Assembly: GCA_948567375.1 (NCBI GenBank)
Contig: OX419761.1
Coordinates: forward strand, 21,614,243-21,678,242
DNA: 64,000 bases
Origin: Lunularia cruciata
Taxonomy: Eukaryota; Streptophyta; Marchantiopsida; Lunulariales; Lunulariaceae
Direction: 5' to 3'
Translations under genes and position numbers: made by a program
In this document: piece by piece, positions 1 through 64,000 of the stretch
Numbering within the stretch: position 1 is the stretch's first letter
Layout of the letters: each line of letters starts with the position of its first letter
Notes under the pieces: model-generated
What the model saw: the letters and a program-made list of their open reading frames with translations, nothing else
Told to the model about the DNA's origin: nothing
Databases searched by the model: none

Positions 1-1561
1 CAACCCCACTAATGCCTTTACCAAAGTCATACCTTTAAAAGTTTCTCTAGGCATTGTGCTACCCTACATGTTGTGAAAGTGGAGCATGAATAAGGTGACT
101 TAGCATTGGAGGTGACCTTGGCTGTTTTAGTTACTCTATACATGTATGGGCTATGGTTATAAGTTATAGTTTATCTTAGTTTAAAGGAGAGCTCAAGTGA
201 TTGGCTATCTGTCTAGAACTTTCCACATAATGATAATCTAATTAGCAAGGTTACTAACTCCAAGACAAAGGTCAAAGGAGAGTTTGTTAGGATTTACTCT
301 TATGCCTTACGATTAAAATATTAAGCAAAATTAATCTCTCATAGGTTTTATGGTTAGGGTGAACAAAAAGAGTGTTGGAGCTCTGGACTTCAATGAAAAA
401 TACGGCAGTGAGCTTAGGGGTCAATCAAGATTTTCCTAAAGCATTCTCGTGGACATAGCGTCACATAGAGGTGAACCACATACTTTTGTGTAATGTGTGC
501 ATGTCATTGTGTTTTGGTCAGTAATTGAAGATGAGAATAAGCCTTCATAGTCTATTATCTTATCACCTTTGCATACCACACTCATTGCTTGGCATATCTA
601 ATAGAAAGAGTATGTCTATTGGAATTGTTTGGTGGGATTAGCAATAGACTAGTTATGGTACTACATGCAAGTTTATGGGTTTAGAGGTACTTGTATATGG
701 AAAGAGATGAGACAAGTCTCTCTACATCATGTGGCACATTTGGTCTAAGGTATCTAGAGTTATTATCAATGTCAACAATTAGGGGTTACAAAGAAGACCA
801 CTCTACCAATAGACATTTCCTTGCTGGGGCTATAGGATTTAGAAAAACATGGTCTCATTCATTTGGTGATTTTTAAATAGCCATGTCAAGGACATACTCG
901 TGTTGGCCAAGGTTATGGTCTAGGGTCTTCAATCTAGTATGTTTTGGGATGTGTTATGTATCTATGACATCTCTAGGTTCATTAGTCCATTTCTCCAACT
1001 TACATTTTGGAGAATGTCCTTGTGATAGGTGATTCTTGTATGTGGGTGGTGGCAAGTACACATTAGGTCCATTCTTGGATGGGACTTGCCATTTTATTGG
1101 ATGCAACCAAAGTGGGATCAAAAGCTTATCATCTTCATCTTTAATAGACAAACCTCTTACCTAGAAAGGTTTTACATTGTGCTTATGATGGGATTTAATG
1201 ACTAGACCACCTTATTATTGATGATATTTTGGATGTTGGGCACAAGTCTTAAATGGTGGTAGTGGTTGATAGGTCACCAATGACAATGGTGAACCTTATT
1301 GGATAGCCTAGAGCCACTTTACACACCTTATGAGTTTCTCAAGCTCCCATGCTTTTTGAGAAGGAGATCCTAGACTTGTTTAAGACTCACAATTATAGCA
1401 ATTGGTGAAGCACAACACCAATCAGAAGGAGCAAGTGATGGATTTTTGTACTTGTATTGCCACTATTACAATAGTGTAAGAGGCATCTAGGTGTCAATTG
1501 TTATGTTAGGCTATGGACCTAAACAGTTTGACCTGGATTGTGGGCCTTGACTTGGCAGAGC
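1..1561. other. Left flank of B1, no recognisable gene
   Basis: This stretch is AT-rich and full of stops in all frames. I see no conserved protein motif, no RNA gene and no clear LTR in it. It is continuous with the sequence resuming at 26261 once element B1 is removed, because the short duplication GAGC lies at 1558-1561 and again at 26261-26264. The right-hand flank is a decayed Ty3/gypsy pol, so this part may be the 5' portion of the same old element X. That link is inference. The short open frames at 691-876 and 954-1151 have no recognisable content. Confidence 0.5.
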
Positions 1562-2246
1562 TGTAACACCCATTTGTGCATGTGTGTGGTATTATGATTT
1601 TTGCATAGTATTACAAACACTTGAAAGATATTATTTATATAGAGCTAAAGAATGTTTATACATTAGTCATTATTAGCTAAATCTAGTCATAGCTAATATA
1701 GTGGGGACCTTACTTTAGTGGAAAAGATGAGCACCACTATTTTTTATTCGAGTGTGTTGACTTGGTATTATTCCTAGGTGTTTTGCTTTGAAGAAAATGT
1801 TGAGAACTCTTGGGCCTGCAAGCCTTTTTGTTTTGGATTCTTCTATAGTCCAAGGATATAGCACATGTGAAGGAATCCTTGACTTAGTGGTTAGGTCAAG
1901 ATAAGATCACATGCTTAGTAGAATATGCCCATGTGGATGAATATTCCTTTATACTTTTTGACTTTACCTGAATTTTAGCCTAGTAACATGAGTTACTTTA
2001 GTAATTAGTAACTTTGGTGTGTAACTATTTCACAAGTATATAAACTAGGGGTGAGGAGGTACTCATCATCCTTTCATTTGCAACTATCTCTCTCATAGAG
2101 TTCTCTAGTGAGTAATGTCTTGAGTCTTGGAGTGTTAGCCTTGAAGGAGTATGATGGAGTTGGGGCTCTTTACCTTCTTAGTCCATGGTGCGCTACCATA
2201 ATAGCCATCAGAGGTTCATCCAGACTGAGAGACAGGCCAACTCACA
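1562..2246 (+). repeat. B1 5' LTR
   Basis: This 685-bp LTR begins TGTAACACCC and ends GGCCAACTCACA, so it has the TG...CA termini expected of an LTR. Related copies lie at 25588-26260 (the 3' LTR of the same element), 36970-37234 (a fragment), 38885-39575 (minus-strand solo LTR) and 48208-48886 (3' LTR of element B3). A good TATA box, TATATAAA, lies near 2036-2043 and would start transcription in the last 200 bp of the LTR. Confidence 0.92.
2035..2044 (+). promoter_or_regulatory. TATA box of the B-family LTR
   Basis: The motif TATATAAA lies about 200 bp before the LTR end. It is kept in the other B LTRs (near 26047 and 37021 on +, and on the minus strand near 39092 and 48412), as expected for the core promoter dividing U3 from R. 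Confidence 0.6.
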
Positions 2247-2248
2247 TT

Positions 2249-2268
2249 TTTAGTTCCATTGTCGGGAT
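2249..2268 (+). other. Degenerate primer-binding site of B1 (tRNA-Asp type)
   Basis: Immediately after the LTR, a T-run leads into TAGTTCCATTGTCGGGA. This resembles the plant tRNA-Asp primer site TGGCGCCGTTGCCGGGGA with several changes, mostly C-to-T or G-to-A, and one missing base. The match is suggestive only. The intact version in elements A1 and A2 supports the reading. Confidence 0.4.
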
Positions 2269-3855
2269 TTCTCTAGAAGGCAAGATAATGTTCTGTATAC
2301 AATTCTATATTAGACAGAGGGAGGCTATGAGAGCTCACTTGGAGAGAACTTTAAGGGAGGAGAGGGCTGAACTTTTGTTATAAAACTTGGACTCATTTGT
2401 ATACCTTGTTGTTCATTATGATGTCTTTGAGCTGATTTTGTATATCTTGTACACATGAGAGGATTTGGAGAGATTGTGTGAGGTGGATTGAAAATTTTGG
2501 GGATTAAGGTGATTTTGGGCAAAATCTCAAGTTTGAGATCTGGACTTGAAATTTCTACACATGATAGCTTGGGTTATCCTTCAGTTATTACACTTGAAAT
2601 TATTTTGATAACTACTATTCCCATTGAGGTAGAATTTTTGAAAGTGGATAGGGTAAATTGTTCCCGTAATTGCATGCTCTATGGAAAATTGTATAGAGTC
2701 TACCATTTATTCAGTTTTTAGTGGATTGTTCTTAAACTATTCAAGACAATTCAGTACATTATATCCTACCTTTTGACACAAAAATTAGAGAAAGATTATT
2801 CTTGTGCGGGGAGTTATGAATTTTTTAAGTGAGGGGTCATTTTCAAACCAAATCTAAAATATGTGTGCTGAATAGAAAGGTGTCTAGGCCAAATGGCTCA
2901 ATGAAAAGACCTGAAATTTTGCAGAGAGGGAAACCCTAGAGTTTTGCACATGATCTCATGTGCAAAATTTCAGAGGACTATGACATACAAGTTGAGAGAT
3001 TTGAGTGATTCTTGGGGAAGGTTCAATTCTTTAGAGTTGAGATCTCATGCATGAGGAGTTTGAGAGCAACAAAAAACATGTTTGAGTTTTTAGATTCATC
3101 TTGGGAACATGAAGGGTCATCAAGAGTGGAAATTGAGACTACACAAGGTTCCCTAAGGGTTTGAGGTGATTGTAAAGGTGGATTTGAGGAAAAGAGATTT
3201 TAGAATAGAATTTGAAGAGAGTGTTGAGAGGATCCAAAAACCTACACCACTTGGAGGAAAGAGTGAGTCTAAGTGATTTCTATGTGGAGAGAAGGGACAT
3301 AAGGCAAGTTCATATACATTGAACTTTGGCAGCAAGAGATTCAGGGAAAGGAAAGGATAAATTGACTTGGGTTTCCATGTTGTAAAATTCTTCACCAAGA
3401 TTGGGAGGGAGAAGATCTAAGACCAAGGAGTTCTGTGAGGTTTGTGGAGTTGAGGGACTTCGAAAAGGACATGAGTGTAGTGGAATAAAAGCACTTTTGG
3501 AGACTTTGCTGGAGGATCTTGGAGAGAGTCTTAGTACAACTGAAAAAATACTACCACCTTCATCAACTAGTTCTCAAGATTAGTGATGGAGATAATCTTT
3601 CAACTTATGGATAAACTATCCATGAGGGTTTGATTAATGTGCACTCTAGGTTTTGATGTATCTATAGAAATCTTGGAGAAACCTGAACCTTTTGTATTCC
3701 CTAGGGTATATTACACTCAAATGGTTTTAGTCATGTATATACTCTATTTTTTATGGAGTGAGAAAAACAAGAGAAAAAAAAATTGAGATAAAAGAAAGAT
3801 GGTGAGGGGTTAAGATTGGAAAACTTCCAATTTCTTTGGCAAAGATGGAGAAGAT
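2269..3855 (+). other. B1 leader and gag N-terminal region, decayed
   Basis: About 1.6 kb separates the primer site from the recognisable capsid. No long frame survives. Near 3275-3310 a frame reads CGEKGHKASS, half of a CCHC knuckle. The short frame 3401-3583 has cysteines and a histidine in the order C-x2-C-x8-H-x-C at its start. Cysteine motifs upstream of capsid are not the usual Gag order, so these could be remnants of a leader protein or chance. The rest holds nothing I can name. Confidence 0.4.
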
Positions 3856-4300
3856 GTGGAGACCTTTGTAAGAAACTTCAAGAGAGCTTGCATAGGAAAC
3901 AATGAGAGGAGGAAGAATGACTGGCTCTCATTATTACCAGATTTCTTTGAGGATGCAACACTTACATGGTATGAGTCTCAATACCAAAAGAGAGAGAGGA
4001 GAGATGGGCAAGAAGAGTCTTGGGAGAGTTTGACTTCAACACTCATTGAGAACTTTCTTCCAGATGAGAGTTATGAGAGATTGATGAGTGAGGTTACCTT
4101 TCTCAAGCAAGGAGATGCAGAGAAAGTGAGAGTCTATGTGGAAAGAGTGGAAAAGTTAGAGTCCAGATTTTGCATAGTGTTGAGGAAGGATGAGGATGAT
4201 GTAGAGACTACTTTGATTAGCATATGAGCTATGATCACCAATTTTGTGGGAATTCCATGGGAGGGTTGAGATATGAGAAACCTTCTTCCAAGGTTGAAGT
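3856..4300 (+). pseudogene. gag: B1 gag, capsid domain fragment
   Basis: The frame 3856-4227 (123 codons) has the pattern of a retrotransposon Gag capsid: a phenylalanine/aspartate stretch, then ATLTWYESQYQKRE, then SWESLTSTLIENFLP and a downstream coiled segment. Gag forms the virus-like particle that packages the element's RNA in the cytoplasm. The frame ends at a TGA at 4225 and the coding sequence is cut at 4301 by the A-prime solo LTR. It resumes at 8037. This is a decayed, interrupted gene, not a functional one. Confidence 0.75.
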
Positions 4301-4951
4301 TGTGACAACCCGACAAATATCACCTTTGCGGTAATCAGGTAAGTAAAGTTCATTCTCGCAGAGATACAATTCAAAATTGGTCAAATTCAAAGTCAAATAG
4401 TAACATGTAGTTCTTCTTGGGTTCCTCTTTAATCTCTCAGGTAGAAACTACACCCAGAAGAGAGTAACAAGCTCACAATTTTGACAACTTATCATGAATT
4501 CACACACTCATAATCACCCAACATAACAAATTCTGTCCAAATAAATCTTGATTATGATGATTCAGATTCTTCCAAAGACGGCACTTCACTGCAAAAACGA
4601 CTTTGCCTCAAAATATGTTCCACCCTTCCACTAAAGGCACAACTTCCTTGATCAAAATTGATTCACATCAACTCAATGTTGCACTCACAAATGCAGAATA
4701 CTACCAACACTACAATTCCTATTAGATCTATCAGGGCATTGCTTTGATTGCACTTCACTCAAGATCAAACACATAGAATGAAGATCAAGGCTGCAAAATC
4801 CAACAAACACACTGACTTGCACTTCAAATTTCTCCATACACTCACAAACCCACTTGGAATTAAACTTAAGCAACAAGCACCAAAATCAGCACTTTGCTTT
4901 ATCTTTCTTCCAAAATATGAATATTGAACAACATTTTACTACAAATGCCTC

Positions 4952-4961
4952 CTTTAAATAG
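4952..4961 (-). promoter_or_regulatory. TATA-like box of A-prime solo LTR 1
   Basis: On the minus strand the sequence reads CTATTTAAAG, at the place equivalent to CTATTTAAG in the A2 LTRs. It lies downstream of the end of the protein frame, so the frame is inside U3. Confidence 0.5.
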
Positions 4962-5078
4962 TGAAGCAAATGACAATTATCTAGCAACTATACCATTCTA
5001 TAACAACTCTTTCTACCTATAGATCCAAAATGACAATGTACCTCTTCATATCTGCCTCTTCAAATCTCAAAACTATTA

Positions 5079-7610
5079 CTACTCCGATCTAATGTCAACC
5101 TTGACTTTGGCTCCCAAACCAGATGATCCCTTGATAATTTCACCATCCTTGGGTCTATCTAATCCTACTCCTAACTCTTCTATTTCTATGATTTCTTCAC
5201 TACAAACTACAATTGAGGTCTCAGGTAATCTTTCTAACTTGGTATCTCTTGACACTCTTCTCTAAAGGTTTAGAGAACAACCCCAAAAACACCTATACTT
5301 CTACTTCTACAACTTTGGGTCTTTTTACATCTTGTACCTCACTATAAAGTTTATCTAAATCCGTTCCAACAAGATCTAGTCTGAGAAACACATTGTCTCC
5401 TACCTCTAACATCTTCTTGTCTACACGTTCTTGTAGATGAATTAATAAGTTATTCAACTCCATGTCCTTTGCCTTTCTCTTGTGCATCTTTTGCACCAAT
5501 ACCTTTAGCTCATACAATCTTGCCTCCTCAAAATTACCTTCAACTTTTGTGCTCAGCATTGCCTTGATTTCATTGACTACTCTGACTACCTCATCAACTT
5601 CTCCTACAACCGCAAGCTTCTCCTTCTTCCTTTCTTCCTTCAATTCACTACGATACATCTGGAGCTCGTCTTCAAATTTGGCCTTCAATGCCTCCTTCTC
5701 CCTCCAATTCACAAAGATTTGCTCCTTTGCTGCCCACACCAATCCTCGCAACCAATCTTCTTCTCTACCGTGCTCTGCTAACTCTTGCTGCTAGGCTTGA
5801 TCTTTCTCCCCTGCTCTCTTCTTGAGACTCTCCAACTCCTACTCCATCACCGCTGTAATTGCTTTCAAGTGGATTAAGTCGGGCCAGGCATCTACAATTT
5901 CCCCCTTGAACACTGCAACCAATGCGGCCATCTCCTTTGCCTCCTCGTGACTCTTTACTAGATCCTCCCTCATCACCTCAAAGTGCTTACTCCAAAGAAC
6001 CTCCTCAACCCAAAGTTCTTTGGCTTCCATCTCCACCCTCGTCAACTTACTTCGCAACAATGAGGTTTCTGCACTCCAGGTCTTCACTACTACCAACTCA
6101 TCACACACCTAAAGATTGGCACTTACCATCTCCATCTTCTTTTTCTATAGAAACATCAACAATGGACATACTACCTTCAATAGATATTCCACTCCTTTGC
6201 ACTTCCCGTCATCGGCTTGGCCTTCAGGTTCCAACCACTCTACTTCTTGCACCTTGCCCCAAAGTTACAATCTTCATACTTTCAAAGTTTCTTCCTCTGA
6301 GCTTTCCTCCTCTTCCATGGTAACTTTACTAGGCCCCACTTTGGCTACAATCATAATGTTCTTCTCCTTGGTAGTTTGAGTTTGTGCCACAACTTCCTCT
6401 CCCTTCTTCTTCTCACTTCCTTGTTCAAGCATAGAAACTTTGGGACTCGGCTTTCTTGCCTCAACCATCAGCCTTTGTGTTTGCTGAACCTCTACCTCAC
6501 CTTCATTATCACTGCTTGATTTTTCACTTTGTAGTGTGAACTCCTCTTCTTCTCCTAACATTTCTTCCTTCAATCTAGTTTCTCCTTCCAACTCTCTTTT
6601 GATTCTGGCATGGCTTCCTTTGTCTTCACCATCACCACCTTTGGGTTAAGCTTCGGCACTTTCTGGCATTGGATTGTTGCAACATGACTCTCAAGCTTGG
6701 CTCTCTTTCTAGCAATTGGAAGGTCAATTGCTACAATTTTCTCCTTCCCACCCTTCTTGTAGTACTCATCCCCATCTTGCACTCTCTCCATATAATATTG
6801 CTCATCTACATTTGCCTCCTTCTGCAAATCCGGATGGAAGTGAGAGCGCATTTGATTTCTTTCTTCCAAGGTCAGCAAGTTCAACCCAAAATAAAAGTGC
6901 ACTATGAAGGGCACAAAATAATGTAGTGGCATATCCATTCTCCACCCCAAAATCATCTGCCCCACTCTGTGATGCAAACATTTTGCCCAATCTATTGCTT
7001 CTCTTGCAAACATTTGGTGCAAGAACACCGCCTATTGCATAGTAACATAGGTGGTTTGCTTTGGCTTGAACATTGCCATCATTGCGCTTACTATCTCTCT
7101 TTGCTTGGGGTCTCTATAACTGTCCACCTTATACCCATTCTTGGTGCAAGGTTGATTGAACAAATTCCTCACTTTGGCAATCTCTTTTGAAGCATCACAC
7201 TTCTGATGGAAGGTGGTACCACCTATCTCTCCTACTTCTCTTCCCAAAACTACTCTCCAATCTGCCTCTGTCCATCGAGCTAGATTTACTCTCTTCCTCT
7301 TATGCTTTGGTCCATCCTTGCAATTGCTCATTGCAATTTCTACCATGAAAGTTGGAAAACTGAAGTTCCAATTCCAAGCCAGGAACGTGATACAAAGTCT
7401 TGTCAAGACTTCAATCCACATTATTAATTTTAACCTATGAATTACAAGCCCCCTCCCGCACTCTACTTACTCACTTTTGGGGTCATTGTGTGCTTCTTCA
7501 CCTTCTTCTTGTGGAAGTTCTTGAGATCCTAACCCACTCCTCTTCCTACGGATTACAATTTGCATTACTTTGGGTCGACTTTGAATAGGAACTAGGTAGC
7601 AACTGAACAT
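5079..7610 (-). pseudogene. U3-borne ORF remnant in A-prime solo LTR 1
   Basis: Read on the minus strand from the ATG at 7608-7610, this region is collinear with the intact A1 frame. It keeps the motifs ITFLAWNWN, WTEADWRVVLG, KNGYKVDSY, a block with VHFYFGLNLL and RSHFHPDL, and then a Lys/Glu-rich coiled coil ending in VDIRSE and a stop. It is broken into at least five open stretches (7421-7032, 7028-6570, 6591-6274, 6108-5839, 5751-5293) by stops and frameshifts. Its sequence differs widely from the A1/A2 proteins yet shares the core residues, so the frame is older than the split between A and A-prime. Function is unknown. Confidence 0.75.
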
Positions 7611-8036
7611 TGCTCTACTTCCTTGCACAACTTGTAATTTTATAGTCCTGCCCCGATCTGTCATTCTTCAGTTGCTCTTCCTCTCTAGTCTCCATTTCGT
7701 GAAAATGTTTCATGTCACTATCAAGAACTTCTTGATCCCAAGGTCATTACTTTTTTTCCCCGTACTTTCTTGATTGGGCCAACTCCGAAGAAGTTTGTTA
7801 TAGGTTCTTCAGATCAGATCACACCGCTCGATACAAAGTCTCACCTTCTTCTTCTTTGTCTTTGTCTTTGTCTTTGTCGTTATGTCTCCTTTGATCTTGA
7901 CCCAAGGTCAACTTCAAGTTTACTCCAAACCCTTGCTTCTTCTTATTTCTTCCCGGTTTAGCCCTCTTTAGGCTTTACCCATGTACTTCTTCAAATTTTC
8001 CTAAAACTATCCAAAACAAAAATTATGGGTACCACA

Positions 8037-8371
8037 GAAGCTATCAAGATTACAATTCGTATGGAGGAGAGTTTGGAAGGAGATGAGAGTGATTTGGTGG
8101 TGAAGGAGGTTGTGCATCTACCTCAAGGTTACAATTATGGTAGAACTTCTAATACTTTGGTGATAAGGGTTGCACCACAAGTAGTAGTTGCTCCAATTCT
8201 TGTACCCCTAACAAAGGATCCACTTCAAACCATCATTAAACAATTTGCAGATCTCAAATCAATGTAGTGCAACTATGGGAGAAGAGAGAGATGGATCAGA
8301 ATGTAGGGAGAGGGCCTTAGAGGTGGCTTGAGTTCTACAAAGAGCAAGAGCAAGCAAAAGCTCCAATATCA
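8037..8371 (+). pseudogene. gag: B1 gag, C-terminal part
   Basis: Coding resumes after the solo LTR. The frame running to 8267 reads through an acidic stretch and a valine-rich segment with the motif VAPILVPLTKDPL, and stops at 8265-8267. The next bases encode a Cys/Gly/Arg-rich patch that could be what is left of a zinc knuckle, but the spacing is lost. Given that protease follows directly, this is the C-terminal end of Gag. The call rests mainly on position. Confidence 0.45.
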
Positions 8372-8760
8372 ATGGGGATGGTGGATGCCAAGCCAGCATC
8401 ATGGGAGGCTTGTGAATATGCTTCCAAGATTGATGTGAGAGTGAATGGTCATAGCATCAAGGATGCATTGGTTGATGGAGGATCAACAATGAATGCCATG
8501 TCAAAAAGGTTGATGAAGAAGTTGGGTATGATACCCTCAAGACCTTCAATATTTGTGGTGAGGATGGCAAATAAGCAACAAGTCTAACCTAGTTGGGGTG
8601 ATGGATAATGTGGTAGTTTTAGTTATGGGAGTTCAAAATCTCATGACTTTCCAAGTCTTGAAGTATTCAAGCTATGACTTACTACTTGGGAGACCATGGT
8701 TGAGAGCAGCATGCACAACTGATCAATGGCACAAAGGGTACTTGAGGATTTAGCCATCAA
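8372..8760 (+). pseudogene. B1 aspartic protease
   Basis: The frame 8372-8587 carries a retropepsin core: a strand leading to ALVDGGSTMNAMS, with Asp-Gly-Gly in place of the usual Asp-Ser/Thr-Gly. The flap and second half (LMTFQVLKYSSYDLLLGRPW near 8637-8700) continue after a stop. Retroelement proteases cut the Gag-Pol polyprotein as homodimers. The change in the active-site triplet together with the stop makes this copy non-functional. Confidence 0.7.
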
Positions 8761-8927
8761 ACCATAGAGTCACAATTCCTATGATTAACACCACAAACAC
8801 TTCATATTTAGATACACCATCTTCTGATTATTGGAAATCAGATTCAGAAGAAGGAGCTTCAGGTGTGGACACAAGCATGGAGTAGGAGACTTCCAAGGAA
8901 GAAAATGAATCTGAATTTGATTCAGAT

Positions 8928-9780
8928 GTGTATCCCTTGTGTGTTATGGATTTTGCACCTAAGCCAGAGGTTTTGAAGGACCCAGATAAATCACCATTGA
9001 CACTTGAGGAGATAGAGAGGAGGTTATCTACCCTCAAGTATGGTCCAAATGTTACCAAGGAGAAGAAGGTGAGATTTGATGAGACTTTCCGCAAGTTTAT
9101 CCATGTGTTTGCTTTTAGTTACAAGGATTTGAATGAAGTCACCTTGGAGGAGCACAAGATAGAGGTGGAGTCACATGCAAGACCAATCCACCAAAAGCAA
9201 TGTTGCATTAGCCCACCAATATCTTTAGTTTTGAAGGAGGAGATTGATAAGCTCAAGGAGGCTGGATTTATCTTTGAGGTGGAGAATTCAGAATGGGTGT
9301 CTCCAATTGTCATTGTGAAGAAAAAGAATGGCAAGCTTTGGGTATGTGTGGATTACAAGAAGCTCAATGTTGCTACCAAGAAGGACTACTACCCATTACC
9401 ATTCATTGATGAGACCTTTGGGAAGGTTGTAGGTCATGAGAGGTATAGTTTTGGAGATGGTTATAATGGATATAACCAAATCAAGATTGCACCAAAGCTT
9501 CAACAACTCACCACATTCACCACACCGTGGGGACTTATGCTTTCAAGGTCATGCCTTTTGGGCTTTGTAATGCTCCAACCACATTCCAATGGTTCATGAA
9601 TAAGGTATTTGAACCTTTCATTGGGAAATTTATGAGATACTTCATTGATGACTTTTGTGTCTATGGGAGCAAGGAGGAGCACTATGAGTACCTAATCAAG
9701 GTCTTGCAACACTTGGATGAGGCAAATGCATCACTCAATCCATAGAAGTGCATTTTTGGATGTGAAGAAGGTCTACTTTT
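8928..9780 (+). pseudogene. pol: B1 reverse transcriptase
   Basis: The RT domain is clear. The frame 8928-9599 holds the entry segment and SEWVSPIVIVKKKNGK, VCVDYKKLN, DYYPLPFIDE and YNGYNQIKIAP. The frame then shifts near 9527, and the second frame (9527-9745) holds VMPFGLCNAPTTFQ and the catalytic FIDDF (YxDD box equivalent). LGHIIS follows after a stop. RT copies the element's RNA into DNA. LCNAP wording is typical of OTA elements. At least one frameshift and several stops separate the pieces. Confidence 0.9.
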
Positions 9781-10680
9781 GGGGCACATCATCTCCAATG
9801 ATGGAATAGTAGTTGATCTTGAGAAGGTGAGGAAAATCTTAGACCTTCCATTCCCTTCAAGCTTGACAAAGTTATGTCAATTTTTAGGGATGGTTGGGTA
9901 CTATAGGACGTTCATCTTCTCATTTTCCAACAAGGCTTATGCATTGATCATAACATGAAGAAGGGTGTAGATTATATGGTGATTTTGTGAGGACAAGGAA
10001 GCTCTCAAAGCTTTTGAGGAGCTCAAGCAATCCCTTGTTGTAGCTCCAATTCTTGCTAAACCTGATTGGAGTAAGCCTTTCATCCTCTACACTGATGCTT
10101 CTATTGTAGCTATAGGATGCACTCTTAGTCAATTAGGCCAAGATGGGCATGATTATCCAATAGCTTATGCTAGTAGGTAGATGGTTTCAGCAAAAAAGAA
10201 CTACTCTATCATGGGAAGAGAGGGTTGGCAATGATCTTTGGTCTCAAGAAGTTTAGACACTAATTGATTGAAGGGAAAGCCACCATTGTCACAAATCACA
10301 AGGCTATGAAGTACATCTTCAATAGGTGTAATGTTGAAGAGAGACTAGCAAGGTGGATGATACTCTTGTCTGAGTATGATTACACCATTGAGGATAGGTT
10401 AGGAAAGAAACATGCAAATGCTAATTTGTTATCTAGGGCTTATGGTCATGATGGAGATGAGCCAGTGGATGATTTGTTCTCGGATGAGGAGCTCATGACA
10501 ATCTCAGTCACTCAAGAGGTTCCAATGGAGTACAAAGAGATTGTGGATTTTGTGACAAGAGGTAACTATCCAGACAGGATGCATGCTAGGGAGAGGAAGG
10601 TCCTTGTAGCAAGATCTAGACCTTACACAATGGTGGAGGATATTCTTTTTCACCAAGGAGCAAATGTTCTACTTTGAAGA
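9781..10680 (+). pseudogene. pol: B1 RT thumb and RNase H
   Basis: After LGHIISNDGI the sequence shows the connection domain (LDLPFPSSLTKLCQFLGMVGYYR) and RNase H: FILYTDASIVAIG has the first catalytic aspartate, and YPIAYASR and VTNHKAMKYIF follow. The segment 10264-10677 includes the last RNase H motif and the linker to integrase, ending at a TGA. RNase H degrades the RNA strand of the RNA-DNA hybrid. Multiple stops interrupt it. Confidence 0.8.
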
Positions 10681-11843
10681 GCAGTGGGTAAGGAAGAGTC
10701 TATCCTACTCATAAAGGAGTTTTATGAAGGTTTAGTGTGTGGAGGACACTTTGCAAGAAAGGTGACTTTGCTTTCAAGATTCTAGATGCAAGTTACCATT
10801 GGAGAGGGATTTTCAAGGATTGTCTTGATTATTGCAAAACTTGTCATGCTTGTCAAGCTTTTGCTAGAAAGTCTACTTCCACTCCACCACTTAGATCAAT
10901 TACATTGTTAGGACCTTTTGAGAAGTGAGGAATTGATTTTGTAGGTCCTAATAATAGAAATCCAAGGAAAAATTGGTATATTATGGTAGTTATTGATTAT
11001 CTTACCAAGTGGGTTGAGGCTAGACCATTGAGGGACAAGAATGAAGATGAAGTTGGGAGATTTCTTTATGAACGCATCATCACTAGGTTTGGATGCCCTT
11101 TGGAGTCGGTTTCTAATAGATGAGGAGAGTTTACAAGAAGCATTACTACAGCCATGCTACGACATTTCTCTATCACACATAGAGTAACTACATCCTATAA
11201 GCCAAATTCCAATGGCTTGGTAGAGAGAACCAATCAGACCTTGTGCATGATGTTGGCCAAAGATTCCAAAATGGAGGGGGCTAAACATCATTGAGATAAG
11301 AAGATTCATGCAGTTTTGTGGGAGTATAGGACAACCATAAAGACTTCCACCGGATGTTCTCCATTTTGATTGGTACATGGTATTGAGTCTACCTTACCTA
11401 TTCACTTTGATCTTCCTATCTTCCATAGCATTCATACTAGATTGAAGAAAGCACAAGGAGGTGATGCAGAGACGTCAAGGAAGGGTCAACTGATGGAATT
11501 AGAAGAGGCAAGAGTAGTTGCTATGGTTTGAGTGGAGCAAGCCCAAAGGAAACAAAAGGAGAGCTATGACAAGAGGCAAGGCAAGAAGAAGGTGGAGCTT
11601 TTCAAAGAAGATGATTGGGTAACTTTGTTTGATTCCATTTGATTCAAGAGTGCAAAAGAAGTTTTTACCCTAAACTTTGGACCTTTCATAGTGGAGAAAG
11701 TGTGGGGCAATTACACCTATAATCTCAAGGAGTTGGGAAGAAGACACTTTGATAGGATCAACCATGATAATTTTGAGATGTATCATAGAAGGTAGAGAGA
11801 CCTTCACTTTGAGGAAAAAGTGAAAACTTAGTCCGAGGGTAAA
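10681..11843 (+). pseudogene. pol: B1 integrase and PPT
   Basis: The zinc-binding part includes YCKTCHACQ (10830-10860). The core begins with GIDFVGPNNRN, has DYLTKWVEARP, and then the second acidic site in a decayed form (VSNR, where the better-preserved B3 copy has VSDRG). The third acidic residue is in NGLVERTNQ. A C-terminal domain with KEDDWVTLF follows. Integrase joins the cDNA to target DNA. Stops lie near 10926, 11121, 11292 and 11368. The last bases before the LTR, GAGGGTAAA, are the likely polypurine tract. Confidence 0.85.
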
Positions 11844-11866
11844 TGTAACACCCATTTGTGCATGTG
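11844..11866 (+). repeat. B1 3' LTR, first piece
   Basis: The first 23 bp of the 3' LTR (TGTAACACCC onward) are directly followed by element A1. The last five bases, ATGTG, are the target duplication created by A1. The LTR continues at 25588. Confidence 0.9.
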
Positions 11867-12535
11867 TGTGACAACCTGGCAAATATCACTTTTGTGGTAA
11901 TTGGGTAAGTAAAGTTTGTTCCCGCAGAGATACGAGTCAGAATTGGTCAAATATGAAGCAAAGTAACAATTTCAGTTCTTCTTGAGTTCTTCTTTAGTCT
12001 CTTAGGTAGAAACCACACCCAGAAGAGAGTAACAAGCACTGACTCGCAGTCTTAAAACAAATTCACTCTCCTTAATCACAAATCCTTCAATTCTTTCCAA
12101 ACAATCTTGATTGTGATGATTCAGGCTCTCCTGAAAATGGCACTTCACTGCAAAACAACTTCGCCTCAGAATTGTGTTCTACCCCTCCACTGAAGGCACA
12201 ACTTCCTCGGTTGAAATTGCTTCACATCAACTTTGCATTGCACTCACAAATGCAGAATACTACCAACACTACAATTCCTCTCAGATCTGTCAAGGCATTG
12301 CTTTGATTGCACTTCACTCAAGATCAAACACACTTAATGAAGATCAAGGCTGTGGAATCCCACATCCAACAAGCACTCTGACTTGCACTTCTAATTTCTC
12401 CAAACATTCACAAACACAATTGCAAAGTTGATACTTGGAATCAAGCTCAAGCAACGAGTACTGCTTCACAGCACTTCGCTTTATCTATTCTCAGAAATAA
12501 TGAGCACTGAACAACAATTTCCTACGAATGCCACT

Positions 12536-12544
12536 CTTAAGTAG
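12536..12544 (-). promoter_or_regulatory. TATA-like box, A1 3' LTR
   Basis: The minus strand reads CTACTTAAG, matching CTATTTAAG in A2 and CTATTTAAAG in A-prime at the same relative position. It marks the likely U3/R border and lies after the ORF stop. Confidence 0.5.
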
Positions 12545-12660
12545 TGAAGCAATAGACAGTTCTAACAACTATACCATTTCTACAACAACTGTCCTAACCT
12601 ACAGATCCGAATTAACAATGCACCCCTTCATATTTGCCCCTTCAAATCTCAAATCGGTTA

Positions 12661-15219
12661 CTAATCCAATCCGATGTCTACTTCTTTGGCTTTCAAACCC
12701 GAACCCGAAGTAATCTTACTTCCTACTACATTTTCCTTGGGTTTCACATCTCCTACATCTTCTACCAGATCCAACAATTCTCTTTCCTGATCTGAAATTG
12801 CACTAGTGGGTAATCTATCTAACTCTTCATCCTTCGACCCACTCTTCTCTAATGTCTCTGAGGTCAACTCCAAAGACATTTGGATTCCTATGTTATCTAC
12901 TTTGGGTTTTGCCTTAACATCCTGCCGAAGCTTTTCTAACTCTATTCTCACTAAGTCTAATCTAATCGCAATATTGTCTTCTACTTCTAAGATCTTCCTG
13001 TCTACATGAGTTCTAAGACTAATCAACAAGGCATTCAAATCTGTATCTTTTGCTTGTCTTCGCCTTGTCTCCTGCACCAACAACTTCAACTCATGCAACC
13101 TTGTTTCTTCAATCCGAACGATGGCTTCTGTACTTAACATTGTGTTCACTCTAAGGACTATCTCCTTCAATGGCTCCAATCTTGTCTTTTGTTCTTGTTC
13201 CCGATCTGCAAGCCATTCCTCTCTGTACATCACCAACTCTTCTTCAAACTCGGCCTTCACCGCTTCCTTCTCTTTCTCCTTCTGTACAATTTTCTCTTCC
13301 TGATTACGAAGTAACTCTTGTAATCTCTCTTCTTCTCTATACCGCACAAACAACTCTCTTTGCCAGAGTTGCTTCTTTTCCTCCATACTCTCCATCACTC
13401 GATTGAGCTCTTGGTCCTTTGATGCTACCCTTGCCATAGCAATGATAAGCTCTACTCTTGAATCAGCAAATTGCTGCTTCAAGATTTCAAATTCAGCTAC
13501 TTGTCTCTCCCTTGTAATGTCACTTTTCCTCGCAAGATCCTCTTGATAGCTCACTTCTCTCTTCAGGTCTTTGATTACCTGACTTCTCTCTACAGCTTCC
13601 GCTTGCAGTACTTCTCTCTCCTTCTCACCTCGGGTTATACTCTTCTTCAACTCTGGGTTTTCTTCTTCTAATATCACTACCACCTGCAATATAGTCTTTA
13701 CCTCTGGACAAGTTGACTGCATCTCCTTCTTCCTCTTCTCCAACTTCACCAATAGCGGGCATACTACCTTCTGCAGGTACTCTACTCCCTCACTGGCAAC
13801 TTCTTCCTCCCACGGAGTAATTTTGTGTTTCTCCTCATGTTCTTCTAATACGCGCCTTTGTTGCTGAAGTCTTTGTATCGGAATTGATGCCTCACTACTC
13901 GTGCTATCTTCTGCATCTGCTTTCACTTTACTCGGCCCCGCCTCACACTTCGCCTTACGTCTCAAGCGAACTCCTCGCTGTACTGCGATCTTCTTCTCCT
14001 CGAGCACCGGTACTTCGTCTTCCAGCGCCGCATTGTCTTTGGCTTGCACTTCTTCTTTGTATTCTTCAGCCGCTGGTGCCGAGGTCATTTCTCCACCGTC
14101 TTCACTTTCAGTGCTAGTATCTCCACTCTGCAGTGTCAGCTCAGGTTCCTCCTCACGTTCCGAGTCCTCTGTCTTGAGCTCAGCTTCGCCTTCTGAGTCT
14201 TCATCTTCCGACTCAATCACCACCATCCCTCGCCTCAGGTTATGTTTCCACATCTTCCGAGGTTTCTTGTTTTCTTTGGCTTCTACGTGCCGAGTTCTCT
14301 TCTTCCTTGTGGTACTTACCACGACCTCCACGTTTTTCCCTGTCTTCGCATAGTAGTAGTCCGTGCTCCGGATTTGGAGAATGTATTCCTGCTCCTCTGC
14401 GTCGACTTCTCTTCTCAAGTCAGGATGGAAATGAGACACCATTCTATTGCACTCTGCCAAATTGAGCAAATTCAACCCAAGGTAGAAATGTGTTGCAAAT
14501 GGAACGATGTAGTGTGGAGGCGACTTATCCCGTAGATTCCACACCATCTGCCTTGTTCTCCTATGAAAGCACCTTGACCAATTGATTGGCTCTCCTGCAA
14601 ATAACTTGTGAAAGAACACAGCTTGGTGTTTCATCACATAAGTGGTTCTCTCCGGCTTCAGGATGGCCATTAGTGCACTCACAATTCCTCTCCTCACAAG
14701 GTCTTTGTAGCTCTCAACTTTGTACCCATTCTTCGTTCTCTTCGACGAGAAGGCATCTCTCACCTCCTGCGTTTCTTGGGCTATCTCTCCTTTCCACAAG
14801 AACGTGGCTCCCTGCTCCGAACCCGCCTCCTTCCCGAGTACGAGTCTCCAATCCGACTCTGTCCAGCAAGTCGGATTTCCTCTCTTCCCTGCTTCCTCGG
14901 GCCCATTGAGACACTTACTCTCGATGATTTCTGTCATGAATCCTGGAAAACTTACATTCCAGTTCCATGCTAGAAAGGTGATCCGAAGTCGGCTCAAGAC
15001 TTTGATCCTCGCTACTACATCTAATCTCCAAATTGCATGATTTCTCACTGCAAAATTAGAGTTTTTCTTCCCTCCTCTCATCTCTTCTGCTTTCTTACTG
15101 TCTCTTGATTTCTCTCTCGCGACTTCTCCCTTGCGCACTAACCTGAGTACAACTTTATTTCCCTTTCCCCGATCACCTGCAAGACAACTTCTCAACGGCA
15201 AAGGAAAATTGCTCGACAT
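12661..15219 (-). CDS. U3-borne ORF of 852 codons, unknown function
   Basis: This is the only fully open copy of the LTR frame. I start it at the ATG that opens MSSNFP, shared by all A-family copies. I do not recognise the family. Visible parts: a conserved N-terminal domain (about residues 70-290) with ITFLAWNWN, WTESDWRLVLG, KNGYKVESY, KPERTTYV, HFYLGLNLL and VSHFHPDL; a Lys/Arg patch (about 303-330) that could be a nuclear localisation signal; an acidic Ser/Glu stretch (about 334-376); and a long Glu/Lys/Arg/Leu coiled coil (about 500-780). I see no signal peptide or membrane segment, so an Env-like role is not supported. It lies upstream of the TATA-like box, hence in U3, and in the 3' LTR it follows integrase directly. 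A Gag-like assembly, RNA-binding or chromatin role is possible but unproven. Confidence 0.8.
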   Translation of the reverse strand: MSSNFPLPLRSCLAGDRGKGNKVVLRLVRKGEVAREKSRDSKKAEEMRGGKKNSNFAVRNHAIWRLDVVARIKVLSRLRITFLAWNWNVSFPGFMTEIIESKCLNGPEEAGKRGNPTCWTESDWRLVLGKEAGSEQGATFLWKGEIAQETQEVRDAFSSKRTKNGYKVESYKDLVRRGIVSALMAILKPERTTYVMKHQAVFFHKLFAGEPINWSRCFHRRTRQMVWNLRDKSPPHYIVPFATHFYLGLNLLNLAECNRMVSHFHPDLRREVDAEEQEYILQIRSTDYYYAKTGKNVEVVVSTTRKKRTRHVEAKENKKPRKMWKHNLRRGMVVIESEDEDSEGEAELKTEDSEREEEPELTLQSGDTSTESEDGGEMTSAPAAEEYKEEVQAKDNAALEDEVPVLEEKKIAVQRGVRLRRKAKCEAGPSKVKADAEDSTSSEASIPIQRLQQQRRVLEEHEEKHKITPWEEEVASEGVEYLQKVVCPLLVKLEKRKKEMQSTCPEVKTILQVVVILEEENPELKKSITRGEKEREVLQAEAVERSQVIKDLKREVSYQEDLARKSDITRERQVAEFEILKQQFADSRVELIIAMARVASKDQELNRVMESMEEKKQLWQRELFVRYREEERLQELLRNQEEKIVQKEKEKEAVKAEFEEELVMYREEWLADREQEQKTRLEPLKEIVLRVNTMLSTEAIVRIEETRLHELKLLVQETRRRQAKDTDLNALLISLRTHVDRKILEVEDNIAIRLDLVRIELEKLRQDVKAKPKVDNIGIQMSLELTSETLEKSGSKDEELDRLPTSAISDQERELLDLVEDVGDVKPKENVVGSKITSGSGLKAKEVDIGLD

Positions 15220-15631
15220 TTCGTCATTGCAGTTTCAATTTTTTTAGAGTTGCACTTCTTCGTCTTCCATTGCTTTGAGTTTTTACCGAGAAATCACACC
15301 TCCTGCATGCACCTGTCACTGTCAATCAACCTTCGCACGTATGAGCCGCCAGTTTTGAAATGGCCCCTTCTTGAATTTCTCACCCCGACAAAAGGTTGTT
15401 AGACTGTCTTTGCCTCGGGTTGAGCTCCCCCTGATCCGAAGACAATTTACTTCGTATGGTATGCTGACAGGGCATTTCCGAGGACTTTGCCTTATGACCC
15501 GAAGTCACTTTACTTCGGGTTTCATCCCAAAGACACTTTTCTTCGCCTTCTTCGGCCATACAGGCGCAATCCGACCTCTCTATACACTTCTTCTCCTTTA
15601 TTTTTAAAAAACAAAAAATGTGGGCACCACA

Positions 15632-15645
15632 TACCCCCTCCCTCA
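15632..15645 (-). other. A1 polypurine tract overlapping the pol stop
   Basis: On the minus strand TGAGGGAGGGGGTA runs into the LTR start. The TGA at 15643-15645 is the pol stop, so coding sequence ends inside the plus-strand primer site and leaves no room for a gene between pol and the LTR. Confidence 0.85.
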
Positions 15646-16794
15646 AATGTGAGCATCCCCGCGAACATAGACCTTGGGTGTCTTAGAAACTTCCGAGTCT
15701 ATGGTCTAATATCTCCGCACTCTCCACCCGTTTACTCAAGTGGCAAAAGGATTACCTTCCAAATCGACGAGTTGCATGGATCCATTTTCGTAAAGATGAA
15801 GAACTTGATAGCGACCCATCCATCTCAAATGCAACTTGCCTGGAAAAAATATTCGGCGATTGTCATATAACAAAACCAAATCCCCTTCTCGTATAGTCAC
15901 AGGCTTGATTCTCTGATTGTGCCTGACTTTCCTCTGTGCTTGTACTTCTTTTGTGGTTTGCATTGCATCGTCTCTTTTCTCTTCTAACCACATCAGTTGA
16001 TGAATCCAAAGATCTTGACTTTCTTCTTCCAACATCCATTCTTTGCATAGAACTCGATTTGTCGGAACTTCAAATTCAATTGGTAGTATGGGATGCAAGC
16101 CATATGTCAAGAAGTATGGGGTTTGTTTGGTTGTAATCTTCTCTGTCGTTCGATATGCCCACAATGCGGCTGGTAATTTTGTATCCCAATCATAGGCATA
16201 ATTGACAATCACCTTATTCAAAATTTTACAAAGTAACCCATTCGCTTTTTCCGTTAAGCCATTTGCTTTTGGGTTATAAGGAGTCGTCTTCCGATGTTTA
16301 ATCTGAAAATACTTGGTTAACGCCTCCATTACATAGCTCAAAAAATGTGTTCCTCGGTCACTGACCAATTCCAGAGGACACCCATATCGGGAGATGATGT
16401 TTTGAAAGAAAAATTCCGCCACAGTTTCAGCATCATCTCTGCGAGTTGCTTCCGCTTCAACCATCTTGGTAGCATAGTCAGTGCAAACCAAAATGTAGCG
16501 CTTTCTTGTGACTCGGGTCACTGATTGAATGGGACCCACAAAATCAATCCCCCATTTCTCAAAGGGGGCCAAAGGCAAAATTGGTCTCAAAGGCCATTGA
16601 GAAGTAGCCGTTGGCTTCCCCGTTCTCTGACACACATCACAGCTTTGGATATGAGCATGTACATCTTTGTACATTGTAGGCCACCAATACCCTGCCGAAA
16701 GAATTTTCTTTACAGTATTCTTCAGAGCATAGTGTCCTCCCGATGCCTCAGAGTGTAAAGATTCAATTACTCCTCCTACTTCGTATGACTCCAA
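15646..16794 (-). pseudogene. pol: A1 integrase
   Basis: The open stretch 15736-16794 (352 codons) holds the HHCC zinc domain (HSEASGGHYALK, then CDVCQRTGK), the DDE core with GIDFVGPIQ, LVSDRGTHF and the glutamate in NGLTEKANG, and a C-terminal domain with REGDLVLLYDNR and WMGRYQV. Integrase inserts the element's cDNA, here into 5-bp staggered targets. All three core acidic residues are kept, unlike in A2. A stop near 15733 and another near 16796 break it from the flanking coding sequence. No chromodomain is visible. Confidence 0.9.
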
Positions 16795-16797
16795 GCA

Positions 16798-18894
16798 TCA
16801 CCGAAGTACTTCGTCTTCGCCCATCTTAAATAAAATGTTGTGTTTAAGCTGGTACGGCCCCATTTTCCTGAGAAAGACTGCCCGCTGTTCCGGATCCATC
16901 CCCTTAGGACAATGGAGAGTATTCTGATAATTATATTCATCTGCATACCTCATACTTCTTGTTGCCGATAAGTGATACAACTCTTTGTCAGGGAACCGAT
17001 CGTCAATTTCCCACTCCTGGTCTTGAGTTTCTAACCTAGACAGGAAGTACGCATCCAAATGCAAAGCTCCCTTCCTCACTTGTACAGTATACGTGAATTC
17101 TTGTAATAACAAGATCCATCTTGCAATTCATCCTGATAAATCTGCCTTCTTGACCAGATGTTGCAATGCATAATGGTCAACATAGAAGACAAACTCATAC
17201 CCCAACAAATAATGACAAAATTTCTTGCAGGCATACACCATTCCGAGTGCTTCTCTTTTAGTCGTCGAACAGTTCTTTTCAGAAACTGAAAGTTGTCGGC
17301 TGGCATAATACACCGGGTAGTCCTTCTTCTTCTTGTCCTTCTGACTTAAGACAACCCCGATGGCCATGGACGAAGTGTCCACATACACATGAAAAGGGAC
17401 GTCCCAATTTGGGGCCCTCATGACTGGTGCTTCAACCAGTTTCTTCTTCAACACCTGGAAAGCTTCTTCTTGATGTGCTTCCCATATATAGTCTTCGGAT
17501 TTCTTCAAAAGCTTTGTAAGTGGTGCAGCAAGCACTGCATAGTTTGACACAAAGCGTTTGTAATATCCGACATGTCCCAAGAAGGCTCTTAGCTCCCGGA
17601 TGTTCTTCGGGGATTCCAAAGCTGCGATTATCTTAACCTTCTCAACATCAACTTCAATACCTCGGCTTGACACCCGATGCCCCAGAAGAATTCCCTCCTT
17701 CATTGCGAAGAAGCATTTCTCCGGGTGTAATGCCAAGCCGGCAAAACGACACCTTTCAAACGTTTGGCGAAGGTAATCTATATGTACATCTCTTCTCCCA
17801 AACACACAAAAGTCATCAATAAAAACTTCCACAAATTTGCGCAAGAAATCCTTGAAGATCAAATTCATCATCCGTTGGAAAGTAGCGGGAGCATTACACA
17901 ACCCAAAGGGCATTTGATTGTAAGCAAAAGTGCCCCAATCGGTCGTGAATGTAGTTTTATCCTTGTCTTCTTCTCGAATGGATACTTGATTGTACCCTGA
18001 AAATCCATCAAGAAAACTATAACAAGGATGCCCAGCTACTTGATCTAAAATTGTATCAGTAAAAGGCAAGGGATGATGATCTTTCCTTGTAATTGCATTC
18101 AATTTTTGGAAGTCTTGGCACACTCGGATCTTCCCTATTTTCTTCTTCGGGAAAATGACAATGGGGGAGACCCATTCACTGCTTAAGATAGGGAAGATGA
18201 TTCTGGCCCCTAAGTACTTATCAATTTCATCTTTCACCAAAAGCGAGTACTTCGGGTTCAGGCGGTATTGTCGCTGCCAAACCGGAACTGCACCCTCAAC
18301 CAAATCAATCCGGTGTTCTCCGAATTCTCGTGGAATACCCGGCGTTTGATCAATCGACCAGGAAAATACATCTTGGAACCCTATAAACAGGGCAGTGTAT
18401 CCTGCCAACTCCTCCGAAGTAACTGTCTTCAAGATCTTTAAAAATTTTCCTTCAGTTACTAACACCTCTTGACAGTCATCGGGGTTGATGACTCCTTCAA
18501 CGTGGCTTACTCGGCTTATCCCGAGGCAAGCGGCCATCAAACCCCCTTCCTCTAAGTCAGGTTCACCCGAGGTGAGGTCATATGGATCTTTGTCGTCAAC
18601 CTCTACCTCGTAGCATTCCAAGTAATTAACTTGGACTTCTTCTTCGGATTTGTCTGAAGATGAAGACGATGAGTCTTCGGATTCGTCTTCCTCTTCTAAT
18701 GAACTTGTTTCCCCAAGATGGGGAACCTTCGTCCAACTCACAGTCACCAGCTTCTGATCTTTGGACAAAATGTCCTTGAATCTTAACTTCTGTTGATGCC
18801 AATCTACTACAACTTGGGCACTATACAACCAGGGTCTGCTGATCAACAGAGGGTAACCAGTTTTTGTCACAGGCCGCAACACGATGTAATTCAA
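16798..18894 (-). pseudogene. pol: A1 reverse transcriptase and RNase H
   Basis: A long open stretch (17128-18894, 588 codons) starts after protease. It has an acidic Ser/Glu linker, then RT with SEWVSPIVIFPKKK, VCQDFQKLNAITRKDHHPLPF, MPFGLCNAPATFQ and the catalytic FIDDF (about 17808-17823), then LGHRVSSRGI, the connection domain, and RNase H with FHVYVDTSSMAIGVVLSQ, YASRQLSVSEKN and VDHYALQHL. The last RNase H and linker part continues at 16798-17112 after a stop. LCNAP and the tRNA-Asp primer place it with OTA elements. RT and RNase H make the cDNA in the particle. Confidence 0.92.
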
Positions 18895-19623
18895 CTTGAA
18901 GGGTACCCCTCAAATGATCATGGTAATATTCAACAGCATGCCCAAGGGCCGTCTCCTGGTTTGGTCTGCAAACTTCAAAACTCAAGGTGTTGGTTCAAAC
19001 ATATGATACCCGAGTCGATTCGCCGTATCTTCGGTCATGACATACACACCGGACCCAGAGTCAATGGGTATCGATGTGATCATGCACCCTGCAATCTCCG
19101 TGTCTACCTCGGGAGATCCCAAATCTGCTTGTTCAATACGATAAATAGCAGGCAGGTCCTTCTTTGACATCGACCTCACCTTCTTGAGGGCCAAATTAAG
19201 CTGTCTCTTGTACAGCTTGTTATCTTCCCACAATTGCTTAAATGTAACATTGGCATTTGTGGTGGCCAGATTGGCTACAATATCATATTGGGGAACTCCT
19301 CCCAATTTGACCGTCTTCGTCTTCGGCTTTGGGTCCGAGGACCCTCCATGTTCCCTCTTGACTTCGGGACGCTTCAAAATGGTGACGGGCTTGCTGATGG
19401 CCTTAACCCGAGCTTCCTCGGGTTGGCCCACCTCGGCTTGGATCAGACCCTTTACTTCGGATCGGATGTCCACCGGAAAAATTGGAGACTTCGTCTTAGT
19501 CTCTTCTTCCAAACTCAGTTCTCGAGTCCTGAGTAATGCCTCCGTTAATTCTTTCTACAAGGCTTAAGCTTTAGCTTTCACGAGGATCTTTTCCTCCTTG
19601 GCCAAAAGAATGGCTTTTGGGCA
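18895..19623 (-). pseudogene. pol: A1 aspartic protease and upstream linker
   Basis: The open stretch 18982-19512 includes IPIDSGSGVYVMTED, with the Asp-Ser-Gly active site, and the NRLGYH strand. The rest of the protease (GVPFKLNYIVLRPV, PLLISRPWLYS) continues past stops at about 18988 and 18909. Upstream, between the gag UAG at 19624-19626 and 19512, two more stops (19549-19567 region) interrupt the linker where A2 is open. Retropepsin of this type matures Gag-Pol. Confidence 0.85.
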
Positions 19624-21714
19624 CTATCTCTTCGCCTTTTGGGAAGACAACGAGGTCGTACTCAGTTCTTTGGGATCACGCTTTTTCTTGCTGGAGCATG
19701 TCTCAACTTTCAAAACTTCAAGGTCTGGCCATTCTCCTTCTGAGGCAGGACTCCCTTCTTGAGGTCTTTCTTCCTCAAGCGTAATACAATTTACATTCGT
19801 ATCCCCCTTCGGCTGAAGTGCTGCACGCTCAGCGAGGGTCTGTACATATTTTACAGGAGGCTTCGGGTTTGGCGGGTGAGGGCATTGGTTGCCCGTATGC
19901 CCCGATCCTTTACAATTTCTATACAAGGGAACGTACCCAATTTGCCTTCTTGGCTCGGGACAATTTGGAGACCAATGTCCCATCGAGCCACAATTATAAC
20001 AGGCTCCGGGCGCAACATTCTGAGGGCAATTTTGGTTGCTCATTGGTGGTCTTTGTGAAGGAGCATTGGGGTTATACTCCTTGGGTCCAAACCTCGGACC
20101 TTGATACGATGTGCTTGGCTGAGGCTGTACTTCCTGAGTTTGGTACACCGCCTCTTCGTCCTCGTCTTGGTTCCATCCCAGAACCCAATCAATCTACTAC
20201 ACCGGGAATGCATTACAAGTATTGCATTCTGTGTTGGCGTGGCCGGATTTGCCACATGCGGTGCACCACACATTAGATCGTCCAAATGCTGGGGCCTTTC
20301 TTCGGTCCTTAGTCCCAATCATCTGGATCTTAAAATCCAAAAACTCCTTGATGAGGGCATCCAGCTTCGTATCTGCCTTATGTACACTCTTGGCTGGAGG
20401 AGTCATTGGTTTCTTGCCTCCATGTCTTCTGACTCGTCTTGGCTTTGATTCTTCTTCGGATTCCGAAGAAGAGCTCAAAGACGTAGAGGATTCGTCCGAA
20501 GAAGGGGAGGTGCTACGCAAAGCTCTCCTTCTAGGCTTCTTGCCCTTCTTCTCCCGATTTCTCTGGTTACCGGTAGAGTGAGAGTGGGCCGCTTCATAAC
20601 GAGCGACATGTTTGAGTACTTTGTCCAGGGAAGTTACGTTCCTCTCCTTGGCAAAGATTTGTATCTCTGGTGAAAGGCCCCCGAGGAACCAGGTAATGGC
20701 TTGGGCATCGGAGTATCCCACCACCCCCGATTGCTTGGGAACTCGGTTCAGTAGTGCCATGAACCGCTCAGAGTAGTCCCTCAACTTCTCCTTCTTGCCC
20801 CGGTCCAAATCATTGAGTGCCGCGAAGACACTCGTATCATAGTCAACCTCCCGGAATCGTTCTAGGAAGTTGTTTCTCAAGTCCGCCCAGTCCGATGGTA
20901 CAAACCTCTTTTGAGTCACATGGGTGTACCAGCTCCAAGCTTTCTTGCGGAGCAGACCTGGGAAAATTCTCAGTCAATCCGCCGAGTCATGCTCCTTGTT
21001 AGCAAAGGAGATGACTTCAAATTCTTCAATGAATTCATCGGGGTCTTTGTCTTGTTCTGTCCCCTTATACTTCTAATAGGCATGTCGGGTGACAGGGAGC
21101 AAAGTCATCGTTTGATGCACTGGGATCGGCTAAGGTAATGTGGAACTTGACGGAACGGAAGGATTGACTGGAATTGACGCCGTATTGTCAGCCCAAGGAT
21201 TCCAATTCGTCAAATTCAAGGTAGGGTCTTCTTCAACAATTTCTACTGTGAGGGTGTCGACTTCAACCTGAGTGGAAGATTCAGGATCAACACCTTTGAT
21301 GGGTTCTTCAAAATTCCTACGGGACAACCGAGGAATCATTCATAGAAGATATTGACACTCATCTTCCGTACGTGTTCGTGCTGTCTTTTCTTGAACAAAG
21401 GTCTTCAAGGACACAACTTCCTTTACAGCTCTAGGGGAAGTTGGTGTATTGGGCCGTAATGCATATGTTTGCCCACTCGATTCTTTCTTCTTCTTGGAAG
21501 AAGAAGGAGATGCGAAGTAGCCTTGCCAACCGCCTTTGTGTTTCTTGTGGTCAAGTTCTCACAGGGCTTCTTGCACTTCGTGAAGGAGTTGAAACTCCAA
21601 CGCCTCTCGTTCAGTTTTGTCAACGATGGATGGGACGTTTAGACGTTCGTCTTCTTCACGCTGAAGTGCTTGTCTTTGAGCTCTCTCTTCCCGTTGTTCT
21701 TTCAATGCAGACAT
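19624..21714 (-). pseudogene. gag: A1 gag, capsid and three zinc knuckles
   Basis: The Gag start is the ATG at 21712-21714, opening MSALKEQREERAQ, 88 bases after the LTR. The N-terminal part is charged. The capsid domain (20197-20919) reads PSDWADLRNNFLERFREVD, LRDYSERFMALLNRVP and ITWFLGGLSPEI. A Ser/Arg-rich stretch follows, then three CCHC knuckles: CTACGKSGHANTEC, CYNCGSMGHWSPNC and a third one with Arg in place of the first Cys (RNCKGSGHTGNQC). Stops near 20195, 20967, 21074 and 21338 and a frame break before 20148 inactivate it. It ends at UAG 19624-19626, the same stop as in A2. Confidence 0.9.
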
Positions 21715-21777
21715 TCATATTGCGTTGATACCCAGTTTCCAATTTGGCTTTGTATTCTTCCACTTCCAAGATTTGTA

Positions 21778-21795
21778 TCCCCGGCAGCGGCGCCA
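21778..21795 (-). other. A1 primer-binding site, tRNA-Asp
   Basis: The minus strand reads TGGCGCCGCTGCCGGGGA, seven bases inside the 5' LTR end. It is complementary to the 3' end of plant tRNA-Asp except for one position (C in place of T). The same variant is found in A2. Confidence 0.85.
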
Positions 21796-21802
21796 AAAAT
21801 CA

Positions 21803-24800
21803 TGTGACAACCCGGCAAATATCACTTTTGCGGTAATCGGGTAAGTAAAGTTCGTTCCCGCAGAGATACGAGTCAGAATTGGTCAAATACAAAGCAAAGT
21901 AACAATTTAAGTTCTTCTTGAGTTCTTCTTTAGTCTCTCAGGTAGAAACCACACCCAGAAGAGAGTAACAAGCACTGACTCGTAGTCTTATCACAAATTC
22001 ACACTCCTTAATCACAAATCCTTCAATTCTTTCCAAACAATCTTGATTGTGATGATTCAAGCTCTCCTGAAAACGGCACTTCACTGCAAAACGACTTCGC
22101 CTCAGAATTGTGTTCTACCCCTCCACTGAAGGCACAACTTCCTCGATCGAAATTGCTTCACATCAACTTCGCATTGCACTCACAAATGCAGAATACTACC
22201 AACACTACAATTCCTCTCAGATCTGTCAAGGCATTGCTTCGATTGCACTTCACTCAGGATCAAACACACTTAATGAAGATCAAGGCTGTGGAATCCAACA
22301 TCCAACAAGCACTCTGACTTGCACTTCAAATTTCTCCAAACATTCACAAACACAATTGCAAAGTTGATTCTCGGAATCAAGCTCAAGCAACGAGCACTAC
22401 TTCACAGCACTTTGCTTTATCTATTCTCAGAAATAATGAGCACAGACCAACAATTTCCTGCGAATGCCACTCTTAAGTAGTGAAGCAATTGACAGTTCTA
22501 ACAACTATACCGTTTCTACAACAACTGTTCTAACCTACAGATCCGAAATAACAATGCACCCCTTCATATTTGCCCCTTCAAATCTCAAATCGGTTACTAA
22601 TCCGATCCGATGTTTACTTCTTCTTTGGCTTTCAAACCCGAACCTGAAGTAATCTTACTTCCTACTACATTTTCCTCGGGTTTCACATCTCCTACATCTT
22701 CTACCAGATCTAGCAATTCTCTTTCCTGATCTGAAATTGCACTAGTGGGTAATCTATCTAACTCTTCATCCTTTGACCCACTCTTCTCTAATGTCTCTGA
22801 GGTCAACTCCAAAGACATTTGGATTCCTATGTTATCTACTTCGGGTTTTGCCTTAACATCCTGCCAAAGCTTTTCTAACTCTATTCTCACTAAGTCTAAT
22901 CTAATCGCAATATTGTCTTCTACTTCTAAGATCTTCCTGTCTACACGAGTTCTGAGACTTATCAACAAGGCATTCAAATCTGTATCTTTCGCTTATCTTC
23001 GCCTTGTCTCCTGCACCAACAACTTCAACTCGTGCAACCTTGTTTCTTCAATCCGAACGCTGGCTTCTGTACTTAACATTGCGTTCACTCTGAGGACTAT
23101 CTCCTTCAATGGCTCCAATCTTGTCTTTTGTTCTTGTTCCCGATCTGCAAGCCATTCCTCTCTGTACATCGCCAACTCTTCTTCAAACTCGGCCTTCACC
23201 GCTTCCTTCTCTTTCTCCTTCTGTACAATTTTCTCTTCCTGATTACGAAGTAACTCTCGTAATCTCTCTTCTTCTCTATACTGCACAAACAACTCTCTTT
23301 GCCAGAGTTGCTTCTTTTCCTCCATACTCTCCATCACTTGATCAAGCTCTTGGTCCTTTGATGCTACCCTCACCATAGCATGGATAAGCTCTACTCTTGA
23401 ATCAGCAAACAGCTGCTTCAAGATTTCAAATTCAGCTACTTGTCTCTCCCTTGCGATGTCACTCTTCCTTGCAAGATCCTCTCGATAGCTCACTTCTCTC
23501 TTCAGGTCTTTGATTACCTAACTTCTCTCTACTGCTTCCGCTTGTAGTACTTCTCTCTCCTTCTCACCTTGGGTTATACTCTTCTTCAACTCCGAGTTTT
23601 CTTCTTCTAATATCGCTTCCACCTGCAATACAGTCTTTACCTCTGGACAAGTCGACTGCATCTCCTTCTTCCTCTTCTCCAACTTCACCAACAGCGGGCA
23701 TACTACCTTCTGCATGTACTCTACTCCCTCACTGGCAACTTCTTCCTCCCATGGAGTAATTTCATGTTTCTCCTCATGTTCTTCTGATAAACGCCTTTGT
23801 TGCTGAAGTCTTTGTATCGGAATTGATGCCTCACTACTCGTGCTATCTTCTGCATCTGCTTTCACTTTACTCAGTCCCGCCTCACACTTTGCCTTACGTC
23901 TTGAGCAAACTCCTTGCTGTACTGCAATCTTCTTCTCCTCGAGCACCGGTACTTCGTCTTCCAGCGCCGAATTGTCTTTGGCTTCTACTTTGGCTTGCAC
24001 TTCTTCTTCGTATTCTTCAGCCGCTGGTGCCGAGGTCATTTCTCCACCATCTTCACTGTCACTACTAGTATCTCCACTCTGCAGTGTCAGCTAAGGTTCC
24101 TCCTCACGTTCCAAGTCCTCCGTCCTGAGCTCGGCTTCGCCTTCTGAGTCTTCATCTTCCGACTCAATCACCACCATATCTCGCCTCCGGTTATGTTTCC
24201 GCATCTTCCGAGGTTTCTTGTTTTCTTCGGCTTCTGCATGCCGAGTTCTCTTCTTCCTCGGGGTACTTACCACGACCTCCACGTTTTTCCCTGTCTTTGC
24301 ATAATAGTCGTCCGTGCTCCGGATTTGGAGAATGTATTGTTGCTCCTCCGCGTCGACTCCTCTTCTCAAGTCAGGATGGAAATGAGACACCATTCTATTG
24401 CGCTCCACCAAATTGAGCAAATTCAACCCGAGGTAGAAATGTGCTACAAATGGTACGATGTAGTGTGGAGGCAACTTATCCCACAGATTCCACACCATCT
24501 GCCTTGTTCTCCCGTGAAAGCACCTTCCCCAATTGATTGGTTCTCCTGCAAATAACTTGTGAAAGAACACCACTTGGTGTTTCATCACATAAGTGGTTCT
24601 CTCCGGCTTCAGGATGGCCATTAGTGCACTCACAATTCCTCTCCTCACAAGGTCTTTGTAGCTCTCAACTTTGTACCCATTCTTCGTTCTCTTCGACGAG
24701 AAGGCATCTCTCACCTCTTGCGTTTCTTGGGCTATCTCTCCTTTCCCCAAGAACGTGGCTCCTTGCTCCAAACCCGCCTCCTTCTCGAGTATGAGTCTCC

Positions 24801-25582
24801 AATCCGACTTTGTCCAGCAAGCCGGATTTCCTCTCTTCCCTTCTTCCTCGAGCCCATCGAGACACTTACTCTCAATGATTTCTGTCATGAATCCTGGAAA
24901 ACTTACATTCCAGTTCCATGCCAGAAAGGTGATCCGAAGTCGGCTCAAGACTTCAATCCTCACTACTACATCTAATTTCCGAATTGCATGATTTCTCACT
25001 GCAAAATTAGAGTTTTTCTTCCCTCCTCCCATCTCTTCTGCTTTCTTACTGTCTCTCGATTTCTCTCTTGCAACTTCTCCCTTGCGCACTAACCCGAGTA
25101 CAACTTTATTTCCCTTTCCCCGATCACCTACAAGACAACTTCTCAACGGCAAAGGAAAATTGCTCGACATTTTGTCATTGCAGTTTCGATTTTTATAGAG
25201 TTGCACTTCTTTGTCTTCCGTCGCTTTGAGTTTCTACTGAGAAATCACACCTCTTGCATGCACCTGTCACTATCAATCAACCTTTGCGCGTATGAGCCGC
25301 CAGTTTTGAAACGGCCCCTTCTTGAATTTCTCGCCCCGACGAAAGGTTGTTAGACTGTCTTTGCCTTGGGTTGAGCTCCCCTCGATCCAAAGACAATTTA
25401 CTTTGTATGGTATCCTGACAGGGCATTTCCGAGGACTTCGCCTTATGACCCGAAGTCACTTTACTTTGGGTTTCATCCCAAAGACACTTTTCTTCACCTT
25501 CTTCGGCCATATAGGCGCAATCCGACCTCTCTATACACTTCTTCTCCTTTATTTTGAAAAAACAAAAAATGTGGGCACCACA
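21803..25582 (-). repeat. A1 5' LTR
   Basis: This LTR is 3780 bp, adjacent to the primer site, so it is the 5' LTR. It is collinear with 11867-15631. A TATA-like CTACTTAAG lies at 22472-22480 on the minus strand, downstream of the U3 frame. Confidence 0.95.
22597..25170 (-). pseudogene. U3-borne ORF in the A1 5' LTR, three stops
   Basis: This is the partner of the intact frame at 12661-15219, with the same start (MSSNFP, 25168-25170) and a matching end (NIGSD and stop at 22597-22599). Three in-frame stops break it: TAG at 24091-24093 (a Glu codon in the intact copy), TAG at 23518-23520 (Gln) and TAA at 22993-22995 (Gln). The remaining sequence is in one frame. The copy sits upstream of the element's own promoter, so it is not part of the genomic RNA. 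The TAG at 24091 is also found at the same codon in the A2 5' LTR. Confidence 0.85.
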
Positions 25583-25587
25583 ATGTG

Positions 25588-26260
25588 TGTGGTATTATGA
25601 TACTTTTCTTAGTATTACAAACACTTGAGAGATATTATTTATATAGAGATAAAGGATGGTTCTACATTAGTCATGATTAGCTAAAGTTAGTCATAGCTAA
25701 GATAGTGGGGACCTTACTTTAGAGGAAGTGGAAAATATGAGCACCACTATTTTGAATTCTAATGTGCTGACTTGGTATTATTTATAGGTGTTTGGCTTTG
25801 AGGAAAGAGTTGAGAACTCTTGGGCCTGCAAGCCTTTTTATTTTGGATTCTTGTATAGTCCAAGGATATAGCCAATGTGAAGGAATCCTTGACTTAGTGG
25901 TTGGGTCAAGATAAGATCACATGCTTAGTGGAATATGCCTATGTGGATGAATATTCCTTTATACTTTTTGACTTTATTTGAATTTTAGCCTAGTAACTTG
26001 AGTTACTTTAGTAATTAGTAACTTTGGTGTGTAACTATTTTACAAGTATATAAACTAGGGGTGAGGAGGTACTCATCATCCTTTCATTTGCAACTATCTC
26101 TCTCTCTCATTGAGTTCTATAGTTAGCAATGCCTTGAGTCCTGGAGTGTTAGCCTTGGAGGAGTATAATGGAGGTGGGATTCCTTGCCTTCTTAGTCCAT
26201 GGTGCGCTACCATAATAGCCATCAGAGGTTCATCCCAAGTGAAAGATAGGCCAGCTCATA
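25588..26260 (+). repeat. B1 3' LTR, second piece
   Basis: After the duplicated ATGTG (25583-25587) the B LTR resumes with TGTGGTATTATG and runs through the TATA box near 26047 to CCAGCTCATA, where the final ACA has become ATA. GAGC follows at 26261, matching 1558-1561. A CT-repeat in the leader (TCTCTCTCTC near 26097) is longer than in the 5' LTR. Confidence 0.9.
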
Positions 26261-27955
26261 GAGCAGCGTAGGATGCACCTAATAGGCATCATTATTTGGA
26301 GGCATGATTATAATAGGCACTTGTGAGCCTTGTGCCTATTGAGATGATTTAGGTACATGTTAGGGTGATGGATCTAGTGGACATGGTATTCTTGCAACGT
26401 AGCCAATAACTATTAGTAAGAGTGGTCTCCTTGGGGTCCATCCAAGTGAGTATGGCTTACTTGAGTTACACGCTTGGTCTACTTGGGATGTAGCTAGAGG
26501 ACGTATGGAGCTTCTAACTAGAGCAGAGAGAGTTTTCCGCATTGAGGTTGGAGGCATGACATTATTATTCCCAACAGCTAGGTGAAGCAATCAATTAGTG
26601 CATCTTCCACTCCTACATTAGTTACAAAGATACTTGGGAGCCAAATATTGGACCCAAGCATACAAGAGGAGAAAGATAGGAAGTTTGAAGGTTTTTGAGT
26701 AGCTACACTAGTTATTTTGCCTTAATTACAAAAGATTTGGGTGCTTTGAAAGGACTTGGTATTTATATTGAGCTAACTAGTGATACACCAATTTTTTGAT
26801 GTCCTTATAGATATAGTGATATGGAGATAATATTGATTTAGAGCTAAAATAGAGACCTTTTTGAGGTTGGTTTGGTAGAGATTTCACATGGAGAGGATGA
26901 TTTAGCTCTAGTGATACAGCCAAGAAGGATATGCATAGCAACTACACAAATAGGTGGATGTGTGGAGATTACCATCCTATCAATCAATAATTAGGGCTGA
27001 TAGGTATGCCATGCCTACACTAGGGGAGATCTTTGTGTGATTGGGCATGCAAAAGTCTTCAAGACTTTGGATCTTCAAGCAAGGTATCATCAATTGCCAA
27101 TCAAGGAGGGGAGAAAGTCCAAAGATAATATTTTGGGATATTGATTCTCACGGCAAGGATGTATTACATTAGTGGATGTTCTTACCATTTGGGTTAAAGA
27201 ATGCTCAGTGTTGAGTTCCCAAGGGTCATAGATAGAATCCTAGTAGGATTGGATTTGCTAGGTGCTATATTGAAGATAGTTTGGTCTATAACACTATTAT
27301 GGAAGAGCATGAGAGACATTTGTTAGAGGTATCTGAGGGGTTCAGATCTCATGTATTAAATTACATCTTGGGAAGTGTAGATTCTTCCATGAGCATTCTG
27401 AGTATTTGGGTTACACTATCTACCCTAGAGGACTTAGTGCCATTGCCAAGGCCTTGATAAAATTGACCTAGCTTACGCAAGAGTGGTGTTGGGGAGATAA
27501 GCAAGAGAGCTTTTATAAAGCTCAAGGAGAGGTTGAGATCTAACCCTATTCTTGAGAGACAGATTAGAGGAAGACCATTTGAGGTTCATATTGATTGGAG
27601 TATATTGGAGCTTGGAGTAGTGCTCACCTAGTAGGATAATGAGGGGAAGGAGTTAGTGGTGGCTTTTGCTAGTTCATATAATGCTTGATAGTAATATGGG
27701 CAATAGCACATTTCCAATGTAACCTATCTAGTAACTCCTTCACTCTCATTGTTGATCATCAACCACTAAAGTGGTTGATGAAATCCGATAATCTTTCAAG
27801 GAAGATTGTATGATAGGCTCTAAGTTTAGAGGAGTATATTTTCACAATTATTCATAGACCTAGAGTGGTGAATTTTGATGGGTTGAGTAGATGGGTAGAT
27901 AGGTTGAGTGGAAACCCATGTCCCAACTAGTGAGATCAGACTAAAGCATGTTGGC

Positions 27956-27995
<40 letters not shown>

Positions 27996-29090
27996 TGAGG
28001 CCTTGGTGGTATCTCTCTCAACAGATACAAGAAGAGTTGTCAAGGACACAAAATTTAGAGGATGGAGATATTGTACAAGTTAGTGAGACATTCATGATGA
28101 TATCTTAGTGATGGACTATCTTTGCACTAGTGTTGTGAGCGCCATTGTTGGTGCCAAGAGAGAGATCATGTTCTTTAGCAAACCATGCGGATTAGATTGT
28201 AAGGCATACACCTTCTTCTTGTATGGGAGGATTGTAGAGTGCAAGTAGTACCACTTCTATCTCAAAGACCATAGTTGGTAAGTCATGTTCTTGAGGAGCT
28301 AGGACATTTTGGTTGCATGTTATGCAAACCAATATATAGTAGCTTGTTGCCAAATATGTAGTTTGTGACCAAGTTAGAGCATCATTTCATGCTCTTATGT
28401 CATTGTATCATCCATTATTTATCATGAGATTGAGTTACCATTAGAATTTGGACTTTGCTAGACCTTGTCTATTGACTGTGAGACATTATCAATACATTTT
28501 AGTTATGGTGGAGCACTTCTCTAAGTGGATTGAGTTGGTGGCACTTTGTGACAAGTCTAGTGAAGGGATGACTTACTTGTTTTGAGATTGGGTTCTTAGT
28601 CATGTTGGTGCACCAGTTGAGGTTTTAGTTGATCAGGGTATACAATTCTTGGGAGAGTTTCAAGTCTAGTGTGACAAGGCTTTGATTGACCATCATACTA
28701 CCTCCCTAGATCACCCTAAAGCAGATGGCTTAGCAAAGAGAGTGGTTTAGACAATGAAGAAAGGATTGCATAAGTATGGTTTGAAAAGAGGCCACTTGAG
28801 AAATTGGGATCTCCAATTGCCTTGGTTGGCCATGGGCTATTGGTTTAGCAAGCAAGCTTCCTTAGCATCCTTCTCTCCTTAACTTTTACTCTATAAAAAA
28901 GATCCAAATTTACCTGTAACCCTTTTCATGATGTTATTGTAGTTTTCAACTTAGATGATATAGATATGTAAGTGAGTGCATGTTCTCAATAAGTAGAGAT
29001 CTTTTGGAAAGTGATGTTGATGTCCTTTGAGAACTTAGTGTTTTCTAAGCATAGGGATACCTTATGGTATGCTAATATTCAAGGAGGAGG
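26261..29090 (+). pseudogene. pol: Element X, decayed Ty3/gypsy pol
   Basis: No long frame survives, but conserved motifs appear in order across the three forward frames. RT entry (PYRYSDMEII near 26810-26835) is followed by AKVFKTLDLQARYHQLP (27045-27100), LGYTIYPRGLSA (27400-27440), RNase H pieces (FEVHIDWSILELG near 27580, IVDHQPLKWLMKSDNLSRKIV near 27752, and FDGLSR near 27875), and an integrase core (YILVMVEHFSKWIELVAL near 28490, VLVDQGIQFLGEF near 28625, KADGLAKRVV near 28720). CG dinucleotides are rare. This is the oldest recognisable element in the window and the host of B1. The integrase glutamate position is a lysine. Confidence 0.75.
27959..27989. repeat. (TA)n microsatellite
   Basis: About 14 uninterrupted TA units followed by GTATGTAT, inside the X pol remains. 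It looks like ordinary replication slippage. Confidence 0.95.
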
Positions 29091-30410
29091 TTATAGACCC
29101 TCAATCCATTGATTTCTTGTACATGACTATATATATCTACACCAAATTGCACCAATGATATTTTATATTACTATAGGCCTATCTTGAGAGTGCATGAGGT
29201 TTTTTCCTTTTGCAGTCCTCATGTTAGAAGGACATGATGGTGTTGTTTGGAAGGATTGTGTGCACAATTGTGTGCCATGCCACTTCCCAAACATTGATGG
29301 CATTATAGATCCAAGCTTAGCACTTATGTATGTATGCTTACGATGTATGTTATGTGGCTCTTCTAGTGGAGTTGCTACTACTCATGGTGTGTGATAGTTG
29401 TTTGAGAGGATAGCATATGGTATGTTTGACCACTCCTCTCACAATGGTTCTTCTAAGGATAGTGGTTATGCCCTAGATATCCTTGACCTATAGCTAGTTC
29501 ATCCTTTATGTGGTATAGATTGCAAACAAGCAACTAACGATGGGGCTCAATAGCACCCGGCCTCTTGATCTTGGTCCACCGTAAGGCATATCATATACTT
29601 AGAATAGATGGCTATTTGGAGTTAGAGGAACCTAACCACTAGCTCAGGGGGAAATTATAGCACTTTAGAGTTCATGTATGATTTATATGTGAGTTGTGCT
29701 TCTATAGCGTAGTTTGTTGACAATGATGTATGTTGTGTAGCAATGTATATATGTGCAACAATTGTCATGATATTTGTAGCAACAAAGCTAGTTTACTCAA
29801 AAACTAGAGTGGTAGTATTGTCAGTCATAGTTATTTTGGTAGTTGCTCATGGACTATTTGAAGGCAGTCATATTTCATGTTAGGACCCGCCATCACTTAT
29901 ATGTTGTAAGTGGTACCATTAGGGCTGGACACCTAGGTCAAGCAAAGGAGAACTTTTGAAGAGCTCACTTTTTTATGTTGAGCCTTTGAGTTCTTGGCTA
30001 TGGTGGTTAAAGACCGACAAGCTACACTTGGAGTCTCTTAGCTAGAATGGATGTGGCTTGATTGTAATCAATGCACATTTTTTGGCAGATTGTTGAATGG
30101 AAGATCAAGTAAAAATTTGATTTGAATGGGAAAATGAACTGATTATTGTGGTACTTTAGAGTTCATGTATAACTTATGTGTGAGTTGTGCTTCTATAGTG
30201 TATGATGTTGATAGTGATGTATGTTGTGTAGCATCATATATACACATGACATAAGATAAAGTAGATTTCAATAAATGTGTAGCCATGACTCATGTTGTCA
30301 ATGAGCACTACACATGAGTTTTAAAAGGCAGATGGCAATCCTTGTGGGAATAGCGAGTTCAATTGAAAGGTGACAAGAGTAAAAATCTTAATCTTTTTGA
30401 GTTAAATCAA
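29091..30410. repeat. LTR-like repeated segments between X and D1
   Basis: A purine run (AAGGAGGAGG, 29080-29090) precedes TTATAGACC, which may be the decayed start of the X 3' LTR. A second purine run (CAGGGGGAAA near 29645-29655) precedes TTATAGCACTTTAGAG. About 100 bp from 29655 onward (CTTTAGAGTTCATGTAT..., then GTTGTGCTTCTATAG, ATGTATGTTGTGTAGCA) recur at about 30145-30240. The two copies are about 490 bp apart and in the same orientation, as in two LTR copies lying next to each other. No protein is recognisable. The frame 29194-29394 has no known motif. Confidence 0.45.
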
Positions 30411-30980
30411 TGTGTGTATAATTTTACATAACTTTTTTTTATCCATAGAGTAGACATGTGGGAAGAAGAGGAATTTTTAAAGGAAGAATATTTAATAATA
30501 TGGAGTTAGTAGACAAATCAGCAGAGGCTAATAAGTGAGTAAAATAAGCCAAATATAATTAAGAGTTGTAAGAATGTTCTAGAAACATCTAGGAAGCTCC
30601 TTGGTCAAATGTTCTAGAAACATCTAGGAAGCTCCTTGGTCAAATGTTCTAGAAGCACTTTAGAAGCTTCTTAGTACCTTTCAAGGATTGGGTAACTTGC
30701 TCATGAACTTAATGACTAGCTTAGCTTGTACACTAGGTAAGCAATTTTTAGAAAGAAGCTTTTTTGGCAACTTCTCAGGTAACTTAACTTGCACTCCGAG
30801 AAGGCAACTTTGATAGAGTAATTTCCTTAGAAGCATCTAAAGAGCCTTGTATTGCTTTGCTATAAATACCAAATCCCAAACTCATGGTAGGAATTTGGAG
30901 TTTTCATCACTTGCACCTTTCCTAATATGACTTTCCATTCCAACCTTCCATTATCTTATTTCTCTACTTGATCTTTTACA
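30411..30980 (+). repeat. D1 5' LTR (left end uncertain)
   Basis: The last ~500 bp align with 35330-35401 plus 36129-36508, for example GGAGTTAGTAGACAAATC against GGAGTTTACAAAAAATTT, and the AAGCTTCTTGG-type repeats that follow. The right end is fixed by the primer site that comes next. The left end is a guess. Confidence 0.55.
30574..30650 (+). repeat. 35-bp tandem duplication in the D1 LTR
   Basis: Two identical 35-bp units (30574-30608 and 30609-30643), starting ATGTTCTAGAAACATC, are followed by a partial third. The identity of two units in an otherwise decayed LTR implies a recent slippage event. Confidence 0.95.
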
Positions 30981-30981
30981 T

Positions 30982-30996
30982 TGGTATCAAAGTAAG
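30982..30996 (+). other. D1 primer-binding site, tRNA-iMet
   Basis: TGGTATCAAAGTAAG starts two bases after the LTR. It matches the plant initiator-methionine primer site TGGTATCAGAGC with few changes. Confidence 0.75.
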
Positions 30997-30999
30997 AAT

Positions 31000-31930
31000 G
31001 TGATGGATGGAATCTATGTACCATCTTACTTGATTGTTGAAATAGAGTAATTATGATGGTGAACTATATGAAAAATTGAAAAGAGTTGCATTTCAAAAAG
31101 GAGAAGATCAAGTGCAATTTATATAACCAGAGGTCTTTGAAAGCAAGAATCTATCAAAAGCAATATAGAATTTTGTGTTTGATGGTGAGCACTATTGTGC
31201 AACTACAAATCTTGTAGATGATTAGAAGCAAATCTTCTTTGCTTCAAGTCAATTAGATAGAGCGGAAAATCTATGGTAGGGAATTAGAGTGAAGAAAACT
31301 CAATGGTAGTTTATTGTTCCAATTTCAATATGAGAGTTCAAGAGTACAATCATTGGATGATTCCAAGTTATGAATATTGCACAAGCTGCACAAGATTGAT
31401 TGGTAGATTGGCTCAATGACACATTATATTTCTCATATCCGCAACACCATGATGTTGATTTTGACCATACAAGAAGGTAAAGCTTTGGATCACTTTGTGA
31501 GAGGCTCAAAATCACACACCAAATTGGAAGTAACCATGTGTGAACCAAAGCATCTAAAAGAAGCCATGCAAATAGTTGAGCGCTTTGACTCCTTGGTTAC
31601 CAAAAATATGGGCTTGACCTAGACCTTCACAAAATAGGCAAACACACCATGCACAAGTAGACGAGCTAGCATCAATGGAGATTGATGACATCCAACAAAG
31701 ACTTGGCACAAAAGACCAAGAGCAATTATAACAAAATAGTGGTTGCTTTTATTATTGCCAAATTAGACATTGCATTATAGAATGTCCACTCTGAAATAGA
31801 TAACCTTGACCAATTACCCAAATTGAGTTTGTAGAACACAATGATCAAGGAAATGAAGAAACTTAATAGGAGATATCAAGCCACTTATTGGCAACTTGAT
31901 TAATTTAAACAAGATTGAAGACTCAACCTA
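31000..31930 (+). pseudogene. gag: D1 gag remnant
   Basis: Scattered frames cover a capsid-like region (31416-31622 includes LKEAMQIVERFDSL). At 31741-31788 there is a decayed zinc knuckle reading GCFYYCQIRHCIIECPL, with one extra residue between the first two cysteines and the histidine and last cysteine correctly spaced. Gag function is inferred from position and the knuckle. Confidence 0.55.
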
Positions 31931-33830
31931 TGCAAGTTTGATTCACTTGGAAGGTATGATATTTGATTGTGATTGTAAATTTTGGTTGATTATGGAAGTT
32001 TTAAAATTTCCATGTCTATGTAATCAGTAAAGAAGTAAGATATTCATATAAAGAAATAAGATATTCATATATAGCTAATATTATATAACAAGTTGATAAT
32101 GGCAGATGGTAAAAAGGGTTCTACATTCTAAATCTCAAAATTTGTTACATTCAAGATGAGGAAGGAGTATTCCAAGTATATGAGATTTATAGTCACTTCC
32201 TAACACTAGATATCATTCTAGGTAATCTTTGGCTTGAATGTCATAAGGTTCAATTTGATTAAACCCAATAATAAATTCAACTTCAACACCAAGATAAGAA
32301 TTGCCAATTAAGTTGTTTGACACCTTTGAGTAAAACATCTAAGAATAATCAATTCCAAGATGGGAAGTTTTCCAATATAGTATAGCAATTTAGAGTAAGC
32401 TTTGAAGGAAGTTATCCTTATCTTTGTAGTGTGGATCAAACCTATTGTGCAATGGGACTTTGATAAGGATCAAAAGCTAGTGGTTGATAACATAGTTCAA
32501 TAATTTGCGTATATATCTTTGGATAACCTTTCAAAGGAGTAACCTTCTGAACAAATAATCCCTTCAAGATTGAGCTATTACCAAGTAGTACTCACATGAG
32601 CAAACCAATCTATCAACTCTCACCAAAGGAATTAGAGAAACTTTGAACAAAGTTGATCAAGTTGTTGAAGAAGGATTTCATGTGACAAAGTATATCTCTA
32701 TGGGAAGCACTAGTACTCTTTGTACCAAAGAAGAATGCAGTGCTTTTATTCTATATTGATTATTATGGCCTTAATAAATAAACCATGAAGCATGAGTATC
32801 CCTTGCTCCAATTGATGACTTGTTGGATCATTTAAGTGGACCACAATACTTCTCAAAGTTAGATCTACAAAGTAACTATTAGCATGTCAAGAAGATGTGA
32901 AAACCATAACCTTTCACATAAGGAATGTGCATTTTGAATGGAGAGTTTTACCTTTGAGGCTTATAATGCTCTAGCAATTTTCATGGATCAAATGCTTTGA
33001 GTGTTAGAAAGGCAATTGGATCAATATATGATGATGTTCTTGGATGATATTTTATTTTATAATCAGATGGAAGTTAAACATATGAATCATGTACAAGAAG
33101 TCTTACAATGACTATATCAATGGAAGTCTTACTAGAAGAAGTCAAAGTGGGCTTTTTGGTATAAGGAGGTTGCTTTCTTGGGTCATAAGGTCTCAACAAA
33201 AGAGATCAAGATGAAAGATGAGAAAATCAAGTCCATTATCAATTGGCCTACTCCTAAGGCACAAAAGCTACTGATAAATCATCCACTATGATATTCATGT
33301 GGTGCCACCATTTGACCAATCATTTGGAAAAAACATCAAGCTTTGCATGGAACACAAAACACAAATAATAATTCAAGAAATTGAATTATAGTCCTCACAA
33401 CCCATCCTCCAACCATGCAATCCTCAACTACCTTGTGTGGTTGATTTTGATGCTTCTAACTTTACCATTGAATTTGTGTTACAACAAGAATTTACAAGTA
33501 CCTTACATCCCATTGCCTTTGTATTTAATTGACTAAAAATAGCAAAAAAGAATTAATTCTACCAAAGATCAAAAAAAATTGGCAATGGTAAAAAGACATT
33601 ATTTCTTCCAAAAACAAGTGATCATGCAAACCAATCACAAACCTTTGTTGTAGACCTTACATTTGGAACATGTGAAGAGTCGGAAAAATTGATAGGAGGA
33701 ACAACTATAATTATTCAACATCAAACATCAAACCCCAAACCCCATAGGTTCCATGTCATTCCCAATGCCTTATCTCATCATATGAGATAAGGCATTGGGA
33801 GTGCCTTGATTTTAAGGTTCTTCTTGAATC
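31931..33830 (+). pseudogene. pol: D1 protease, RT and RNase H remnants
   Basis: The protease region ends with a frame reading DIILGNLWLECHKVQFD (near 32208-32258). The RT region starts near 32600 with LSPKELEKL and REALVLFVPKKNA, then YIDYYGLNK, MKHEYPLL, IDDLLDHLSGPQYFSKLDLQSNY and, after breaks, MMFLDDILFYNQM near 33030-33065 (the catalytic FLDD). RNase H pieces follow (CVDFDASNFTIEFVLQQE near 33430-33490). The protein is of the same kind as D2 at 37235-38829. There are many stops and shifts. Confidence 0.75.
33760..33800. repeat. Perfect 19-bp inverted repeat, 3-nt loop
   Basis: The left arm 33760-33778 and right arm 33782-33800 are exact reverse complements, with loop CAT. The arm contains the coding strand for the end of RNase H. 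A perfect hairpin in strongly decayed sequence suggests a recent template-switch mutation, not a regulatory site. Confidence 0.95.
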
Positions 33831-34249
33831 TCCCATGATAGCAACAATCACCGCAATGTCAACTAATTGAAAGGCACACATAGAGTCATCTTGCATCACT
33901 ATCATGAAGTAGACTTAAGAGAAATTGATGGGACAATTTTTAGAGCAACAATTCTTGGTAGGAGTGTAAAATTATTCAAAAAAGGGAAAATATGGTTCTT
34001 TTTAAGACTTTCATGTTCTAAGAGATGAGATTGAGGATAAAGATGTTGATTCAGATCAATCTAATGATGATCAAAAGTGACATAGTCCATTTCAACTTGG
34101 CTTTTATTTGCATATGTTGACAATATGCAAGTCAAGAAGTTGTGAAATAGATTCCTTACTTATTGTAAAAACAATTTGGTCAATTTTCTAAAAGCTTCTA
34201 TAGTGAATCTAGTAGCAACTTATATGAGCTTGAAGTCACCTTTGGTCAG
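33831..34249 (+). other. D1 region after RNase H, no clear domain
   Basis: This should hold integrase in a complete element. I see no HHCC pattern or DDE core. Short stretches such as LRDEIEDKDVDSDQSNDDQK (near 34016-34078) are acidic and unremarkable. Integrase of D1 therefore appears deleted or decayed beyond recognition. Confidence 0.4.
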
Positions 34250-35180
34250 AAAGAGACCTTTAAAGATAGAACATACACTTCAAGGCCAATATATCTTTAA
34301 GTATTGGTCCAAATAGAGTGTGCTTTATCTCATTGAAAATGTCTTGTCAAGGACTTTAGACAAAGACCAAAATTATGGTCATTGGAGCTTTATAAGAGAA
34401 GTTATGGCTACCTAAAGGTGAACATTGGAGTGGGACTTTGCCATGATTTAATAACATCTGGCCATTGGACTTGAGCACACCATTGGATTAGGATAGATCA
34501 TTGAACTAGAATATATTGTGGTAGTTGGAGTTTTGCATTGTATTTGTATAAGTTATGGCTACTTGAAAGTGACCATTGGATTGGGGCTTTGCAATGATAC
34601 CATGACATCACAACCATCAAAGTCAAGATGTCATTGGAGTCAAGTAGACCATTTGAATATATTAGACACTATGAGGCAAATATCTCTATGGTTATCAGTC
34701 CAAATGAGGTGTGCTTGGTCTCATTAGAAGCATCTTCTCAATTGCTCTCTATATAGAGACCAAAATTGTGGTAGTTGGAGCTTTGTAGCAGACTTATTGC
34801 TACCCAAAGGTGATCATCAGAGTGTAAATTTGCCATGATACCAAAAGATCATAACCCTTGGAGTCAAATGACCACTAGAGTGGGACTTCATCATGGCACC
34901 ATGATCATCAGAGTCAAGTAACCACCAATTTGGGACTTCACCATCATACCATGATCATCAAAGTCAAGTGATCATCAAAGTTAGGGCAACCATTAGAGTG
35001 GAATAGGCCATTAGAGTAGAGCAAACACTTTGGGGCCAATATCTACATGGTTATTAATCCAATTAAGGTGTATTTATTTCATTAGAAGTGTTTTCTCATG
35101 GGCTTTCTATAAAAAACCAAATGCATAACATTAAGATCTTTGTAGTAGAAGTTAGAACCATATGAAAACACATGTATGTA
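34250..35180 (+). repeat. Degenerate repeats of about 350-400 bp, three copies or more
   Basis: A block containing, in order, GGCCAATAT, a GTCCAAAT-type segment, CTCATTGAAAATGTCTT, GACCAAAATT and GGTCATTGGAGCTTT starts near 34281, recurs near 34688 (ATGGTTATCAGTCC, GACCAAAATTGTGGTAGTTGG) and again near 35037 (CCAATATCTACATGGTTATT). A partial copy lies near 34516-34620. Between them are many short CATCA/AGTCAAG/ACCAT segments. I see no coding content. The copies are diverged, so the array is old. Confidence 0.65.
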
Positions 35181-35255
35181 CACATGTAACATGTAGGGTT
35201 GACACCTTTGATATGCCATAAAATTGCAATTGGACTTCCAACATGTTAGGCTATT

Positions 35256-36508
35256 GTAAGTGATTGCATGTCCACTTGTGGTGGTTGTGGGTAGCTCTTT
35301 ATCTAAGGCTTGAAGTTCTTTGTGATGGTTTTGGAAAGAATTATAGTATCAATATGGAGTTTACAAAAAATTTATTCAAGACTAACAAAGTAGTAGATAG
35401 GTATAATAAACACACCATGAGAAACACACACTTTCACACTCAAACTCTGATGCCCCAAAGGAGCACCTTCTCTTTATTATATAGGCAAAGCGGATCTCCT
35501 CCAATGAAGCTCCACCATAGGATTAGGTACATAGATAGGTGACATGTCAGCAAGCTCCACCCTTGGATTACTTACTTGGATGGGTGACATGTCGGTACTG
35601 GTCCTATCTGGTTGGTCAACAAGCTTTGACTGAAGGGAATCTTTTAGGGAATCTTCCTAAATGAATCTCAAAATCACGTGGGTGAGGTACCATTGGGAAG
35701 CTCTTGACAAGACAAAGCAAGGGGGGAGGGAAGGCCAGCCTTTCCTTTGTTGGGAATACTTTGCACATTTTCGAGGCCTAATTCATCCGTTTAGGCCTCC
35801 AAAATTGCCATCAAAGATTTCAAGCATATTTTGGTTCCAACTCTATTAGTAAAAGTCCCCTTTTGGTGATACCTCTTTCTGATCTATTCAGTCCATCCTG
35901 TGTAATATCCTTCCAGATGTTACCAATCCAATTCTCACCTTCAAATCATATGTCCAGCTATTGGTTCTAAGGTTTTCAAATTTATTTCGGTTTTCTGCCC
36001 TATTAGTAGAAGTACCCTTTTGGTGATACTGCTATCTGATCTTTTTTGACCATCATGTATAACATCATTCCAGATGGTACCAAACCAAATTTCACATCTA
36101 GATCATATGGCTAGCTCTTGGTATTACAATAGGCCAAATTAACCAAGAATTATAAGAATAATCTAGAAACATTTATGAAGTTTCTTGGTGCCTTCCAAAT
36201 ATTGGACAATATGTATGCAAAGTGGCAAATTCTTGGAAAAAGCTTCTTGGGAAGCTTCTTAGCTAGCTTAGCTTGCATCTCAAGTAGATGGTTTCTAAAG
36301 GGAAACTTCTCAAGAAACTTAGCTTGCACTCTAAGAAGATGACTTTAAGGAAGCTTCTTGAGAAGCTTCTCAGGAGCTTTGTATGTTCTCTATAAATAAA
36401 AAAAGCCTAAGCTTCCTAGGAATTTGGAATTTTCCTTCATTCAAGAGTCCCAATGTGATCTTTCACTCTGATCTTCTATTCTCCTATTTCTCTCCTTGGT
36501 CTTTTATA
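35256..36508 (+). repeat. Shared D1/D2 LTR, split by a C solo LTR
   Basis: The two outer pieces (about 35256-35401 and 36129-36508) together match the D1 5' LTR. The right end CTTTTATA at 36508 is followed by a decayed iMet primer site (TTATTGGAGCAAG near 36513-36525) and then D2 gag. It is therefore at once the 3' LTR of D1 and the 5' LTR of D2. The left limit is approximate. Confidence 0.55.
35402..36128 (-). mobile_element. C-family solo LTR, minus orientation
   Basis: This 727-bp solo LTR is flanked by the perfect duplication ATAGG (35397-35401 and 36129-36133). It is the reverse complement of the C 5' LTR at 43338-44077: for example GGTGACATGTCAGCAAGCTCC and the TGGTATTACA end. Its first base pairs have decayed from TGTAATA to TATAATA. 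It is inserted in the D LTR. Confidence 0.9.
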
Positions 36509-36969
36509 TTATTATTGGAGCAAGAATTGGATGGATAAAATTTATAGACCAAAAAATCCATTTCCCCTAAACCATTACGATTTTTGTGTCCATGTACTAT
36601 CCAAGCATCTTTTCATGTAGTTCATCATCTCACACTTTGGATAGGATTTTCTAAATGCAATCACCTTGTCCAATAAACCCTTGATACTTCCAATTGTAAC
36701 TTACAAAGAATGGTGGATGTGTTGCATCTACGTGTTACCTTAGATAATTGTAGGTAGTTTGATAGAGTATTAGCCACGGCAGCAATGCCTAATGCTATAA
36801 GTGCTATGAAGTAACAAATTGATCACCTTATTTGATTGTTGGGAGAAAAAGACCATCAACAACAAGAGCATGTAGAGAGAGTTATTTCAAGAAGGAGAAG
36901 AGTGAATCTAATTTCCAAAGTCCAAGGTCTTTGAAAGTAAGAATTTCTTAAGTGCAATGGAGAATTTTG
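36509..36969 (+). pseudogene. gag: D2 leader and gag 5' remnant
   Basis: After the decayed primer site, the sequence follows the D1 order: GAATTGGATGGAT, then the segment with TGATTGTTGGGAGAAAAAGAC and GTCTTTGAAAGTAAGAAT, close to D1 at 31035-31150. It stops at GGAGAATTTTG, where D1 continues to the capsid. A B LTR fragment follows. Confidence 0.6.
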
Positions 36970-37234
36970 TAATTAGTAACTTTGGTAATTAGTAACTTTG
37001 GTACGTAACTATTTCACAAGTATATAAACAAGGGGTGAGGAGGTACTCATCATCCTTTCATTTTGCAACTATCTCTCTCTCATTGAGTTCTCTAGTGAGC
37101 AATGTCTTGAGTATTGGAGTGTTAGTCTTGGAGGAGTATGATGGAGTTGGGGTTCCTTGCCTTCTTAGTCCATGGTGCGCTACCATAATAGCCATCAGAG
37201 GTTCATCCTGAGTGAGAGACAGGCCGGCTCACAG
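36970..37234 (+). repeat. 5'-truncated B LTR fragment with 16-bp duplication
   Basis: The last ~265 bp of a B LTR, ending GGCCGGCTCACA, lie between D2 gag and D2 pol. The first 32 bp are two copies of TAATTAGTAACTTTGG (36970-36985 and 36986-37001), present once in other B LTRs. The TATA box TATATAAA is kept near 37021. The D2 sequence equivalent to D1 31170-32480 is missing, so a deletion removed both D2 gag/protease and most of the B insertion. Confidence 0.85.
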
Positions 37235-38829
37235 GTCAAAAGCCTCATCAAGCAATTGTTGACCAGATAGTTCAAGAGTTTACATATGTGTTTTTGAATG
37301 ATTTTCCAAAGGGGTTACCCTCTTATCATATTATACTTTTCAAGATTGAGTCATTGCCAAGAAGTACTCCAATGAGTAGAACAATCTATTGGTTTTCACC
37401 AAAGGAGTTGGCAGAGCTTCAAACAACACTAATATAATTTTTGGTAAAGGATTTCATATGATATAGTACATCTCCTTGTAGAGCACTTGAACTATTTGTC
37501 CCAAAGAAGGATGGAGGATTTTGCTTTTATATTTATTTCCATGGCCTCAATAAAAAAATAGTGAAGAATGCATATCCTTTGCCTTAAATTGATGACTTGC
37601 TAGATCAATTAAGTGGAGCACAATACTTCTCCAAGTTGGATCTTCAAAGCGGCTATTGGTAAATTCCTTTTGATAGAAAGGATGTGCAAAAGACTACCTT
37701 TTGCACAAGGTATGAGCATTTTGAGTGGAGAGTTTTCCCTTTCAAGCTCACTAATGCTCTAATAGTCTTCATGGATCAGATGCACTAGGTCTTGGATGGA
37801 CTATTAGATCAATACATAGTGGTGTTCTAAGATGATATTTAATCTATAGCAAGATGAAGGTAGAACACACAAATCATGTACAAGAAGTCCTAAGATGACT
37901 ATGTCATTGGAAGTTTTACTACAAGAAGTCAAAGTGTTCCTTTTGGCAAAAGGAAGCTACCTTCTTGGATCATACAATCTCATTGGAGGGGATCAAGATA
38001 AAGAGGAGAAAATTAGGGCCAATATTGATTGGCCTACTCCAAAAAATACTATAGGAGTGTGGGCATTTAATGGATTGATAAGTTTTACCCGATGGTTCAT
38101 CCACTACTATGCTTATGTGGCTACAACATTGATTGATCTCTTGGAGAAGACCTCAAGCTTTCAATGGACCCCCAAGCATGAAGAAGCATTCAAGAAGTTG
38201 AATCATATGGTGTCTTCAAGACCTTTAACTATGTGGTCATCAACTACCTTGTGGGGTTGATTTTGATACTTCTAACTTTGCAATTGGAATTGTGTTGCAA
38301 TCAACATTGTTAGATGGGTTATATCCCATTGCCTTTGTGTCTCATTGACTAAACACATAGAAATGAATTACTCTGCTTGAGATCAAGAACAACTAGCAAT
38401 GGTATATACCACCAAGGTATGGAGGTATTATCTCTTGGAGAATAAAGTGATCATGCAAACCAATCAAAAACCTTTGTTATAAATATTGCATTTAGAGAAC
38501 ATGAGGAATCAACATCATCAATGGGAGGAACAACTATAGTTGTTTGACATCAAACTTGAGTACAAACCCCAAAGGTTCCATGTCTTTCTTGATGCCCTAT
38601 CATGATGACCTAATTTGAAGACTCTTCTTGAACCTCTCATCACAATAGCAATTATGATAATATCAATTGACTCAAAAGTCCAAATTGAGTTTAGGACCAC
38701 TTTACAAAAAGACCCTTTTTTTCAGATGGTACAAGTTCATCTTGCAACACATGACAAAGAATACACCACCTTCTCCTTCAAGAAAGGTCTTCTATTCTAT
38801 GAGAACCGGATTTTTGTGCTAGCTAAGGG
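37235..38829 (+). pseudogene. pol: D2 RT, RNase H and linker
   Basis: RT is easy to follow: [74 protein letters not shown] and a decayed catalytic segment VVFxDDI near 37825-37845. Connection and RNase H pieces follow (ANIDWPTPKNTIGVWAF, then KHEEAFKKLN, 37895-38260). The last stretch (38615-38829) reads DPFFQMVQVHLATHDKEY and LFYENRIFVLAKG, the linker before the integrase zinc domain. The gene is cut at 38829 by the A-prime solo LTR and resumes at 43251. Confidence 0.8.
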
Positions 38830-38884
38830 TGTGACAACCCGGCAAATATCACTTTTGCGGTAATCGGGTAAGTAAAGTTTGTTC

Positions 38885-39575
38885 TGTGAGCTGGCCTGTC
38901 TCTCACTCAAGATGAACCTTTGATGGCTATTATGGTAGCGCACCATGGACTAAGAAGGCAAGGAACCCCAACTCCATCATACTCCTCCAAGGCTAACACT
39001 CCAAGACTCAAGACATTGCTCACTAGAGAACTCAATGAGAGAGAGATAGTTGCAAATGAAAGGATAATGAGTACCTCCTCACCCCTTGTTTATATACTTG
39101 TGAAATAGTAACGCACCAAAGTTACTAATTACCATAGTAACTCAAGTTACTAGACTAAAAGTCAAGTAAAGTCAAAAAGTACAAAGGAATATCCATTCAC
39201 ATGGGCATATTTCCCTAAGCATGTGGTCTTATCTTGACCTAACCACTAAGTCAAGGATTCCTTCACATAGGCTATCCTTGGACTAAAGAAGAATCCAAAA
39301 CAAAAAGGCTTGCGGGCCCAAGAGTTCTCAACTCTTTCCTCAAAGCCAAACACCTAGGAATAATACCAAGTCAACACACTAAAATCCAAAATAGTGGTGC
39401 TCATCTTTTCTACTTCCTCTAAAGTAAGTTCCTCTCTATCTTAGCTATGACTAACTTTAGCTAACCATGACTAATATAGAACCATCCTTTATCTTATATA
39501 AATAATATCTCTTAAGTACTTGTAATACCAAGCTAAATATCACAATACTACACACATGCACAAATGGCTCTTATA
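38885..39575 (-). mobile_element. B-family solo LTR inside A-prime solo LTR 2
   Basis: This 691-bp LTR begins TGTGAGCTGG on the + strand and ends CTCTTATA, a decayed GTGTTACA. It is flanked by GTTC (38881-38884 and 39576-39579). No B internal sequence is present. The A-prime LTR resumes with TCTCGCAGAGATAC. Confidence 0.9.
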
Positions 39576-40322
39576 GTTCTCGCAGAGATACAATTCAGAA
39601 TTGGTCAAATACAAAGCAAAGTAACAATTTCAGTTCTTCTTGGTTGCGTCTTTAATCTCTCAAGTAGAAACCACACCCAAAAGAGAGTAACAAGCTCACA
39701 ATCTTGACAACTTGTCACAAATACACACTCCTTAATCACAACATAGCAAATTCTGTCCAAACAAATCTTTATTGTGATGATTTAAATTCTCCCGAAGATT
39801 GCACTTCATTTTGAAAACAACTTTGCCTTAGAATTGTGTTCCACCCCTCCACTGAAGGCACAACTGCCTTGATCAAAATTTCTTCACATCAACTTTGCAT
39901 TGCATTCACAAATGTAGAATACTACCAACAATACAATTCCTCACAGATCTGTCAAGGCACTGCTCCAATTGCACTTCACTCAAGATCACACACACAAAAT
40001 GAAGATCAAGGCTACGGAATTCAACATCCATAGACACACTGACTTGCACTTTGAAATTCTCCCAACACTCACAAACACAAACACATAATTGATACTTGGA
40101 ATCAAGCTAAAGTGACGAGCACTGAGAATAGCACTTCACTTTATCTATCTTCAGAAATATGAATACCAAACAACATTTGACTACAAATGCCTCCTTTAAA
40201 TAGGCAGAGCTCTTTAGCAGTTATCTAACAACTATACCGTTCTACAACAACTCTTCTAACCTATAGATCCGAACTGACAATGCACCTCTTCATATCTGCC
40301 TCTTCAAATCTCAAATCTATTA

Positions 40323-42828
40323 CTACTCCAATCTGATGTCTACTTCATCATCGGCTTTCAAACCCGATCCCTCGATAATTTCACCATCCTTGGGTCTATC
40401 TAATCCTACTCTTAACTCTTCTATTTCCACAATTTCTTCACTACAAACTATAATTGAGGTCATGGGCAATCCTCCTATCTCCTTATCTCCCAACCTACTC
40501 TTCTCTAATGTGTCAAATGACAAGTCCAAAGACACTTGAATTCCAACTTTTGCAACATTGTGTCTTTGTACGTCATGCACTTCCCTACAAAGTTTATCTA
40601 GTTCCATTCTAACCAGATCTAGTCTGAGACACACATTGTCTCCCACCTCTAACATCTTCCTATCTACACAATCTTGCAGCCAAATTAATAAATTATTCAA
40701 CTCTGTATCCTTTGCTTTTCTCTTGCGTGTCTCTTGCACCAACAACTTCAACTTGTGCAATCTTGCCTGCTCAAGTTTACCTTCAACTCTCTTGTGCTTA
40801 GCATTGCCTTGATTTCATTGACGACTCTGCCTACCTCATCAGCTTCTTCTACAACCATAAGCTTCTCCTTCTTCCTCTCTTCTTCCAATTCACTATGATA
40901 CATCTAGAGTTCATCTTCAAATTTGGCCTTCAATGCTTCCTTCTTCCTCTGATTCATAGAGATTTTCTCCTCTGCTACTTGCACCAATCCTTGCAACCGA
41001 TCTTCTTCTCTATTGTGCTCGGCTAACTCTTGTTGCCAAGCTTGATCTTCCTCCACTACCTTCTTCTTGAGACTCTCCAACTCCTGCTCCATTATTGTTG
41101 CAATTGCTTTCAAGTGAATTATCTCTACACGTTCATGTGCAAGTTCTTCTTTCAACACTACAACCAATGCAGTCATCTCTTTCAACTCCTCTTGACTCTT
41201 TACTAATTCCTCCCTGGTCACTTCAAAGTGCTTACTCCAAAGAACCTCCTCAACCCAAAGTTCTTTGACTTCCATCTCCACCCTCATTAACTTACTTCAC
41301 AACAACGAGGTTTCCTCCAAGTCTTTACTACTGCAAACTTGTTTGGCACTTTGAGATTGGCACTTACCATTTCCATCTTCTTTTGTTGTAGTATCATCAA
41401 CAATGGACATACTACCTTAGACAAATAGTCCACTCCTTTGCACTTTGCTTCATCGGCTTGGCCTTCGGGTTCTGACCACTCCACTTCTTGCACCTTGCTC
41501 CAAAGTCGCAATCTTTGTACCTTCAAAGTTTCTTCTTCTGAACTTTGTCCTCCTTCCAGAGTAACTTTACTGGGCCCCACTTCAAATGCAGTTGTAAAAT
41601 TCTTCCCCTTGGCAGGCCAGCGTTGTGCCATGCCTTCCTCTCCTTTCTTCTTCTCACTTCCTCATTCAATTAGGAGAACCTTGGGACTCGGCTTTTTGGC
41701 ATCGGTCATCGGCTTTCGTGTTTGCTAAACCTCTGCTTTGCCTTTGTTGTCACTGCTTGACTCCTCACTTCATAACATGAACTCCTCTTCCTCTCCCGAC
41801 ATGTCTTCCTTTGATCCAGTTTCTCCTTTTGACTCTTCTTCTGATTTTGGCATGGCTTCCTTTGTCCTTAGTACCACCGCCATTGGGTTAAGGTTTGGAA
41901 CCTTCTGGCTTGGCTCTCTTTCTAGCCCTTGGAAGGTCAATTGCTATGATTTTCTCCTTTCCACTCTTTTGGTAGTACTCATCTCCATCGCACACTCTCT
42001 CCATATAATATCACTCATCTACATCTGCTTCCTTTCATAAATCCGGATGAAAGTGCAAACGCATTTGATTTCATTCTTTCGAGGTTAGCAAGTTCAACCA
42101 AACATAAAAATGTGCTGCAAAGGGCACAAAGTAATGTGGTGGCATATCCATTCTCCATCCCAAAATCATCTACCCCACTCTCTGATGCAGACATTTTGCC
42201 CAATCTGTTGCCCTTCCCGCAAACATTTGGTGAAAGAACACCGCCTACTGCATAATAACATAGGTGGTTTGCTTTGGCTTGAACATCACCATCATCATGC
42301 TTACTATCTCTCTTTGCTTGGGATCTCTATAATTATCCACCTTACACTCATTTTTGGTGCAAGGTTGATTAAATGAATTCCTCACTTTGGTAGTCTCTTT
42401 TGAAGCATCACACTTCCGATAGAAGGTGTGCCTCCTACCTCTCCTACTTCTCTTCCTAAAACTACTCTCCAATCCACCTCTGTCCATCAAGCAGGATTGC
42501 CTCTCTTCCCCTTGTGCTTTGGTCCATCCTTGCAATTGCTTGCTACAATTTCTACCATGAAACTTGGAAAATTGAAGTTCCAGTTCCAAGCCAGGAACGT
42601 GATACAAAGTCTCATCAAGACTTTGATTCGTGCTATTACTTCTAATCTCTGAATTTCAAGCCCCCTCACCGCACTTTGCTTACTCATTTTTGGGGTAATC
42701 ATGTGCTTCCTCACCTTCTTCTTGTGGAAAATTGTTCTTGAGATCCTAACCCACTCCTCCTCCTGTGGATTTGCAATTTGCATTACTTCGGGTCTACTTT
42801 GAATAGGAACCGGCTAGCGACTGGACAT
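40323..42828 (-). pseudogene. U3-borne ORF remnant in A-prime solo LTR 2
   Basis: The minus-strand start is the ATG at 42826-42828. Collinear pieces at 42783-42487, 42607-42245, 41631-41287, 41287-40904 and 40760-40323 carry ITFLAWNWN, KNECKVDNYRDPKQREIVS and then the coiled coil to the final VDIRLE. The sequence is close to the other A-prime copy and distant from A1/A2. Stops and shifts break it in several places. It shows that the frame belongs to the LTR itself, since the element body is gone. Confidence 0.75.
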
Positions 42829-43250
42829 TGCTCTACTTCCTTGCACAACTTGTAATTTTATAGTCCTGTGCCGATCAATCATTCTTCAGTTTCTCCTCCT
42901 ATCCAATATCCGATTCAGTGAAGTTGGTTCCTGTCACTATCAAGGACTTCTTGATCCCGAGGTCATTACTTTCTTCCCGCGTACTTTCTTGATTGGACTG
43001 ACTCCAAAGAAGTTTGTTACAAGTTCTTCGGAACCGATCACGCTGCCTGATACAAAGTCTCTCCTTCTTCTTCTTCATCTTTGTGTCCTTGAGTTCTACT
43101 TCGTGTCTTGACCTGAGGTCGACTTCAGGTTTTACTTCAAACCGCCGCTTCTTCTTATTTCTTCCCGGGTTAGCTCTCTTTAGGCTCTATCCACATACTT
43201 CTTCACATTTTCCTAAATACTATTCCAAAACAAAAAATGTGGGTACCACA

Positions 43251-43337
43251 AAGGGTGATCTATGACTTGTGCACCTTCAAGAAGCCAATGACTTACCAAT
43301 CACTAGTCACATTGGTGTAGAAAAGACCTTGGATACC
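43251..43337 (+). pseudogene. pol: D2 integrase N-terminal fragment
   Basis: The frame reads LVHLQEANDLPITSHIGVEKTLDT, which has the histidine of the integrase zinc domain. It continues the D2 linker ended at 38829. It is cut at 43338 by element C. Confidence 0.7.
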
Positions 43338-44077
43338 TGTAATACCAAGAGCTAGCCATATGATCTAGATGTGAAATTCGGTTTGGTAACATCTAGAATG
43401 ATGTTATACATGATGGTTGAAATAGATCAGATAGAAGTATCACCAAAAGAGTACTTCTACTAATAGGGCAGAAACCGAAATAGACTTGAGAACCTTAGAA
43501 CCAATAGCTAGACATATGATTTAAAGGTGAGAATTGGTTTGGTAACATCTGGAAGGATGTTACACATGATGGACTAAACAGATCAGAAAGAGGTATCACC
43601 AAAAGGGGAATTCTACTAATAGAGTAGGAACCAAAATATGCTTGAAATCTTTGAAGGCAATTTTGGAGGCCTAAACGGATGAATTAGGCCTTGAAAATGT
43701 GCACATCCTCCCTCCCCAATGGAGTAAAGGCTGGCTTTTCCTTCCCCTGCTTTGTCTTGTCGAGAGCTTTCCAATGGTATCTTACTCACGTGATTCTGAG
43801 ATTCCTACAAGAAGATTCCCTAAAAGATTCCCTCCGGTCAAAGCTTGTTTGACCAACCAGATAGGACCTAGACCAGACATGTCACCCATCCAAGTAAGTA
43901 ATCCAAGGGTGGAGCTTGCTGATATGTCACCTATCTGTGTCTCTAATCTTATGGTGGAGCTTCCTTGGCGGAGATCCTCTTTGTCTATATAATAAAGAGA
44001 AGGTGCTCCCTTGGAGCATCGATTGTTTGAGTGTGCAATCTGTGTTTTCTCTCTTCTCTTGTCCTCGGAGTATTACA
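43338..44077 (+). repeat. C 5' LTR
   Basis: The LTR starts TGTAATACCAAG and ends GGAGTATTACA, with a TATA-like CTATATAATA near 43985-43994. A reverse-oriented copy is the solo LTR at 35402-36128. Confidence 0.9.
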
Positions 44078-44078
44078 A

Positions 44079-44094
44079 TGGTATCAAAGCAAGG
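44079..44094 (+). other. C primer-binding site, tRNA-iMet
   Basis: TGGTATCAAAGCAAGG begins two bases after the LTR. It matches the plant initiator-methionine primer site with one change in the first 12 bases. Confidence 0.9.
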
Positions 44095-44680
44095 TTTTTA
44101 GTCCAAGAGAGTGGATCACCCCTCTTGGAATAGCACAAACTACTGAAACTGAGTAATTTGAGGTGGAGAACATAGAGTAGTTGCTAGACTTAGGAAGGAC
44201 TTTAGAGAGCGGATGGGATGGATGCACCGGGAGGCCAATTTTCCGCACCTAGCTTTCTATTCTCAAACCCATTCCACATCAAGGTTATGTATATATAGCG
44301 TGAGTAGATGAGGGTATCGCTAGTTTATCACTTTGGCGTAGATTTCATGGACAGAGTGATGAACTCACCAAACCCGGTGATTCTACCTGTGGTGATATAT
44401 GACAGAGAGTGGGATTTGACAATCTACATTCTATTATGATAAAATGGATATGAATGTCCCAAATTCTCTCTTTTTCAACACTCAAGTAGAAATTTGTTAT
44501 GTAGTGAGGCCAAAATTGATATTTAGAGATTTTGTGGTTAGGAATTTTGGTGAGGAGTATTATCAACAAGTGATAGCTTATGAGGTCCCAATGGTAGTTC
44601 CGATAGTTCGTGTGCCTTCTAGAATGATTATATTGACTCTATATTGAAGTAGACATTAGAAATTGAGTGTTGCAGGAACC
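44095..44680 (+). other. C leader
   Basis: About 590 bp lie between the primer site and the gag ATG. The short frame 44444-44647 contains a run resembling a capsid or leader peptide (VRNFGEEYYQQVIAYEVP), but it has no family I recognise. It may encode nothing. Confidence 0.4.
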
Positions 44681-45863
44681 ATGGATCCGCAATTGCAAGA
44701 GCTGGTGCAAGGAATGCAAGGGATGTTGAATGAATTTTGAGAGATTAAGATGACCATGGAGACATTACAAAGTCAAGTGCAGATCCTCAGGAATGATCAA
44801 GCCATGCAAGAAGAAGAGCCATCTCAAAACCTAGTACCTGCGACTGAAGTACTTGGAGAGGCATCTGTGCCTACAAACCCTATCAACGATGAAGCCACAT
44901 TGCTACTCCGGATGAAGAAGACCTACAACATCAAACCTTACAAGGGGTAGCGTTCAATGGGAGTAGTGGAAAATTGGATCTCAGGAATGAATCAATATTT
45001 TTGATTGTTCTCAACAGAGATCACAAAGCATGCTACATGCGTGTTTGCATGTGGGTACTTGACCGATAAAGCCCTCACATGGTATGATGCTTGGGAACGA
45101 TCCATGTTGGTAGAGAGAAGGAAGGTCACATGGACAGCAATGCAAGAAGGACTGCTGAAGAATTTCCAATCGGTGGATTCCATGCAGATGGCTCAAACCT
45201 GACTATGGGGATTGAGACAAAAGAATAGCATACAAGAGTATGTGGAGGCTTTTCTGGATCTACAAGTCGCAATTACTGACATGAGTCCAGCAGAGGCTCT
45301 CGACAATTTCAAACGAAGGTTGAAAGAGCGGATTTGCCAAGAAGTCATGGTGCAAAATCCTTGCACGGTATTTGAAGCCATTGCTTGTGCGTAGAGAATA
45401 GCAAGAGCATTAGGTGGAGGTGAAGGAGTAGCTCCACCTCAACATTATCAGGCAGAAATGTCACACATGGGTGGACCAGTACCAATGGAATTGGGCAACC
45501 TTCAATTTTGGGATCAAGGAGCACAACCGCTTCAAGGGGAGCGGGGACGGGTAGAAGAACAAAGAGATGGAGTCTCACAAGGAGAAGGGACTTGAGGAGA
45601 ACAACGCCATTGTTACAATTGTGGCTGTATTGGGCACATATCTACCAACTGTCACACTCGTTTCCCTAGAGGCCCTTGGCCTTCGTTCAGGCGATCTTTG
45701 AACAACATAAAAGACACATTGACAAGGAGGAGGTAGAAATCACTTTGGAAAACAAAGATCCCCAATAAATGTACCTCGCGGCCTTACTGGCTCAATAAGG
45801 AAGCAGAGAAGCAAGGGAAGGAAGAAGAATAATGCACAACAATCCCGAAAGGCAACCTCACAA
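44681..45863 (+). pseudogene. gag: C gag with CCHC knuckle
   Basis: Gag starts at the ATG 44681 (MDPQLQELVQGMQ). One frame then runs with six in-frame stops: TGA 44738, TAG 44948, TGA 45002, TGA 45200, TAG 45392 and a TGA near 45592. The capsid domain has LTDKALTWYDAWE, VTWTAMQEGLLKNF and a zone with IQEYVEAFLDLQ. The knuckle CYNCGCIGHISTNC lies at 45613-45654. Each stop would be a sense codon (CGA or CAG) before a single C-to-T change. A shift into the pol frame occurs before 45864. Confidence 0.85.
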
Positions 45864-46538
45864 TTGATTGTTGTGAATGGAATCCTAGAAGGTAATCAAG
45901 TGAGAGTATTAATAGATCCGGGAGCAACAGAGAATTTCTTGTCTCGCTCTATTGCAATAAGATTGGGAATGGATCTAGAGAGAGATGGAAGTGAAGAAGT
46001 AGAGTTACCAAATGGGCAAACAGAGAGGATTGAATCATTACCTAGACGAGTAACCCTCTCTGTAGGAGAATATGAGGAAGCAATTGAGTGGCGAGTGATA
46101 CAATTAGCTCGTTATGATGCAATTTTAGGCATGCCATGGATGGAACAATACATTCCTATGGTGGATTGGAGGAAGAAAGTAGTGAGAACCCACCAATGGT
46201 CAATCATTGGGGTTAAAGAAAAATCACATAGGCAGAAACTGCCTCTATATGTTGTAGGGACAGCAACTGTCTGTAAGACCGATAGATGTTTTATGGGTCT
46301 AATAAGAGAAGTCCAGAGTGCACAACTCAATGGACAAATTTCTGAGAAATTGAAGGATGTGGTGGATGAGTTTCAAGATGTCTTTCCCGATGATCTACCC
46401 TTAGGATTACCACCAAAAAGGCGAGTAGATCACAAAATTGAGACACTTCCGGGGAAGATGCCTCCTTGTAAAGCCCCATATCGCCTATCACCTCATGAGT
46501 TGGAGGAGTGTAAGACTCAAATTGAGGAGATATTGTAG
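45864..46538 (+). pseudogene. pol: C protease and RT start
   Basis: This 224-codon open stretch starts in the protease. The active site is VLIDPGATENFLS (Asp-Pro-Gly-Ala in place of Asp-Ser-Gly-Ala) and YDAILGMPWM follows as the second conserved segment. The linker to RT contains VVDEFQDVFPDDLPLGLPPKR and DHKIETLPGK, and the frame ends with a TAG at 46536-46538, which other family members would read as Gln. Proline at the active-site serine position may weaken the enzyme. Confidence 0.88.
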
Positions 46539-47408
46539 AAAGGGTTCATCCAACCTAGCGTATCACCATATGGAGCCCCTGTCTTGTTCATGAAGAAGAA
46601 GGATGGTACAATGCGCATGTGCATTGACTATTGGGGTCTCAATCAACAAACAGTGAAGAACAAATACCCCTTACCTTGCATGGATGACCTGTTTTATCAA
46701 CCCCATGGAGCAAGATACTTCACCAAACTGGACTTGCAAAGCGGTTACAATCAAATCCGAATTGCAGAGGAGGATGTGCACAAAACTGCCTTTCAAACCA
46801 GGTATGGCCACTTTGAGTATCTTGTGATGCCTTTTGGCCTCACCAATGCACCTGCCACTTTCATGAGTCTAATGAATGACATATTTCGTCCATACTTGGA
46901 TAAGTCTGTTATTGTCTTCTTGGATGATATTTTAGTATATAATAGCATGATGACAGAACACAAACAACATCTACAAGAGGTCTTCCAGATTCTAAGATAG
47001 AATCAATTGTACGCCAAAATCTCAAAGTGTGAGTTTGGCAAGTCTGAAGTAGACTACTTGGGGCATAGAGTAAGTGCAGAGGGCATTCAAGTATTGACAG
47101 ATAAAATAGAGGTCGTTCAAAAATGGAGTGCCCCAGAAGATCAGACTCAACTTAAGAGCTTCTTGGGGTTGACGGGATTCTATCGTAGATTTGTCAAGGA
47201 CTTCTCCAAGGTTGCACAGCCTTTAACGGCACTACTTGGCAAGGAGAAGAAGTGGACATGGGGAACTACACAAGAGTTGGCCTTTCAAGAATTGAAGGCC
47301 GCCTTGCTACATGCACCAATCTTGAAGTGGTATGACCCAAAATGTCCAATCAAGTTGGCTATAGATACATCAAGTGTAGCAATAGGAGCAGTCCTACAAC
47401 AAGAGTAG
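46539..47408 (+). pseudogene. pol: C reverse transcriptase and RNase H start
   Basis: Same frame as protease. RT contains [58 protein letters not shown] and the catalytic FLDDILVY (near 46914-46940). A TAG at 46998-47000 separates KCEFGKSEVDYLGHRVS, the connection domain and the RNase H start (IKLAIDTSSVAIGAVLQQE), which ends at TAG 47406-47408. RT makes element cDNA. Apart from the stops, the protein looks nearly complete. Confidence 0.92.
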
Positions 47409-48207
47409 CATGACGGATGGCATCCAATTGCATATTTCTCTCAAAAGTTATTACCAGCAGAGTGCAACTACCACACCACAGAACAAGAAGAGCTGGCAAT
47501 TGTTCTAGCAACCAAGCATTGGAAGCACTACTTGGGCGAGAAGGCATTTGTAGTAGAGACAGACCATAAACCTCTAGTCTACCTCAAGACATAGAAGGAT
47601 CTATCTCGTTGCCAAATTTGGTGGGCAGAGTGGCGACAACACTTCAACATGACAATCACCTACGTGGAAGGTAAGAAGCAACTTGCAGATGCATTCACCC
47701 GCATGCCAATGGCCAACAACTTGGTGGCAGAGGTTAAGATTCACCTTGAATTCTGGCAAGAAATTCTGGCGGCTACAAAAACTGACCCACAGATTGTAGA
47801 AGCACAATCATCCAAAGGTGTCACCAATACCCAAGGACTCACCTTTTGGGATGGCAGATTATGGATCCCAAATGTCCCAGAATTACGCACCACCATTCTA
47901 GCGGAATGTCATGATTTGGCCATTGCAACTCATGTCGGAGTGGACAAGACCTTGGATGCAGTCAAGCGCCATTACTATTGGCCCAAGATGAGCAACAACG
48001 TGATGGACTATGTGCGTAGTTGCCTACTTTGCCAACAGAACAAAGCTTCTAATCAAGCTCTTGTAGGGCTCCTTCAACCTCTCCCCACTCCTACCCAACG
48101 TTGGGAACAAGTGGGTATGGATCTCGTCTATGAATTACCCAAGACCAACTCAGGGTTTGACTCCATTGTGGTCTTTGTGGACCGGCTCAGCAAAATGATT
48201 CATGTAC
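47409..48207 (+). pseudogene. pol: C RNase H end and integrase N-terminal half
   Basis: RNase H continues (HPIAYFSQKLLPAECNY, TTEQEELAIV, VETDHKPLVYL) to a TAG at 47592-47594, then NMTITYVEGKKQLADAFTRMP. Integrase follows with the zinc domain (HDLAIATHVGVDKT and CLLCQQNK) and the first catalytic aspartate in GMDLVYELP. The frame is cut at 48207, after KMIHVL, by the B3 LTR. The other two acidic residues are outside the window or lost. Confidence 0.9.
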
Positions 48208-48886
48208 TGTGAGCCGGCCTGTCTCTCACTAAGGATGAACCTCTGATGGCTATTATGGTAGCGCACCATGGACTAAGAAGGCAAGGAACCCCAACTCCAT
48301 CATACTCCTCCAAGGCTAACACTCCAAGACTCAAGACATTGCTCACTAGAGAACTCAATGAGAGAGAGATAGTTGCAAATAAAAGGATGATGAGTACCTC
48401 TTCACCCCTTGTTTATATACTTGTGAAATAGTTACGTACCAAAGTTACTAATTACCGTAGTAACTCAAGTTACTAGACTAAAAGTCAAGTAAAGTCAAAA
48501 AGTACAAAGGAATATCCATTCACATGGGCATATTCCCCTTATCTTGACCCAACCACTAAAGCAAGGATTCCTTCACATAAGCTATCCTTGGACTAAAGAA
48601 GAATCCAAAACAAAAAGGCTTGCGGGCCCAAGAGTTCTCAACTCTTTCCCCAAAGCCAAACACCTAGGAATAATACCAAGTCAACACACTAAAATCCAAA
48701 ATAGTGGTGCTCATCTTTTCTACTTCCTCTAAAGTAAGGTCCCATCTATCTTAGCTATGACTAACTTTAGCTAACCATGACTAATATAGAACCATCCTTT
48801 ATCTCTATATAAATAATATCTCTTAAGTACTTGTAATACCAAGCTAAATATCACAATACCACACACATGCACAAATGGGTGTTACA
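48208..48886 (-). repeat. B3 3' LTR
   Basis: This 679-bp LTR reads, on the + strand, from TGTGAGCCGGCC to GGGTGTTACA. It is adjacent to the B3 polypurine tract and is therefore a 3' LTR, not a solo LTR. The TATA box TATATAAA lies near 48410-48417 on the minus strand. Confidence 0.92.
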
Positions 48887-48978
48887 TTTACCCCCGGACT
48901 AAGTTTTCACTTTGTCCTCAAAGTGAAGGTCTCTCTACCTTCTATAGTACATCTTCAACTTATCATGGTTAATCCTAT
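48887..48978 (-). other. B3 polypurine tract and last pol segment
   Basis: The minus strand reads GTCCGGGGGTAAA into the LTR. The sequence then matches the 3' end of B1 pol (11740-11843). Its end, CCTAT at 48974-48978, is duplicated at 62715-62719 by A2. Confidence 0.85.
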
Positions 48979-49394
48979 TGTGGTGCCCACATTTTTTGTT
49001 TTTTTCAAAATAAAGCAGAAGAAGTGTATAGAGAAGTCGGATTGCGCCTGGTTGGCCAAAGAACACGACGAAAACTATCTTCGGGGTGAAACCCGAAGTA
49101 AAGTGACCTCGGGTCATAAGGCGAAGTACTCTGAAATGCCGTGTCAGCAAACAATACGAAGTAAATTGTCTTCGGATTGGGGAGGGGAGCTCAACCCGAG
49201 GCAGAGACAGTCTAACAACCTTTGGTCGGGGCGAGAAATTCAAGAAGGGGCGGTTTCAAAATTGGCAGCTCATACGCGTGAAGGTGAGGCGACAATAACG
49301 GGTGCATGCAGGAGGTGTGATTTCTTGGTAGAAACTCAAAGTGACGGAAGACAAAGAAGTGCAACTCTATAAAAATCGAAACTGCAACGACAAA

Positions 49395-51968
49395 ATGTCG
49401 AGCAATTTTCCTTCGCCATTGAGGAGTCGTCTTGCAGGTGATCGGGGAAAGGGACATAGCGTTGGCCTCGGGTTAGTGCGTAAGGAAGAAGTCGAGAGAG
49501 AGAAATTGAGAGACCGAAAGAAAGCAGAAGAGATGGGAGGAGGGGAGAAGAACTCCGAATTTGCGGTGAGAAATCATGCAATTCGGAGATTAGATGTAGT
49601 AGCAAGGATCGAAGTCTTGAGCCGACTTCGGATCACCTTTCTGGCATGGAATTGGAACATAAGTTTTCCAGGATTCATGACAGAAATAATCGAGAGTAAA
49701 TGTCTCGATGGTCCCGAGGAAGAAGGGAAGAGAGGAAATCCGGCTCGCTGGACAGAGTCGGATTGGAGACTCGTACTCGGGAAGGAGGCAGGCTCGGAGC
49801 AGGGGGCCACGTTCTTGGGGAAAGGGGAGATAGCCCAAGAAACTCAGGAGGTGAGAGATGCCTTCTCGTCGAAGAGAACGAAGAATGGGTACAAGGTAGA
49901 AAGTTACAAAGACACTGTCAAGAGAGGAATTGTGAATGCTTTGATGGCAATCTTGAAGCCGGAGAGAACTACCTATGTGATGAAACACCAAGCGGTGTTC
50001 TTTCACAAATTGTTTGTAGGAGAACCAATTAATTGGGCAAGGAGTTTTCACGGGAGAACGAGGCAGATGGTGTGGAACCTGCGGGATAAGTCCCCTCCAC
50101 ATTATATTGTGCCGTTTGCAGCGCATTTCTATCTCGGGCTCAATTTGCTGAACTCGGCGGAGCGGAATCGGATGGTGTCGCACTTCCATCCGGATGTGCG
50201 AAAGGAAGTCAACACGGAGGAGCAGCAATACATTCTCCAAATCCAGAGCGCAGACGATTACTATTCAAAAACAGGGAAGAACATGGAGGTCGTTGAAAGT
50301 ACCCCGACGAAGAAGAGAACTCGGCAAGCAGACGCCGAAGAAAACAAGAAACCTCGGAAGATGCAGAAAAATAACCCGAGGCGAGGAATGGTGGTGATTG
50401 AGTCGGAAGATGAAGACTCAGAAGGCAAAGCCGAGCTCAAGACGGAGGACTCGGAACATGAGGAGGAACCTTAGCTGACACTGCAGAGTGGAGATACAAG
50501 CAGTGATAGTGAAGTCGGTGGAGAAATGACCTCGGCACCAACGCCTGAAGAATACGAAGAAGAAATTCAAGCCGAGGTAAAAGCCAAAGACAATGCAGCG
50601 CTGGAAGACGAAGTATCGGTGCTCAAGGAGAAGAAGATCGCAGTACAGCAAGGAATTTGCTCGAGACGTAAGGCGCAGGGGGAAGCGGGACCAAGTAGAG
50701 TGACAGAAGAAGTAGAAGGAAGCTCGGGCAGTGAAGCATCAATTCCGATACGAAGACTGCAGAGAAGAAGGCAAGTATCGGATGAACACGAAGTACAAAG
50801 AGAAGTAGCCACACCAGAAGAAGTAATCCTGAGTGATGGAGTGGAGTACCTGTGGGAAGTGGTGTGTCCGTTGTTAGTAAAGTTAGAACATAAGAAGAAG
50901 GAGATGCAGTCCACATGTCCGGAGGTAAAGACTATATTGCAGGTGTTGGCAAGATTAGAAGAAGAAAACTCGGAGTTGAAGAAAAGTATGACCCGAGGTG
51001 AGAAGGAGAGAGAAGTACTGCAATTGGAGGCAGTGGAGAGAAGTCAGGTAATCAAAGACCTGAGGAGAGAATTGAGCTATCGAGAGGATCTTGTGAGGAA
51101 GAGTGATGTCGTAAGGGAGCGACAAGTAGCTGAATTTGAAATCTTGAAGCAGCAGTTTGCTGATTCAAGAGTAGAGCTCATCCATGCTATGGCGAGAGTA
51201 GCATCAAAGGATCAAGAGCTCGATTGAGTGATGGAGAGTATGGAGGCGAAGAAGCAACTTTGGCAGCGAGAGTTGGCTGCGAGATATGGAGAAGAAGAGA
51301 GATTACGAGACTTACTTCGTAATCAGGAAGAAAAGGTTGCACAGAAGGAGAAAGAGAAGGACACGGTGAAGGCCGAATTCGAAGAAGAGTTGGCGATGTA
51401 CAAAGAGGAATGGCTTGCAGATCGGGAACGAGAAAGGAAGACAAGATTAGAGCCATTGCAGGAGATAGTCCTCAGAGTAAACGCGATGCTAAGTACAGAG
51501 GCCAACGTTCGAATTGAAGAAACGCGTCTGCACGAGTTGAAGCTGTTAGTGCAGGAGACGAGGCGAAGGCAAGCAAAAGATACAGATCTGAATGCCTTGT
51601 TGATTAAGTTGAGAACTCGTGTAGATAGGAAGATCTTAGAAGTAGAAGACAATATCGTGATTAGATTAGACTTAGTAAGAATAGAGTTAGAAAAGCTTCG
51701 GCAGGATGTTAAAGCAAAACCCGACGTAGATAACATCGGGATCCAAATGTCTTCAGAGTTGGCCTCAGGAACAGTAGAGAAGAGTGGGTCGAAAGATGAA
51801 GAGTTAGATAGATTACTTGCTAGTGCAATTTCAGATCAGGAAAGAGAATTGCTGGATCTGGTAGAAGATGTAAGAGTTGTGAAACCCGAGGACAGAATAG
51901 TAGGAAGTAAGATTACTTTGGGTTCAGGGTTGAAAGCCGAGGAAGAAGTACACATCGGATCGGATTAG
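49395..51968 (+). pseudogene. U3-borne ORF in the A2 5' LTR, two stops
   Basis: The frame starts at the ATG of MSSNFP (an upstream in-frame ATG exists at 49341) and ends at 51968. All three open parts are in one frame, so only two stops break 858 codons: TAG at 50472-50474 (Glu in the intact A1 copy) and TGA at 51225-51227 (Arg, CGA, in A1). Protein parts match A1: ITFLAWNWN, NGYKVESYKD, HFYLGLNLL, a basic patch with TKKRTRQ, the acidic stretch and the coiled coil to VHIGSD. The TGA is also in the 3' LTR copy, the TAG is not. Confidence 0.85.
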
Positions 51969-52084
51969 TAACCGATTTGAGATTTGAAGGGGCAGATATG
52001 AAGAGGTGCATTGTCATTGCGGATCTGCAGGTTAGAACAGTTGTTGTAGAAACGGTATAGTTGTTAGAACTATCGATTGCTTCA

Positions 52085-52093
52085 CTATTTAAG
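52085..52093 (+). promoter_or_regulatory. TATA-like box, A2 5' LTR
   Basis: CTATTTAAG lies 117 bp after the U3 frame stop and about 670 bp before the LTR end, with counterparts in all A and A-prime LTRs. It is the best candidate for the promoter of the genomic RNA. The 3' LTR copy is at 62037-62045. Confidence 0.55.
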
Positions 52094-52769
52094 AGTGGCA
52101 TTCGCAGGAAATTGTTGTTCAGTGCTCATTATTTCTGAGAATAGATAAAGCAAAGTGCTGTGAAGCAGTGCTCGTCGCTTAAGCTTGATTCCAAGTATCA
52201 ACTTTGTAATTGTGTTTGTGAGTGTTTGGAGAAATTTGAAGTGCAAGTCAGTGTGCTTGTTGGATGTTGGATTCCACAGCCTTGATCTTCATTTTGTGTG
52301 TTTGATCCTGAGTGAAGTGCAATCGAAGCAATGCCTTGACAGATCTGAGAGGAATTGTAGTGTTGGTAGTATTCTGCATTTGTGAGTGCAGTGTGAAGTT
52401 GATGTGAAGCAATTTCAATCGAGGAAGTTGTGCCTTCAGTGGAAGGGTGGAACACAATTCTGAGGCAAAGTCGTTTTGCAGTGAAGTGCCGTTTTCGGGA
52501 GAGCCTGAATCATCACAATCAAGATTGTTTGGAAATAATTGATGGAGTTGTGATTATGGAGTGTTAATTTGTGACAAGACTGCGAGTCAGTGCTTGTTAT
52601 TCTCTTCTAGGTGTGGTTTCTACCTGAGAGACTAAAGAAGAACTCAAGAAGAACTGAAATTGTTACTTTGCTTTGTATTTGGACATTTCTGACTCGTATC
52701 TCTACGGGAACGAACTTTACTTACCCGATTACCGCAAAAGTGATATTTGCCGGGTTGTCACATGATTTT

Positions 52770-52787
52770 TGGCGCCGCTGCCGGGGA
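52770..52787 (+). other. A2 primer-binding site, tRNA-Asp
   Basis: TGGCGCCGCTGCCGGGGA lies seven bases after the LTR end. It is complementary to the 3' end of plant tRNA-Asp except for one base, the same variant as in A1. Confidence 0.88.
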
Positions 52788-52850
52788 TACAAATCTCGGA
52801 AGTGGAAGAATACGAAGCCAAATTGAACACTGGGTATCAAGGCAATATGA

Positions 52851-54940
52851 ATGTCTGGATTGAAAGAACAACGGGAAGAGAGAGCCCGAAGACGAGCACT
52901 TCAGCGTGAAGAAGACAAACGTCTGAACATCCCATCCATCGTTGAGGAAACTGAGCGAGAGGCGTTGGAGTTTCAACTCCTTCACAAAGTGCAAGAAGCC
53001 CTGCGAGAACTTGATCACAAGAAACGCGAAGGCGGTTGGAAAGGCTACTTCGCATCTCCCTCTTCTTCCAAGAAGAAGAAAGAATCGAGTGGGCAAACAT
53101 ATGCATTGCGGCCTAGTACCCCAACTTCCCCTAGAGCTGTAAAGGAAGTTGTTTCCTTGAAGACCTTTGTTTGAGAAAAGACAGCACGCACACTTACTGA
53201 AGACGAGTGTCAACATCTTCTACAAACAATTCCTCGGTTGTCCCGAAGGAATTTGGAAGAACTTATTGAAGGTGTTGATCCTGAATCTTCCACTCGGGTT
53301 GAAGTCGACCCTCTCAGAGTAGAAATTGTCGAAGAAGACCCTGTGTTGAATTTGACGAATTGGAATCCCTGGGCTAACAACACGGCGTCAATTCCAGCCA
53401 ATTCTTCCGTTCCGTCAACTTCTACATTCCCTCAGCCGATCCCAGTGCATCAAACAAGACTTCGCTTCCTGTCACCCGACACGCCTATCAGAAGTATAAG
53501 GGGACGGAACAAGATGAAGACCCCGATGAATTCATCGAAGAATTCGAAGTCATCTCCTTTGCTAACAAGGAGCATGACTCGGCGGATCGACTAAGAATTT
53601 TTCCAAGTCTGCTTCGCAAGAAAGCTCGGAGCTGGTACACGCATGTGACTCATAAAGGGTTTGTACCATCGGACTGGGCAGACTTGAGAAACAACTTCCT
53701 GGAACGATTCCGGGAGGTTGACTATGATACGAGTGTCTTCACGGCACTAAACGATTTGGACCGAGGCAAGAAGGAGAAGTTGAGAGACTACTCTGAGCGG
53801 TTCATGGCATTACTGAACCGAGTTCCCAAGCAATCGGGGGTGGTGGGATACTCCGATGCCCAAGCCATTACCTGGTTCCTTGGGGGCCTGTCACCAGAAA
53901 TACGAATCTTTGCCAGGGAGACGAACGTAACTTCCCTCGATAAAGTACTCAAACATGTTGCTCGTTATGAAGCGGCACACTCTCACTCTGCCGGTAACCA
54001 TAGAAATCGGGAGAAGAAGGGCAAGAAGCCCAGAAGGAGAGCTTCGCGCAGTACCTCCCCTTCTTCGGACAAATCCTCTACGTCTTCAAGCTCTTCTTTG
54101 GGATCCAAAGAAGAATCAAAGCCAAGACGAGCCAGAAGACGTGGAGCCAAGAAACCAGTGACGTCGCCAGCCAAGAGTGTACATAAGGCGGATACGAAGC
54201 TGGATGCCCTCATCAAGGATTTTTCAGATTTCAAGATCCAGATGATTGGGGCTAAGGACCGAAGAAAGGCCCCCGCATTTAGATGATCTAATGTGTGGTG
54301 CACCGCCTGTGGAAAATCCGGCCACGCCAACACAGAATGCAATACTCATAATGAATTCCCGGTGCAGCAAATTGATTGGGTTCCGGGATGGGACCAAGAC
54401 GATGACAAAGAGGCGGTGTATCAAACTCAGGAGGTACAGCCTCAACCAAGCACATCATATCAAGGTCCGAGGTTGGGACCCAGGGAGTATAACCCCAATG
54501 CTCCTGCACGAAGACCACCGATGAGCAACCAAAATCGCCCTCAGAATGTTGCGCTCGGAGCCTGTTATAATTGCGGCTCAATGGGACATTGGTCTCCAAA
54601 TTGTCCCGAGCCAAGAAGGCAAATTGGGTACGTTCCCCTGTGTGGAAATTGTAAAGGATCGGGGCATACGGGCAACCAATGCCCTCACCCGCCGAACCCG
54701 AAGCCTCTTGTAAAATATGTACAGACCCCCGCTGAGCGTGCAGCACTTCAGCCGAAGGGGGATACGAATGTGAATTGTATAACTCTTGAGGAAGAAAGAC
54801 CTCACAAAGGGAGTCCGGCCTCAGAAGGAGAATGGCCAGACCTTGAAATTTTGAAAGTTGAGACACGCTCCACCAAGAAGAAGCGTGATCCCGAAGAACT
54901 GAGTACGACCTCGTCGTCTTCCCGAAAGGCGAAGAGATAG
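52851..54940 (+). pseudogene. gag: A2 gag, capsid and three zinc knuckles
   Basis: Gag starts at ATG 52851 (MSGLKEQREERAR), 88 bases after the LTR. The N-terminal part is charged and has a TGA at 53172. A one-base loss between about 53455 and 53475 (A1 has the extra base) shifts the frame. The capsid domain (53645-54000) has KKARSWYTHV just upstream, then PSDWADLRNNFLERFREVD and ITWFLGGLSPEIRI. A Ser/Arg-rich stretch follows. TGA 54284-54286 (CGA in A1) breaks it before three CCHC knuckles: CTACGKSGHANTEC, CYNCGSMGHWSPNC, CGNCKGSGHTGNQC. It ends at UAG 54938-54940. Gag forms the particle and its knuckles bind the RNA. Confidence 0.9.
54938..54940 (+). promoter_or_regulatory. In-frame UAG between gag and pol, shared with A1
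   Basis: Gag and the protease-containing Pol are in the same frame here, separated only by this UAG. A1 has UAG at the same codon (19624-19626, minus strand), in the context AAGAGA-UAG. A shared stop at this exact border suggests that Pol is made by stop-codon readthrough. The bases after the stop differ (CGC in A2, TGC in A1) and I cannot see a defined stimulatory structure by eye. Confidence 0.5.
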
Positions 54941-55860
54941 CGCCCAAAAGCAATTCTTTCGGCCAAGGAGGAAAAGATCCTTGCAAAAGCAAAAGCTAAA
55001 GCCTTGCAGAAAGAATTAACGGAGGCATTACTCAGGACTCGGGAACTAAGTTTGGAAGAAGAGACGAAGACGAAGTCTCCAATTTTTCTGGCGGACATCC
55101 GATCCAAAGTAAAGGGTCTGATTCAAGCCGAGGTAGGCCAACTCGAGGAAGCTTGGGTTAAGGCCATCATCAAGCCCGTCACCATTTTGAAGCGTCCCGA
55201 CGTCAAGAGGGAGCATGGAGAGTCCTCGGACTCAAAGCCGAAGACGAAGACGGTCAAATTGGGAGGAGTTCCCCAATATGATATTATAGCCGACTTGGCC
55301 ACCACAAATGCCAATGTTACATTTAAGCAATTGTGGGAAGATAACAAGCTGTATAAGAGACAGCTTAACTCGGCCCTCAAGAAGGTGAGGTTGATGTCAA
55401 AGAAGGACCTGCCTGCTATCTATCGTATTGAACAAGAAGATTTGGGATCTCCCGAGGTAGACGCGGAGATTGCAGGTTGCATGATCACATCAATACCCAT
55501 TGACTCTGGGTCCGGTGTGAATGTCATGACTGAAGATACTGCAAATCGACTCGGGTATCATACGTTTGAACCAACACCCCGAGTTTTGAAGTTTGCAGAC
55601 CAAACCAGGAGACGGCCCTTGGGCATGCTGTCGAACATTACCACGATCATTGGAGGGGTACCCTTCAAGTTGAATTACATCGTGTTGCGGCCAGTGACAA
55701 AAAATGGTTACCCTCTGTTGATCGGCAGACCCTGGTTGTATAGTGCCCAAGTTGTAGTAGATTGGCATCAGCAGAAGTTAAGATTCAAGGACATTTTGTC
55801 CAAGGATCAGAAGCTGGTGACTGTGAGTTGGACGAAGGTTCCCCATCTCGGGGAAACAAG
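54941..55860 (+). pseudogene. pol: A2 aspartic protease and linker
   Basis: Open in the gag frame from the UAG onward. The N-terminal linker has a run KAKAKALQKELTEALL and a Lys/Thr-rich stretch. Protease has IPIDSGSGVNVMTEDTANRLGYH with the Asp-Ser-Gly triplet (Asp codon 55502-55504), then a flap-like GGVPFKLNYIVLR and LLIGRPWL as the final conserved strand. The protease itself is intact in this copy and is the best of the two. The frame runs on to RT without a break. Confidence 0.9.
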
Positions 55861-57540
55861 TTCGTCAGAAGAGGAGGACGAGTCCGAAGATTCATTGTCT
55901 TCGTCTTCAGACAAATCCGAAGAAGAAGTCCAAGTTAATTACTTGGAATGCTACGAGGTAGAGGCTGACGACGAAGATCCATATGACCTCGCCTCGGGTG
56001 AACCTGACTTGGAGGGAGGGGGTTTGATGGCCGCTCGCCTCGGGATAAGCCGAGTAAGCCACGTTGAAGGAGTCATCAACCCCGATGACTGTCAAGAGGT
56101 GTTACTCACTGAAGGAAAAATTTTAAAAATCTCGAAGACAGTTACTTCGGAGGAGTTGGCAAGATACACTGCCCTGTTTATAGAATTCCAGGATGTATTT
56201 GCCTGGTCGATTGATCAAATGCCGAGTATTCCACGAGAATTTGGAGAACACCGGATTGATTTGATTGAAGGTGCAGTTCCGGTTCAGCAGCGACAATACC
56301 GCTTGAACCCGAAGTACTTGCTCTTGGTAAAAGATGAAATCGATAAGTACTTAGGGGCCGGAATCATCTTCCCTGTCTTAAACAGTGAATGGGTCTCCCC
56401 CATTGTCATTGTCCCGAAGAAGAAAACAGGGAAGATCCGAGTGTGCCAAGACTTTTGAAAATTGAACGCAGTCACAAGGAAAGATCATCATCCCTTGCCT
56501 TTTACCGATACAATCTTAGACCAGGTGGCTGGGCATCATTGTTATAGTTTTCTCGATGGATTTTCAGGGTACAATCAAGTATCCATTCGGGAAGAAGACA
56601 AGGATAAAACTACATTCACGACCGATTGGGGCACTTTTGCTTACAATCAAATGCCCTTTGGGTTGTGTAATGCTCCCGCTACTTTCCAGCGGATGATGAA
56701 TTCGATCTTTAAAGATTTCCTACGCAAATTTGTCGAAGTTTTTATTGATGACTTTTGTGTGTTTGGACGACGGGATGTACATAGAGATTACCTTCGCCAA
56801 ACGTTTGAAAGGTGTCGTTTTGCCGGCTTGTCATTACACCCGGAGAAATGCTTCTTCGCAATGAAGGAGGGAATTCTTCTGGGGCATCGGGTGTCAAGCC
56901 GAGGTATTGAAGTCGATGTTGAGAAGGTTAAAATAATCGCAGCGTTGGAATCCCCGAAGAACATCCGGGAGCTGAGAGCCTTCTTGGGACATGTCGGATA
57001 TTACAGACGCTTCGTGTCAAACTATGTAGTGCTTGCTGCACCACTTACAAAGCTTCTGAAGAAATCCGAAGACTATCTATGGGAAACACATCAAGAAGAA
57101 GCCTTCCAGGTGTTGAAGAAGAAACTGGTTGAAGCACCAGTCATGAGGGCCCCGAATTGGGACGTCCCTTTTCATGTGTATGTGGATACTTCGTCCATGG
57201 CCATCGGGGTTGTCTTAAGTCAAAAGGACGAGAAGAAGAAAGATTACCCGGTGTATTACGCCAGCCGACAACTTTCAGTTTCTGAAAAGAATTATTCAAC
57301 GACGGAAAGAGAAGCACTTGGAATGGTGTATGCCTGCAAGAAATTTTGGCATTATTTGTTGGGGTATGAGTTTGTCTTCTATGTTGACCATTATGCATTG
57401 CAACATCTGGTCAAGAAGGCAGATTTATCGGGACGAATTGCAAGATGGATCTTGTTATTACAAGAGTTCACGTATACGGTACAAGTAAGGAAGGGAGCTT
57501 CGCATTCGAATGCAGATTTCCTGTCCAGGTTAGACACTCA
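55861..57540 (+). pseudogene. pol: A2 reverse transcriptase and RNase H
   Basis: An acidic Ser/Glu stretch (SSSEEEDESEDS and EEEVQVNYLE) precedes RT. RT has SEWVSPIVIVPKKKTG, then a TGA at 56456-56458 (Gln in A1), then MNAVTRKDHHPLPFTDTI, YSFLDGFSGYNQVSI, MPFGLCNAPATFQ and FIDDFCVFG with the two aspartates at 56747-56752. Connection (LGHVGYYRRFVSN) and RNase H (FHVYVDTSSMAIG, YASRQLSVSEKNYSTTEREA, VDHYALQHL, ADFLSRL) follow intact. The frame is the same as gag and protease. Only the one stop breaks RT. Confidence 0.92.
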
Positions 57541-58920
57541 AGACCAGGAGTGGGAAATTGACGATCGGTTCCCTGACGAAGAGTTGTATCACTTATCAGC
57601 AATGAGAAGTACAAGGTATGCATATGAATATAATTATCTGAATACTCTCCATTGTCCTGAGGGGATGGATCCGGAACAGCGGGCAGTCTTTCTCCGGAAA
57701 ATGGGGCCGTACCAACTTAAACACAGCATTTTATTTAAGATGGGCGAAGATGAAGTACTTCGGCGATGCTTGGAGTCATACGAAGTAGGAGGAGTAATTG
57801 AATCTTTACACTCCGAGGCATCGGGAGGACACTATGCTCTGAAGAATACTGTAAAGAAAATTCTTTCGGCAGGGTATTGGTGGCCTACAATGTACAAAGA
57901 TGTACATGCTCATATTCGAAGCTGTGATGCGTGTCGGAGAACGGGGAAGCCGACGGCCACTTCTCAATGGCCTTTGAAACCAATTTTTCCTTTGGCCCCC
58001 TTTGAGAAATGGGGTATTGATTTTGTGGGTCCCATTCAACCAGTAACCCGAGTCACAAGAAAGCGATATATTTTGGTTTGCACTGATTACGCTACCAAGA
58101 TGGTTGAAGCGGAAGCAACTCGCAGAGATGATGCTGAAACTGTGGTGGAATTTTTCTTTCGAAACATCATCTCCCAATATGGGTGTCCTCTGGAATTGGT
58201 CAGTGACCGAGGAACACATTTTTTGAACTCTGTAATGGAGGAGTTAACCAAGTATTTTCAGATTAAACATCGGAAGATGACTCCTTATAACCCAAAAGCG
58301 AATGGTTTACGGAAAAAGCGAATGGGTTACTTTGTAAAATTTTGAATAAGGTGACTGTCAATTATGCCTATGACTGGGATACAAAATTACCAGCCGTGTT
58401 ATGGGCCTATCGGACAATAGAGAAGATTACAACCAAACAAACTCCATACTTCTTGACATATGGCTTGCACCCCATACTGCCAGTTGAATTTGAAGTTCCG
58501 ACTTATCGAGTCCTATGCGAAGAACAAATGTCGGAAGAGGAAAGTCAGGATCTTCGGATTCAACAACTGATGTGGTTACAAGAGAAAAGAGACGATGCAA
58601 TGCAAACCACAAAAGAAGTACAAGCACAGCGGAAAGTCAGGCACGATCAGAGAATCAAGCCTGTGACTGTACGAGAAGGGGATTTGGTTTTGTTATATGA
58701 TAATCGCCGAATATTTTTTCCAGGCAAGTTGCATTTGCAATGGATGGGTCCCTATCAAGTTCGTCATCTTTACAAAAATGGATCCCTACAACTCGTCGAT
58801 TTGGAAGGTAATCCTTTTGCCACTCGAGTAAACGGGTGGAGAGTTCGGAGATATTGGACCATAGACTCGGAAGTTTCTAAGACACCCGAGGTCTATGTTT
58901 GCGGGGATGCTCACATTTGA
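57541..58920 (+). pseudogene. pol: A2 integrase, frameshifted before the catalytic Glu
   Basis: A linker (HCPEGMDPEQRAVFL) precedes the zinc domain HSEASGGHYALK...CDACRRTG. The first acidic residue is Asp 58019-58021 (GIDFVGP), the second Asp 58205-58207 (LVSDRG). One base is missing near 58308 compared with A1, so the frame is lost just before the segment with the catalytic glutamate and ends at 58345. The other frame (58342-58920) encodes the C-terminal part with REGDLVLLYDNR and WMGPYQVRHL. The stop TGA 58918-58920 overlaps the polypurine tract. This copy cannot make integrase. Confidence 0.92.
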
Positions 58921-58931
58921 GGGAGGGGGTA
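58919..58931 (+). other. A2 polypurine tract
   Basis: GAGGGAGGGGGTA runs into the LTR start at 58932. It overlaps the pol stop codon, as in A1, so nothing can be encoded between pol and the 3' LTR. Confidence 0.9.
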
Positions 58932-61900
58932 TGTGGTGCCCACATTTTTTGTTTTTTTCAAAATAAAGCAGAAGAAGTGTATAGAGAAGTCGGATTGCGC
59001 CTGGTTGGCCGAAGAAGACGACGAAAATTGTCTTCGGGGTGAAACCCGAAGTAAAGTGACCTCGGGTCATAAGGCGAAGTACTCTGAAATGCCGTGTCAA
59101 CAAACGATACGAAGTAAATTGTCTTTGGATTGGGGAGGGGAGCTCAACCAGAGGCAGAGACAGTCTAACAACCTTTTGTCGGGGCGAGAAATTCAAGAAG
59201 GGGCGGTTTCAAAATTGGCGGCTCATACGCGTGAAGGTGAGGCGACAGTAACGGGTGCATGCAGGAGGTGTGATTTCTTGGTAGAAACTCGAAGTGACGG
59301 AAGATGAAGAAGTGCAACTCTATAAAAATCAAAACTGCAACGACGAAATGTCGAGCAATTTTCCTTCGCCGTTGAGGAGTCGTCTTGCAAGTGATCAGGG
59401 AAAGGGACATAGCGTTGGCCTCGGGTTAGTGCGTAAGGGAGAAGTCGAGAGAGAGAAATCGAGAGACCGAAAGAAAGCAGAAGAGATGGGAGGAGGGAAG
59501 AAGAACTCCGAATTTGCGGTGAGAAATCATGCAATTTGGAGATTAGATGTAGTAGCAAGGATCGAAGTCTTGAGCCGACTTCGGATCACCTTTCTGGCAT
59601 GGAATTGGAACATAAGTTTTCCAGGATTCATGACAGAAATCATCGAGAGTAAATGTCTCGATGGTCCCGAGGAAGAAGGGAAGAGAGGAAATCCGGCTCG
59701 CTGGACAGAGTCAGATTGGAGACTCGTACTCGGGAAGGAGGCAGGCTCGGAGCAGGGAGCCACGTTCTTGGGGAAAGGGGAGATAGCCCAAGAAACTCAG
59801 GAGGTGAGAGATGCCTTCTCGTCGAAGAGAATGAAGAATGGGTACAAGGTAGAAAGTTACAAAGACCCTGTCAAGAGAGGAATTGTGAGTGCTTTGATGG
59901 CAATCTTGAAGCCGGAGAGAACTACCTATGTGATGAAACACCAAGCGGTGTTCTTTCACAAATTGTTTGTAGGAGAACCAATTAATTGGGCGAGGTGTTT
60001 TCACGGGAGAACGAGGCAGATGGTGTGGAACCTGCGGGATAAGTCCCCTCCACATTATATTGTGCTGTTTGCAGCGCATTTCTATCTTGGGCTCAATTTG
60101 CTGAACTCGGTGGAGCGGAATCGGATGGTGTCGCACTTCCATCCGGATGTGCGAAAGGAAGTCGACACGGAGGAGCAGCAATACATTCTCCAAATCCGGA
60201 GCGCAGACGATTACTATTCAAAAACAGGGAAGAACGTGGAGGTCGTTGAAAGTACCCCGACGAAGAAGAGAACTCGGCAAGCAGACGCCGAAGAAAACAA
60301 GAAACCTCGGAAGATGCAGAAAATAACCCGAGGCGAGGAATGGTGGTGATTGAGTCGGAAGATGAAGACTCAGAAGGCAAAGCCGAGCTCAAGACGGAGG
60401 ACTCGGAACATGAGGAGGAACCTGAGCTGACACTGTAGAGTGGAGATACAAGCAGTGATAGTGAAGTCGGTGGAGAAATGACCTCGGCACCAACACCTGA
60501 AGAATACGAAGAAGAAATTCAAGCCGAGGTAAAAGCCAAAGACAATGCAGCGCTGGAAGACAAAGTACCGGTGCTCAAGGAGAAGAAGATCGCAGTACAG
60601 CGAGGAATTTGCTCGAGACGTAAGGCAAAGGGGGAAGCGGGACCGAGTAGAGTGACAGAAGAAGTAGAAGGAAGCTCGGGCAGTGAAGCATCAATTCCGA
60701 TACAAAGACTGCAGAGAAGAAGGCAAGTATTGGATGAACACGAAGTACAAAGAGAAGTAGCCACACGAGAAGAAGTAATCCCGAGTGATGGAGTGGAGTA
60801 CCTGTGGGAAGTGGTGTGTCCGTTGTTAGTAAAGTTAGAACATAAGAAGAAGGAGATGTAGTCCACATGTCCGGAGGTAAAGACTATATTGCAGGTGTTG
60901 GCAAGATTAGAAGAAGAAAACTCGGAGTTGAAGAAAAGTATGACCCGAGGTGAGAAGGAGAGAGAAGTACTGCAATTGGAGGCAGTGGAGAGAAGTCAGG
61001 TAATCAAAGACCTGAGGAGAGAATTGAGCTATCGAGAGGATCTTGCGAGGAAGAGTGATGTCGTAAGGGAGCGACAAGTAGCTGAATTTGAAATCTTGAA
61101 GCAGCAGTTTGCTGATTCAAGAGTAGAGCTCATCCATGCTATGGCGAGAGTAGCATCAAAGGATCAAGAGCTCGATTGAGTGATGGAGAGTATGGAGGAG
61201 AAGAAGCAACTTTGGCAGCGAGAGTTGGCTACGAGATATGGAGAAGAAGAGAGATTACGAGACTTACTTCGTAATCAGGAAGAAAAGGTTGCACAGAAGG
61301 AGAAAGAGAAGGACACGGTGAAGGCCGAATTCGAAGTAGAGTTGGCGATGTACAGAGAGGAATGGCTTGCAGATCGGGAACAAGAAAGGAAGACAAGATT
61401 AGAGCCATTGTAGGAGATAGTCCTCAGAGTAAACGCGATGCTAAGTACAAAGGCCAGCGTTCGAATTGAAGAAACGCGTCTGCACGAGTTGAAGCTGTTA
61501 GTGCAGGAGACGAGGCGAAGGCAAGCAAAAGATACAGATCTGAATGCCTTGTTGATTAAGTTGAGAACTCGTGTAGATAGGAAGATCTTAGAAGTAGAAG
61601 ACAATATCACGATTAGGTTAGACTTAGTAAGAATAGAGTTAGAAAAGCTTCGGCAGGATGTTAAAGCAAAACCCGACATAGATAACATCGGGATCCAAAT
61701 GTCTTTGGAGTTGGCCTCAGGAACAGTAGAGAAGAGTGGGTCGAAAGATGAAGAGTTAGATAGATTACCTGCTAGTGCAATTTCAGATCAGGAAAGAGAA
61801 TTGCTGGATCTGGTAGAAGATGTAAGAGTTGTGAAACCCGAGGACAGAATAGTAGGAAGTAAGATTACTTCGGGTTCAGGGTTGAAAGCCGAGGAAGAAG

Positions 61901-62714
61901 TAGACATCGGATCAGATTAGTAACCGATTTGAGATTTGAAGGGGCAGATATGAAGAGGTGCATTGTCATTGCGGATCTGCAGGTTAGAACAGTTGTTGTA
62001 GAAACGGTATAGTTGTTAGAACTGTCGATTGCTTCACTATTTAAGAGTGGCATTTGCAGGAAATTGTTGTTCAGTGCTCATTATTTCTGAGAATAGATAA
62101 AGCAAAGTGCTGTGAAGCAGTGCTCGTTGCTTAAGCTTGATTCTGAGTATCAACTTTGTAATTGTGTTTGTGAGTGTTTGGAGAAATTTGAAGTGCAAGT
62201 CAGTGTGCTTGTTGGATGTTGGATTCCACAGCCTTGATCTTCATTCTGTGTGTTTGATCCTGAGTGAAGTGCAATCGAAGCAATGCCTTGACAGATCTGA
62301 GAGGAATTGTAGTGTTGGTAGTATTCTGCATTTGTGAGTGCAGTGCGAAGTTGATGTGAAGCAATTTCAATCGAGGAAGTTGTGCCTTCAGTGGAAGGGT
62401 GGAACACAATTCTGAGGCAAAGTCGTTTTGCAGTGAAGTGCCGTTTTCGGGAGAGCCTGAATCATCACAATCAAGATTGTTTGGAAATAATTGATGGAGT
62501 TATGATTATGGAGTGTTAATTTGTGACAAGACTGCGAGTCAATGCTTGTTATTCTCTTCTGGGTGTGGTTTCTACCTGAGAGACTAAAGAAGAACTCAAG
62601 AAGAACTGAAATTGTTACTTTGCTTCGTATTTGGACATTTCTGACTCGTATCTCTGCGGGAATGAACTTTACTTACCCGATTACCGCAAAAGTGATATTT
62701 GCCGGGTTGTCACA
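58932..62714 (+). repeat. A2 3' LTR
   Basis: This 3783-bp LTR is collinear with 48979-52762. U3 holds the protein frame (59348-61920), the TATA-like CTATTTAAG is at 62037-62045, and the LTR ends GGGTTGTCACA at 62714, followed by the CCTAT duplication. Confidence 0.95.
59348..61920 (+). pseudogene. U3-borne ORF in the A2 3' LTR, one frameshift and four stops
   Basis: The frame begins at MSSNFP (59348) and runs to about 60320, where one A is missing from a run of five As (compared with the 5' LTR). The rest is in a second frame with stops TAG 60436-60438 (Gln), TAG 60859-60861 (Gln), TGA 61177-61179 (Arg) and TAG 61411-61413 (Gln), and ends at 61920 (VDIGSD). The conserved domain, basic patch and coiled coil are otherwise as in A1. 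In this LTR the Glu codon that is TAG in the 5' LTR is intact (GAG 60424-60426). Confidence 0.85.
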
Positions 62715-63344
62715 CCTATCAAAGTATCTTCCTCCCAACTCCTTGAGATCATAGGTGTAATTGCATCACACCTTTTCCACTATGAAAGGTCCAAAGTACT
62801 TAGGCAAAAACTTCTTTTGCACTCTCTTGAATCAAATGGAATCAAACAACATTACCCAATCACCTTCTTTGAAAGGCTCCACCTTCTTCTTGTCTTGCCT
62901 CTTATCATAGCTCTCCTTTTGTTTCCTTTGGGCTTGCTCCACTCGAACCATAGCAACTGCTCTTGCCTCTTCCAACTCCATGAGTTGATCCTTCCTTGAC
63001 TTCTCTGCATCACCTCCTTGTGCTTTCTTCAATCTCCTATGAATGCTGTGGAAGGTAGGAAGATCAAAGTGAATAGGTAAGGTAGACTCAATACCATACA
63101 CCAATTGAAATGGAGAATATCCAGTGGAAGTTTTCATGGTTGTCCTATACTCCCACAAAACTGCATGAATCCTCTTGTCCCAATGATGTTTAGCCCCCTC
63201 CATTTCTGCATCTTTGGCCAACATCATGCACAAGGTCTGATTGGTTCTCTCTGCCAAGCCATTGGAATTTGGCTTATAGGATGTAGTTACTCTATGTGTG
63301 ATAGAGAAATGTCGTAGCATGGCTGTAGTAATGCTTCCTGTAAA
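62715..63344 (-). pseudogene. pol: B3 integrase, C-terminal half
   Basis: The minus-strand frame 62832-63320 starts with the core segment MLRHFSITHRVTT, has the third acidic residue in NGLAERTNQTLC, and then GYSPFQLVYGIES and the C-terminal KEGDWVMLFDSI. A TAG at 63342-63344 (Glu codon in origin) separates it from the upstream half, and a stop near 62829 ends it. It corresponds to B1 11100-11740. Before 62715, the rest of pol is at 48887-48978, on the other side of A2. Confidence 0.88.
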
Positions 63345-64000
63345 CTATCCTCCTCTATCAGAAACCAACTCCAAAGGGCATCCAAACCTAGTGATAATGC
63401 GTTCATAAAGAAATCTACCCACTTCATCTTCATTCTTGTCCCTCAATGGTCTAGCCTCAACCCACTTGGTAAGGTAATCAGTAACTACCACAATGTACCA
63501 ATTGTTCCTTGGGGTTCTATTGAGAGGACCTACAAAATCAATTCCCCACTTCTCAAAAGGTCCTAGCAATGGAATTGATCTAAGTGGTGGAGTGGATGTA
63601 GACTTTCTAGCAAAAGCTTGACAAACATGACAAGTTTTGCAATAATCAAGACAATCCTTGAAAATCCCTCTCCAATGGTAACCTACATCTAGAATCTTGA
63701 AAGCAGTCACCTTTCCTGCAAAGTGTCCTCCACATACTAAACCTTCATGAAACTCCTTTATGAGTAGGATAGACTCTTCCTTACCCACTGCTCTTCGAAG
63801 TAGACCATCTGCTCCTTGGTGAAAAAGAATATCCTCCACCATTGTGTAAGGTCTAGATCTTGCTACAAGGGCCTTCCTCTCCCTAGCATGCATCCCTTCT
63901 GGATAGTTACCTTTTGTCACAAAATCCACAATCTCCTTGTACTCCATTGGAACCTCTTGAGTGACTGAGATTGTCATGAGCTCCTCATCCGGGAAGGAAT
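63345..64000 (-). pseudogene. pol: B3 RNase H-integrase linker and integrase N-terminal half
   Basis: An open stretch of 210 codons (63345-63977) holds the linker (ITQEVP-type start, YKEIVDFVTKGNYPEGM), the zinc domain (EFHEGLVCGGHF and CKTCHVCQAF), the first acidic site GIDFVGPLNRT, DYLTKWVEARPL and the second acidic site LVSDRGG. It is better kept than the B1 copy (10681-11120), where the second aspartate is Asn. The gene continues past the window edge. Confidence 0.9.

Follow-up and report, generated by a model that had tools for sequence, protein, structure and literature searches.

The long terminal repeats of a Ty3/gypsy element in this plant genome contain a protein-coding gene under purifying selection about as strong as that on gag and pol. 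The frame of 852 codons runs from ATG to TAG on the minus strand, from 15219 to 12661 of the window (the whole 64-kb stretch of DNA analysed), in sense with gag-pol. It lies wholly within the 3' LTR of element A1 (15631-11867), starts 412 bp into this LTR, and stops about 120 bp upstream of a TATA-like CTA(T/C)TTAA, as a preliminary description of the sequence had claimed for both the full sense-strand frame and its seat upstream of the box (12536-12543). With 48 and 77 stops in the other two sense frames of the same stretch, the frame is open far beyond chance. Its assignment to U3 follows from the TATA-like box, which would mark the end of that region. We give a probability of roughly 0.5 to the reading that the frame is a third gene of the element, seated in the U3 of the LTR, expressed from the 3' end of the genomic RNA, and encoding an oligomeric nuclear accessory product.

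Ty3/gypsy elements and LTR types in the window

Element A1 shows an LTR pair, TG..CA ends, a 5-bp target-site duplication (TSD), a primer binding site (PBS), and a polypurine tract (PPT). Gag, protease, reverse transcriptase (RT), RNase H, and integrase are present in the Ty3/gypsy order, with the protease match below its cut-off. Its two LTRs are 94.6% identical, with the ends TGTGG..TCACA, and the TSD CACAT flanks the insertion on both sides. Neither a chromodomain nor a second (aRH) RNase H, both of which are absent from the Athila clade, was found in a piecewise scan of the broken frames, in which a degraded domain could be missed. The features of the window are as follows.

4301-8036, minus strand: type C LTR, 3736 bp, apparently solo, flanked by GCTTC and ACTTC with four of five bases alike (alignment)
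7610-5254, minus strand: collinear frame in the type C LTR, nine stops (tblastn)
11867-15631, minus strand: 3' LTR of A1, 3765 bp, TGTGG..TCACA, TSD CACAT (LTR comparison)
12536-12543, minus strand: putative TATA-like box after the frame, CTACTTAA in A1 and CTATTTAA in A2, B, and C (sequence only)
12661-15219, minus strand: U3-resident gene (P0001), 852 codons, open in the A1 3' LTR (frame and selection tests)
15632-15644, minus strand: polypurine tract GAGGGAGGGGGTA, immediately before the A1 3' LTR (sequence)
15632-21802, minus strand: internal region of A1 with gag (Retrotrans_gag, CCHC knuckles), RT, RNase H, and integrase; several broken frames (domain matches)
21778-21795, minus strand: primer binding site of A1, TGGCGCCGCTGCCGGGGA, after the 5' LTR (sequence), which we take to be tRNA-Asp-like
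21803-25582, minus strand: 5' LTR of A1, 3780 bp (LTR comparison)
22600-25170, minus strand: frame copy in the A1 5' LTR, protein 91% identical, three stops (tblastn)
39576-43250, minus strand: type B LTR without its last ~51 bp (alignment)
42828-40326, minus strand: collinear frame in the type B LTR, broken (tblastn)
48979-62714, plus strand: element A2, a second insertion of the family, inverted relative to A1, TSD CCTAT (LTR comparison)
48979-52762 and 58932-62714, plus strand: LTRs of A2, 97.8% identical (LTR comparison)
49395-51965, plus strand: frame copy in the A2 5' LTR, 82% identical, two stops (tblastn)
59348-61917, plus strand: frame copy in the A2 3' LTR, in two pieces (86% and 78% identical), five stops and a frameshift (tblastn)

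The LTRs of types B and C start with TGTGGTACCC. No tRNA genes were found in the 64-kb window. The overlap of the pol stop with the PPT, as previously described, exists in A2, where the integrase frame continues to a TGA inside the tract (58918-58920), but not in A1, where it ends at 15736, leaving about 100 bp to the LTR, and does not reach the PPT.

A1 and A2 were inserted about 110 bp apart in one target repeat, which apparently derives from a different gypsy family and comprises its pol end and LTR; its pol pieces have 30-55% identity to those of A. Pieces of this repeat are present at 1557-2246, 9033-11756, 25583-26261, 38880-39573, 48203-48884, and 62715-63995; the type B LTR also abuts it.

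The frame is shared among LTR types and under purifying selection

In tblastn searches, the protein matched the remaining three A-family LTRs of the window collinearly and over its full length (78-91% identity); in the more distant LTRs B and C, the collinear copies are broken, and the matched pieces have 31-51% identity. The proteins of A and C are 36-44% identical, and the ATG and TAG occupy the same aligned positions in A, B, and C. Two of 24 copies, those in the 5' LTRs of A1 (24091-24093) and A2 (50472-50474), carry a stop at one shared position, between EEEP and LTLQS, despite the marked divergence of the two elements.

The dN/dS ratio between the frames in the 3' LTR of A1 and the 5' LTR of A2 is 0.232 over 853 codon columns, which are interrupted by only two indels (12 and 3 nt). 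By comparison, the other two sense frames yield 0.86 and 1.32, and the antisense frames 0.91, 1.49, and 0.37; the last is, we think, a shadow frame having third positions in common with the U3 gene. The values for the internal region of the same two elements are 0.39, 0.29, and 0.45 for pieces of gag, 0.31 for protease-RT, 0.21 for RT-RNase H-integrase, and 0.39 for the integrase end.

Because decay in the A1 LTR pair is transition-biased (105 transitions vs 24 transversions in the frame), neutral evolution was simulated with a transition and CpG/CHG bias at the divergence of A1 and A2 (five settings with 200 runs each). Mean dN/dS ranged from 0.54 to 0.84, and the lowest of the 1000 runs reached 0.36. 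The share of differences at third positions did not exceed 0.44 in the simulations, whereas that observed between A1 and A2 is 0.51. Within an LTR pair, only decay is expected. The A2 pair has a dN/dS of 0.73; the value for the A1 pair (0.366) is borderline, as the minimum of the 200 neutral runs exceeds it in one of the five settings and is just beneath it in the other four.

A set of 24 copies (20 from the genome and four from the window; 276 pairs) has a median dN/dS of 0.317 (0.18-0.73) and a third-position share of 47.5%. Constraint is tightest at residues 140-220 (0.14) and loosest at residues 1-60 (0.56) and 780-852 (0.47). Since the genomic copies were ranked by protein score (ranks 3-19 of 53) and three more were picked for few stops, their dN may be lowered, a bias that does not apply to A1 vs A2. 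Together, these ratios speak against the near-neutral dN/dS that the preliminary description had named as a finding that would discredit the gene; it had named the absence of a collinear frame from other family members as another, and the frame is present in the A family as well as in B and C.

All 12 type C loci that were fetched, the best of 150 scored matches and including the type C copy of the window, yield median values of 0.365 for residues 60-320 and 0.437 for the entire protein (66 pairs). Silent sites are saturated between A and B/C (dN about 0.5); dN/dS between B and C is 0.40.

At silent sites, A1 and A2 have diverged by 0.39 in the U3 gene (12661-15219), but by 0.12-0.17 in pol and most of gag and by 0.24 in the capsid piece. 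This inequality suggests that the LTR and the internal region may differ in history, e.g., by recombination between subfamilies.

Copies in the genome and in solo LTRs

The U3 protein was searched against the whole genome (565.8 Mb in 74 contigs). Among the 53 scored matches of type A, only two are free of in-frame stops, one of which is the query itself; most frame copies of the A family (51 of 53) are therefore broken. All 20 fetched copies are located in an LTR, which in each case begins about 410 bp ahead of the frame and extends beyond its stop, and no relative of the gene was seen outside an LTR among them. Four are accompanied by the pol/PPT side (3' LTRs), three by the PBS side (5' LTRs), and 13 by neither. 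Both exact LTR ends were located for ten of these 13, each a single LTR of 3.76-3.78 kb surrounded by a perfect 5-bp TSD, which, together with the lack of PBS or PPT alongside, identifies them as solo LTRs. Solo LTRs keep the frame at full length, but each of the 13 copies, including the ten solo LTRs, contains one to nine stops. The view that the frame is doubled at every insertion and persists in solo LTRs is borne out by its presence in both LTRs of A1 and A2 and in the ten solo LTRs with TSDs. A separate lineage of solo LTRs was considered and rejected, as the 13 copies are mixed with element LTRs on the tree (seven changes; mean of shuffled trees 8.2, with 129 of 500 shuffles as low).

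Genome-wide, 34- and 35-base patterns (up to two mismatches) detected 7,619 LTR ends and 992 LTR-PBS junctions, with no matches in the controls; the patterns mark ends rather than the presence of the frame in each LTR. If one junction represents one element with two LTRs, such elements account for about 2,000 of the ends, and some three quarters of all ends would come from solo or truncated LTRs, a share that would fall if junctions with more mismatches existed.

The search for type C returned 150 scored matches. One type C element has an LTR pair and ends with the same PBS and PPT as A, and an LTR start precedes the frame in 11 of the 12 fetched loci, one of them partial. At L041 and L044 (G000:C6, about 10.723-10.737 Mb), the type C element appears by eye to lie inside another copy of the U3 frame, which reads as a nested insertion of the LTR class into itself. 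A second frame match lies near five loci of the A family (L009, L010, L013, L018, and L026).

The U3-encoded protein

The protein consists of a conserved domain (residues ~60-300), a basic patch, an acidic stretch, a helical-looking half, and a conserved tail. The net charge is +11 at residues 301-330, which by appearance resemble a nuclear localization signal, and -21 over residues 331-390. Of the features named in the preliminary description, the N-terminal domain and both kinds of charged patch are confirmed; its long coiled coil corresponds to the helical C-terminal half, where the heptad bias is strong at residues 481-536 but weakens or is missing in other parts. With a maximum hydropathy of 1.13 over 19 residues, the protein has no transmembrane segment.

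No Pfam family scored above its cut-off, neither with the whole protein (E up to 1) nor with its parts (E up to 10); residues 70-320 likewise had no homologue at E 1 among 587 candidates, and the whole protein none at E 0.001 among 8000 scored candidates. These protein searches cover proteins of 0.55-1.75 times the query length having short words in common with the query. The negative result nevertheless has some weight, because the same collection returned 4242 relatives of pol at E 1e-10. The best 120 of these include proteins from Riccia sorocarpa, Marchantia, and seed plants; the top matches are Riccia sorocarpa proteins (73% identity over the full length for the first), and a match from Marchantia has 66% identity over 37% of the query, so that a thalloid liverwort is the most probable host of the element. 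A phmmer search of the PDB found no match to the product at E 1. Scans with the N-terminal 340 residues detected no relative among viral and prokaryote contigs, nor did a scan with the RT piece among viral contigs. The suspicion that the frame is a displaced piece of gag or pol is not supported: the product has no similarity to the gag/pol pieces of its own element (hhalign probability <=0.5%).

Several weak matches were rejected, namely, PF23671 (E 0.022, below cut-off) and PF10020 (E 7.4) to parts of the protein, a PHROG match (E 0.21), and seven distinct sequences of unrelated kinds from PDB profile searches (all E >=0.4). A possible resemblance of the segment FFHKLFAGEPINW to Transposase_32 proteins was not borne out by PF20167. 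Identity with TRP28 (PF04195) or Transposase_32 (PF20167) was rejected, as neither family matched the whole protein at E up to 1 or its parts at E up to 10; a genome search with PF20167 gave no match, and its controls were silent too.

Expression and possible function

In LTR elements, the promoter lies at the end of U3 in the 5' LTR, and transcripts include a U3 gene only where they run into the 3' LTR. Since the frame precedes the likely transcription start in the 5' LTR, the copy in the 3' LTR would be the one expressed, through the 3' end of the genomic RNA or a spliced RNA originating there. The same copy would template both U3 regions of a new insertion, as in retroviral replication, where both are derived from the 3' LTR. 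As with MMTV sag, the copy exposed to selection would thus be that in the source element's 3' LTR.

The DNA identity between A1 and A2 is 88-89% in the first 412 bp of the LTR, 87% in the frame, and 93-95% in the region after the frame. The higher conservation of the latter (11867-12660 and its counterparts in A2, B, and C) relative to the frame DNA in A1 and A2 points to the main promoter and leader in this region, for which such conservation is expected. Inspection by eye of the sequence upstream of the ATG showed no invariant AG that might serve as a splice acceptor, and a scan for bacterial promoters after the frame gave two sites vs 1.4 expected.

The product is most likely an accessory coiled-coil protein, predicted to be made from the 3' end of the genomic RNA. 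With less certainty, it would be oligomeric and, judging by its charge pattern, nuclear, and it may act on the RNA, DNA, or chromatin of the element. As to its origin, the gene may once have been an extra ORF between pol and LTR; if the priming site of the plus strand came to sit upstream of such an ORF, the LTR would have swallowed the gene.

Alternative interpretations

That the frame is open merely by chance, in LTR DNA that is regulatory or purine-rich, would agree with the purine-rich coding strand and the stops in most copies, but is extremely improbable in view of a dN/dS well below that of the other sense frames and the neutral minimum, a third-position share beyond the simulated range, and the collinear pieces in B and C. 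It is also very doubtful that the gene is env-like in the sense of a surface or movement protein. The env-like position proposed in the preliminary description is correct in that the gene is in sense and follows integrase in the genomic RNA, as do eORF-3'F and env-like genes; the resemblance ends there, as the product has no transmembrane segment and its basic-acidic-coiled-coil layout is not suggestive of a membrane protein. Capture of a host gene by the element (transduction) is quite unlikely: the lack of homologues in Pfam, PDB, and protein searches leaves room for an unsampled host gene, but the divergence between the versions in A and C means that such a capture would be old, and all 20 fetched copies are in an LTR.

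It is rather unlikely that each LTR is a self-contained gene unit, with a promoter in the first ~410 bp that drives the frame and with solo LTRs that express the protein and affect the family in trans, to its benefit or detriment. The large excess of LTR ends over LTR-PBS junctions and the full-length frame in solo LTRs with TSDs would fit such a unit, but the first 412 bp of the LTR are hardly more conserved than the frame, the best conserved region follows the frame, and stops occur in each of the 13 copies without PBS or PPT. An extended version, by which every LTR, including the thousands of solo LTRs, would be a mobile gene unit whose trans-acting U3 protein controls replication, silencing, or insertion of the family, and by which solo-LTR formation would yield stand-alone gene copies, is speculative and has a similarly small chance of being correct.

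Comparison with other LTR elements

LTRs are usually regarded as regulatory and non-coding, and extra genes are sought between them. Among the titles and abstract beginnings of the openly licensed literature, we found no plant LTR with a coding frame; the excerpts cited below place extra ORFs in the internal region or beside the polyprotein. The host gene inside a retrotransposon in the excerpts of PMC1560396 is a distinct case. The U3 gene is a variant of the plant LTR element with an extra ORF, set apart by its seat inside U3.

Like the eORF-3'F and env-like ORFs of plant OTA and SIRE elements, the U3 gene is an extra ORF that follows integrase in sense. In the excerpts of PMC7264820 and PMC6317226, such ORFs are mostly without database domains and of unknown function, and they are located in the internal region or downstream of the polyprotein. 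By contrast, the U3 gene is not situated between pol and the 3' LTR, as an eORF-3'F would be, but starts 412 bp inside the LTR, and it lacks the transmembrane segment of an env-like gene. The antisense TRP28 (PF04195) ORF of Retand is likewise a conserved accessory gene 3' of pol, for which a regulatory role in nucleic acid binding is suggested in the excerpts of PMC11963269; according to them, it is located between pol and LTR, whereas the U3 gene is in sense, within the LTR, and without a match to PF04195. Retrosat2, RIRE3, and RIRE8 share with the present family the combination of giant LTRs (~3 kb or more) and an extra ORF, but their ORF0, of unknown function in the excerpts of PMC3485330, is situated upstream of the gag-pol ORF and not in U3. 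A single well-defined protein such as that of the U3 gene makes the function of the extra ORFs of plant LTR elements testable.

A close parallel is the sag gene of MMTV, which is encoded in sense in U3 and present in both LTRs. Both cases involve a full protein gene in sense in the U3 of an LTR, whose end is deduced from the TATA-like box in the present family. The excerpts of PMC11998498 describe sag as subject to purifying selection and recombination, with some positively selected sites, and its product as a type II transmembrane protein and superantigen. The U3-encoded product differs in having no transmembrane segment, and MMTV is a retrovirus, whereas the U3 gene resides in a Ty3/gypsy element of a plant. 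A U3 gene under selection similar to that on pol, and belonging to a class of LTRs of which this 566-Mb genome has thousands of ends, would imply that a solo LTR can be what is left of a gene. The plant element would have an accessory-gene layout, with a gene in the LTR, that to our knowledge is otherwise represented only by a few animal retroviruses.
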